Shown here one piece after another: positions 1-40,309 of a stretch of 40,309 nucleotides of DNA (position 1 is its first letter; each line of letters begins with the position of its first letter). Both the position numbers and the translations under genes were made by a program. The notes below the pieces were generated by a model, which worked only from the letters and a program-made list of their open reading frames with translations, was not told where the DNA came from and ran no database searches. This stretch comes from Patescibacteria group bacterium (GTDB taxonomy: Bacteria > Patescibacteriota > Patescibacteriia > Patescibacteriales > JAQTRU01), in contig JAQTSG010000005.1 of NCBI GenBank assembly GCA_028711415.1, positions 1 to 40,309 on the forward strand, written 5' to 3'.

Positions 1-612
1 ACTAGAACCAATGGATAAAGCAATACAGAGGCCAAGCAAATGGTTGCTGAAGTTTGAAAATTCCGCGCCATCATCAAGTAAAACGCAGTATATCACCAGA
101 GCGAAACAAGCGACTGCTTTTAGCTTGCCTACCCATTTAGCGGCAACGGATTTCTTTAATCTTCGTAACAATCCTCTTACCAGAAACTGCCCCATAAACT
201 CAACCGTAATCAGCCACCAGACCAGTCCATGAGAGCAAACCCCTTGGTAAGAAAAGACAAGTAGAGGAGCTAGATAAGAAATCTTGTCACAGAACGGGTC
301 TAAAAATTTCCCAAATTCCGTAATTAACTCACATTCCCTGGCTATCAAACCATCAACCGCGTCAAGGCAAGCGCCAACAGTAAAAAGAAGTATTCCCAAA
401 AATAAACTCAAACCGCTCTGGCTGGTAAAATATATCAAAATTCCAACCAGACACATAAAGGTTCGCCAAACGCATATCCAATTTGGCTGCAGCCATTCAT
501 GTTCCTTGACATAAGATCTCAACTTCAAGCTCGTCTTTATCTTAAAAAACAAAAAAAGATAAAAAACGAGTGATAGAGCTCCTGATATTATCAAATCAAC
601 AAGTCTCTCCAT
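1..612 (-). CDS. CDP-alcohol phosphatidyltransferase family protein (partial, runs off left edge)
   Basis: Absent from the supplied ORF track. Reverse-strand translation from ATG at 612 reads MERLVDLIISGALSLVFYLFLFFKIK...GACLDAVDGLIARECELITEFGKFLDPFCDKISYLAPLLVF..., carrying the DG-x2-AR-x8-G-x3-D-x3-D signature; open to the window edge. Confidence 0.85.
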   Translation of the reverse strand, partial: MERLVDLIISGALSLVFYLFLFFKIKTSLKLRSYVKEHEWLQPNWICVWRTFMCLVGILIYFTSQSGLSLFLGILLFTVGACLDAVDGLIARECELITEFGKFLDPFCDKISYLAPLLVFSYQGVCSHGLVWWLITVEFMGQFLVRGLLRRLKKSVAAKWVGKLKAVACFALVIYCVLLDDGAEFSNFSNHLLGLCIALSIGSS

Positions 613-654
613 CTCCGCCCCCTCATTTTTCAAAAGGTCAAAAAATACTCTTTG

Positions 655-727
655 AGCCACCCGTCGGACTCGGACCGACGACCCACAGTTTACAAAACTG
701 TTGCTCTACCAGCTGAGCTAGGGTGGC
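655..727 (-). tRNA. tRNA-Thr (TGT anticodon)
   Basis: Reverse complement GCCACCCTAGCTCAGCTGGTAGAGCAACAGTTTTGTAAACTGTGGGTCGTCGGTCCGAGTCCGACGGGTGGCT folds as a cloverleaf; anticodon loop TTTGTAA. Confidence 0.93.
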
Positions 728-850
728 GATGAAAAATAAAAAATTAAAAATCAAGGTGTCGTTATTGCGACAAATTTATAAGATAAAATCTATGAGCGAA
801 ACGAATACAATAATTTTTATTTTTAATTTTTTATTTTTAATTTTTTTATG

Positions 851-923
851 TGCGCCGTACTGGATTCGAACCAGTGACCATCAGCTTAAAAGGCTGTTGC
901 TCTACCAGCTGAGCTAACGGCGC
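851..923 (-). tRNA. tRNA-Lys (TTT anticodon)
   Basis: Reverse complement GCGCCGTTAGCTCAGCTGGTAGAGCAACAGCCTTTTAAGCTGATGGTCACTGGTTCGAATCCAGTACGGCGCA; anticodon loop CTTTTAA. Confidence 0.93.
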
Positions 924-1039
924 CCTACTTCGCTCCGATTGATATCGGAGCTTCGAAGGGCAAGTATTTTATAATTAGAACTGCTTGTCCTTCCGAAGCT
1001 CAAATGCAATTTGAGCGAAGGAGGAAGCTAACGGCGCCC
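912..1039. mobile_element. Putative 100-bp double-hairpin palindromic element flanked by 14-bp direct repeats of the tRNA-Lys 5' end
   Basis: AGCTAACGGCGCCC at 912-925 and again at 1026-1039. Insert 926-1025 has inverted arms CTTCGCTC-N12-GAGCTTCGAAGGGCAAG / CTTCGCTC-N11-GAGCTTCGGAAGGACAAG. Confidence 0.6.
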
Positions 1040-1237
1040 AAAAACCAAAAAAACAAAATAAAAACTGCCAAAAGCAGAAATTATTTTATTTACTATAACA
1101 ATAGCAAAATCTTTAAAATTTGACAAGACCTCAAAATTTTATTTTGTTATTTTGTTATTTTATTATTTAAATAAGGTGGAAAAATAGTGGACAAAATACC
1201 CTTGCGGAAAAAGAACCGATAAGATAAGATTAAACAC

Positions 1238-2650
1238 ATGAGTAATGGAGAAAAAAATCCGCCCGCGAGCGGAATAGAAAAAATGCCGCCGCAAAATATT
1301 GAGGCCGAGCAATCGCTTCTCTCCTGCCTTTTAATTGACAAAGATGCGATTATTAAAGTGGCGGATATTATCGCGGAAAACGACTTTTATAAAGACGCGC
1401 ACCGGATTATTTTTACTACCATTAAAGAGCTTTATAATCATCATGAACCGATTGATATTTTAAGCTTGGCTAACAGGTTAGAAGAAAAAAAGCAGCTTTC
1501 CGACATTGGCGGCCGGACTTACCTCGCTAATCTTTCTTCTTTCGCCGCCACTTCGTCAAATATTGTCCATTACGCCAATATTATCCAGCGCAAAGCCACT
1601 CTGCGCCGTTTGCAAACCGCCGCTTCGGAGATTATGGACTTAAGCTATCAGGAAGAGGAAGAAATAGATAAAGTCTTGGATCAGACCGAGCAGAAAATTT
1701 TTTCCGTTTCGCAAAAATATTTAAAAAATACTTTCCTGCCGATTGACAATCTCCTAACCGAAGCTTTTGAAAGGATTGATGAACTGCATAAGCACGGCGG
1801 AAAACTGCGCGGCCTGCCGACCGGCTTTCCCGATTTAGATAATATTTTGGCTGGCCTGCAAAAAAGCGACTTAGTAATTCTGGCTGCCCGCCCGAGCGTC
1901 GGAAAAACTTCCCTGGCTTTGGATATCGCCCGCCAGGCCGCGATAAAAAGCAAGGAAGGGGTCGGACTTTTCTCCTTAGAAATGAGCAAAGAGCAGCTGG
2001 TGGACCGGCTGCTTTGCTCCCAATCCCGCGTCAACTTATGGAAAATGCGCACGGGAAAGCTTTCTGACCGCGAAGAAGACAATGATTTTACCCGCATCGG
2101 CGAAGCCATGGGCCAGCTTTCCGAAGCCCCGATTTATATTGATGACTCTCCTGTTTCTTCCATTATGGACATAAGAACAAAATCGCGGCGTCTGCAGATG
2201 GAAAAGGGTCTGGGACTGCTCGTGATTGATTATTTGCAGCTGATGGAAGGCCGGGGCAGATATGGCGACAACCGCGTGCAGGAAGTGGCGGAAATCAGCC
2301 GCGGCCTTAAAGCCATTGCCCGCGAATTAAATATTCCGGTTTTGGCTCTATCCCAGCTCTCCCGCGCGGTTGAGCAAAGCGGCGGACCGGCGATTCCGAA
2401 ACTGGCTCACTTACGCGAATCCGGCTCAATTGAACAGGACGCGGATGTGGTTATGTTTATTTACCGCAAAGCGGCGGATCGGCATTATAACCGCGAAGAA
2501 TTGCCCGAATCGGAAAAAAATCTCGCCCAGGTTTTTATCGCTAAGCACCGAAACGGACCGACCGGAAAAATTGAATTATTCTTTGATGAAGAAACCGCCA
2601 GCTTTTCCAGTATTGAAAGAACCGGCCTGGAAGAACCACCGGAGTTCTAA
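1238..2650 (+). CDS. dnaB: Replicative DNA helicase DnaB
   Basis: 470 aa; MPPQNIEAEQSLLSCLLID N-domain, Walker A ARPSVGKTSLALDIA, Walker B LLVIDYLQLM, LRESGSIEQDADVVMFIYR. Confidence 0.98.
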   Translation: MSNGEKNPPASGIEKMPPQNIEAEQSLLSCLLIDKDAIIKVADIIAENDFYKDAHRIIFTTIKELYNHHEPIDILSLANRLEEKKQLSDIGGRTYLANLSSFAATSSNIVHYANIIQRKATLRRLQTAASEIMDLSYQEEEEIDKVLDQTEQKIFSVSQKYLKNTFLPIDNLLTEAFERIDELHKHGGKLRGLPTGFPDLDNILAGLQKSDLVILAARPSVGKTSLALDIARQAAIKSKEGVGLFSLEMSKEQLVDRLLCSQSRVNLWKMRTGKLSDREEDNDFTRIGEAMGQLSEAPIYIDDSPVSSIMDIRTKSRRLQMEKGLGLLVIDYLQLMEGRGRYGDNRVQEVAEISRGLKAIARELNIPVLALSQLSRAVEQSGGPAIPKLAHLRESGSIEQDADVVMFIYRKAADRHYNREELPESEKNLAQVFIAKHRNGPTGKIELFFDEETASFSSIERTGLEEPPEF

Positions 2651-2657
2651 TCAGTTT

Positions 2658-2756
2658 AAAGTTTATAAAGTTATAAAGTCATAAAGTTTTTGTTTTGCCT
2701 TTAACCAATGATTTTTTAACTTTATAAACTTTATAACTTTTTACTTTTAAACTAAG
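2658..2756. repeat. Intergenic imperfect palindrome of reiterated TATAAAGT words
   Basis: Left arm AGTTTATAAAGTTATAAAGTCATAAAGTTTTT; right arm AACTTTATAAACTTTATAACTTTTTACTTT. Confidence 0.7.
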
Positions 2757-2760
2757 CGCT

Positions 2761-3036
2761 ATGTTTGCCAAACTAAAATACATGAAAGACCTGCGCTCGC
2801 AGGCCAAAATCATGCAGAATGCTTTAGCCCAGGAATCGGTTACCGTGGAAAAAGGCGGGATAAAAGTAGTTATGAACGGCAATATGGAAATTATCTCCTT
2901 GTCCATAAACGAAGGCCTGGCTAAAGAATCTCTGGAAGGCATGCTTGCCGATTGCCTTAACGAAGCCATAAAGAAAACTCAGCGGCTGATGGCGCAAAAA
3001 ATGCAGGAAATGGGCGGGCTGCCTGGTCTTAAATAA
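2761..3036 (+). CDS. YbaB/EbfC family nucleoid-associated protein
   Basis: 91 aa; MFAKLKYMKDLRSQAKIMQNAL...VVMNGNMEIISLSIN...; adjacent to recR as is common. Confidence 0.9.
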   Translation: MFAKLKYMKDLRSQAKIMQNALAQESVTVEKGGIKVVMNGNMEIISLSINEGLAKESLEGMLADCLNEAIKKTQRLMAQKMQEMGGLPGLK

Positions 3037-3180
3037 ATCCTAAACTCTAAATCCTAAATCCTAAACAATTTCAAAATTAAAATTTTCAAAATCCAAAACA
3101 TTAGTTTAGAATATTTGAATTTTGGTAATTCGGATTTGTTTAGAATTTAGAGTTTAGGATTTAGAATTTTAGATTTCTAA
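3037..3180. repeat. Intergenic palindrome of reiterated AAATCCT/CTAAATC words
   Basis: Left TCCTAAACTCTAAATCCTAAATCCTAAAC; right GTTTAGAATTTAGAGTTTAGGATTTAGAATTTTAGAT. Confidence 0.7.
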
Positions 3181-3196
3181 TTAACAAAAATCTCCA

Positions 3197-3793
3197 ATGA
3201 AATTTCCCTTGGCTATCCAAAATTTAATAAACCAATTTTCCCGCCTGCCTTCCGTTGGTCCGAAGACCGCCCAGCGGTATGTTTTTTATTTATTGAAACA
3301 GCCGGCCGAAGAGTTGCAGAAACTGGCGCAGTTTATTGCCGAACTTAAAGAAAAAACTACTGTCTGCTCCCGCTGCTTAAGCTTAGCCGAATCTAGCCCC
3401 TGTCCGATTTGCGCGGATAAAAAACGCCGACCGGATATAATCTGCGTTGTCGCCAGCACGCAGGATATGCTTACGCTTGAAGCTACGAGCCAATACTACG
3501 GCTTATACCATGTCTTAGGCGGACTTATAAATACGATAGAAGAAGTAAAGCCGGAGCAACTTAATATAAGCCAGCTTATTGATCGGGTAAAAAAAGACGG
3601 GATTAAAGAAATAATTTTAGCTTTAAATCCGACTTTAGAAGGCGAAACCACAGTCCTTTATCTGGTTAAAATTTTAAAGCCCTATAAAATAAAAATCACC
3701 CGCCTGGCTAAAGGATTGCCCAGCGGAGCGGACTTGGAGTACGCGGACGAGATAACCCTAACCAACGCCCTGAAATATAGAAACGAATTATAA
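3197..3793 (+). CDS. recR: Recombination mediator RecR
   Basis: 198 aa; LPSVGPKTAQRYVFYLL HhH, CSRCLSLAESSPCPIC zinc finger, Toprim-like VVASTQDMLTLE; C-terminal LPSGADLEYADEITL. Confidence 0.96.
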   Translation: MKFPLAIQNLINQFSRLPSVGPKTAQRYVFYLLKQPAEELQKLAQFIAELKEKTTVCSRCLSLAESSPCPICADKKRRPDIICVVASTQDMLTLEATSQYYGLYHVLGGLINTIEEVKPEQLNISQLIDRVKKDGIKEIILALNPTLEGETTVLYLVKILKPYKIKITRLAKGLPSGADLEYADEITLTNALKYRNEL

Positions 3794-3795
3794 TA

Positions 3796-3872
3796 CCTCA
3801 CCCCCTAGCCCCTCTCCTAATTAGGAGAGGGGAAGCGAATCCCGCTCGCTGGCGGGATGAGCGGGGTGAGGT
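3796..3872. repeat. Palindromic repeat element, intergenic copy
   Basis: CCTCACCCCCTAGCCCCTCTCCTAATTAGGAGAGGGG...GCGGGGTGAGG; core shared with 4685-4736. Confidence 0.65.
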
Positions 3873-3875
3873 AAT

Positions 3876-3909
3876 AAAAAAAGAAGGCGAATTACTCGCC
3901 TCTTTTTTA
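3876..3909. terminator. Bidirectional intrinsic terminator between recR and rplU
   Basis: AAAAAAGAAGGCGAATTACTCGCCTCTTTTTT hairpin with A/T tracts on both sides. Confidence 0.8.
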
Positions 3910-3921
3910 TATAACATCTAT

Positions 3922-4239
3922 TTAAGCAATACTTATAATCTCTACTTTCGTATATGGCTGCCTGTGCCCGACATTTTTCTGGTAGCGGGTTTTATTTTTA
4001 TATTTTACCACGGAAATTTTCTTAGCTCTTCCTTGCTCTAAAATTTTTCCTTCCACCTTTTCGCCCAAAGCCGGTTTGCCTAAATTCATTTCCTGGCCGT
4101 CAGAGGAGGCCGTAAGCAAAGTTTCAAATTTTACTGGCTTGCCGGCTTCCGCGTCTAATTTTTCTATTTTTAAAACCTGGCCCGGTTTAACTTTATATTG
4201 TTTCCCGCCGGTTTTTATCACCGCAATTCTATCTACCAT
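3922..4239 (-). CDS. rplU: 50S ribosomal protein bL21
   Basis: 105 aa; IAVIKTGGKQYKVKPGQVLKIEKL...KNKTRYQKNVGHRQPYTKVEI. Confidence 0.97.
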   Translation of the reverse strand: MVDRIAVIKTGGKQYKVKPGQVLKIEKLDAEAGKPVKFETLLTASSDGQEMNLGKPALGEKVEGKILEQGRAKKISVVKYKNKTRYQKNVGHRQPYTKVEIISIA

Positions 4240-4261
4240 ATTTTTTATAACTTAATAAATA

Positions 4262-4290
4262 AAAAATGCTCTTTCTTTAGGAGCTTTTTA
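4262..4290 (-). terminator. Intrinsic terminator downstream of glycosyltransferase
   Basis: Minus strand AAAAAGCTCCTAAAGAAAGAGCATTTTTT. Confidence 0.6.
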
Positions 4291-4305
4291 TATTATAGCT
4301 GAAAA

Positions 4306-5289
4306 CTAAAATTTGTCAATTTTTTCTTTTATTAGCTTTAACTTCCCATACTGTCCCAATAAATACTGCTCAAAAAGCAAAGCGAAAATAAACATCGCTA
4401 ATATTCGCAGAATAATCACGATTTTGCTAAAGAAACCCTGTAAACGCCAATATTTTAGGAAAATTATGTGTTGATTTAAAAAAGACCACTTTTTTACCTG
4501 CTCACTCTTGGCTCCCCTGCCCCTAAAAAAGGCCAAAAAACCCTTCTTAGCGCGGGCAACGGTCCGATCGTGGTAAATTATAGCTTCCGGGGCTAATTTG
4601 GCCTTAAAACCGGCTAAATAGAGCCGATAGGCCAAATCGCAGTCTTCTTTATACATAAACATTAATTCATCAAAATACTGGCCACTTCTCCCCTTTAATT
4701 CCCCTCTCCTGGCCAGGAGAGGGGTTAGGGGTGAGGTTAAGGCGCTAATCCGATAAATTCCGGCCGCGCCATCCGGACCGATAATATTTGCGCCATCACA
4801 TTGCCCTTTATCAATCTGCCCCTGGCCAAAATCAAAAAATCTTAAACCGGTTTTTAATCCGATGCCGCAGGTATCAATAATATTAGTTTTTTTATTCTCT
4901 AAAAAATCCCATTTTAAAATCTTAGGGCTGGCGCTACCTAAACTTTTATCTTTATCCATAACTTCAATTAATTTCTTCACCGCTTCCGGCTCCAGAATCG
5001 TGTCCGGGTTAATAACCAAAAAATATTCGGTATCTAATTTTTGAGCTTCATCTATCATTCTGTTAAAAGCCGCGGCAAAGCCGATATTTTCTCCCGACTT
5101 CATAATCTTAATCTCTGGAAAGTTAGTAGATATAAATTCCACGTTACTCCTGTTATCCTCGCTATTGTCCCAGCAAAAAATTTTGTAATCTCTCTCCCCT
5201 GCCAAAGCTTTAAATAAAGACGGCAAAAAATACGGCAAATACTTTGCCGTATGCTCCCTATAAGTTATAAAACCGATGGCAAGCTTCAT
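4306..5289 (-). CDS. Family 2-type glycosyltransferase (rhamnosyltransferase-like) with in-frame palindromic insert
   Basis: 327 aa; IGFITYREHTAKYLPYFLPSLF...FCWDNSEDNRS...NIGFAAAFNRMID...FLVINPDT; contains the element-encoded stretch SPLTPLLARRGELKGRSG. Confidence 0.88.
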   Translation of the reverse strand: MKLAIGFITYREHTAKYLPYFLPSLFKALAGERDYKIFCWDNSEDNRSNVEFISTNFPEIKIMKSGENIGFAAAFNRMIDEAQKLDTEYFLVINPDTILEPEAVKKLIEVMDKDKSLGSASPKILKWDFLENKKTNIIDTCGIGLKTGLRFFDFGQGQIDKGQCDGANIIGPDGAAGIYRISALTSPLTPLLARRGELKGRSGQYFDELMFMYKEDCDLAYRLYLAGFKAKLAPEAIIYHDRTVARAKKGFLAFFRGRGAKSEQVKKWSFLNQHIIFLKYWRLQGFFSKIVIILRILAMFIFALLFEQYLLGQYGKLKLIKEKIDKF

Positions 5290-5320
5290 ATTCTATTTTA
5301 CCTGTTAAACTTTGCCCCTA

Positions 5321-5342
5321 ATACTTTGATACTCCAAAGTAT
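5321..5342. promoter_or_regulatory. Degenerate copy of TrpR-like-associated palindrome
   Basis: ATACTTTGATACTCCAAAGTAT; truncated form of the copies at 5376-5403 and 5746-5779. Confidence 0.45.
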
Positions 5343-5375
5343 AGGAGTGTTCTACTAACCGCTATTTTAAACTGC

Positions 5376-5403
5376 CACTTTGATACTCCAAAGTATCAAA
5401 GTG
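5376..5403. promoter_or_regulatory. Palindrome CACTTTGATACT-CCAA-AGTATCAAAGTG, candidate operator
   Basis: 12-bp perfect arms, 4-nt spacer; identical core in two neighbouring sites. Confidence 0.55.
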
Positions 5404-5418
5404 AGTATTAAAAAAGAT

Positions 5419-5733
5419 TTACCTGCCCTTACCCAATCTTTTTAGCACCATCTTATAACCTTTACCAAAATTTAAATTCTTATTTATCCTTTCAATTGTG
5501 TCCATACCCATTTTAAATCTTTTGTTTACTTCTTCATAAGTATAACCATCTATTAACATCTTGGCCGCCAGCAATCTCCTTGAGAGCATGCCAAATTCCG
5601 TGAAGCTGAATAAATCATTGAAAAACTCTCTAACTTCGTTAACGCTTTTTAATTTTAAAACCGCCTTGCAATATTCATTAAAAAGAATGTCTCTGGTTTT
5701 AGGAGTTAATTTTTGTAAATTATATCTGGACAT
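5419..5733 (-). CDS. TrpR-like (YerC/YecD family) DNA-binding protein
   Basis: MSRYNLQKLTPKTRDILFNEYCKAVLKLKSVNEVREFFNDLFSFTEFGMLSRRLLAAKMLIDGYTYEEVNKRFKMGMDTIERINKNL...; start placed at the internal Met (5733) because the ORF-track start lies inside a palindrome. Confidence 0.85.
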   Translation of the reverse strand: MSRYNLQKLTPKTRDILFNEYCKAVLKLKSVNEVREFFNDLFSFTEFGMLSRRLLAAKMLIDGYTYEEVNKRFKMGMDTIERINKNLNFGKGYKMVLKRLGKGR

Positions 5734-5745
5734 TTTACTAAAAAG

Positions 5746-5779
5746 TTCTACTTTGATACTCCAAAGTATCAAAGTAGAA
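5746..5779. promoter_or_regulatory. 34-bp palindrome immediately upstream of the TrpR-like gene, candidate operator
   Basis: TTCTACTTTGATACT-CCAA-AGTATCAAAGTAGAA, 15-bp perfect arms. Confidence 0.6.
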
Positions 5780-5804
5780 TATATAAATTTTTCCTGCCCA
5801 ACAT

Positions 5805-6464
5805 CTAAACTTTAGAGTTCCACTCTTTAAAAAATTGCTTTAAATATTTTTCTAAAAATTCATGCCGCTCTCCGGCTAACTTTTTGCCGGTTTTAGTGTT
5901 CATTAAATTTTTTAAAAGCAAGAGCTTATCATAGAAATGATGAATAGCGGAATAGCTGTCTTTTTTCCTGAAATTCATTGTTCTTTTTTTTATTTTTATT
6001 TCCGGGTTATAAATCAATCTTTCTTGCAGTTTAGCGCCCGTAGCAAAAACTCTGGCGATCCCAACGGCGCCCAAAGCGTCTAATCTGTCCGCATCCTGCA
6101 CGATTTTACCCTCTTGAGTTTTCATCCTTGATTTTATCTTCGCGCCGGTAAGAGAAAAGGACATATTTTCTATAATTTCACAAACATCTTTTATAATCTT
6201 TTTTTCAACTTTCAATTTCCCTAAAAAATTTCTGATTAATTTCGACCCTAAATTCCTATTACCTTTATTAAGTTTCCAATCAGCAATATCATGAAGCAGA
6301 GCCGCTAATTCTATAATAAATAAATCCCCGCCTTCTTTTCCGGCGATATACTTGGCGGTCTTCCAGACCCTAAGAGCGTGCCACCAGTCATGCCCCGTCG
6401 TTTCGTTTCCCAATCTGCCCCGCGCATATTCTTTTGTTTTATTTATAACTTCCCTTCTGTCCAT
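5805..6464 (-). CDS. HD domain-containing phosphohydrolase
   Basis: 219 aa; GHDWWHALRVWKTAKYI...ELAALLHDIADWKL...QDADRLDALGAVGIARVF. Confidence 0.88.
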   Translation of the reverse strand: MDRREVINKTKEYARGRLGNETTGHDWWHALRVWKTAKYIAGKEGGDLFIIELAALLHDIADWKLNKGNRNLGSKLIRNFLGKLKVEKKIIKDVCEIIENMSFSLTGAKIKSRMKTQEGKIVQDADRLDALGAVGIARVFATGAKLQERLIYNPEIKIKKRTMNFRKKDSYSAIHHFYDKLLLLKNLMNTKTGKKLAGERHEFLEKYLKQFFKEWNSKV

Positions 6465-6477
6465 ATAAGATCTTCTC

Positions 6478-6541
6478 GTTATGCGTTATGCGTTATGCGT
6501 TATGCGTTATGCGTTATGCGTTATGCGTTATGCGTTATGCG
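6478..6541. repeat. Heptanucleotide tandem repeat (GTTATGC)x9
   Basis: Nine uninterrupted 7-bp units at 6478-6540 between the HD hydrolase start and the rfbA stop. Confidence 0.97.
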
Positions 6542-6543
6542 AA

Positions 6544-7269
6544 TTAAATTATCATCTTCCCCTGCATTTTCTCTTTAGCAAAATTTTGCGCCCGAAGCAG
6601 ACTGTCAAAAGTGCCGGCGTCAATCCATTCGCCCTTTACCATCGCCACTTCCAGCTCGCCATGTTCTAAATACCACTTATTTATATCAGTGATCTCATAT
6701 TCCAACCTGTCCGACGGTTTTAAATCTTTCGCCACTTTAATTACCCGATTATCATAAATATAAAGTCCGGTGACGCAATAATTGCTTTTCGGCTTGACCG
6801 GCTTTTCTTCAATGGAAATCGCTTTCCGGTTTTTATCAAACTCCACGATACCGAATCTTTCCGGATCCGGGACTTCTTTGGCAAAAATTTTACCTCCGCC
6901 TTTGAAACTTTTTATCTCCTTACTCAAATCATCTTCAAAAATATTGTCTCCTAAAATCATAGTTACATTTTCCTGATCAATAAAATTCTCTCCGATGATA
7001 AAAGCTTCGGCTAAACCTTTCGGCTTATCCTGAATTTCGTAAGTGAATTTAGCCCCGAATTCCTTGCCGCTTCCTAATAAATTTAAATAATCTCCGGCCC
7101 GCTCCGGCGCCACGATTATCAAGATTTCCTTAATCCCGGCTTTAAGTAGAGTATTCAAGGGATAGTAAATCATCGGCCGGTTATAAATCGGCAAAAGCTG
7201 CTTTGAAGTAACTTTTGTGCAAGGGCGAAGCCGCGTAGCCGAACCCCCGGATAAAATAATACCCCTCAT
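6544..7269 (-). CDS. rfbA: Glucose-1-phosphate thymidylyltransferase-like nucleotidyltransferase
   Basis: 241 aa; MRGIILSGGSATRLRPCTKVTSKQLLPIYNRPMIYYPL...MILGDNIFEDDL...EWIDAGTFDSL. Confidence 0.9.
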   Translation of the reverse strand: MRGIILSGGSATRLRPCTKVTSKQLLPIYNRPMIYYPLNTLLKAGIKEILIIVAPERAGDYLNLLGSGKEFGAKFTYEIQDKPKGLAEAFIIGENFIDQENVTMILGDNIFEDDLSKEIKSFKGGGKIFAKEVPDPERFGIVEFDKNRKAISIEEKPVKPKSNYCVTGLYIYDNRVIKVAKDLKPSDRLEYEITDINKWYLEHGELEVAMVKGEWIDAGTFDSLLRAQNFAKEKMQGKMII

Positions 7270-7336
7270 AAATTAAAAATTAAAATATAAAAAATAAAAT
7301 ATAAAATGGCCTAATGGACTTTACGGACTTTTGACT

Positions 7337-8218
7337 TTATGACTTTACGGACTTTTGACTTTCGACTAAGTACTCGCGCAAAGCTTCCTCCCAGCCCCTT
7401 TGCATTTCAAGCTTAGTGTTTATCAAAACTGAATAAGCCGGACGTTTAGCCGGCCTAGGAAATTTATCGCCCGCCACCGGATTTATTTTAATTTTTTTAT
7501 CTAAAATTTTAAATAACTCCACGGCCGCTTCGTACCAGGTAGCCCGACCGATATTGGTAAGATGATAAATTCCATAGCCCTTGTCGCTCTCTAATAGCTT
7601 TTTAGTAGCCCCAGCTAAATCCGGCGTATAAGTGAAACCGCTCACCTCTTCATCAACCGCATCCAATTCTTTTTTCTTTTTCGCTAAATCAAGCATTAAA
7701 TCAAAAAAACTCGGCTTGGCCGCTTCATTTCCGGCTTTAGGCCCGAATAATTTTGAAGTCCGGATTAAATAATATTTTAAGCCCTGCCCGCTTTTTTTTA
7801 TAAGCTCCTGCTCACCGGCCAGTTTTGTCTCGCCGTATTTATTTATCGGGTTCGGTTCATCATCTTCTTTATAGCCCTCCTTCTTATCGCCGGCAAAAAC
7901 ATAATCGGAAGAATAATGGACTAAAACCGCGCCGGTTTCCAGGCAGGCCTCAACTAAATAACTTACCGCTTCGGCGTTTAATTTTATGGCCAGCTTAAAT
8001 TCTTTTTCCTCTTCGCATTTATCAACCGCGTTATAGCCGGTAGCGTTGATAATAACATTCGGCTTCAGTTCCCGTATCTTTTTAAAAACTAATTCTTTAT
8101 CCGTTATGTCTATTTCTTCCCTGTCCCAGGCAACAACTTTATAATCCTTGTCAGCGGAAAAAATTTTAACTAGCTGGCTGCCTAAATTGCCGCGAGCGCC
8201 TAAAATTAATATTTGCAT
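7337..8218 (-). CDS. rfbD: dTDP-4-dehydrorhamnose reductase
   Basis: 293 aa; MQILILGARGNLGSQL...NVIINATGYNAVDKCEEE...VHYSSDYVFAGDKKEGYKEDDEPNPINKYGETKLAGE. Confidence 0.92.
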   Translation of the reverse strand: MQILILGARGNLGSQLVKIFSADKDYKVVAWDREEIDITDKELVFKKIRELKPNVIINATGYNAVDKCEEEKEFKLAIKLNAEAVSYLVEACLETGAVLVHYSSDYVFAGDKKEGYKEDDEPNPINKYGETKLAGEQELIKKSGQGLKYYLIRTSKLFGPKAGNEAAKPSFFDLMLDLAKKKKELDAVDEEVSGFTYTPDLAGATKKLLESDKGYGIYHLTNIGRATWYEAAVELFKILDKKIKINPVAGDKFPRPAKRPAYSVLINTKLEMQRGWEEALREYLVESQKSVKS

Positions 8219-8401
8219 ATTTAAAATAATATAAAAATAAAATAATGAAATAATATAAAAACCTTATGTATTTCTGCTTTTACCTTAGCATAATTGATTG
8301 ATAAAATAAAGACCGCTCTGCCATTGCGAGTTCTAACGCTTCTTCCTCGCAATGGCAAGTAGTGATATAATTTATTTATGATATTAATTTAGGAAAAACA
8401 A

Positions 8402-9232
8402 ATGGAGAAAAAAATTAAATCGCATGACTCAACTATAATCGTTTATGATATAAACAGGTTTTCGAAAGAATTTTTGGTTTTCGTCCACGGAGCCGGAGGC
8501 GATCTTACGGCCTGGAAAAAAGAACGGGCCTTTTTTCATAAGAAGGGTATTTCAACCTTAGCCGTAGATTTAAGGGGCCATGGAAAGTCAGGCCGGCCGG
8601 ACACAGCCCAAAGCTATAGTTTAAAAAATTTCGCTAAAGACATCGGTATTGTTCTGGAAAAAGAAAAAATATCTGAATTTTCCATGATAGGCCATTGTTT
8701 CGGCGGTATGGTCACCGTAATGTTTGAAAAAATTTTCCCCGAGAAAGCAAAAGCTTATATCCTGATTGATACGGCCTACAAAGCGCCCGGAATATTGAAC
8801 GAATTTGTAAAATACAATCCGTTTTTGGTTAATTTTTTAAACAGGGCCCTGGAAAAATATGATTTAAACAGAAAACGTTTCGGCCATGTAAATTTTGATA
8901 AATTCATTGGCGGCGGCGATTATGACCCAGCGAGGATTTATTCCGATATAATTCATACTTCCCTAAAGTCATGGTTATTCACTTATGAAAATCTCGCGAG
9001 ATATGATGGCGTCCCAACATTGAAAAAAATAAGAAAGCCGGTGCTGATCATCGAGGGCGAAAAAGATTCCATATTTGATGTTTCCGTTGCCAAAAAAATA
9101 AACCGATTGATAAAATCATCTCGGCTAGTTGTGGTCCCGGAAGAAAATCATATAATCAACCTGAATAATCCGGCAATCATTGACAAAAATATCTGGGAAT
9201 TTCTCAATAAAATTGAATTTTTTAAAAAATAA
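8402..9232 (+). CDS. Alpha/beta hydrolase
   Basis: 276 aa; FVHGAGGDLTAW, LAVDLRGHGKSGRP, MIGHCFGGMVTVMF nucleophile elbow, EGEKDSIFDV, ENHIINLNNP. Confidence 0.9.
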   Translation: MEKKIKSHDSTIIVYDINRFSKEFLVFVHGAGGDLTAWKKERAFFHKKGISTLAVDLRGHGKSGRPDTAQSYSLKNFAKDIGIVLEKEKISEFSMIGHCFGGMVTVMFEKIFPEKAKAYILIDTAYKAPGILNEFVKYNPFLVNFLNRALEKYDLNRKRFGHVNFDKFIGGGDYDPARIYSDIIHTSLKSWLFTYENLARYDGVPTLKKIRKPVLIIEGEKDSIFDVSVAKKINRLIKSSRLVVVPEENHIINLNNPAIIDKNIWEFLNKIEFFKK

Positions 9233-9246
9233 AAATATTAACTAAG

Positions 9247-9771
9247 ATGATATCAACTTGGAAAAAATTAAAAGAAGAGCCCTTTCGGGCCGGATTTCGC
9301 AAATTAGTAAAAAGGACGTTTCAAATGCCTGATAACAGAATTGTTGATTTTGATATAAAGCAGGAAGGGCCGGTAGTCTGCGTTTTGGCTTTAACAAAAA
9401 ATAACAATATAGTCTTGGCTAAACAATTCCGACCCGGTCCGGAAAAAGTATTGCTGGAATTGCCCGGCGGAGGCGTGGATACCGGAGAAACTCCGGAGAA
9501 AGCGGCTAGGAGAGAATTTTTAGAAGAAACCGGTTATACCGGAGACTTTCAATTTGTCGGCGCAAGCTTGGGGGACGCTTACTCAACTTTAATCAGATAT
9601 AATTTTGTCGCCACTAACTGCTACAAAAAGCAGGAACAAAATTTAGAAGATAACGAATTTATTGAAGCCGTAGAAATGCCGCTTGAGGAATTCAGAAAAC
9701 ATCTTCGCAGCGGCCAGCTTACGGACATCACCACCGGTTATCTCGGCCTGGACTATTTAAATTTATTGTAA
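9247..9771 (+). CDS. NUDIX hydrolase (ADP-ribose pyrophosphatase-like)
   Basis: 174 aa; Nudix box GGGVDTGETPEKAARREFLEETGY. Confidence 0.92.
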   Translation: MISTWKKLKEEPFRAGFRKLVKRTFQMPDNRIVDFDIKQEGPVVCVLALTKNNNIVLAKQFRPGPEKVLLELPGGGVDTGETPEKAARREFLEETGYTGDFQFVGASLGDAYSTLIRYNFVATNCYKKQEQNLEDNEFIEAVEMPLEEFRKHLRSGQLTDITTGYLGLDYLNLL

Positions 9772-9787
9772 TTAAAAAATTTATCAA

Positions 9788-9822
9788 CCAAAAAACTGCG
9801 GAAATACTCTGCAGTTTTTTAT
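9788..9822 (+). terminator. Intrinsic terminator after NUDIX gene
   Basis: AAAAACTGCGGAAATACTCTGCAGTTTTTT. Confidence 0.75.
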
Positions 9823-9860
9823 TCCAAATTAGTTAATTGTTAATTGTCAATTGTTAATTG

Positions 9861-11159
9861 TCAACTATTATTACTCCACTCCTCTTCCTGCCTGACTAAT
9901 AATTCTTTCGCTCGCAACGGCTCGGCCATAATTTCTTTCACGATTTTTTCCAGGCGCAGGCCCTGCGAACCTTTAACTAATACTAAATCGCCTTGCTCAA
10001 TTCTTTGCTCTATAAACCGGCCGGCTTCAGCCACATCCGTATATTCAAAAATATCATCGCGCGACATCCCGGCTTCTTCAGCCGCTCGGGCTATATCCCG
10101 GGACCTTTCCCCGACCGTAATCAACTTGTTTATACCGGATTTAGCCACATAACGTCCGACTTCTTTATGACCTTCTTCGCTATAACCGCCTAACTCCAAC
10201 ATATCCCCTAAAACCGCGAATCTTTTTGCTCCCTTGGCCAGAGGAATTTTAGTCACAATATCCAAAGCGGACATTACGGAAGCCGGTGAGGAGTTGTAAG
10301 TATCGTCAATAACCAAAGTATGTTTTATCCCGTCAATTAAATTCATCCGGCCGTTCGGAGAATCAAATTCACGCATCGCTTTGGAAATTTCCACTAAGTT
10401 CATTTCCATGGCAATACCAATCGCGGCCGCGGCCAGAGCGGCGTAGATGGAATTATAGCCGATTACCTGCGGCAGCAAAACCGGTATGAATGAACCGTTA
10501 TAAGTAAGCTTAAAACTAATACCTAAAAGATTATCAACTTCCTTGGTTTTTTCAAAACTAAAAACCAGTTCCTGCGCCCTTACCGTTGGCCCTTCTTTAA
10601 AACCATAAGACAAGACTTTAACCTTGCTTTTTTCCGCAAGTTCCTTAGTCAGATCATCATCAAAATTAAGAATTGCCCAACCGCCCGGTTTAAGATTTTC
10701 TACGAGCAGGCCTTTTTCTTTCTGGATTGCTTTTACATCGGTAAAAAACTCCTCGTGCGAATGGCTGATTAAAGTTACGATGCCGATATCGGCTTTAGCA
10801 ATACTTATTAAATATTTCATATCACCCGGCCGATCCACGCCCATCTCCAAGACTAAAATTTTCGGATAATTTTTATCCCGCCATAATATCAGGCCGCAAG
10901 CTTTAATAAAAACTCCAAGCCAGCCGAACATAGATTTGCCCGGCGAGTCCGAACCGATAATCGTCAAAGGCAGGCCGATTTCGTTATTATAATTCTTAGT
11001 GTTGCGCCGGACGCTGAATTTACCTTTAAGCACGGTAAAAACCGCTTCTTTCGCGCTGGTTTTTCCCACACTGCCGGTAATGCCAATGATTTTCGGCTTA
11101 TACTTCTTTAGAATCAGCTTGGCCAGAATTTTTAGTTTTAGTCGGACTAATTTACGCAT
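9861..11159 (-). CDS. murF: UDP-N-acetylmuramoyl-tripeptide--D-alanyl-D-alanine ligase (MurF)
   Basis: 432 aa; GITGSVGKTSAKEAVFTVL, EMGVDRPGDMKYL, DDTYNSSPASVMSALDI, LGDMLELGGYSEEGHKEVG. Confidence 0.95.
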   Translation of the reverse strand: MRKLVRLKLKILAKLILKKYKPKIIGITGSVGKTSAKEAVFTVLKGKFSVRRNTKNYNNEIGLPLTIIGSDSPGKSMFGWLGVFIKACGLILWRDKNYPKILVLEMGVDRPGDMKYLISIAKADIGIVTLISHSHEEFFTDVKAIQKEKGLLVENLKPGGWAILNFDDDLTKELAEKSKVKVLSYGFKEGPTVRAQELVFSFEKTKEVDNLLGISFKLTYNGSFIPVLLPQVIGYNSIYAALAAAAIGIAMEMNLVEISKAMREFDSPNGRMNLIDGIKHTLVIDDTYNSSPASVMSALDIVTKIPLAKGAKRFAVLGDMLELGGYSEEGHKEVGRYVAKSGINKLITVGERSRDIARAAEEAGMSRDDIFEYTDVAEAGRFIEQRIEQGDLVLVKGSQGLRLEKIVKEIMAEPLRAKELLVRQEEEWSNNS

Positions 11160-11167
11160 AAAAATAT

Positions 11168-11268
11168 TAATTGAAAGTTTATAAAGTTATAAAGTTCATA
11201 AAGTTTTTAAAACGTTGCGAGTCAGACAACTTTATAACTTTATAGACTTTATAACTTTTTACTTTAAT
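11168..11268. repeat. Intergenic imperfect palindrome, second copy of the TATAAAGT-word family
   Basis: GTTTATAAAGTTATAAAGTTCATAAAGTTTTT...AACTTTATAACTTTATAGACTTTATAACTTTTTACTTT; arms near-identical to 2658-2756, centre different. Confidence 0.7.
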
Positions 11269-13372
11269 CCCTCGTTTTCGCCACCTGATAATATTGTAGC
11301 AGAAATTCGGCAATTTCGCCAAACAAGGGCGCGGCGGAGGATTCGGCCCAGGAAACGTCGCGCGGATTATCAATCCGGACCAACATCACGAACTGCGAGT
11401 CGTCAGCCGGAGCAAAGCCGGCAAAAGAACCGATATGGGCGCCGGTCTCATAACCCCGCCCATTTTTTTTAGGAATTTGGGCAGTTCCGGTCTTACCGGC
11501 CACATAATAACCGGAAACTCCGGCTTTCTGGCCATGGCCTTCTTCCACGACATTAACCAGCATCCCGCCTAAAAGAGTCGCCGCCTTTTCCGAAATCACT
11601 CTCCTTATCTCCTTTGGTTTTGTAATTTCCTTAGTCCCGTCGGAATGGTCAATTTCTTTCACGATATAAGGTTTCATTAAAATCCCGCCATTGGCAATCG
11701 CGGCGTAAGCGCTTATAAGCTGAATCGGGGTAACGCTTATTCCCTGCCCGAAAGAAGCGACGGCCGCATCAATCGGTTTTATTTTGTCCGCGGTTAAATT
11801 TTTGATATCTCCCGAACTTTCGCCGGATAATTCAATGCCGGTATTTTCCCCAAAGCCGAAATTCTTTACATAATCGGAAAACTTTTCCGCGCCGATCTTC
11901 TCCATGGCAAAAATCGCGCCGGTATTTAAAGAATTTTCCAAAACTCCGGTCATATTAACCTCGCCGCGCCCGCCAACGGTATCAAAATCAGAATTTTTTA
12001 TCGGCTTGGGCCAGCCGGTAATCATAACCTGGCCCTCGTCTTTATAAGTAGTTTCCGGAGTAACCTTATTTTGGTCTAAGGCCGCGGCCATAGTGATGGG
12101 TTTGAAAACCGAACCGGGTTCATACTGGGAAAAAATTGCCGGATTGTTAAAAACCTTTATATCTTCAACCTGGTCATAATTATTGGGGTCAAAATCTGGA
12201 TAGGAGCACATCGCGATTATCGCGCCGGTTTTCGGATTCATGACAATGACGCTGCCGCTATCCGCTCCGTGCCGAAGCGCGGCTTCGTTTAATTTCTGGC
12301 AGACATGGAACTGGACCGAGCGGTTAATAGTCAAAATGAAATCACTGCCGTCTATGGGCTTTTTATATTCTCGGTCATTAACAATGATTACATCCTTTTC
12401 CGCTCCCCGTTCCGCTTTGATTGAGCCGTATTGCCCGAAAAGCTCCTCGTCAAAAAAACCCTCTAAGCCGTATTTGCCTCTCGGTTCTTCATCGGCATAA
12501 CTGGTAAATCCTAAAATATGGGAACCGATATTTCCTTCCGGATAAAAACGATAAGCGGTCATCGCGTAAGATAGCCCTAAAAATTTCACCTCTTTCGGAT
12601 TATTATCCCCGTCTTTATCAATCTTATTAAAGACAATCCCATTTTTTACCTCTAAATCCCCCTCGCTTATTTTTTTCTCCTCGGTGCTTAAAAGAAGGGA
12701 ATATAATTTTTTTAAAGTCTCTTCATCAACTTTTTTCTCAATCGGCTCATACGGGTCGCCGGCTTTTTTAAAAACCGTCAAATAATCACTTATTACTTTT
12801 TCTTTCCTTAATTTTATTTCCGCCTCCCTCCTTACAGCTAAAATTTCCTGATATTTTTTATCTGACTTTAAAGCTTCCAAATTTATTTTTACTTCTCCTT
12901 CTTTTTTAATCCTTTCAACTTCGGGCAGATTAAGGCCGGCAACATATTTCAGTTCGCTTTCTAACTTTTCTTCTTCCTCTTTTTTCAATAATTCATCCGC
13001 CTCTTTCTCCGCTTCTTCCTGGTTAAAAACAGCATACAACTTTTCCGCTAAAATTTCCGGCTCTCTCACTTCTTCAGGGACGGCGTAAACCAAAGCGAAG
13101 TCTTTATTGGCGGCGAAAGGATATAACTCTTCTTCCGCCCGACCTTGTTTACGGTCGCTAATGAAAATTTTTCCCCTCTCCGGCTTAAGTTCGCTATAAA
13201 CTTGGTGCTGGCTGTCGGCTAAAGCGGTGTATAGATCATAATCTCTTACCTGCAAGCCGTATAATTTATATAAAATTGAACCGCCTAATAAAAAAACAAT
13301 CGCGATTATTAAATTAAGGCGATTATTTTGGGCAATACTAACTTTTTGTTTTGGCTTTTTCCACAATCTCAT
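11264..13372 (-). CDS. ftsI: Penicillin-binding protein 2 / FtsI-type transpeptidase
   Basis: 702 aa; single N-terminal TM, YEPGSVFKPITMAAALD (SxxK), SLNTGAIF (SxN), VAGKTGTAQIP (KTG). Confidence 0.93.
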   Translation of the reverse strand: MRLWKKPKQKVSIAQNNRLNLIIAIVFLLGGSILYKLYGLQVRDYDLYTALADSQHQVYSELKPERGKIFISDRKQGRAEEELYPFAANKDFALVYAVPEEVREPEILAEKLYAVFNQEEAEKEADELLKKEEEEKLESELKYVAGLNLPEVERIKKEGEVKINLEALKSDKKYQEILAVRREAEIKLRKEKVISDYLTVFKKAGDPYEPIEKKVDEETLKKLYSLLLSTEEKKISEGDLEVKNGIVFNKIDKDGDNNPKEVKFLGLSYAMTAYRFYPEGNIGSHILGFTSYADEEPRGKYGLEGFFDEELFGQYGSIKAERGAEKDVIIVNDREYKKPIDGSDFILTINRSVQFHVCQKLNEAALRHGADSGSVIVMNPKTGAIIAMCSYPDFDPNNYDQVEDIKVFNNPAIFSQYEPGSVFKPITMAAALDQNKVTPETTYKDEGQVMITGWPKPIKNSDFDTVGGRGEVNMTGVLENSLNTGAIFAMEKIGAEKFSDYVKNFGFGENTGIELSGESSGDIKNLTADKIKPIDAAVASFGQGISVTPIQLISAYAAIANGGILMKPYIVKEIDHSDGTKEITKPKEIRRVISEKAATLLGGMLVNVVEEGHGQKAGVSGYYVAGKTGTAQIPKKNGRGYETGAHIGSFAGFAPADDSQFVMLVRIDNPRDVSWAESSAAPLFGEIAEFLLQYYQVAKTRD

Positions 13373-13393
13373 ATAAATAGTTCCGGGGGAATT

Positions 13394-13750
13394 TTATTTT
13401 TTGGCGACAATGCCGCTTGGGATCGTTATATAATCAATCTCTCCGGCGGCCACCATTTTTAATTCTTCGGCCCGCTCGCTTAAGCTATTAAAAGACTGGA
13501 AACCAGTTGCTTTTAATTCCAAAACGGCATTTTCTTCCTTAAGGAGGTTAATTTTATTTTTCCCTTCCTGCAGTTTAAAGCCCTTGACGGTTAAATCGTT
13601 AATGCCGGCGAGATAATAAACGCCGCCAGCGATAATAATAACAAACAAAAATTTATTTAAATTTTTTAAGTTAAATATCTTCTTTCGATTTTTTTCTTTA
13701 GCCGCTTTCTCGCAAAAATCATTTTTTATGTTTGTTTTTGTTTTTGTCAT
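13394..13750 (-). CDS. Small single-TM protein in the FtsL position
   Basis: 118 aa; basic N-terminus, TM FLFVIIIAGGVYYLAGI, short coiled region; between rsmH and ftsI. Confidence 0.6.
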   Translation of the reverse strand: MTKTKTNIKNDFCEKAAKEKNRKKIFNLKNLNKFLFVIIIAGGVYYLAGINDLTVKGFKLQEGKNKINLLKEENAVLELKATGFQSFNSLSERAEELKMVAAGEIDYITIPSGIVAKK

Positions 13751-13885
13751 TTTGTTAATTACAAATCCACGAATCAGAACACAAATTCACAAATATTATA
13801 TAAACGTTTTAAAATCTATTTGTGCTATTTGTGATAATATTTGTGAATTTGTAATAAAAAATTTGTGATTTGTAATTAAGTAATT
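13750..13885. repeat. Intergenic palindrome of reiterated ATTTGTGA/TCACAAAT words
   Basis: ACAAATCCACGAATCAGAACACAAATTCACAAATATTAT...ATAATATTTGTGAATTTGTAATAAAAAATTTGTGATTTGTAATTA. Confidence 0.65.
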
Positions 13886-13888
13886 ATT

Positions 13889-14842
13889 TTAAAGTTTCTC
13901 CGTTACCCTTAACTTAGCACTTCGGGAACGCGGATTGTTTTTTATTTCTTCTTCGCCGGGCCTTACAACTTTTTTTGTAATTATTTTTAAACTGGCTTTA
14001 TGTCCGCATTGGCAAATCGGAAAACTTGGCGGGCAAAGGCAGTCGCGGGCTTCTTCCTTAAAAAAATTCTTTACAATCCTGTCTTCTAAGCTATGAAAAG
14101 AAACTATTGCCAGCCGGCCCTTACTAGCTAATAAATTAACCGCCGCCGGCAGGGCCTCCCTCAAACTATTTAATTCATCATTGGTGGCGATGCGCAAGGC
14201 CTGAAAAGTTCTGGTGGCCGGATGAATTTTACCGTTTAAATATTTTTTAGGGACAGCTGCCTCTATAATTTCCGCCAATTCATCCGTCGTTTCGATTTTT
14301 GTTTTTTTTCTTCTCTCCCCTATGGCTCGGGCGATATTTTTAGCAAACCTCTCTTCGCCGTATTCCCGGATAATTTTTTCTAAATCCGCTTCCGGCCAGT
14401 TATTTATTATTTCTTCAGTCCTCCTCCTCGTTAGGGGACCGAAGGCCATATCTAACGGCGCAGCCAACTGAAAAGAAAATCCCCGGCTCCTGTCTTCGAG
14501 TTGAGCTGATGATAAACCCAGATCAAAGACAATCCCGCTAAACCAATCCTTTTGGTTTTCTTCTTTAAAATATGTTTTAATGATTTTTGATAAATTTTTA
14601 AAATTTTCATTTGCTAAAATTATATTGGTTAACTTTAGGCGAGAAATTAGGTGGCGGGCATTAGCTATCGCCATCTCATCAAGGTCAATTGCCAGCACTC
14701 TTCCGGTCTCCCCTACCCGCTTGGCAATTTCTATCGTGTAACCAGCTCCACCTAAAGTGCAATCAATAAAAAATTGTCCTGTCCTCGGACGCAAATATTC
14801 TATAACCTCCTTAAGCATTACTGGAGTATGTTTATATTCCAT
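13889..14842 (-). CDS. rsmH: 16S rRNA (cytosine(1402)-N(4))-methyltransferase RsmH
   Basis: 317 aa; HTPVMLKEVIEYL, DCTLGGAGYTIEI, FDLGLSSAQLEDRSRGFSF, HPATRTFQALRIATNDEL, IVSFHSLEDRIVK. Confidence 0.97.
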   Translation of the reverse strand: MEYKHTPVMLKEVIEYLRPRTGQFFIDCTLGGAGYTIEIAKRVGETGRVLAIDLDEMAIANARHLISRLKLTNIILANENFKNLSKIIKTYFKEENQKDWFSGIVFDLGLSSAQLEDRSRGFSFQLAAPLDMAFGPLTRRRTEEIINNWPEADLEKIIREYGEERFAKNIARAIGERRKKTKIETTDELAEIIEAAVPKKYLNGKIHPATRTFQALRIATNDELNSLREALPAAVNLLASKGRLAIVSFHSLEDRIVKNFFKEEARDCLCPPSFPICQCGHKASLKIITKKVVRPGEEEIKNNPRSRSAKLRVTEKL

Positions 14843-14890
14843 TTATTTAATAGTCTAATGTTGCTCGTTATGCGATACACGATATGCGAT

Positions 14891-15031
14891 TTACAGCACT
14901 AACGCTCGCGCCCGGGAAAAAATTATTCTCCGTAATTGTCGGCTGTCAACCAAAGGCGCTTTGATAATTTTTACTTTAATGTCTTGAGCTTCTTCGCTCG
15001 ACAAAGCTTGGCATTCAATTTTTTTTGTCAT
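14891..15031 (-). CDS. Putative 46-aa small protein between mraZ and rsmH
   Basis: Below the ORF-track cutoff. Translates as MTKKIECQALSSEEAQDIKVKIIKAPLVDSRQLRRIIFSRARALVL*; fits the operon gap. Confidence 0.4.
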   Translation of the reverse strand: MTKKIECQALSSEEAQDIKVKIIKAPLVDSRQLRRIIFSRARALVL

Positions 15032-15086
15032 ATTTTTGTTTTTATTTTATAAGTTAATTGTCAAATGTTAAATGTTAATTGTCAAA

Positions 15087-15518
15087 TTAGACCCCAAGTT
15101 CTCCCAAAGCTTCCGCGATACTGCTGCTTTGTTTTTCCGTTCCGCTTTTATATTTATTCCAGATCGTTTCGTCCCAAATTTCTAAGCGGTCATAAAGTCC
15201 GGCAATAATTGATTTCCTTTTTAAGCCGGCAAATTTTCTTAAATAACCCGGCAAAGTAATTCTTCCCTGGTTATCAAATTCAACGTCCATAGCGCCGGCA
15301 AGCATTAGGCGGGAAAAAGCCCGGGCCTTGGCCTGGCTTATCGGCAGTCCGGCTAATTTAGTCGCCAAAACTTCCCACTCTTTTTTCGGATATAAAAAAA
15401 GACAGTTATCCAGTCCCCTGGTCACAACCGCTCCACTTTTAAGTAAAGCTCTAAATTTAGCCGGGACAGCGAGTCTGCCTTTACTGTCCAAGCTGTGTTG
15501 GTATTCTCCGATAAACAT
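15087..15518 (-). CDS. mraZ: Transcriptional regulator MraZ
   Basis: 143 aa; MFIGEYQHSLDSKGRLAVPAKFRALL, LDNCLFLYPKKEWEVL, DNQGRITLPGYLRKFAGL. Confidence 0.97.
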   Translation of the reverse strand: MFIGEYQHSLDSKGRLAVPAKFRALLKSGAVVTRGLDNCLFLYPKKEWEVLATKLAGLPISQAKARAFSRLMLAGAMDVEFDNQGRITLPGYLRKFAGLKRKSIIAGLYDRLEIWDETIWNKYKSGTEKQSSSIAEALGELGV

Positions 15519-15525
15519 AACGGAT

Positions 15526-15627
15526 TTAAGAATAAAGAATTATGAATTATGAATACTTTTTCTTAAATCTTAATTCTTAATTCATAATTCATAATTCATA
15601 ATTCATAATTCATAATTCATAATTCGT
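15526..15627. repeat. Inverted repeat with heptamer tract (AATTCAT)x6
   Basis: AATTATGAATTATGAAT arm then AATTCAT at 15579-15620, six uninterrupted units, then AATTCGT. Confidence 0.85.
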
Positions 15628-15639
15628 TTAAGACCGAGG

Positions 15640-15800
15640 AGAAGTCTGATAATCCCCCGACAAGGAAAGATTTATCAGACCCCTTCTTTGCCTTAATTTA
15701 ATAAAGATTGCCTCGATAGGCCCGAGGCGAGGCCATCTCCATGCCCTGGCCCGAAAGCCAGGATTTTTTTGCAGTCGGCGCTTAGTATCTTGGCCGACCG
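15640..15800. ncRNA. Unassigned structured RNA region (mraZ 5' leader on minus strand, or an independent plus-strand RNA)
   Basis: Four stems: GTCTGATAA/TTATCAGAC (15644-15652/15672-15680), GCCTCG/CGAGGC (15710-15715/15723-15728), CCTGGC/GCCAGG (15745-15750/15757-15762), GTCGGC/GCCGAC (15774-15779/15793-15798). Confidence 0.45.
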
Positions 15801-15889
15801 ATTTAGTTTTTTGTTTTTATTTTTAAAAAACTTATGGATTTAATTTGAGTAGTTCACCTCTATTCCCCACTTTTCACCTTTATACTTTA

Positions 15890-15918
15890 ATTATACTCCA
15901 CTTTTTGCCTAAAGTCAA
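15890..15918 (-). promoter_or_regulatory. Sigma70-type promoter for the mraZ operon
   Basis: Minus strand TTGACT-N17-TATAAT (-35 at 15913-15918, -10 at 15890-15895). Confidence 0.75.
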
Positions 15919-15965
15919 TGATAAGATAAATCAATTTTTTTTCCTAATATAAGTAAAATAACTAA

Positions 15966-16000
15966 ACAAAAAACCCGCCTTGTTAATAAGTGGGTTTTTA
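15966..16000 (-). terminator. Intrinsic terminator downstream of tsaB
   Basis: AACCCGCCTTGTTAATAAGTGGGTTTTT hairpin; T-rich on both sides. Confidence 0.7.
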
Positions 16001-16224
16001 TTCTGCTTCTTATGAAACTGGTTAAACGTCTTATTTGTTAACTTTTCAACAGTTAATCCACAGGATGGGCAACATCTTAAACACTAAACACAAAAACACA
16101 CGGCCTTGCGCCACCGCTAAAGCTTTAGCGACACGCGGTCGGCCTTAAAACAAAAAAATACAAGTGTTTTCGTGTTTTCGTGTTTTTGTTAATAATCTCC
16201 AAATTACCAATTACTCATTATAAA

Positions 16225-16599
16225 TTACTTTTTACCAATATTTGGCTCGCTGCTATAAATCGGTTCAATAACATCAAACTTAGAGAACTTTTTGCTTTTG
16301 GTTTTCCCACCTAAACCCTTAACCGGAATTCCTAGGCCGTAGCCCAAAGCATTAGCCGTAACTACCCCGATACGCAAAGCGGTAAAGCCGGTACTGGCGC
16401 CGCTCTTATTCGCGATAACAATCTCGGTGATGGCGGATAGTTTTATTTTTTTCTTCCCCAAAATTTTTTTAATTTCCGGCAATAATTTTTCCGCCTGCGA
16501 ATACTTTGCCTCAAATTCTTTGCGCGCTAAAATCCTCTCCCCTTCTTTTAAAGCGACTTCAATTTTATTCCCGTTAGTTGTGTTAAGATAAAGAATCAT
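16225..16599 (-). CDS. tsaB: TsaB-like tRNA threonylcarbamoyladenosine biosynthesis protein (short form)
   Basis: 124 aa; MILYLNTTNGNKIEVAL...SAITEIVIANKSGASTGFTALRIGVVTANALGYGLGIPVKGL. Confidence 0.8.
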   Translation of the reverse strand: MILYLNTTNGNKIEVALKEGERILARKEFEAKYSQAEKLLPEIKKILGKKKIKLSAITEIVIANKSGASTGFTALRIGVVTANALGYGLGIPVKGLGGKTKSKKFSKFDVIEPIYSSEPNIGKK

Positions 16600-17771
16600 A
16601 ATAAACCAATAATCTTTCTGACTAATTTTAATCTTAGCGGTTTTTCTTTCATTTGCTTGTCAGCTAAAATATTTTTATAAATTTTTATAATTTCCTTAAC
16701 TACTTTATCCCAGCCGTAATTTTCCTCTACCCTTAATCGGCTTAATTTCTTTCTGCTTTTTACTGAATCAGGATTCCTTAAAAGGCACTCTAACCTTTCG
16801 GCTAAATCATTGCTATCTTTATTTTTAAAAGTAAAGCCGACATCCCCGATTACCTCTTTATTTTCCGGAATATCGCTAGTTAAAACCGTCTGACCATAAG
16901 CCATCGCTTCTAGGAGCGCGATTGACAGGCCTTCCGACTCCGAGGGCTGGACAAATAAATAGCCATTGGCGAACAATTCCGCCAGTGTTCTATTTTTTTG
17001 TTCACCGGTGAAAATTATATTTTTATTGCCGGCGGCCATTTTTTTTAGATCCCGGACATAATCATCAGTAAAAGATCCGTCCCCGACAATCACTAACTTT
17101 TTTTTGGTTTTTATTTTCTGGTAAGCGTTAATTAAATAATGGGCGCCTTTGTGCCGCACCAGGCGGGAAACGGCTAAAATATAATTTCCTTTTTTAAGTC
17201 CCCATTTTTTTTCTATCTCTTCCGGCGGTAAAATTTTCCCGATAGCCGCCCCGTTGGGAATATAGCTTGCTTTCCGGTTGTATCTTTTCTTCGTATATTT
17301 CTTTAATGTTTTAGAAACCGTTATTACCTCGTCCGCCAACCGGCATAAGACAAACTCGCCGAATTTAAGGTAGAGTCTGGCTAACTCCCCCCACTTTTTA
17401 TGATAATAGCACCGAGTATGAAAAGTCGCCACGACCGGGGTTTTCGGATTTAATAATTTAACCAGCCAAATTAAAGAAGACGGCCCGATAGAATGAAAAT
17501 GAATTATCTCAACTTTTCTTCTAAAGGTTACATCCAGACAAGCCAAAAAAGTATGGGAGATGGCGTCTAAATGCTTGGAAGGGACGGAAGGCAAACTAAT
17601 CAGTTTAACCCCGTTATACTCTTTTAGTTTTTCAGGGGAATAACTCGGCCGGGTATAAACATAAACTTCCTGGCCAAGCTTAACCAACCGCGTTGACAAT
17701 TCTTCAACGTGTCTTTCTACGCCTCCGGACATAGCCGGTATTCCTTTTTGCCCGATGAAAGCTATTCTCAT
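16596..17771 (-). CDS. Glycosyltransferase family 4 protein
   Basis: 391 aa; GQKGIPAMSGGVERHVEEL...AVSRLVRHKGAHYLI...PSESEGLSIALLEAMAYG. Confidence 0.92.
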   Translation of the reverse strand: MRIAFIGQKGIPAMSGGVERHVEELSTRLVKLGQEVYVYTRPSYSPEKLKEYNGVKLISLPSVPSKHLDAISHTFLACLDVTFRRKVEIIHFHSIGPSSLIWLVKLLNPKTPVVATFHTRCYYHKKWGELARLYLKFGEFVLCRLADEVITVSKTLKKYTKKRYNRKASYIPNGAAIGKILPPEEIEKKWGLKKGNYILAVSRLVRHKGAHYLINAYQKIKTKKKLVIVGDGSFTDDYVRDLKKMAAGNKNIIFTGEQKNRTLAELFANGYLFVQPSESEGLSIALLEAMAYGQTVLTSDIPENKEVIGDVGFTFKNKDSNDLAERLECLLRNPDSVKSRKKLSRLRVEENYGWDKVVKEIIKIYKNILADKQMKEKPLRLKLVRKIIGLL

Positions 17772-17773
17772 AT

Positions 17774-19567
17774 TTAATAACTGGCAACTAAAATTTCTTT
17801 TACCTTATCGCCGTTAGTATCAGCTAAAACTAAATCATATTTGCCCCGGAAACTTTTATCCCTGAAAAAAAACTCTTTTTTAAGCCCTCCGTAGGGGGTA
17901 AATATTTTTAAGTGCGCTCCGCCATAAGCCGGCACAGTCACGATTTCCGCTTCCCCGTCGCCGTCAACATCGCCTACCGCTGTTTTTACTCCGCAAACGA
18001 ACTTTGCCGGATAAGCCGAAAAAATACCCACTAGTTTGTTGGCTTTATTATTAAAAATATTTATTAGAGACTTTTGGCCAAAAGCTGCGCCAGCAACTCT
18101 TTCAATCGCGCCATCATTCTTAAAATCAACCGTGCTGGCTTCGGCCTGGGCCTTACTAACTTCCCCCTGGCTGTTTTCTTTTATCCTTTCGCCTGCTAAG
18201 TAGGAATCGCTTTTAAAAGAATAATCGTCATAAGCTATCCGGCCATGGCTGTCAAAAACTTTATAGCTTTTGCCGTTAAGTAAGCCAACCCCATAAATTT
18301 TTAGAATATCCCTTAAAATAATCCCGTCGGTCGGGCCAAGAATTAAATAGCTAACCAAGCCGCCGTCATTAACGACTTTGTCCTGCTCGCCGTTAATTTT
18401 TTCCATCTGATAAGGCAGACCGACTCTGGCTTCCTCAAAATAGGAATTAAGATAAACGGCGCCATTCTGAAAACCGCGGCTCCAGAGGCCTTGAGGATAA
18501 TCCGCCGATGGCCCGTCAATTCTAACCGCCTCTCCCTTGGCCGCGCCCAGACCCACTCCATACTCATCATACCACCAAGTCTGGGAATGGTTGGAAATAT
18601 CGTAATCAAAACTGAAATAAGCGTCCGTTAGCAAGGCGCTCGCCAGAGCCGACCTCATCTTAAGATAATTATCCCGCTTCTGGCTATTTGAATTAATTAT
18701 ATGGATATTGGGTTTAAAATTTAATTCTTTGATTCTCGCGTATGACTGCATTATATCAGACCAAACGCCGCCTGATTCCCATGGGGTAGGAAAATTTTCA
18801 AACATTATACCGTTTAAATAGGGCTGATAGCCGCCATAAGACGAACCATTGCCCATAATAATAAAATCATTGCCGGCAAAGTCGCGGGTAAGGGAAAGTA
18901 TTTTTTTTACGCCGGCAATCCATTTTTCATTTATCTCTTCTTTCGTCTCCGCCGCTCCGTCGCGGTCAATATCAATATTGCCTTCGTTTAACCAGGTTAT
19001 GTCATGCCAGATATTATCATAAAACACCCCGTCCCAAAGGCCGGTAGAAAGAATTTCCCGATAAACGAAGTTCGGCAAAATCGCGTTCCAGCTCGCCCCT
19101 TTAGCCGGGTCCTCGCTTACCATATTTAACATATAAGTATTGGGCCAGGCAGACAGTCTCCAGCCCTGGTTATTCGTCAACCACCAATTGCCGTTAATTT
19201 TAGCCAGAAGCTTCTTCCTCATCTTAGCGTTTTTCATCCCGGCAATATCATATCTCATCTCCGAAGAAGAAATATAAGCTAAAATTATGATATCAGGATT
19301 ATGCTCTCTTATTTTTTTTAAATTATCGCGGCTGTTTTCCTGAACTTCCATATCTAAAACCAGTAGGTCCCACCGCGCCAATTCTTTCGCTTCTTCTTCG
19401 CTTATTTCCCATTTCAAGAAATAATTCGCCAATTTCGGATTTTTATCTTCTTTTACCTTACCGAAAAAAGCGCTGGCCGGGGACGGCAGGAAGAAAAAAG
19501 CAGAAATAATAATAACCAGCAAAAAAAGACTATTTTTCCGCTTTATATTTTTTAGTAATTTTTTCAT
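17774..19567 (-). CDS. Secreted putative glycoside hydrolase (GHL15-like) with C-terminal FG-GAP/VCBS-like repeats
   Basis: 597 aa; signal/TM N-terminus, NPKLANYFLKWEISEEEAKELARWDLLVLDME, LWDGVFYDNIWHDITW, C-terminal VGDVDGDGEAEIVTVPAYGG / LADTNGDKVKEILVASY. Confidence 0.7.
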   Translation of the reverse strand: MKKLLKNIKRKNSLFLLVIIISAFFFLPSPASAFFGKVKEDKNPKLANYFLKWEISEEEAKELARWDLLVLDMEVQENSRDNLKKIREHNPDIIILAYISSSEMRYDIAGMKNAKMRKKLLAKINGNWWLTNNQGWRLSAWPNTYMLNMVSEDPAKGASWNAILPNFVYREILSTGLWDGVFYDNIWHDITWLNEGNIDIDRDGAAETKEEINEKWIAGVKKILSLTRDFAGNDFIIMGNGSSYGGYQPYLNGIMFENFPTPWESGGVWSDIMQSYARIKELNFKPNIHIINSNSQKRDNYLKMRSALASALLTDAYFSFDYDISNHSQTWWYDEYGVGLGAAKGEAVRIDGPSADYPQGLWSRGFQNGAVYLNSYFEEARVGLPYQMEKINGEQDKVVNDGGLVSYLILGPTDGIILRDILKIYGVGLLNGKSYKVFDSHGRIAYDDYSFKSDSYLAGERIKENSQGEVSKAQAEASTVDFKNDGAIERVAGAAFGQKSLINIFNNKANKLVGIFSAYPAKFVCGVKTAVGDVDGDGEAEIVTVPAYGGAHLKIFTPYGGLKKEFFFRDKSFRGKYDLVLADTNGDKVKEILVASY

Positions 19568-20783
19568 AAATATCCATCAAACCTTTATAATAAATTTCCT
19601 TGTTATTTTTTTCTACCACCGTTCTTCTCGCCCGCTCACCTATTTTTCTTCTCGCTTCTTCATCTAAATTTAAAAGGTGGACCATAACTTCGGCTAAACC
19701 GGCAACATCGCCGGCCTCAAATAAAAAGCCGGTTTTACCATCCTCCACTATTTCAGAAAGTCCCCCCATCTTAGCACAGACAACTGCCTTTGTTAAGCTC
19801 ATGGCTTCAATAATATTATAAGGCGCGTTTTCATACCACCGAGAAGGCGCGACTACAAATTCCGCGCCCTTGACTAAACTCCAGAGACCAGGCCCTTCTA
19901 TATAACCAGTAAAAATTACATCCCTGACTAAACCCCTTTCCCTCGCGATTATTTCCAGTTCTTTTTTTTGCGGTCCCTCACCGGCAATAACTAATTTACA
20001 ATCAATTTTTAATAAACTATAAGCTTTTATTAAATCGCTAATCCCCTTCTCTTTACTCAAACGGCCAAAATATAAAATATATTTTCCGGCAATTTCGGTT
20101 TCTTGACTGGGCTGGATAGTGGCGGTCAGAAGAGGATTGGGTAAATAATTTATTTCCTCTTTAAATTCGAATTCCTTAAATTTTTTTATTAAAAACCGGC
20201 TGGGTGAAATAAAAGCGTCAATCTTATCATAAACTTTAAGCCATTTATGCAAATAAGCTTCAAATACGCAAATAAGACTTTTTAAATAAGAGTCTTTTAC
20301 GCATCTAGCAAAAAAGCATTTATAGTATTTATCCGGCCGGCTTTTCTCCCAGATTTTCCCCCGCGCCAACAAATTATAATTGGGACAAATTAATTTATAG
20401 TCGTGTAAAGTCATCACCATGGGAATATTATACTTCTTCAGAGTTTTTATTACAGACGGCGATAGTTGGTGGTAGATATTATGGAGATGAGCTACTTCTG
20501 GCTTAAAATCCTTTATCAATTTTTCTAAATTTATTTGGGCGGAAAAATTATAAATTATCTTTAAAGCGGAATTTATTTTCCCCCGCCAGTTCATTTTTTC
20601 TTTTTCGTAATCTACCTCGTCAATAAAATATTTTAACCAGCGGCTCGGCCGGTTTTTAGGATGGGCCATAGAAAAAAAAGCGATGTCATGCCCATGGCCA
20701 GCTAAAATTCGGGCGGTGTCAAAATAGCATCTTTCCGCTCCGCCTCTTAAATAATGGAATTTGTTTATTAGAAGAATTCTCAT
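19530..20783 (-). CDS. Glycosyltransferase family 4 protein
   Basis: 417 aa; MRILLINKFHYLRGGAERCYFDTARIL...FGRLSKEKGISDLIKAY...APSRWYENAPYNIIEAMS. Confidence 0.92.
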   Translation of the reverse strand: MRILLINKFHYLRGGAERCYFDTARILAGHGHDIAFFSMAHPKNRPSRWLKYFIDEVDYEKEKMNWRGKINSALKIIYNFSAQINLEKLIKDFKPEVAHLHNIYHQLSPSVIKTLKKYNIPMVMTLHDYKLICPNYNLLARGKIWEKSRPDKYYKCFFARCVKDSYLKSLICVFEAYLHKWLKVYDKIDAFISPSRFLIKKFKEFEFKEEINYLPNPLLTATIQPSQETEIAGKYILYFGRLSKEKGISDLIKAYSLLKIDCKLVIAGEGPQKKELEIIARERGLVRDVIFTGYIEGPGLWSLVKGAEFVVAPSRWYENAPYNIIEAMSLTKAVVCAKMGGLSEIVEDGKTGFLFEAGDVAGLAEVMVHLLNLDEEARRKIGERARRTVVEKNNKEIYYKGLMDIYEKITKKYKAEK

Positions 20784-20814
20784 ACTTATATGTCAATTGA
20801 TGATAAATTAAAAA

Positions 20815-20945
20815 GATAATATCGCTCGCCGAGTTGCAATACCTACGAATTACAAATCCTTTACGAATTTACGAATCCTCATCCAAATATTTTTTTATAT
20901 TCGTAAATTCGCACCAATTCGTAATTCGTAGGAGATTAACCTCGC
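20815..20945. repeat. Intergenic palindrome of reiterated TACGAATT/AATTCGTA words
   Basis: CCTACGAATTACAAATCCTTTACGAATTTACGAATCC...ATTCGTAAATTCGCACCAATTCGTAATTCGTAGG. Confidence 0.7.
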
Positions 20946-20965
20946 TAACCGCGCTAACTTAGAGA

Positions 20966-22075
20966 TTAGTTGGGCAAGCCATCTTGTTCAGACAATAACC
21001 TTAAATATAAATCCTCGTATTCTTTAACAATTTTTTCTATGGCAAATTTTTCTTTCACTTTATCCTGTAAATTTAATCCCAGTCTTTCCCTTTCTCTTGG
21101 GCGTTCAATCAGATAATTTATTTTTTCCGCCAAGCCACTTACATCCTCTTTTCCAAATAATAAACCATCTTGACCATCTTCTATAATTTCTTTTATTCCG
21201 TCAACTCCGGAAGCGATAACCGGTAGACCAGCCAGTCCCGCTTCCAAAATCGCGATGCCGAATCCCTCCCAGCGGGAAGGCAGGACAAAAATATCTAAAG
21301 AGTTTAAAAATTCTGAAACATCTTTCTGCCAGCCCGCTAATTCCACCCGGCCGGATAGGTTTAATTTTTTTATGAGCTTTTCTAATCTTTTTCTCTCGGC
21401 GCCGTCACCGGCAATAAAACACTTTACTTTTTTATCCGTCTTAGCCAAGGCCGTAATCAAGCCGTCAAAACCTTTTTGCTTAGTAAGCCGACCAACCGAA
21501 CCGACAACAATTTCTTTCTTTTCATTATGGTAATCCCGGTTTTTGTTTAAAAATCTCTTAGCTTCCACGCCGTTATAAATAATTTCTGTTTTATTTCTGT
21601 CTGCTCCCTCAAATTTAACCGCGTAATCCTTTACGGCCCGCGAAACCGCTATGACAGAAGTAGCCAAACCGGCGGTAGACTTTTTAAGGATTTTTTTTAA
21701 AAAACTTTCCTGGTAATTTAAATTATGTTCGGTAGAGACTATAACTTTTACCCCGGCCAGCCGGCCGGCCAGCCGGCCAAAAATATCCGCTCCGAAAAGA
21801 TGGGTATGGATAATATCCGGCTTTTCTTTTTTTAATATTTTTACCAGCTTTAAAAAAACAAACAGGCCTAACTTTTTATCTCCCCCCGCTAAAATAAGCG
21901 GGATGCCTTCTCTTTTTAATTCCATCCCCCAAAAACCAAAACGTTTAAGACAAACAACTTTGCTTTCAAATTTTTCTTTATCCAAATTTTTCACGATATC
22001 AACCAATAGCTTTTCCGCTCCGCCCAGATCCAAAGTCGGGATGATATGGATTATTTTAATTTTTTTCTCCGGCAT
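20966..22075 (-). CDS. Glycosyltransferase family 4 protein
   Basis: 369 aa; IIPTLDLGGAEKLLVDIVKNL...GSVGRLTKQKGFDGLI...PSRWEGFGIAILEAGLAGLPVIAS. Confidence 0.93.
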   Translation of the reverse strand: MPEKKIKIIHIIPTLDLGGAEKLLVDIVKNLDKEKFESKVVCLKRFGFWGMELKREGIPLILAGGDKKLGLFVFLKLVKILKKEKPDIIHTHLFGADIFGRLAGRLAGVKVIVSTEHNLNYQESFLKKILKKSTAGLATSVIAVSRAVKDYAVKFEGADRNKTEIIYNGVEAKRFLNKNRDYHNEKKEIVVGSVGRLTKQKGFDGLITALAKTDKKVKCFIAGDGAERKRLEKLIKKLNLSGRVELAGWQKDVSEFLNSLDIFVLPSRWEGFGIAILEAGLAGLPVIASGVDGIKEIIEDGQDGLLFGKEDVSGLAEKINYLIERPRERERLGLNLQDKVKEKFAIEKIVKEYEDLYLRLLSEQDGLPN

Positions 22076-23447
22076 AGGCCTTATTTTCCCTTATTAAATA
22101 TATTGCCGCCAAAGTTAAAGCGATTGGCAGCCAAAGCTTTCCCTTATAATAAGAAGTGTTAGAAAACTCAAACAAAAATATGCCGAAACTGCCGACTGCT
22201 AAAGGCAGCAGCAACTTTAAATTATTTTTATATCTTTTAAGGGATTTATAAAATAAAGAAAAGATGCAGAAAACAAAAGCGGCAAAAGACAAAACTCCGA
22301 ATAAACCATTTTCCGCCAGTATTTTTTGCCCAAGGCCGTGCGAATCAAGCGGCGCTCCGTATTTCGCCCTGAACCTTACATTATCCGCGACTAAATTTAT
22401 AAACTCGCCCGCGCCCTGCCCGAAAAACGGTTTTTCCTTAAAGGCCTGCCAGGCGATCTCTGTCATCAATATTCTGTTCTCGGTTGAGCTCACGCCAATT
22501 TCATACTGGCTCTGGAGTTTCACCATATAAACAACCAAGGGAGACAAAATAATTAAAGCAACCGCTAAGGTAAGAATAATTTTTTTCCCGTATCTCCGGC
22601 TTTTATAAAAAAGATAAATAGCGGCCTCTAAAAATAAAACCAGCCAAGCGGCGCGGGAAAACGTTCCCAGTAATACCAAGCTTAAAAAAATAACCAGGAG
22701 ATTAATTGCCCGGCCGGCGGATCCTTCTTTAAACCAATATTTTAAAGCTAAAGAAAAAAATATAGCGACCAGCAAAACTTCCGCGATTAAATTATGGTTT
22801 TCGCCAATCGGGTAAATTCCGGAAATCCCGATGGGCCGGACGCGGACAAATTCATTATACCAGTCCTGCTGGCTTAAAGAAACTAACCCGACAACGGCCA
22901 CCAGCAAGCCGGAGATTAGAAAGCAGATTAGGCAATTTCTTAAGGTCTTTTTTTCTCTTATGATGTTCACCGGCAGAACAACATAAGCCAGATAAAAAAA
23001 CATTATCCAGCGAAGGGAATACCAGATATTGGTAAAAATATCGCCGGCTAAAATATTGCTGATGCTCACGCTTAGAAAAAATATGAGGAAAGGCAAGGCC
23101 AAGGGTAATTTTATTTCCTTTAACTCATCTTTGGAAAAAAATAAAAAACGGAAAAAAATTCTTAAAAAATAAGCCGCTAAAACGACTATCGCCAATAAAT
23201 CAATAAACGGGATTACTAAATTGCCAACGTTAAAATTTAAATCAATAACCGGCAGAAATAATATCATTAAATAAAGTCCAATCTCGGGTTTAATCGCTAA
23301 GATAGCTAAAACCAAAAAAGCTAAAAAAATAGCGGCCGCGACCAAGGGAGAAAAACAAAACAGAACCGAGCTTAAAGCAAAAGTTAAAGCTAAAAAACCC
23401 GTTATAACCCACTTATCCCTCTTATTTTCCCAAGTAAAATAATTCAC
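22056..23447 (-). CDS. O-antigen ligase / Wzy-like polymerase
   Basis: 463 aa, polytopic; GENHNLIAEVLLVAIFFSL, LLGTFSRAAWLVLF, FGQGAGEFIN...DSHGLGQKILAENGLFGVLSF. Confidence 0.87.
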   Translation of the reverse strand: MNYFTWENKRDKWVITGFLALTFALSSVLFCFSPLVAAAIFLAFLVLAILAIKPEIGLYLMILFLPVIDLNFNVGNLVIPFIDLLAIVVLAAYFLRIFFRFLFFSKDELKEIKLPLALPFLIFFLSVSISNILAGDIFTNIWYSLRWIMFFYLAYVVLPVNIIREKKTLRNCLICFLISGLLVAVVGLVSLSQQDWYNEFVRVRPIGISGIYPIGENHNLIAEVLLVAIFFSLALKYWFKEGSAGRAINLLVIFLSLVLLGTFSRAAWLVLFLEAAIYLFYKSRRYGKKIILTLAVALIILSPLVVYMVKLQSQYEIGVSSTENRILMTEIAWQAFKEKPFFGQGAGEFINLVADNVRFRAKYGAPLDSHGLGQKILAENGLFGVLSFAAFVFCIFSLFYKSLKRYKNNLKLLLPLAVGSFGIFLFEFSNTSYYKGKLWLPIALTLAAIYLIRENKAYAGEKN

Positions 23448-23496
23448 CTTATTTTTTTATTATATTGATAAATGATGTTTTATATTGACATAAAAA

Positions 23497-23529
23497 ATAA
23501 AAAAAGTCAAGGTATCTCTACCTTGACTT
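23497..23529 (-). terminator. Intrinsic terminator overlapping the stop of the GHL15-like lipoprotein gene
   Basis: Minus strand AAGTCAAGGTAGAGATACCTTGACTTTTTTT; the TAG stop is inside the stem. Confidence 0.85.
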
Positions 23530-24609
23530 GTATATAATTTCTCCTTTCCTTTCTCCCGGCCAAACCTTGACAATGGCCTTGGAAAACTCCCTTTGCCAGG
23601 AACCGTCAAGCATTTCCCGGGCCGGACCAAGCGCCTTCCCGATTTCCTGATACTCGGGGAATCTCCTGATCAGGCCCTGGCCATAAGCGTAATAACCGTC
23701 GAAAAGCAGGGCGCTTGATAGGATAAATAACCTGTGCTCGGGATTGTTGGGGACCTGCCTGGCCTGGATAATGGAAAAGGGGCCGGTTTGAAAATAATTC
23801 GTCATTGACTTATACCAACCACCGGCCTTATCATCTCCCAAATAATCATTCGGGAACTCTTCAAACATCTTACCGTCAAGGATATTAAGGAACTCTAACG
23901 TTCCTTTATTCCCAACCATAAGAAAATTCGGGCCTTTTGCTTCTCGGATAACCCGGAGAAATTCCTGGATCCCCAAGGACCAGGAAAAATCAAGGATGGA
24001 AGTGTCGTCATTTTCTCCATTATTACCCGAGTCAATCCCTTTGTTTCTCCCGTAAGTCCCGATCCAGGAAACATCCCCGCCGGAATTATCCATGAAGTAG
24101 CCATCCCAGACGGAATTGAATAAGACTTTTTCCAAAAGAAACCGGGCAATCCACCGGTTATAGCGCGCTCCATTTACCTCGGGGCAGACGGCGCTTAGGT
24201 TAAGCATCCGCATACCTGGCCAAAAAATTACGGGCTCGCCATCTGGCTGGAGAAGCCACCATTTCCCGGCTGCTTCCACCTTTTCCAGAACTTCTTTTTG
24301 CAAAGTCCTGTTTGCCACCATTGGATAAAATAATTCCATTGGGTTGGAATAGGCCAGAAGCTTTACTTCCGGATTCCTTTTTTTAATCGCCCGAAGGTTA
24401 TCCGGATTGTTGACCAGATTTTCCATATCCGCTACTACCAGGTGAAAATTGGCCAAAGAGTCGGCTTCGTCTTTGGTCATTGTCGGCGAAGTCCAATAAG
24501 CGGCTAGTTTGGGATTGCCGCCTAACTTTGCCTTTCTTGCTATAATAGAACCGCAGCCACCGGCAATTATCGCAATCAGGAGCAAGAGACACATCCTTTT
24601 TATCTTCAT
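23518..24609 (-). CDS. Putative GHL15-like glycoside hydrolase, lipoprotein
   Basis: 363 aa; lipobox MCLLLLIAIIAGGCGS; NPKLAAYWTSPTMTKDEADSLANFHLVVADMENLVNN; VWDGYFMDNSGGDVSW; paralog of 17774-19567. Confidence 0.7.
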   Translation of the reverse strand: MKIKRMCLLLLIAIIAGGCGSIIARKAKLGGNPKLAAYWTSPTMTKDEADSLANFHLVVADMENLVNNPDNLRAIKKRNPEVKLLAYSNPMELFYPMVANRTLQKEVLEKVEAAGKWWLLQPDGEPVIFWPGMRMLNLSAVCPEVNGARYNRWIARFLLEKVLFNSVWDGYFMDNSGGDVSWIGTYGRNKGIDSGNNGENDDTSILDFSWSLGIQEFLRVIREAKGPNFLMVGNKGTLEFLNILDGKMFEEFPNDYLGDDKAGGWYKSMTNYFQTGPFSIIQARQVPNNPEHRLFILSSALLFDGYYAYGQGLIRRFPEYQEIGKALGPAREMLDGSWQREFSKAIVKVWPGERKGEIIYKSR

Positions 24610-24724
24610 CGCAGTCCCCTTTCAGTTGGGATATAATTTTAAAAAAATTTTCAAAGGAACAAAAAATTGATTTTTTATATTAACATAACGGCAAAACTAA
24701 GTCAATTGCGTGTAAATATTTTAT

Positions 24725-24759
24725 AAAAAAAGGCGTCAGATGCAAGCATCTAACGCCTT
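24725..24759 (-). terminator. Intrinsic terminator
   Basis: Minus strand AAGGCGTTAGATGCTTGCATCTGACGCCTTTTTTT. Confidence 0.85.
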
Positions 24760-24781
24760 GAATTCAATTGTCCCGAACCGG

Positions 24782-25219
24782 TTATTTTTCCGGAACCGGA
24801 ATCGGCTTGAGGCGGAAATTGTAGCCGCCTCGATCATTGTCGACGATATCCTCTTCCCTTACCGCCTTAAGGAGAGAGGAATCAAGAGTGAGCAAGGCAT
24901 GAGGAATATACCTATTCCCCCCGATAGCGAAACAAAAAGAGAATTCTTTCTCCAGCGGAAGCATCACCCCCGCCTTGAAGAAATAATACTTTTTGTCCGC
25001 GGAGAGAGACATCTCCTCATCCCTCCATTCCGTCAAATCCGCCCTGAATTTGGGCTTTTCTCCCTCCACCGCGTCCACGAGCTTCTTGGCGACAAAAAAA
25101 GTCCCGTCCTCATACACGCCATAGAGGATGCTATCGGGCGGAGAGACGAATTCCTGCGCCTGGACTACGAAGCCAAGGGCGAAGAGGAAAAAGACGGCGA
25201 AGCAAAAGATTCTTTTCAT
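24782..25219 (-). CDS. Secreted protein with one GYNF module
   Basis: 145 aa; signal peptide MKRIFCFAVFFLFALGFVVQAQE; C-terminal ...DNDRGGYNFRLKPIPV resembles modules in 31830-32900. Confidence 0.65.
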   Translation of the reverse strand: MKRIFCFAVFFLFALGFVVQAQEFVSPPDSILYGVYEDGTFFVAKKLVDAVEGEKPKFRADLTEWRDEEMSLSADKKYYFFKAGVMLPLEKEFSFCFAIGGNRYIPHALLTLDSSLLKAVREEDIVDNDRGGYNFRLKPIPVPEK

Positions 25220-25233
25220 ATCCCTGTTCCTTT

Positions 25234-26664
25234 CTATCTGAAAAACTTTTTTTGTGGTTCAAAATCCAGAGTGACACCAATAGAATTGCCATTAGCGTCT
25301 CGGAACTTTGAATTTCTGGTATTCTTAAATTCAACTCCAAATTTAAAAATATCTTCTTTGCTGCCTATACAAAATCCAACAATGCTAGTAATGCCATAAT
25401 CTTCGTAAGCATAGCTGGATTTTGCCACGATGCCGCTCTTAAAACCATCAAGGTCCCAGAGATAATATCTGGACCCGAAATTGACGCTCCCTTTATTCCC
25501 GGCCGGATCATTCCTTCTTGGAATCCGGCTATTGGCCCACCAGCTCTTTTTGCTGTGGCCAACATCAAAAATGAAATCAAGCCAAGTCTCAAATCTCCTT
25601 TCCTTGAAAATTTCAGCGCCATTACCATAAGAGTCAGCTGTAAGGCCGAAGTAAAGGATGGAATCATCCTGCTCGGCTTTATATCCTTTTCCGTCCCGGC
25701 CCTGGTCATGTTGCCGGCCAAGCTGTAAGGACGATGTAAAACGGTAATTTTTCATGGTCATGTCCAAAACCGGACCGACTGTAGCCCGATATCCATCGTA
25801 ACTAAAACCGCTTCCGGTTTTTCCTTGCCATCCGTTGGCGATACCGCCGATACCGAAATGGATATTGGTTAAAAAAGCGCCCTTGGTGGAAAAATAAAAG
25901 TTGCTTTTGCCGCCGTAATAATTACTTCCGCCCGCTCCTTGCAGAGGGAAATAATGTCCGGCCCAGAGATAAGTCTCATGGCGGCGAACAAAAACAGATT
26001 CATCCTTTTTCTCCGGGGGAACTAATGACGGAGGCGAAGCAGGCGGTTTTTTTGTTTCCAGTTTTGGTTCTTTTGGTTTATCCGGTTTCTTAAAAACCGG
26101 CTTATCTGGAATTTTTTCCTTCCACCAAGCCCAGTTATTGCAGATTGTCGGGGCAATCAGATAATAAACAGAATCGCCTACCTGACAAGAATACCTTTTT
26201 GCCTCATAGTAGACGGTGGAATCCGGCCAGGCCGCTACCACGTTATTGACCAGACGGTAATTGTTAAAAACCATCTGGCAAAAGCGTTCGCCTTTGGCCA
26301 GATAGTAATCTTCGCTATCCCCTCTTTCTACCCGCGCGATTAAAAACGCTTTCACGCTGCCAGGCAGAGAAAACATCTTGATCGCTTTGCGGAAATCTCT
26401 TTTACCAAAAGGATCGCCCCCGGGGTTTTTCCAAAGGAAAACTCCGGCTTCCGGAACTTCCGGAATCCTTAATTCCTGCCCGGTCCTTAATAAGGTCGGG
26501 TCGGAAATTTCCGGGTTGGCCGCCAGAATCTGCTGCCAGGTCAAACCATACTTCTTGGCGATCTGCGCCAAGGTTTCATTGGCTTTAACCATATAGGTTT
26601 CTTCGGCCTGCGCCAAAGCCGATACAGCCATAGCCACCAGTATTATCAACACAAACTTTTTCAT
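25234..26664 (-). CDS. LysM-domain secreted protein with C-terminal beta-barrel-like domain
   Basis: 476 aa; signal peptide, LysM YMVKANETLAQIAKKYGLTWQQILAANPEISDPTLLRTGQELRIP, Pro/Lys linker, C-terminal half of alternating Gly/aromatic strands. Confidence 0.7.
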   Translation of the reverse strand: MKKFVLIILVAMAVSALAQAEETYMVKANETLAQIAKKYGLTWQQILAANPEISDPTLLRTGQELRIPEVPEAGVFLWKNPGGDPFGKRDFRKAIKMFSLPGSVKAFLIARVERGDSEDYYLAKGERFCQMVFNNYRLVNNVVAAWPDSTVYYEAKRYSCQVGDSVYYLIAPTICNNWAWWKEKIPDKPVFKKPDKPKEPKLETKKPPASPPSLVPPEKKDESVFVRRHETYLWAGHYFPLQGAGGSNYYGGKSNFYFSTKGAFLTNIHFGIGGIANGWQGKTGSGFSYDGYRATVGPVLDMTMKNYRFTSSLQLGRQHDQGRDGKGYKAEQDDSILYFGLTADSYGNGAEIFKERRFETWLDFIFDVGHSKKSWWANSRIPRRNDPAGNKGSVNFGSRYYLWDLDGFKSGIVAKSSYAYEDYGITSIVGFCIGSKEDIFKFGVEFKNTRNSKFRDANGNSIGVTLDFEPQKKFFR

Positions 26665-26875
26665 GCTCGTCGTCCTTCTTATAGATTGTGAAAGAACGGA
26701 AAATCAGATTATTAAATTTAGAAAAAACTCCTTATTTCTCCCAAATTCAATCATCCAAGTTGACCCCATATTTCTAACCCCGTTAGAAATAATCTTCTAA
26801 GCGAGGCTAACAGGGTTGATATCTTAAGTTAACAAATTTCCCAATTTTTGTCAATAGCGTGTTTCTTGCAACAAA

Positions 26876-26907
26876 GGGGTTCGACACCCTATAGGGTGTC
26901 GAACCCC
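26876..26907. repeat. 32-bp perfect palindrome GGGGTTCGACACCCTATAGGGTGTCGAACCCC
   Basis: Read directly; self-complementary throughout. Confidence 0.95.
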
Positions 26908-26929
26908 CAATACTTTTTATATTATTTCC

Positions 26930-27045
26930 TGCCTGCTCGCCTCTCCCGCTTAGCGGGATTTGGCCAGTCTCGCTCGCCTCGCTTTCGCTCCGACGAAGCG
27001 GGCCAGCTCGTCTATGCGGGCGAAGCGAGCCGGTAGGCAGGTAGA
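26930..27045. repeat. GC-rich nested inverted-repeat element
   Basis: CCTGCCTGCTCGCC... / ...GCGAGCCGGTAGGCAGG outer arms with internal GCTTTCGCTCCGACGAAGC-type hairpins. Confidence 0.6.
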
Positions 27046-27054
27046 ATTTGCGGC

Positions 27055-27104
27055 AAAAAAAAGAAGACGGGCGCTGTGGATTAAACACACAACACACGTC
27101 TTCC
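27055..27104 (-). terminator. Intrinsic terminator downstream of lipoprotein gene
   Basis: Minus strand GAAGACGTGTGTT...GCCCGTCTTCTTTTTTTT. Confidence 0.7.
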
Positions 27105-27126
27105 TGTAATAATCTATATAAATGTG

Positions 27127-27651
27127 CTACTTCTGCGGAACGGGATGATGTTCCCCCGTTCTGATGTTGAAAACGAACTCATAACCCCACTCCCCAGCTT
27201 CGTCCTGCCGGGCGTGCGGGTCGTCGGAAGATATAGTCAATCTTGTTCCACCTTCCGTTTCGGTCCAGACCCGGACCGTGTACCACTCCCCTTCATCAAC
27301 GAAGAACGAGGGAACCAGTACATACCCCCAAACCCGGGGATAATGATTATTCCCGTCAACACGGTTATCGGACACCGAGAAAAAACTCCAGGCGCTATCC
27401 GCGTTGACGAAAATCTGAAACTCAACAAACATCTGGAGCGACGAGTCTTTCATCGCCGGTTCCAGAATCGGTAATGAAACACCTATTCCCTGTCCCTGGA
27501 CAATCGCTTCTACCCGGGAAGGTCCTCTCACATCCTCCCCGGAAACCGTTTTCGTCGCTTGAACCGGCGGCTGAACCGACGGCTTGGGTCCGCAGCTGGC
27601 GAAAACCAGAGCAAGGACACAAGCGAAAATTGCTGACAAGAAAACTTTCAT
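27127..27651 (-). CDS. Hypothetical lipoprotein
   Basis: MKVFLSAIFACVLALVFASCGPKPS lipobox; start placed at the second Met of the ORF-track entry. Confidence 0.65.
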   Translation of the reverse strand: MKVFLSAIFACVLALVFASCGPKPSVQPPVQATKTVSGEDVRGPSRVEAIVQGQGIGVSLPILEPAMKDSSLQMFVEFQIFVNADSAWSFFSVSDNRVDGNNHYPRVWGYVLVPSFFVDEGEWYTVRVWTETEGGTRLTISSDDPHARQDEAGEWGYEFVFNIRTGEHHPVPQK

Positions 27652-27794
27652 TGCCTTTTCCTCCATGAACTGAGGGTGAAGGGTGATATGATCTGATTAC
27701 TTTTTATCTATATCAATTAAATTTGCTGCAGAAAAAACAGTTTTGCTTCCCCTATAAGATAATTTACTTCTTCTTAGCTTGCCCTTCTCTCCAT

Positions 27795-27895
27795 CTCAGC
27801 GCCTATCGGCGGCTTAAGCTAACCTATCGGTCAAGCTTAAACGAATCTCCCTATCGGAAGATCTTTTGTCAGCTACCCTATCGGGAAAGCTGCTA
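27795..27895 (-). repeat. Tandem array of four short hairpins with conserved apex CCGATAGG
   Basis: CCTATCGG (plus strand) at 27802, 27823, 27850 and 27877, each flanked by short complementary arms. Confidence 0.7.
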
Positions 27896-27978
27896 AGACA
27901 AAAAGTGGCCTCAAGCTATGAAGCAAGTTATCCTAATGGATGGTAAGAAATTTTTTCTTTTTTTCAGGTTGCTCCCTT

Positions 27979-29727
27979 TTACTCCGATGCTGAAAAAACC
28001 GGCACCGGGGGCAGATTATTGAAGAGAACCGGAACGGAAACTGAACCGTCGTTGGTTTTCTTAACACCTGTCTGAGTAGAATCGGGTTTAGGCGCGGGTG
28101 TCGGAACAGTTGGGGAAACCGGTTCCGCGTCTTTGACCAGGGCCTTCACCTTGGCGACCTGGGAAAGGGGGTTAAAAACATATTCGTATTTCTGAATGTG
28201 TTTTTCCCTCTCTTTATCCGCTCCGGCGAACTTTGCTTCCTTAAAAGAAGCGGCTGCCGAATTAGATTCCGAAGGATTCTTTTTTGTATAATCCTCCAGA
28301 TTGGTGTATTCGGTAATATCGCCGTCCCCCTCCAGCACGTACATCGTGCCGGCTTTGCCGACCCTTACCTCCTCGCCGGTTTTGAAATTTACGTAACCGG
28401 TTTTAATGGCCCTCCGATGCGCTTCTGCCCCGATCCATTTCTTGAGAGAAGTGGAATCGGACAAGGTGCCGGTATAACCCCAGAAAACAGGGTTAAGCGC
28501 AATCTGCCTCATCAGGGGGTTTTCCACGCCGTCGCCATTACAGATGACGGCTCTTTTCGCATACTCGTCGTCCACGGGCAGAAGATGGAAAACCGCAATC
28601 GTCCATTTCTGGACAACTGTGGTATCTTGGGCCACGAGCGTGAACTTCTTGGCGCCATCCGAAAAGTCAAGCGTGTCGCCGAGGTCGGGAACCATTTTCC
28701 CGAAGTCCCCTTTCCAATCCGTAACTATCACGGAATTCAAAGGAACGTCCGGCGCTACTGCTAGCCGGACCGTATGGGCAACCGAATCAATTTCGGCTTC
28801 CTGGCCGTTCAAAACGAATTTGGTAAGATTAATCGTCTTGTCCGGCTTAGCAACTACCACGGTTATCTTCCACTCTTTGACGGTTTTGCCGTCTTCGGAA
28901 GTGACCGTGCAAATCGCCGTACCCGGAAAATCTCCCTTGAGCGTATAGGTTGCACCCAGGGACAACTCCATCTTGAAGAAATCTTCCTTTATCTGGCCGG
29001 GTTTGTAAACGTCATATATAGCCGCGAGGTGAACCTCGCGCTTCTCGGCGTTTACCTCGTTTTTCCCTGACGTATCTGCTATTTCCGAGAGCCAGCATTT
29101 CACGATATCGGCCCCGGTGTTCGCGGCAGCTTTGGTAACCGTGACGGTCCAGTCCTTGGTAGTTACCCCGTCCTGGGCCGTGACCGTGTAAGTCGCCGAC
29201 CCGCTAGAGAAGTCAACAACCGTTCCGGACGCCGGATTGATGGTCGCGCCCTCGGATATTACGAGGGCCGGAGCCATCTTAGTCAGGTCAGTGCTGTACA
29301 TAACCTCAACCGTAATTTTTCCGGCCGGGTCAATGTTCACCTTGGTCTGGCCACCGACCTGGAAATCCGTGATCTCGGCTTCCGTGTTCGGCGCCAGTCT
29401 GACGGTGACTGCCAGCTTATTGGCGATCTTCCCGTTCTCCGACGTAACCACGTAGGACTCGAACCCGTCGGATAAATCGACCGGGGTACCGGATGCCGGA
29501 GAAACAGTTGCTTTCGGCGAAACCACGATGTTCACAACCGCCTTGGTCAAATCCGTGCCGTAAGGCACTTCTACTTCGACCGAGCCGTTTTTGACGGTGG
29601 TCAAGTCCGCCTTGACGCCCGCGACTTCGAGCGCGGTGATTTCCGCCAGCTTGCTTTTGCAACCAGCAAAGCTGACGATAGCGAGAACAAACGCTATCAC
29701 GATAACAATGGGGTTCCACTTCTTCAT
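27979..29727 (-). CDS. Lipoprotein with four tandem Ig-like (DUF5018-like) repeats
   Basis: 582 aa; lipobox VLAIVSFAGCKS; repeated pattern ATxxPASGTxVDxSxGxxxYxVTxxDGxxxxxxxVTV. Confidence 0.65.
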   Translation of the reverse strand: MKKWNPIVIVIAFVLAIVSFAGCKSKLAEITALEVAGVKADLTTVKNGSVEVEVPYGTDLTKAVVNIVVSPKATVSPASGTPVDLSDGFESYVVTSENGKIANKLAVTVRLAPNTEAEITDFQVGGQTKVNIDPAGKITVEVMYSTDLTKMAPALVISEGATINPASGTVVDFSSGSATYTVTAQDGVTTKDWTVTVTKAAANTGADIVKCWLSEIADTSGKNEVNAEKREVHLAAIYDVYKPGQIKEDFFKMELSLGATYTLKGDFPGTAICTVTSEDGKTVKEWKITVVVAKPDKTINLTKFVLNGQEAEIDSVAHTVRLAVAPDVPLNSVIVTDWKGDFGKMVPDLGDTLDFSDGAKKFTLVAQDTTVVQKWTIAVFHLLPVDDEYAKRAVICNGDGVENPLMRQIALNPVFWGYTGTLSDSTSLKKWIGAEAHRRAIKTGYVNFKTGEEVRVGKAGTMYVLEGDGDITEYTNLEDYTKKNPSESNSAAASFKEAKFAGADKEREKHIQKYEYVFNPLSQVAKVKALVKDAEPVSPTVPTPAPKPDSTQTGVKKTNDGSVSVPVLFNNLPPVPVFSASE

Positions 29728-29799
29728 TGCATTACTCCTTTCGGATTTGAGAGGGGCTAGTTTTTAGGCCAGCCCCTCCTTGAGTTGAATGTTTAACCA

Positions 29800-30669
29800 C
29801 TAAACTATTTTAGTAACCTTTTTCTGATCCAGGAGAAGGGTAACCTGTGATGCAAACTTATCGCCCTCAAGACATCGTTTCAAAGAATTAACGATATCTC
29901 TTTTGTGCGACATTTTGATGTTTTCCTTTTCGTCTCCCGTATTCGTGAAAGGTGAAATAAAAACTTCTTCCGTTTTATTTCCAATGGTTCTCCATTTACG
30001 CAAAACCTTGACCCGGAAATTTCCCTTGCTTGTTGTTTTTATTTCCAACTCCTCTACTTTTACATTCCAAGAGGTTTCCTCGGAAGCGGTCGGTTTTCTC
30101 CTGAGCTTCTTTAAAAGAATAACGGCCACCAAAGAAATGATCAGGAGAGATACTATAACTACCAAAACTCTCCGGAATGAACGTCCTGCAGCTTCCGCTT
30201 CCGCTTTATCTGCCGAATCTACCAAAGTTTTTTTGCTGGCAGACGCAGATAAAGAATCAAGCTTTGATTTAATCTCTGCGAAGTTTTTGTCAGGAGTGAT
30301 CTTTATAAATTTGTACTCCACGACTACCTGGCGGCTATTTTCTCCGTCTCCCTTTGGGACGACGTTGATTTTCGCCCCGGGAAATTCAGAAGCGAGCACG
30401 CCTTCAACCGCTTCAGCCCTATTTTTTGAGAGCTGGTCATTCTGCGCGGAGATACCGCGGTTGTCAGCTGAGCCAATTATGGTTATGACCAAATTGGTTG
30501 AACCCGGCTGCGCGTCTTTTATTTCCGCCACCAGAATCTTGACCTGCACTTCGATTTCGCCTTTGACCGCGAACTCGTCGGTTCCATAACCGGAGATTAA
30601 TCTTTCATCGGCCGCAATGTTGGCAACGATGGCCAACAGGATGAACATAACCAAACTAAACCGTTTCAT
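29800..30669 (-). CDS. OmpA-like domain protein with internal TM helix and C-terminal basic domain
   Basis: 289 aa; signal peptide, IIGSADNRGISAQNDQLSKNRAEAVEGVLASEFPG, TM RVLVVIVSLLIISLVAVILL followed by KKLRRK. Confidence 0.7.
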   Translation of the reverse strand: MKRFSLVMFILLAIVANIAADERLISGYGTDEFAVKGEIEVQVKILVAEIKDAQPGSTNLVITIIGSADNRGISAQNDQLSKNRAEAVEGVLASEFPGAKINVVPKGDGENSRQVVVEYKFIKITPDKNFAEIKSKLDSLSASASKKTLVDSADKAEAEAAGRSFRRVLVVIVSLLIISLVAVILLKKLRRKPTASEETSWNVKVEELEIKTTSKGNFRVKVLRKWRTIGNKTEEVFISPFTNTGDEKENIKMSHKRDIVNSLKRCLEGDKFASQVTLLLDQKKVTKIV

Positions 30670-30674
30670 GTAAT

Positions 30675-30830
30675 ACCTCCTGCCCTATCGGGCGGTTTCA
30701 TGCCTTATCAGGCATGGGTTAAAAACTCCTTGCCCAGTCAGGCAAGTTTTATTCAGTTGTCAAAGATCCGGCCTTTATTATTTCTGCTCCGATTACGGGC
30801 AGCCCCGCCTTAAGCGGAGATATAATTTAG
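30675..30830 (-). repeat. Leader hairpin series upstream of the OmpA-like gene
   Basis: TGCCCTATCGGGCGG, ATGCCTTATCAGGCAT, TTGCCCAGTCAGGCAA, CTGCTCCGATTACGGGCAG and CCGCCTTAAGCGG in sequence. Confidence 0.55.
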
Positions 30831-30849
30831 ACCTTCAAACCTAGGCCGT

Positions 30850-31677
30850 TTAATTGCCCAAGTTTGACTGCCCAAAATTATTTTCGTCTTCTAAGGTTTC
30901 TAATTTGTCTTCTTCCAGGTTCCGGCCTTCATCTTCGTAAAAATTCGGGCTGAGGAAACGAGCGTATTCCTTTTTTTCTAAAATACTGCCGACGCTTTCC
31001 CAATTATTTTCTTCCTCCCCTCTTTCTGCTGTTCCACTTCCGTTTCCAGCCGAAAATTTATATTCTTCATCCGCGGAAAAAAGATAGATATAAATTAAAG
31101 ACAAAAAGAAACCGAGAATAACCGCGCCGATAAAATTTAAAATAACATTCGGCTTGACCGGCTTCCGCGAAGTTAACGGCTCATCAATGATTTTTACATT
31201 CACGTTATCTCCGTAGCCGTGATAAAGCCGGTGGCTGGCTTGCATGGAAAAAGCGATAGCGCGGGCAATCTGGTCGGCCTGAAGTTTATCCGGATGATAA
31301 ACCGCGACGGAAATTATGCCGGTATCGCTAATAGTTTTAGCCGCCACGGTTTTTTTCCATTCCTTCATCCGTTTCTCCGTGTCTTGGCCGAAATAATCTT
31401 TATTGATTTTAAAACCGGCTTTATCAACTTTTTCAAAAAATGAATTGGAATAAATCACTTTAGCTAAAATCCCGCTTAAGTATTCGTTTGATTTTGAAGC
31501 GACGTAGGGGTCCGTGTTAGCGCCAAAATTATGGATTACCAGCATCTTAAAGCTGGTTTCATATTTAAATGGCTGGGTAAAAGTAAAACCCGCCGCCAAT
31601 AGAACAAAAAGGATGACGATTATCATTATCGCCAACTTCCTTTTGAGAATTAAATTAAGAAAACTATCTAAATTCAT
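30850..31677 (-). CDS. Wzz/chain-length-determinant-like protein
   Basis: 275 aa; two TMs flanking an extracytoplasmic domain; NVKIIDEPLTSRKPVKPNVILNFIGAVILGFFLSLIYIYL. Confidence 0.8.
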   Translation of the reverse strand: MNLDSFLNLILKRKLAIMIIVILFVLLAAGFTFTQPFKYETSFKMLVIHNFGANTDPYVASKSNEYLSGILAKVIYSNSFFEKVDKAGFKINKDYFGQDTEKRMKEWKKTVAAKTISDTGIISVAVYHPDKLQADQIARAIAFSMQASHRLYHGYGDNVNVKIIDEPLTSRKPVKPNVILNFIGAVILGFFLSLIYIYLFSADEEYKFSAGNGSGTAERGEEENNWESVGSILEKKEYARFLSPNFYEDEGRNLEEDKLETLEDENNFGQSNLGN

Positions 31678-31774
31678 AAAAATTCTTTAAAAATAGGCCT
31701 TTTTTATTAATTAATATTTAACTTAACATAATAGCATATTTATTAAACTATGTCAAGGATAAAATAAAAATAAT

Positions 31775-31806
31775 AAAAAAGCCCGGGGTTTTATTAACCT
31801 CGGGCC
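31775..31806 (-). terminator. Intrinsic terminator
   Basis: Minus strand GCCCGAGGTTAATAAAACCCCGGGCTTTTTT. Confidence 0.85.
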
Positions 31807-31829
31807 TGTTTCATCGTTTTGCCGCTCTT

Positions 31830-32900
31830 TTACTTCAAAAGCGACATTTTTATCGTTTGGGAGAAATCTCCAGCTTTTACCGTGCAGAAATACACGCCGC
31901 TGGAGAATTTTTCCCCGTTCCAGGTAAGCGAGTAGCTACCGGCTTCCCGGAAACCATCGGTGATTACCTCCACCCTTTGCCCGGTTACATCTCGGATATC
32001 AACCATTATGTTTTCAGCTTTGGGAAGGGTAAAGTTGATACTGGTCGCCGGATTAAAGGGATTGGGATAATTTTGGAACAACCCAAAAACCTTCGGTCCT
32101 TCACTTTCAACCGCCACCACCTTGCCGCTGTCAACAGCGGTAACGGAGAAATTATATCCCCCTTTGCCATTGTTAATGGTATCGCTTTTATTGACAAGCT
32201 CATCCATAATGATACCGGGGAAAAACTTCCCGTTATCACTTACGCAATAAAAAACAACTTCCTCTTCTTTGGGAAAAACATAACCGCTGTCAGCTTGGCA
32301 GGAGAAAAAGCCGTTTTCCAACTTTCCTTTCTTCAGTTGCCAGGAAGTCGGTTCGCCGGCAAAACTTACGGACGTACCGCCGGCAAAAGAAACCATTTCC
32401 TCCGAGATAAATATCCGGCCGTTCCCGGCTCCGTAGTGAGTGGAGTCAAAGGACGTTGGCTTCAATTTATCAAACACGGGAAGAACGGAAAAATTGTAAC
32501 CAGTATAGTCGCTATTGCTTACCACGTCAGTATTGTTATTAGCGATCATGCCGAAAATATTACCCGGGAGGTACCAGTCGTTGCTGGTAAAGACATAGAA
32601 GATGACCTTCTGGCCTTTAGGGAAGATATATCCCTTTTCGGCCGAGCAGATAAAAAATCCGTCCTTCAGAATTCCCTCTTTCGGTTTCCAGCCAGTGGGG
32701 TCTCCGTTGAAAAACACCTTTGTACCCTCCGGCCCCTCGAAGTACAGACTGTCCGTTCGCACCATCATCAGCGACACGAACATCTCGTTGTCTTTGATGC
32801 CGTAATTCCATGGCTCAAAATAATGTTGTGCCGCGTCGATTACCGAAGAAAAAGTAACTATTACCGAAACAAAACTTAGGAAAGCAATAAGCCGTTTCAT
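31830..32900 (-). CDS. Secreted protein with two GYNF modules and a T9SS/FlgD-like C-terminal tail
   Basis: 356 aa; signal peptide; two repeats ending DYTGYNFSVLPV and GKGGYNFSVTAV; C-terminal NYPNPFNPATSINFTLPKAENIMVDIRDVTGQRV...GVYFCTVKAGDFSQTIKMSLLK; strong SD AGAGGAGG. Confidence 0.8.
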   Translation of the reverse strand: MKRLIAFLSFVSVIVTFSSVIDAAQHYFEPWNYGIKDNEMFVSLMMVRTDSLYFEGPEGTKVFFNGDPTGWKPKEGILKDGFFICSAEKGYIFPKGQKVIFYVFTSNDWYLPGNIFGMIANNNTDVVSNSDYTGYNFSVLPVFDKLKPTSFDSTHYGAGNGRIFISEEMVSFAGGTSVSFAGEPTSWQLKKGKLENGFFSCQADSGYVFPKEEEVVFYCVSDNGKFFPGIIMDELVNKSDTINNGKGGYNFSVTAVDSGKVVAVESEGPKVFGLFQNYPNPFNPATSINFTLPKAENIMVDIRDVTGQRVEVITDGFREAGSYSLTWNGEKFSSGVYFCTVKAGDFSQTIKMSLLK

Positions 32901-33045
32901 GGTAAATCCTCCTCTAGGGGAATGTTTGGGTTATTTTTTATTTCTTACCGGTTTACTTATCTCTTTATGTAAAGAACCGCTGAAGAATTTTAAAAGACTA
33001 ATAAATGACAATACCATACCCGTGAACAGATGTCAACCACGATCC

Positions 33046-33127
33046 AAAAAACAAAAAAACAAGAAAACAATAAAACGGAATACTTGGAAAAATAATTGCT
33101 TTATTGCCTTCTTGTTTTTTTTGCTTG
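33046..33127. repeat. Intergenic palindrome of reiterated CAAGAAAA words
   Basis: CAAGAAAACAATAAAACGGAATACTTGGAAAAATAATTGCTTTATTGCCTTCTTG; core shared with 39293-39400. Confidence 0.65.
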
Positions 33128-33164
33128 CCCCTCGGAGCTTTGGCGTAGTGGGGCTTTCTTATTT

Positions 33165-33848
33165 CTAGCTTATCCCTATCTCGTCAACGACTATAATTTT
33201 ACTTCCTTCCAGAATGCTATAAAGAAAAACATCCGTAATATCTTTGCGGTATTTAAATTCTTTTGTATCCATCAAAGTATAGTTAATCTGCCGGCCCATT
33301 TCTCTTTCTAAATCTTTAACCGTTCTGGCCAGCCGGTTTTTATTTATCCGGCCGACAATAAGCATATCGGTCGGCGCCTGACGATTATTCATAAAAACGC
33401 CGGTTAAAATAAAGAGTTTCGGGCTGCCCAGTTTATTAAGCTTCTTAATAAAGTCTTTTTCATACAAAACCTGGGACTTAACGATTAAAGCTTTTATCTC
33501 CTCAAATAAAACAAAATTTCTATTGGCCTTATAATATTTCTTCTCGCCGCCGCTTAAATTCGCCACTTCAATTTTTTTCGGAACCACGTTTACTATTTCG
33601 CCCCGCAATAACTTTTCTAAATTCTTTCTTTCTTCAAAGGATTGCTCGCTAACCTTCTCCTCCCCTATCCCCGTATTAGAAATTAACAGGCCAAACTCTT
33701 CCAAATTTTCCAGCTCTCTCCGCACGGAATTAACCTGCAGTTTTAAATCGCGGGCCAGCTGCCTAATATAATACTTTTCTTCAGGATGAAGCAGAAATAA
33801 TTTTAAAATTTTTACCCTTGTATTGGAACCGAATAATTTCCCCAGCAT
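33165..33848 (-). CDS. Winged-helix HTH regulator with nucleotidyltransferase-like C-terminal region
   Basis: 227 aa; NTRVKILKLFLLHPEEKYYIRQLARDLKLQVNSVRRELENLEEFGLL. Confidence 0.75.
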   Translation of the reverse strand: MLGKLFGSNTRVKILKLFLLHPEEKYYIRQLARDLKLQVNSVRRELENLEEFGLLISNTGIGEEKVSEQSFEERKNLEKLLRGEIVNVVPKKIEVANLSGGEKKYYKANRNFVLFEEIKALIVKSQVLYEKDFIKKLNKLGSPKLFILTGVFMNNRQAPTDMLIVGRINKNRLARTVKDLEREMGRQINYTLMDTKEFKYRKDITDVFLYSILEGSKIIVVDEIGIS

Positions 33849-33852
33849 ATAT

Positions 33853-33904
33853 CTTATACCTTACTTAAATTATGAATTTATAGTATAATATAAAAAGGTA
33901 TAAG
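33853..33904. promoter_or_regulatory. Inverted repeat over divergent promoters, candidate operator
   Basis: CTTATACCTT at 33853-33862 and AAGGTATAAG at 33895-33904; minus-strand TTGACT-N17-TACTAT overlaps it. Confidence 0.55.
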
Positions 33905-33961
33905 TCAATATTCCAACGAGAATAACCAATAGTTTCTTGGTTATTGGTTATTTAGAGTTTT

Positions 33962-36331
33962 ATGTATTATAAAATAACTTCTCTAATATTAAGTTCCACT
34001 CAAAATTCTGGCCAAACGAGCGAAGTTTTTGTCGCCCAGCCGGACGCCAATAAAGAGACTCTGGCCGGAAAACTTTTTGCTTTGATTGAAGTCAATTCAA
34101 GAAAAAGCGAGGCCTTAAAAATTATTAATTTTTTGGTTAACGCCTTAAACCACAATTATTACCAGAATGAAAAAATAATCCTGCGGGAAAGGATAAGCAC
34201 TCTAAAGGTAGAGCATATTTTTGAAACCTCTTTAGCTAAAACTAATAAAGAGCTGCTTGATTTCCTGGAAAGGGAAAAAATAAATATTCCTCTATCGGCT
34301 TTCAATATTACGGTAGGCATCGCCTACGAAAACGAACTGCATTTCTCCAATCTCGGGAAAAACCGCTGTTTGCTTATCTATAAGCACCGGGAAGAGCCGA
34401 AGGTAATGCCCGGCAAGCTAAAATTTTCCTCTGCCCCTAAACCGGAGGTAAGCTACAAAATCGTTGACTTAAGCCAGAACAGTAAAACCCAGACTCCGAC
34501 CGGAGGCGGGAAAGGGAAAAGACTCTCTGCCCACCCCGACGGGACGATAAAATTATTTTCTAATATTGTGAGCGGCGTGATTCCGACCGGCGGCTACTTT
34601 CTCTTTACTAACGAAACTCTGCCTGAATATCTTTCCGGCAGGCAGCTTATTGATATTATAACGAAACTGCCTCCGGCCGGGGCGATTGAGCAGATAAAAA
34701 ATATCTTGGGCGGCGTTAACGCTTACGTATCTTTCTTGGGGCTTCTCATAAAAAATACGACGGGCTTAAAGCCGGCCGCCGAAATTGAGCCGACGGCCGA
34801 AGTCTCCGCCAGAGACTCAATTACCCGCCTTAACTCTACGGAAGAAAAAACGGAAAATCTTCTTATGCCGTCAGGGATGATAAACTTTAAAAAATGGCTT
34901 AAAGTCCCGGCCTCGATTTCGGCAAAGTTAAAAACCCAAGGAAGCGTTGACCGAAACAAACAAAATTTTTTAATGAAAGATAAAATATTTTTTAGGAAAA
35001 AACAGACCTGGATTTTTGCCAAAAAGATAATTCTTATTCTGCGGGATATCTTTGCCAACCTGATTTATCTCCTTATTTATCTCTTAAAAGTTCTTACCAG
35101 TAAAGAGCAGGCGAAAATATTAGGCGCAAGAATTATCGAAAAAATCCGGTCAGACCGCGAGAATATTAAAGAGAAAAAAGAAAAAATCTGGCTTTGGCTA
35201 AAAAATCTTAACCGGAGAAATAAAATTTTTCTTTTCGCCGCCGCTATCTGCCTCCTGCTTTTTGTTATCAGCTTATCCTTTACCGGCGTAAAGAATAAAA
35301 TAAAAGAGGAAAAAGTCGCCTTTGCCGATTTAGTAAAAACGGTTGAGCAGAAACAAAACCAGGTTGACGCCCATCTCCTTTACAATAACGAAGAAGGGGC
35401 AAAAACTATCTTAGACGAGCTGAAAGGAATGATAGAAAATCTCCCTCAAGAAACGGAGGAGCAAAAAGAATACTACGAAAGAATTACGAAAAAAAACGGG
35501 GAGCAACTGGAAAAAATAAGGCATATCGTAATTATTGAAACCGGAGTCCCTTTAGCCGATTTCGCTAATCTTAATAAGGCGGCCGAAGCGGCTAATATAA
35601 TTTTAGCCGGCAATAAAATTTATGCCGGGGACGGAGCGCAAAAGACAATTTATACTTTAGATTTATCTAAAAATCTGATTACGGCCGTAACTGATCTAAA
35701 CCAGCCGATAAAAGACCTTCTCTCTCCGGTCCTTGATAATAACAAAAATATTTATTATTTAAATAATAATTCTATTATCCAGCTTAAGACGGAAACTGAA
35801 GAAATTTCCAATTTAACCATTGACTTTCCCTCGGGGCGAGAAAATATTGTTGCCGCCACCGGCTATAATAACCTGCTTTATTTTTTGGATAAAAAGGACG
35901 GGCAAATTTACCGCTACCGAAAAACCGAAGGCGGGTTTTCTTCCAGGGAAAAATGGATGAAAGATAAAGCGGATTTCTCTCAAGCCGCCAGCTTTTCCAT
36001 TGATGGGCAGGTTTATGTCCTAAATTCCGATGGCGGCGTCCTTAAATATCTAAAAGGCGAAGAGCAGGACTTTTCTCTAAAAGCGATTGACCCGCCTTTT
36101 ACCGTTGCCAAAAAAATTATTGTTTCCCCGGATTTGGAATATATCTATATTTTAGAACCAGCCAGCAAACGGCTCGCCATCTTTAATAAAACCGGAGACT
36201 TTTTAAGCCAATACCGATTTGACAAGCTCAATAACTTAAAAGATTTTGACGTGGATGAAAAGGGTAAAAAAATATATGTCTTAGATGGAACTAAAGTTTA
36301 CGCCATTGACGCCACGCATTTTAAAAAATAA
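33962..36331 (+). CDS. Large membrane protein: PP2C-like N-terminal domain, TM segment, C-terminal beta-propeller-like domain
   Basis: 789 aa; FNITVGIAYENELHFSNLGKNRCLLIY, TGGYFLFTNE, TM IFLFAAAICLLLFVISLSF, C-terminal repeats such as IYYLNNNSIIQLKT / VYVLNSDGGVLKY / IYVLDGTKVYAID. Confidence 0.6.
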   Translation: MYYKITSLILSSTQNSGQTSEVFVAQPDANKETLAGKLFALIEVNSRKSEALKIINFLVNALNHNYYQNEKIILRERISTLKVEHIFETSLAKTNKELLDFLEREKINIPLSAFNITVGIAYENELHFSNLGKNRCLLIYKHREEPKVMPGKLKFSSAPKPEVSYKIVDLSQNSKTQTPTGGGKGKRLSAHPDGTIKLFSNIVSGVIPTGGYFLFTNETLPEYLSGRQLIDIITKLPPAGAIEQIKNILGGVNAYVSFLGLLIKNTTGLKPAAEIEPTAEVSARDSITRLNSTEEKTENLLMPSGMINFKKWLKVPASISAKLKTQGSVDRNKQNFLMKDKIFFRKKQTWIFAKKIILILRDIFANLIYLLIYLLKVLTSKEQAKILGARIIEKIRSDRENIKEKKEKIWLWLKNLNRRNKIFLFAAAICLLLFVISLSFTGVKNKIKEEKVAFADLVKTVEQKQNQVDAHLLYNNEEGAKTILDELKGMIENLPQETEEQKEYYERITKKNGEQLEKIRHIVIIETGVPLADFANLNKAAEAANIILAGNKIYAGDGAQKTIYTLDLSKNLITAVTDLNQPIKDLLSPVLDNNKNIYYLNNNSIIQLKTETEEISNLTIDFPSGRENIVAATGYNNLLYFLDKKDGQIYRYRKTEGGFSSREKWMKDKADFSQAASFSIDGQVYVLNSDGGVLKYLKGEEQDFSLKAIDPPFTVAKKIIVSPDLEYIYILEPASKRLAIFNKTGDFLSQYRFDKLNNLKDFDVDEKGKKIYVLDGTKVYAIDATHFKK

Positions 36332-36367
36332 ATATAAAAATTTATTTATTTTTGATATAATGAAAGC

Positions 36368-37162
36368 ATGAAGTATAAATCTTATTACAAATACGGCAAT
36401 TTTTCTCTTTTTCATGGTAATTGTCTTGATATTTTAGCTGAAATTCCAGAAAATTCGGTTGATATGATTTTCGCCGATCCGCCATATTTGTTATCAAACG
36501 GAGGATTTACCTGTCATGCTGGTCAAATGGTAAGCGTAAACAAGGGGCAATGGGATGTAAGCAATGGATTAAAGAAAGACTTTGAATTTCATTTAGCTTG
36601 GATTGAAGCCTGCAAAAGAGTTTTGAAACCAGGTGGCACTCTTTGGATTAGCGGAACTTATCATTCAATCTATCAATGCGGTTTTGCATTACAGGTCGCC
36701 AAATTTCATATTTTAAACGATATAGCGTGGTTTAAACCAAATGCCTCGCCAAATTTATCTTGCCGCTTTTTTACCGCTAGCCATGAAACGCTTATTTGGG
36801 CGCGCAAAGATAAAAACGGCAAGCATAAATTTAATTATAAGTTAATGAAAGACGGAAATTGGCCGGAGGATTTTATTAAAAAACAGGGACTCCAAATGAG
36901 AAGTGTTTGGGCGATTTACCCGCCAAGAAATGGAGAAAAAAAATTCGGCAAGCACCCAACGCAAAAACCGATTGATTTATTAGTCCGAATTATTTTAGCC
37001 AGCACCAACAAAGACGATTTGATTATAGATCCGTTTACGGGCTCGTCTACGACGGGTTTAGCCGCTTTTTTAAATGACCGTAAATTTATTGGCATTGATT
37101 TAGAAAAAAAATATTTAGATTTATCCGTAAAAAGATTAAAGGATTTAGAAAAATCAAAATAA
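36368..37162 (+). CDS. Site-specific DNA adenine methyltransferase (DpnA-like, beta class)
   Basis: 264 aa; FADPPYLLSNGGFTCHAGQMVSVNKGQWD, FKPNASPNLSCRFFTASHETLIWARK, GKHPTQKPIDLLVRIILASTNKDDLIIDPFTGSSTTG. Confidence 0.9.
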   Translation: MKYKSYYKYGNFSLFHGNCLDILAEIPENSVDMIFADPPYLLSNGGFTCHAGQMVSVNKGQWDVSNGLKKDFEFHLAWIEACKRVLKPGGTLWISGTYHSIYQCGFALQVAKFHILNDIAWFKPNASPNLSCRFFTASHETLIWARKDKNGKHKFNYKLMKDGNWPEDFIKKQGLQMRSVWAIYPPRNGEKKFGKHPTQKPIDLLVRIILASTNKDDLIIDPFTGSSTTGLAAFLNDRKFIGIDLEKKYLDLSVKRLKDLEKSK

Positions 37163-37166
37163 TAAT

Positions 37167-37811
37167 ATGAAAATTATAACTCGAACAGTCGCAATAAACA
37201 ATCTCAAAAAATATATTGGTAAAAATTTAAGGGAGCTTGCCTTGAAATACAAAATAACAACTTACGAAACAGGAAAACAAAACAAAGGGTGGAAAGGTTT
37301 GATTCTAGAAAGATTAGCGGGGCTGGAAAATAATGTTTCCAAAGCGCCAAATGGTTTGTCGTGGGAATTAAAATCAGTCAGCTTCCATGAGGTCAAAGGG
37401 CAATTAACGCCCAAGGAAACTATGGCCATAACCATGATTAACCCAAAAGAACTAAAAGAAACAGAATTTTTTGGCAGCCACTGCTGGAACAAATTAAAAG
37501 CGATTATTTTTTGCGCCGTAAAATGGAACGGTAAAAATTCAGATGACGGTCAATTAATTAAAGTTGCGAGTTTGGATTTTAGTGAAGATGACAAGTTAAT
37601 CAAAGAAATAAAAGCTGACTACGATTTTATCAGAGCTAAATTAATTAAAAAAGGTTTCAGTGCATTAACAGGCAAAGACGGAAAATGGATACAGGCCAGG
37701 ACAAAAGGCACGGGCGGAGTTAATCCGCGAACTGGCGAACGTCGGCCGATTACTCGTGCATTTTATGCTCGCAAAGAATTAGTTAAAAAGATATTTGAAC
37801 TAGCTAAATAA
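37167..37811 (+). CDS. MutH/Sau3AI-family restriction endonuclease
   Basis: 214 aa; NKGWKGLILERLAG, LSWELKSVSF, FFGSHCWNKLKAIIFC, RAFYARKELVKKIF; directly follows the MTase. Confidence 0.75.
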   Translation: MKIITRTVAINNLKKYIGKNLRELALKYKITTYETGKQNKGWKGLILERLAGLENNVSKAPNGLSWELKSVSFHEVKGQLTPKETMAITMINPKELKETEFFGSHCWNKLKAIIFCAVKWNGKNSDDGQLIKVASLDFSEDDKLIKEIKADYDFIRAKLIKKGFSALTGKDGKWIQARTKGTGGVNPRTGERRPITRAFYARKELVKKIFELAK

Positions 37812-37823
37812 TAAGTGTCAAAT

Positions 37824-37860
37824 ATAAAAAAGACGGGAACAACCCCGTCTTTTTTATATT
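37824..37860. terminator. Bidirectional intrinsic terminator
   Basis: ATAAAAAAGACGGGAACAACCCCGTCTTTTTTAT. Confidence 0.88.
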
Positions 37861-37874
37861 TTATTTTTGATTTT

Positions 37875-38276
37875 TTATTTTAATGTCACTTTGGCTCCGG
37901 CCTCTTCTAAGGCCTTTTTCATGGTTTCCGCGTCTTCTTTCTTGACGCCTTCTTTCACCATTTTCGGAGCGCCGTCCACCAAGTCTTTGGCGTCTTTTAA
38001 GCCCATATCAGTGACGGCTCGGACCGCTTTAATCACGGCGATTTTGTTTCCGCCGGCTTCAGTTAACTCAACGTCAAAGCTGGTTTTTTCTTCAACCGGA
38101 GCGGCCGCGGCGGCCGGGCCAGCCATCATCATGGCCGGAGCGGCGGCGGACACGCCGAATTTGTCTTCCAGGATTTTAACCAATTCGGCTAAATCAAGGA
38201 CGGACATTTTTTCAATTTCCCCGACTAGGGATTTGAATTTTTCAGGAACTATTACTTCCTTTTTTTCTTCTGACAT
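37875..38276 (-). CDS. rplL: 50S ribosomal protein L7/L12
   Basis: 133 aa; [19 protein letters not shown]...[71 protein letters not shown]. Confidence 0.98.
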
Positions 38277-38339
38277 AATTTTATTTAGTTATTTAATAAT
38301 ATAGCCCGAATAAATTAACCTGAAACAAACTAAGGAGAA

Positions 38340-38460
38340 ATATTACAATTTAAAATTCAAAAGGCGAAAGTCAAAATTTAAGGTCAAAAGTCAAAATTTT
38401 CTGTTTTTTAATTTTAGATTACTTTTGGATTTTGAATTGTATTTTTGATTTTTGAACCAA
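38340..38460. repeat. Intergenic palindrome of reiterated AAGTCAAAATTT words
   Basis: AATTTAAAATTCAAAAGGCGAAAGTCAAAATTTAAGGTCAAAAGTCAAAATTTT...TACTTTTGGATTTTGAATTG. Confidence 0.6.
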
Positions 38461-38482
38461 CAATAAACTTTAATGGCAAATA

Positions 38483-39007
38483 TTACTTCTTATCCCCAAT
38501 CGCTTTTAACACCACAACCAAACCTCTTAAATTCCCGGAAAGGACATGAACGAAACCGGAAATCGGCGCCTGCATGGAGCCGACCATCTTAGCGTACAAT
38601 TCCTGCTTGCTTGGCAAATTGGATAAAGTCTCCACCACTTCGGAAGGAATAAACTTATTTTCTAAAATTCCGCCGACAAAACTAATTTTATCCGGCGTCC
38701 CCTTTTTGAACTGGCCGGTAATTTTAGCCGGCGCCACTTCGTCATCATAGCCGAAAATGGCCGCGACTTTTCCTTCAAGCCCCCTGATATCCAAGTCTTT
38801 CATTCCGCTATTTTTAAAAGCCAGGTCAAGCAAGGTTTTTTTAGCTACGTAATACTCGCCGCCTTCCGCTTTAAGCTTATTTCTTAAATCCTCGTTTTCC
38901 TTAACTCCCAGACTGTTAAACTTAGCAAAAACAACCGACTTAGCCCGCTTTATTTTTTCGGTTAAACTTTCTAAAATTTCCTTTTTTTGTTCTCTTGTTT
39001 TAGGCAT
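38483..39007 (-). CDS. rplJ: 50S ribosomal protein L10
   Basis: Start placed at MPKTREQKKEILESLTEKIKRAKSVVFAKFNSLGVKENEDLRNKLKAEGGEYYVAKKTL...; the ORF-track extension is intergenic palindrome. Confidence 0.96.
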   Translation of the reverse strand: MPKTREQKKEILESLTEKIKRAKSVVFAKFNSLGVKENEDLRNKLKAEGGEYYVAKKTLLDLAFKNSGMKDLDIRGLEGKVAAIFGYDDEVAPAKITGQFKKGTPDKISFVGGILENKFIPSEVVETLSNLPSKQELYAKMVGSMQAPISGFVHVLSGNLRGLVVVLKAIGDKK

Positions 39008-39143
39008 ATCTTTTATTACGAATTCACAAATATTATCATCACCGTCCCGCCAAGGCGGGATGACGGGACAAATAACACAAATAATCATAAATAAAAAATT
39101 CCAATTTGTGACATTTGTGCTTGATTTGTAATTTGTATTAAAT

Positions 39144-39240
39144 AAAAAAGCTGTGTTTTACCACAGCCGATAAAAAAGCCAAAAACGGCTTTCTTACCTC
39201 GGCAGGTCTTATTCTTCGCCTGCTGTCTGCGGTAAAATCT
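39144..39240 (-). ncRNA. Ribosomal protein L10 leader
   Basis: Minus strand ATTTTACCGCAGACAGCAGGCGAAGAATAAGACCTGCCGAGGTAA then hairpins AAAGCCGTTTTTGGCTTTTTT and GCTGTGGTAAAACACAGCTTTTTT. Confidence 0.8.
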
Positions 39241-39262
39241 TTAATATTTATTGTCTATAACT

Positions 39263-39290
39263 ATAATAGCAGATTAAAAATATATGTCAA
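39263..39290 (-). promoter_or_regulatory. Promoter of the rplJ-rplL operon
   Basis: Minus strand TTGACA-N16-TATTAT. Confidence 0.75.
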
Positions 39291-39292
39291 GG

Positions 39293-39400
39293 GCATGGTC
39301 AAGAAAGCAAGAAAACAAGAAAGCAATAAAACAAAATACTAAAAGGAAAAAATAATTGCTTTCTTGTTTTCTTGCTTTCTTGTTTTCTTGCTTTTTCTCC
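39293..39400. repeat. Intergenic palindrome of reiterated AAGAAAGC/GCTTTCTT words
   Basis: CAAGAAAGCAAGAAAACAAGAAAGCAATAAAAC...AATTGCTTTCTTGTTTTCTTGCTTTCTTGTTTTCTTGC. Confidence 0.8.
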
Positions 39401-39429
39401 TTGACATTTGTTTTCTAAAAAATTATAAT
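39401..39429 (+). promoter_or_regulatory. Consensus sigma70 promoter for the ATP-grasp gene
   Basis: TTGACA-N17-TATAAT. Confidence 0.8.
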
Positions 39430-39490
39430 TTAGTAAGTAAGAGTATTTTTATATTTTGCCATTAAAAAAAATTGGAGGAGAAAAAAAATT

Positions 39491-40309
39491 ATGAACTCAA
39501 ACGGAAGCTTCGCGGGAAAAACTATTCTTTTAGTTAACACCGGCTCAATCAAAAAGAAATTCATTTTAAAAAAATTAAAAAAAATGGAATTAACCGTGGT
39601 CGCCCTGAACAAAGAAAAAAATTGGGCGGACGGTTATGTTGACTATTGGGTACTGGCCGATACTAATAATCACGGCCGGGCGATAGAAGCTTTAGAATCT
39701 TTTTTAACCGCTAATCCTAACGTTAAAATCGACGGCGTTATCACTTTTTGGGAAGATGATGTTCTCTTGACCGCTAAAATTTCCGATCGGTTAAACCTTA
39801 TCGGCATTCCTTTTAAAATTGCCAAAAAGGCCAGAAATAAATACTTGTTTAGGGAATTCTGCAAGGAAAATAAGATTAAAGCTCCTCAATATACCCTCTT
39901 AAAATCCAAAGACCTTGATTATGTAAGCCAGAATTTTAATTTTCCCTTAGTAATAAAACCGGCTTACGGTTCGTCAAGCGCTTTTGTCGTTAAGGTGGAA
40001 AATAAAGAGGAGCTGGCTAACACTTACAATTACATAAAGAAAAATATTTCCACCACCACGGAATCGGCGCTGTCTGACGGTTTGGAAATACTGGCGGAAG
40101 AATATATTGACGGTGAAGAGGTGGATATCAATATTATTCTCCAGAACGGAAAAATAAAATTTTACTCAATCGTGGATAACTATAAAACTGACGAACCCTT
40201 CTTTGTTGAAACCCAATGGGCTATCCCCTCCCGCCTTCATAAAAACGACCAGCAGGCCTTGGTGGAAATGGCGGAAATGATTTTGGAAAAATTGGGCGTG
40301 CAGAACGGC
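39491..40309 (+). CDS. ATP-grasp domain ligase (partial, runs off right edge)
   Basis: MNSNGSFAGKTILLVNTGSIKKKFILKKLKKMELTVVALNKEKNWADGYVDYW...KIKAPQYTLLKSKDL...FPLVIKPAYGSSSAFVVKV...ILAEEYIDGEEVDINIIL; SD GGAGGAG upstream; not in ORF track. Confidence 0.82.
   Translation, partial: MNSNGSFAGKTILLVNTGSIKKKFILKKLKKMELTVVALNKEKNWADGYVDYWVLADTNNHGRAIEALESFLTANPNVKIDGVITFWEDDVLLTAKISDRLNLIGIPFKIAKKARNKYLFREFCKENKIKAPQYTLLKSKDLDYVSQNFNFPLVIKPAYGSSSAFVVKVENKEELANTYNYIKKNISTTTESALSDGLEILAEEYIDGEEVDINIILQNGKIKFYSIVDNYKTDEPFFVETQWAIPSRLHKNDQQALVEMAEMILEKLGVQNG

Follow-up and report, generated by a model that had tools for sequence, protein, structure and literature searches.

The SlpA/OmpM barrels of Negativicutes and Deinococcus-Thermus (PMC9388160; PMC10628300) combine an N-terminal peptidoglycan-binding domain, a linker and a C-terminal outer-membrane-type barrel. 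One protein of the locus described here has the same general plan, but it carries LysM instead of SLH (which was not found at its N-terminus), its linker is proline-rich rather than a coiled coil, its barrel has 12 strands, and it is encoded within a polysaccharide cassette in genomes where Omp85 was not found. Autotransporters and inverse autotransporters like intimin also have a 12-strand barrel, gave its closest Foldseek matches and, in the case of intimin, place LysM ahead of the barrel; however, the structural scores are weak (target TM-score up to 0.52), no passenger follows the barrel here and no BAM was found. In the exporters of alginate, Pel and PNAG exopolysaccharides, the barrel is accompanied by a degrading enzyme. 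Their gene sets (AlgE-AlgK-AlgL, PelB-PelC-PelA and PgaA-PgaB) group a barrel, a lipoprotein and a glycan-degrading enzyme with polymer synthesis, as in our locus, whereas here synthesis is of the Wzz/Wzy type, no TPR protein was recognised, no outer membrane is known and the sequences are unrelated. Finally, O-antigen and capsule exchange loci have fixed chromosomal flanks, a swapped interior, Wzz, Wzy and glycosyltransferases; the present locus shares all of this but is linked to dcw and rplJL, belongs to Patescibacteria and includes a barrel module.

We propose that this locus is a Wzz/Wzy-type surface-polysaccharide cassette of its order, held at a single chromosomal site and replaced as a unit, which would function in surface-glycan export or anchoring, and we put the probability of this reading at slightly under one half (about 0.48).

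A GC-rich cassette that is swapped at a fixed site

The window, that is, the whole stretch of 40,309 nucleotides analysed, is one entire contig. It comes from a Patescibacteria genome, and most of the relatives of this genome that bear a name are Falkowbacteria. The features considered, all on the minus strand, are the following:

15087-15518, minus: mraZ-type gene opening the dcw genes, conserved flank (95% identical in the same-genus genome G001)
16596-17771, 19530-20783 and 20966-22075 (span 16596-22075), minus: three GT4-type glycosyltransferases (PF00534/PF13439 for those starting at 16596 and 20966)
17774-19567, minus: second GHL15 protein, with FG-GAP repeats, outside the GC-rich part (PF14885)
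22056-23447, minus: Wzy/O-antigen ligase-type polymerase (PF04932)
23518-24609, minus: GHL15-type glycoside hydrolase, lipoprotein (PF14885)
24782-25219, minus: small secreted GYNF-module protein (homologue immediately downstream of the L077 barrel gene)
25234-26664, minus: LysM-barrel protein (PF01476, AF2 model, Foldseek, dyad alternation)
27127-27666, minus: small lipoprotein (profile matches in L078, L098, L100 and L080)
27797-27900, minus: leader hairpin array upstream of 27127-27666, with a shared GATA tetraloop and differing stems
27979-29727, minus: lipoprotein with DUF5018 Ig-like repeats and a C-terminal GVENPLMRQI...EAHR..GYV domain (domain matches, PF16410, PF22243)
29800-30669, minus: bitopic OmpA-domain/TM/'SPFT' protein (PF00691)
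30680-30750, minus: leader hairpin array upstream of the OmpA/TM gene, with loops GACT, GATA and GATA
30850-31677, minus: Wzz-type chain-length determinant, a two-TM co-polymerase (PF02706/PF13807, TIGR01006 partial, 13-row alignment A1)
31830-32900, minus: secreted protein with two GYNF modules and a FlgD-Ig/T9SS type A-like C-terminal tail (PF18962, PF13860, TIGR04183)
33165-33848, minus: HTH (ArsR-like) regulator, conserved flank (92% identical in G001)

The gene content of the island was as the earlier note had described it (a GHL15 lipoprotein, a GYNF-module protein, a LysM protein, two lipoproteins, one of them with DUF5018, an OmpA-domain protein, a T9SS-type tail protein and one Wzz), and all seven proteins look exported. 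Its layout needs correcting in that the tail gene lies beyond Wzz and the second GHL15 gene falls outside the island, between the first two glycosyltransferase genes. These three glycosyltransferases, all with relatives in other loci, belong to the same polysaccharide locus, so that Wzz, Wzy and glycosyltransferases are found together, as in Wzz/Wzy polysaccharide loci.

The island had been described as GC-richer than its surroundings, and three measures agree with this. In 1-kb windows its GC content was 0.43-0.55, compared to mostly 0.33-0.44 in the flanks; the per-gene mean was 0.49 (GC3 0.56) against 0.40 (GC3 0.43) for the remaining genes of the window, and pooled codon GC3 was 0.55 against 0.44 in 90 other genes of the same genome. 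Five of the seven island genes rank at or above the 94th GC3 percentile, and the LysM-barrel and OmpA-like genes at about the 80th. Codon optimisation of the ribosomal type is rejected as the source of this excess because the ribosomal genes of the genome (n=13) have a GC3 of only 0.44. The excess recurs with the gene set across the order and rises with host GC3 (Spearman 0.68, 13 loci).

Sequence comparison establishes which genes make up the set, that their order is conserved, that they are enriched in GC and that they are swapped. The same genes, together with Wzz (the anchor gene of the cluster throughout the order), Wzy, the regulator and mraZ flanks and the GC excess, occur in independent genomes from many families of the order, and the recurrence of this cluster around Wzz in independent MAGs supports the cassette reading. 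The site is bounded by the HTH regulator and rplJ-rplL on one side and by mraZ-dcw on the other, and within the genus the interval from regulator to mraZ is replaced wholesale in the fashion of O-antigen loci. Thus, the Wzz of the window clusters apart from the same-genus copy even though the flanking genes are 92-95% identical, and two congeners have in common another barrel (79% identical) that is absent from the window. The horizontal acquisition that had been suggested therefore stands as mobility of the locus, given the Wzz grouping and the differing barrels of congeners, but not as an FCB import, since the cluster and its GC excess are order-wide. The island is indeed GC-rich and indigenous to its lineage of tiny Patescibacteria, although single domains in it may have an ancient FCB ancestry.

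The barrel protein and its neighbours

The LysM-barrel protein consists of a signal peptide, LysM, a middle beta domain, a proline-rich linker and a C-terminal 12-strand beta-barrel, modelled by AF2 over residues 228-468 with a pLDDT mostly above 85. The predicted even number of antiparallel strands and the alternating, putatively lipid-facing residues are those of an outer-membrane beta-barrel; the hydrophobic alternation (3.04) exceeded that of all 1000 shuffles (mean 1.88, maximum 2.69). Only LysM and a 110-residue domain precede the barrel and nothing sizeable follows it, which does not fit an autotransporter of type Va or Ve, where a passenger is translocated through its own 12-strand barrel. 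A viral structure library gave only generic matches (barrel, LysM). Among 98 genomes, the barrel was found in 16 relatives and in the source genome (∼17% of the sample), and its tree, with long branches grouped only partly by family, is too weak for dating transfers.

Three proteins usually accompany the barrel: a wall-binding transmembrane protein, a lipoprotein and an enzyme acting on polysaccharide, which is a hydrolase here and a lyase in the sister species. The first of these, being OmpA-like, had been taken as a hallmark of diderm FCB bacteria, but it turned out to be a single-pass membrane protein in which a signal peptide and an OmpA-type wall-binding domain are followed by a TM helix and a conserved cytosolic 'SPFT' domain; as its OmpA_C-type domain is followed by these and it has no 8-strand barrel, it does not match an OmpA outer-membrane protein, which has such a barrel at its N-terminus. 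Most homologues retain the wall-binding Asp and Arg positions, and others swap the OmpA domain for LysM (L078) or a coiled coil (L066, 9082-9897) while keeping the TM and SPF domains. In G041 and G038, a relative of the small lipoprotein is encoded next to the barrel. The barrel-associated lipoprotein family occurs in nine genomes, eight of them with a strong barrel (hypergeometric p = 1.3e-6), and adjoins the barrel gene in the mapped loci; the lipoprotein model had a low-to-moderate pLDDT (66) and found no match in a PDB search. The C-terminal domain of the DUF5018 lipoprotein also occurs in long proteins of the order. The GHL15 gene has a 52% identical counterpart between barrel/GYNF and Wzy in L077, and between congeners it is exchanged for a PL14 lyase, which parallels the pairing of barrel and degrading enzyme in the alginate, Pel and PNAG exporters. 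The GYNF module is common to the small secreted protein and the tail protein, and the T9SS-like tail claimed for the latter was confirmed as a type A sorting domain (TIGR04183, 37.1 bits, cut-off 23); such tails occur in 16 of the 98 genomes of the order.

From this arrangement we infer how the cassette could work. Wzz and Wzy would synthesise a glycan at the cytoplasmic membrane, and the OmpA- (or LysM- or coiled-coil-) TM-SPF protein would connect this complex with both the wall and a partner in the cytosol. The LysM-barrel protein, its N-terminus fixed to peptidoglycan, would provide with its barrel the outermost conduit or anchor, passing or holding the glycan, which a lipoprotein hydrolase (GHL15 here, the PL14 lyase in the sister species) would trim. 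The small secreted and tail proteins would decorate the cell surface. The view of the island as a cell-surface system is supported. For bacteria that offer hardly any experimental handles, the cassette provides surface-exposed targets that can be named, as well as an exchange site resembling those behind serotypes.

A membrane-type barrel in genomes where BamA was not found, and competing explanations

Patescibacteria are generally regarded as monoderm. BamA/Omp85 (PF01103) exceeded the cut-off in none of 60 relatives, which included the source genome and 11 barrel carriers, while seven control genomes matched. Wza (Poly_export) was likewise found in 0 of the 60, with matches in the controls, which argues against Wza-dependent capsule export and, as it leaves the exit step vacant, favours the cassette reading. 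The failure to find Omp85 in these genomes, the presence of the barrel in only ∼17% of those sampled and a lipoprotein fold that matched no known structure count against this reading. Groundwater CPR cells showed no outer membrane by cryo-TEM (PMC7906910), so this would be a membrane barrel without a known membrane. With a membrane barrel that binds the wall, is conserved and keeps its synteny in genomes where BamA was not found, the monoderm status becomes testable: there could be an unseen outer layer with an unknown insertase, or a barrel outside the known rules, possibly at host contact.

An unlikely alternative is that the LysM-barrel protein is a counterpart of OmpM/SlpA that tethers an unrecognised outer lipid or surface layer to peptidoglycan, the polysaccharide genes being mere neighbours. 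In both, a wall-binding N-terminus is joined through a linker to a C-terminal barrel, but BamA was not found in the 60 relatives, the barrel is co-inherited with Wzz, Wzy and polysaccharide enzymes, and its patchy distribution would be odd for a structural tether. Considerably less probable is a host-facing device, with the LysM end in the epibiont wall and the barrel entering the outer membrane of another, diderm cell, whose own BAM would assemble it. CPR cells do attach to Gram-negative hosts (PMC7906910), the barrel is of membrane type in cells where no BamA of their own was found, and a beta-signal-like motif is commonest in its last strand (11/16); however, this motif is weak (strand 4 has it in 9/16), the species has no known host and the polysaccharide synteny would be left unexplained. 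The DUF5018 repeats, the T9SS-type tail and the GC excess could point to a horizontally imported, Bacteroidota-like surface and T9SS island, which we consider very improbable: a recent FCB transfer is rejected because the genes occur throughout the order and showed this GC excess in each of the genomes compared, and Omp85 was not found in the 60 relatives. A SprA profile matched none of these relatives, but it matched no control genome either. A chimeric assembly or binning artefact, which the sharp composition changes at both edges might suggest, is rejected since unrelated projects have independently assembled the same GHL15-Wzy and regulator-Wzz-OmpA junctions and the flanks are syntenic with G001.

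Hairpin arrays in the leaders of island genes

The hairpin leaders and terminators reported in the earlier note were found as strong hairpins and, in addition, the leaders of island genes contain arrays that it did not mention, in which the stems vary and a single, genome-specific tetraloop recurs (GATA, GATT, GAGC, GAAT, AAAA or ATTT). CsrA/CsrB-type arrays likewise repeat one loop over a number of hairpins whose stems differ; here, in contrast, the loop varies by genome, the arrays lie in mRNA leaders, an Rfam search of these leaders gave nothing credible and GGA is not in the hairpin loops, as would be expected of leaders bound by CsrA. These loop-matched arrays suggest that surface genes are controlled at the RNA level in a way not yet described. 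A broader and rather doubtful proposal is that a BamA-less branch of Patescibacteria builds wall-anchored membrane-type barrels, either with a cryptic outer lipid layer and its own insertase or by planting them in a host outer membrane, and that leader arrays mark expression of the module, their genome-specific loop being read by a factor. Arrays were present in 10 of 33 leaders compared to 3 of 199 controls, the scan of the source genome covering 35% of it, and in the array at 30680-30750 the last hairpin abuts the Shine-Dalgarno sequence of the OmpA/TM gene.

The surface-protein cluster and its composition

The window spans a complete contig (C24, 40,309 bp), which belongs to a genome of 1.10 Mb in 68 contigs, 96.9% complete. 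The earlier note had described the exported-protein genes around Wzz (23497-32935) as a GC-richer island, and this was confirmed, as were the domains named for its proteins (Pfam and NCBIfam): mean gene GC is 0.49 versus 0.40 in the remaining window genes, the gap being widest at third positions (0.56 versus 0.43), and pooled GC3 is 0.55 versus 0.44 in 90 further genes of this genome. Because its ribosomal genes also have a GC3 of 0.44, ribosomal-type codon optimisation does not explain the island value.

Sixteen of the window's 97 relatives in the order encode a homologue of the LysM-barrel protein (25234-26664; E 7e-7 or better, match running past LysM). The gene maps show a recurrent order of HTH regulator, Wzz, OmpA/TM protein, lipoprotein, LysM-barrel, small secreted protein, Wzy, glycosyltransferases and mraZ, with members missing or substituted in single genomes. 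One relative (G031) carries Wzz, barrel, GYNF protein, GHL15 and Wzy in the same order as the window, so the 23.5-kb junction is natural, and another (G010) retains the regulator, Wzz and the OmpA protein, so the opposite junction is natural as well; the tail gene (31830-32900), which separates regulator from Wzz, is an addition peculiar to the window. The assemblies sharing the cluster come from unrelated projects, and the chimera that the earlier note wanted excluded is rejected. The import from FCB bacteria that it suggested is rejected as a recent event, because gene order and GC3 offset recur in relatives: cluster-gene GC3 exceeds that of the neighbours in 13 of 13 distinct loci (Wilcoxon p 2.4e-4), and its level tracks host GC3 across them (Spearman 0.68, p 0.011). 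The named records of the Wzz-centred locus are Patescibacteria; most carry the label Falkowbacteria or Patescibacteria/Parcubacteria group. A second Wzz context, lacking the barrel module, occurs in other Patescibacteria including Magasanikbacteria (L109-L127), with Wzz mostly 3' of two to four genes (~350, 253, 253 and 375 aa).

The barrel protein and its partners

An AlphaFold2 model of the LysM-barrel protein (13 sequences, mean pLDDT 80.8) predicts LysM (22-67), a mixed middle domain, a disordered proline-rich linker and, in residues 228-468, twelve antiparallel strands mostly with pLDDT >85. A Foldseek search of the PDB matched the modelled barrel best to autotransporter beta-domains (Hbp, E 6e-8; BrkA, target TM-score 0.52), then to porins and other outer-membrane barrels. 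Hydrophobic/polar alternation on the strand faces was 3.04 versus 1.88 +/- 0.23 (maximum 2.69) in 1000 within-strand shuffles, a contrast that weighs more than the value itself, since the hydrophobicity scale had been adjusted by hand. Among 384 sampled genomes of the class, the full-length family occurred only in this order; of the class members outside it, one gave a weak match to the barrel part and a second matched no more than the first part of the middle domain.

Neither the barrel nor the lipoprotein family has a Pfam family. The window itself has no member of this lipoprotein family, which is present in 9 of 98 genomes; 8 of these belong to the set of 17 strong-barrel genomes (p 1.3e-6). 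In the mapped loci its gene adjoins the barrel gene. The 'OmpA-like' protein (29800-30669) carries a wall-binding domain of OmpA type, then a single TM helix and a cytosolic domain in which an SPF motif is constant. Homologues keep the inner part, whereas their outer part is OmpA, LysM (L078), a coiled coil (L066) or none (L071). The C-terminal 150 aa of the 27979-29727 product form a GVEx..RQI...EAHR.AI..GYV domain, which recurs in very long proteins from this order (L075, L052-L058); in L075 the gene lies directly beside the HTH regulator.

An exchanged interval and its proposed function

Between the window and the same-genus genome G001, the regulator (33165-33848) and the mraZ-type gene (15087-15518) are 92% and 95% identical and Wzz (30850-31677) just 40%, the two Wzz falling in separate groups of a tree with few strongly supported branches. 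G001 and G002, also of this genus, have in common another barrel protein (79% identical), which has no LysM and which the window lacks; in G001 it adjoins a polysaccharide lyase family 14 lipoprotein, where the window has the GHL15 hydrolase (23518-24609) instead. With conserved flanks and divergent Wzz, barrel and enzyme, the regulator-to-mraZ interval thus behaves like an O-antigen locus, the likeness being fixed flanks and an exchanged interior.

No Omp85/BamA match over the cut-off was obtained in 60 relatives, including the window's genome and 11 other barrel carriers, in a search that did detect it in seven control genomes; a divergent insertase could slip past the single Pfam model. Wza was not found in the relatives searched. 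Cryo-TEM of groundwater CPR cells did not show an outer membrane (PMC7906910), comparative genomics of CPR found neither PilQ nor a TonB system (PMC6744442), and their T4SS is of the monoderm type (PMC12102498). Secreted proteins with T9SS type A-like tails are scattered across the order, in 16 of 98 genomes, and one is encoded on contig C4 of the window's genome (L085:3723-5009); no T9SS was detected, a SprA search of 60 relatives finding no match but giving no signal in any control genome either.

Taking the functions of all cassette proteins from sequence and models, we infer that a surface-glycan export or anchoring module fits best, because of the synteny with Wzz and Wzy (Wzy at 22056-23447), the lack of Wza, the wall-binding parts, the hollow-type barrel and the exchangeable hydrolase/lyase. 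The glycan would be made with Wzz/Wzy and exported or anchored at the surface by the barrel module, the hydrolase or lyase being its exchangeable member. The rival readings are a tether resembling OmpM/SlpA (PMC9388160, PMC10628300) and a device that faces the host.

Leader hairpins and other features of the window

The leader of 27127-27666 and that of the OmpA/TM gene contain hairpins with differing stems and one common loop, GATA. Such arrays (different stems, one tetraloop) lie in these leaders:

window 27797-27900, minus strand: hairpin array
window 30680-30750, minus strand: hairpin array
L078:5584-5690 and 7551-7630: hairpin arrays
L084, upstream of 7882; also L080 and L081: hairpin arrays

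The loop is GATT in G041, ahead of OmpA/TM-type and barrel genes alike, GAGC in G069 and AAAA at two loci of G038. At least two hairpins with the same tetraloop were found in 10/33 cluster leaders versus 3/199 control leaders (Fisher p 2e-7), in a test designed after the pattern had been seen and on related genomes that are not independent. Exact copies of one hairpin, not different stems, account for cluster cases L072 and L079 and for the L077 and L083 controls; the third control belongs to a lipoprotein gene of G038 and shows the loop of that genome. A scan of 387 kb (~35% of the window's genome) found arrays 5' of genes in the two island leaders only. It is possible that these arrays, with a genome-specific tetraloop ahead of surface-protein genes, constitute an RNA-level regulon.

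A perfect 32-bp palindrome, GGGGTTCGACACCCTATAGGGTGTCGAACCCC, lies at 26876-26907 inside a long, highly structured intergenic stretch. A probable restriction-modification pair is found between the 33962 gene and rplL:

window 36368-37811, plus strand: DNA methylase (PF01555) adjoining a MutH/MvaI-like endonuclease
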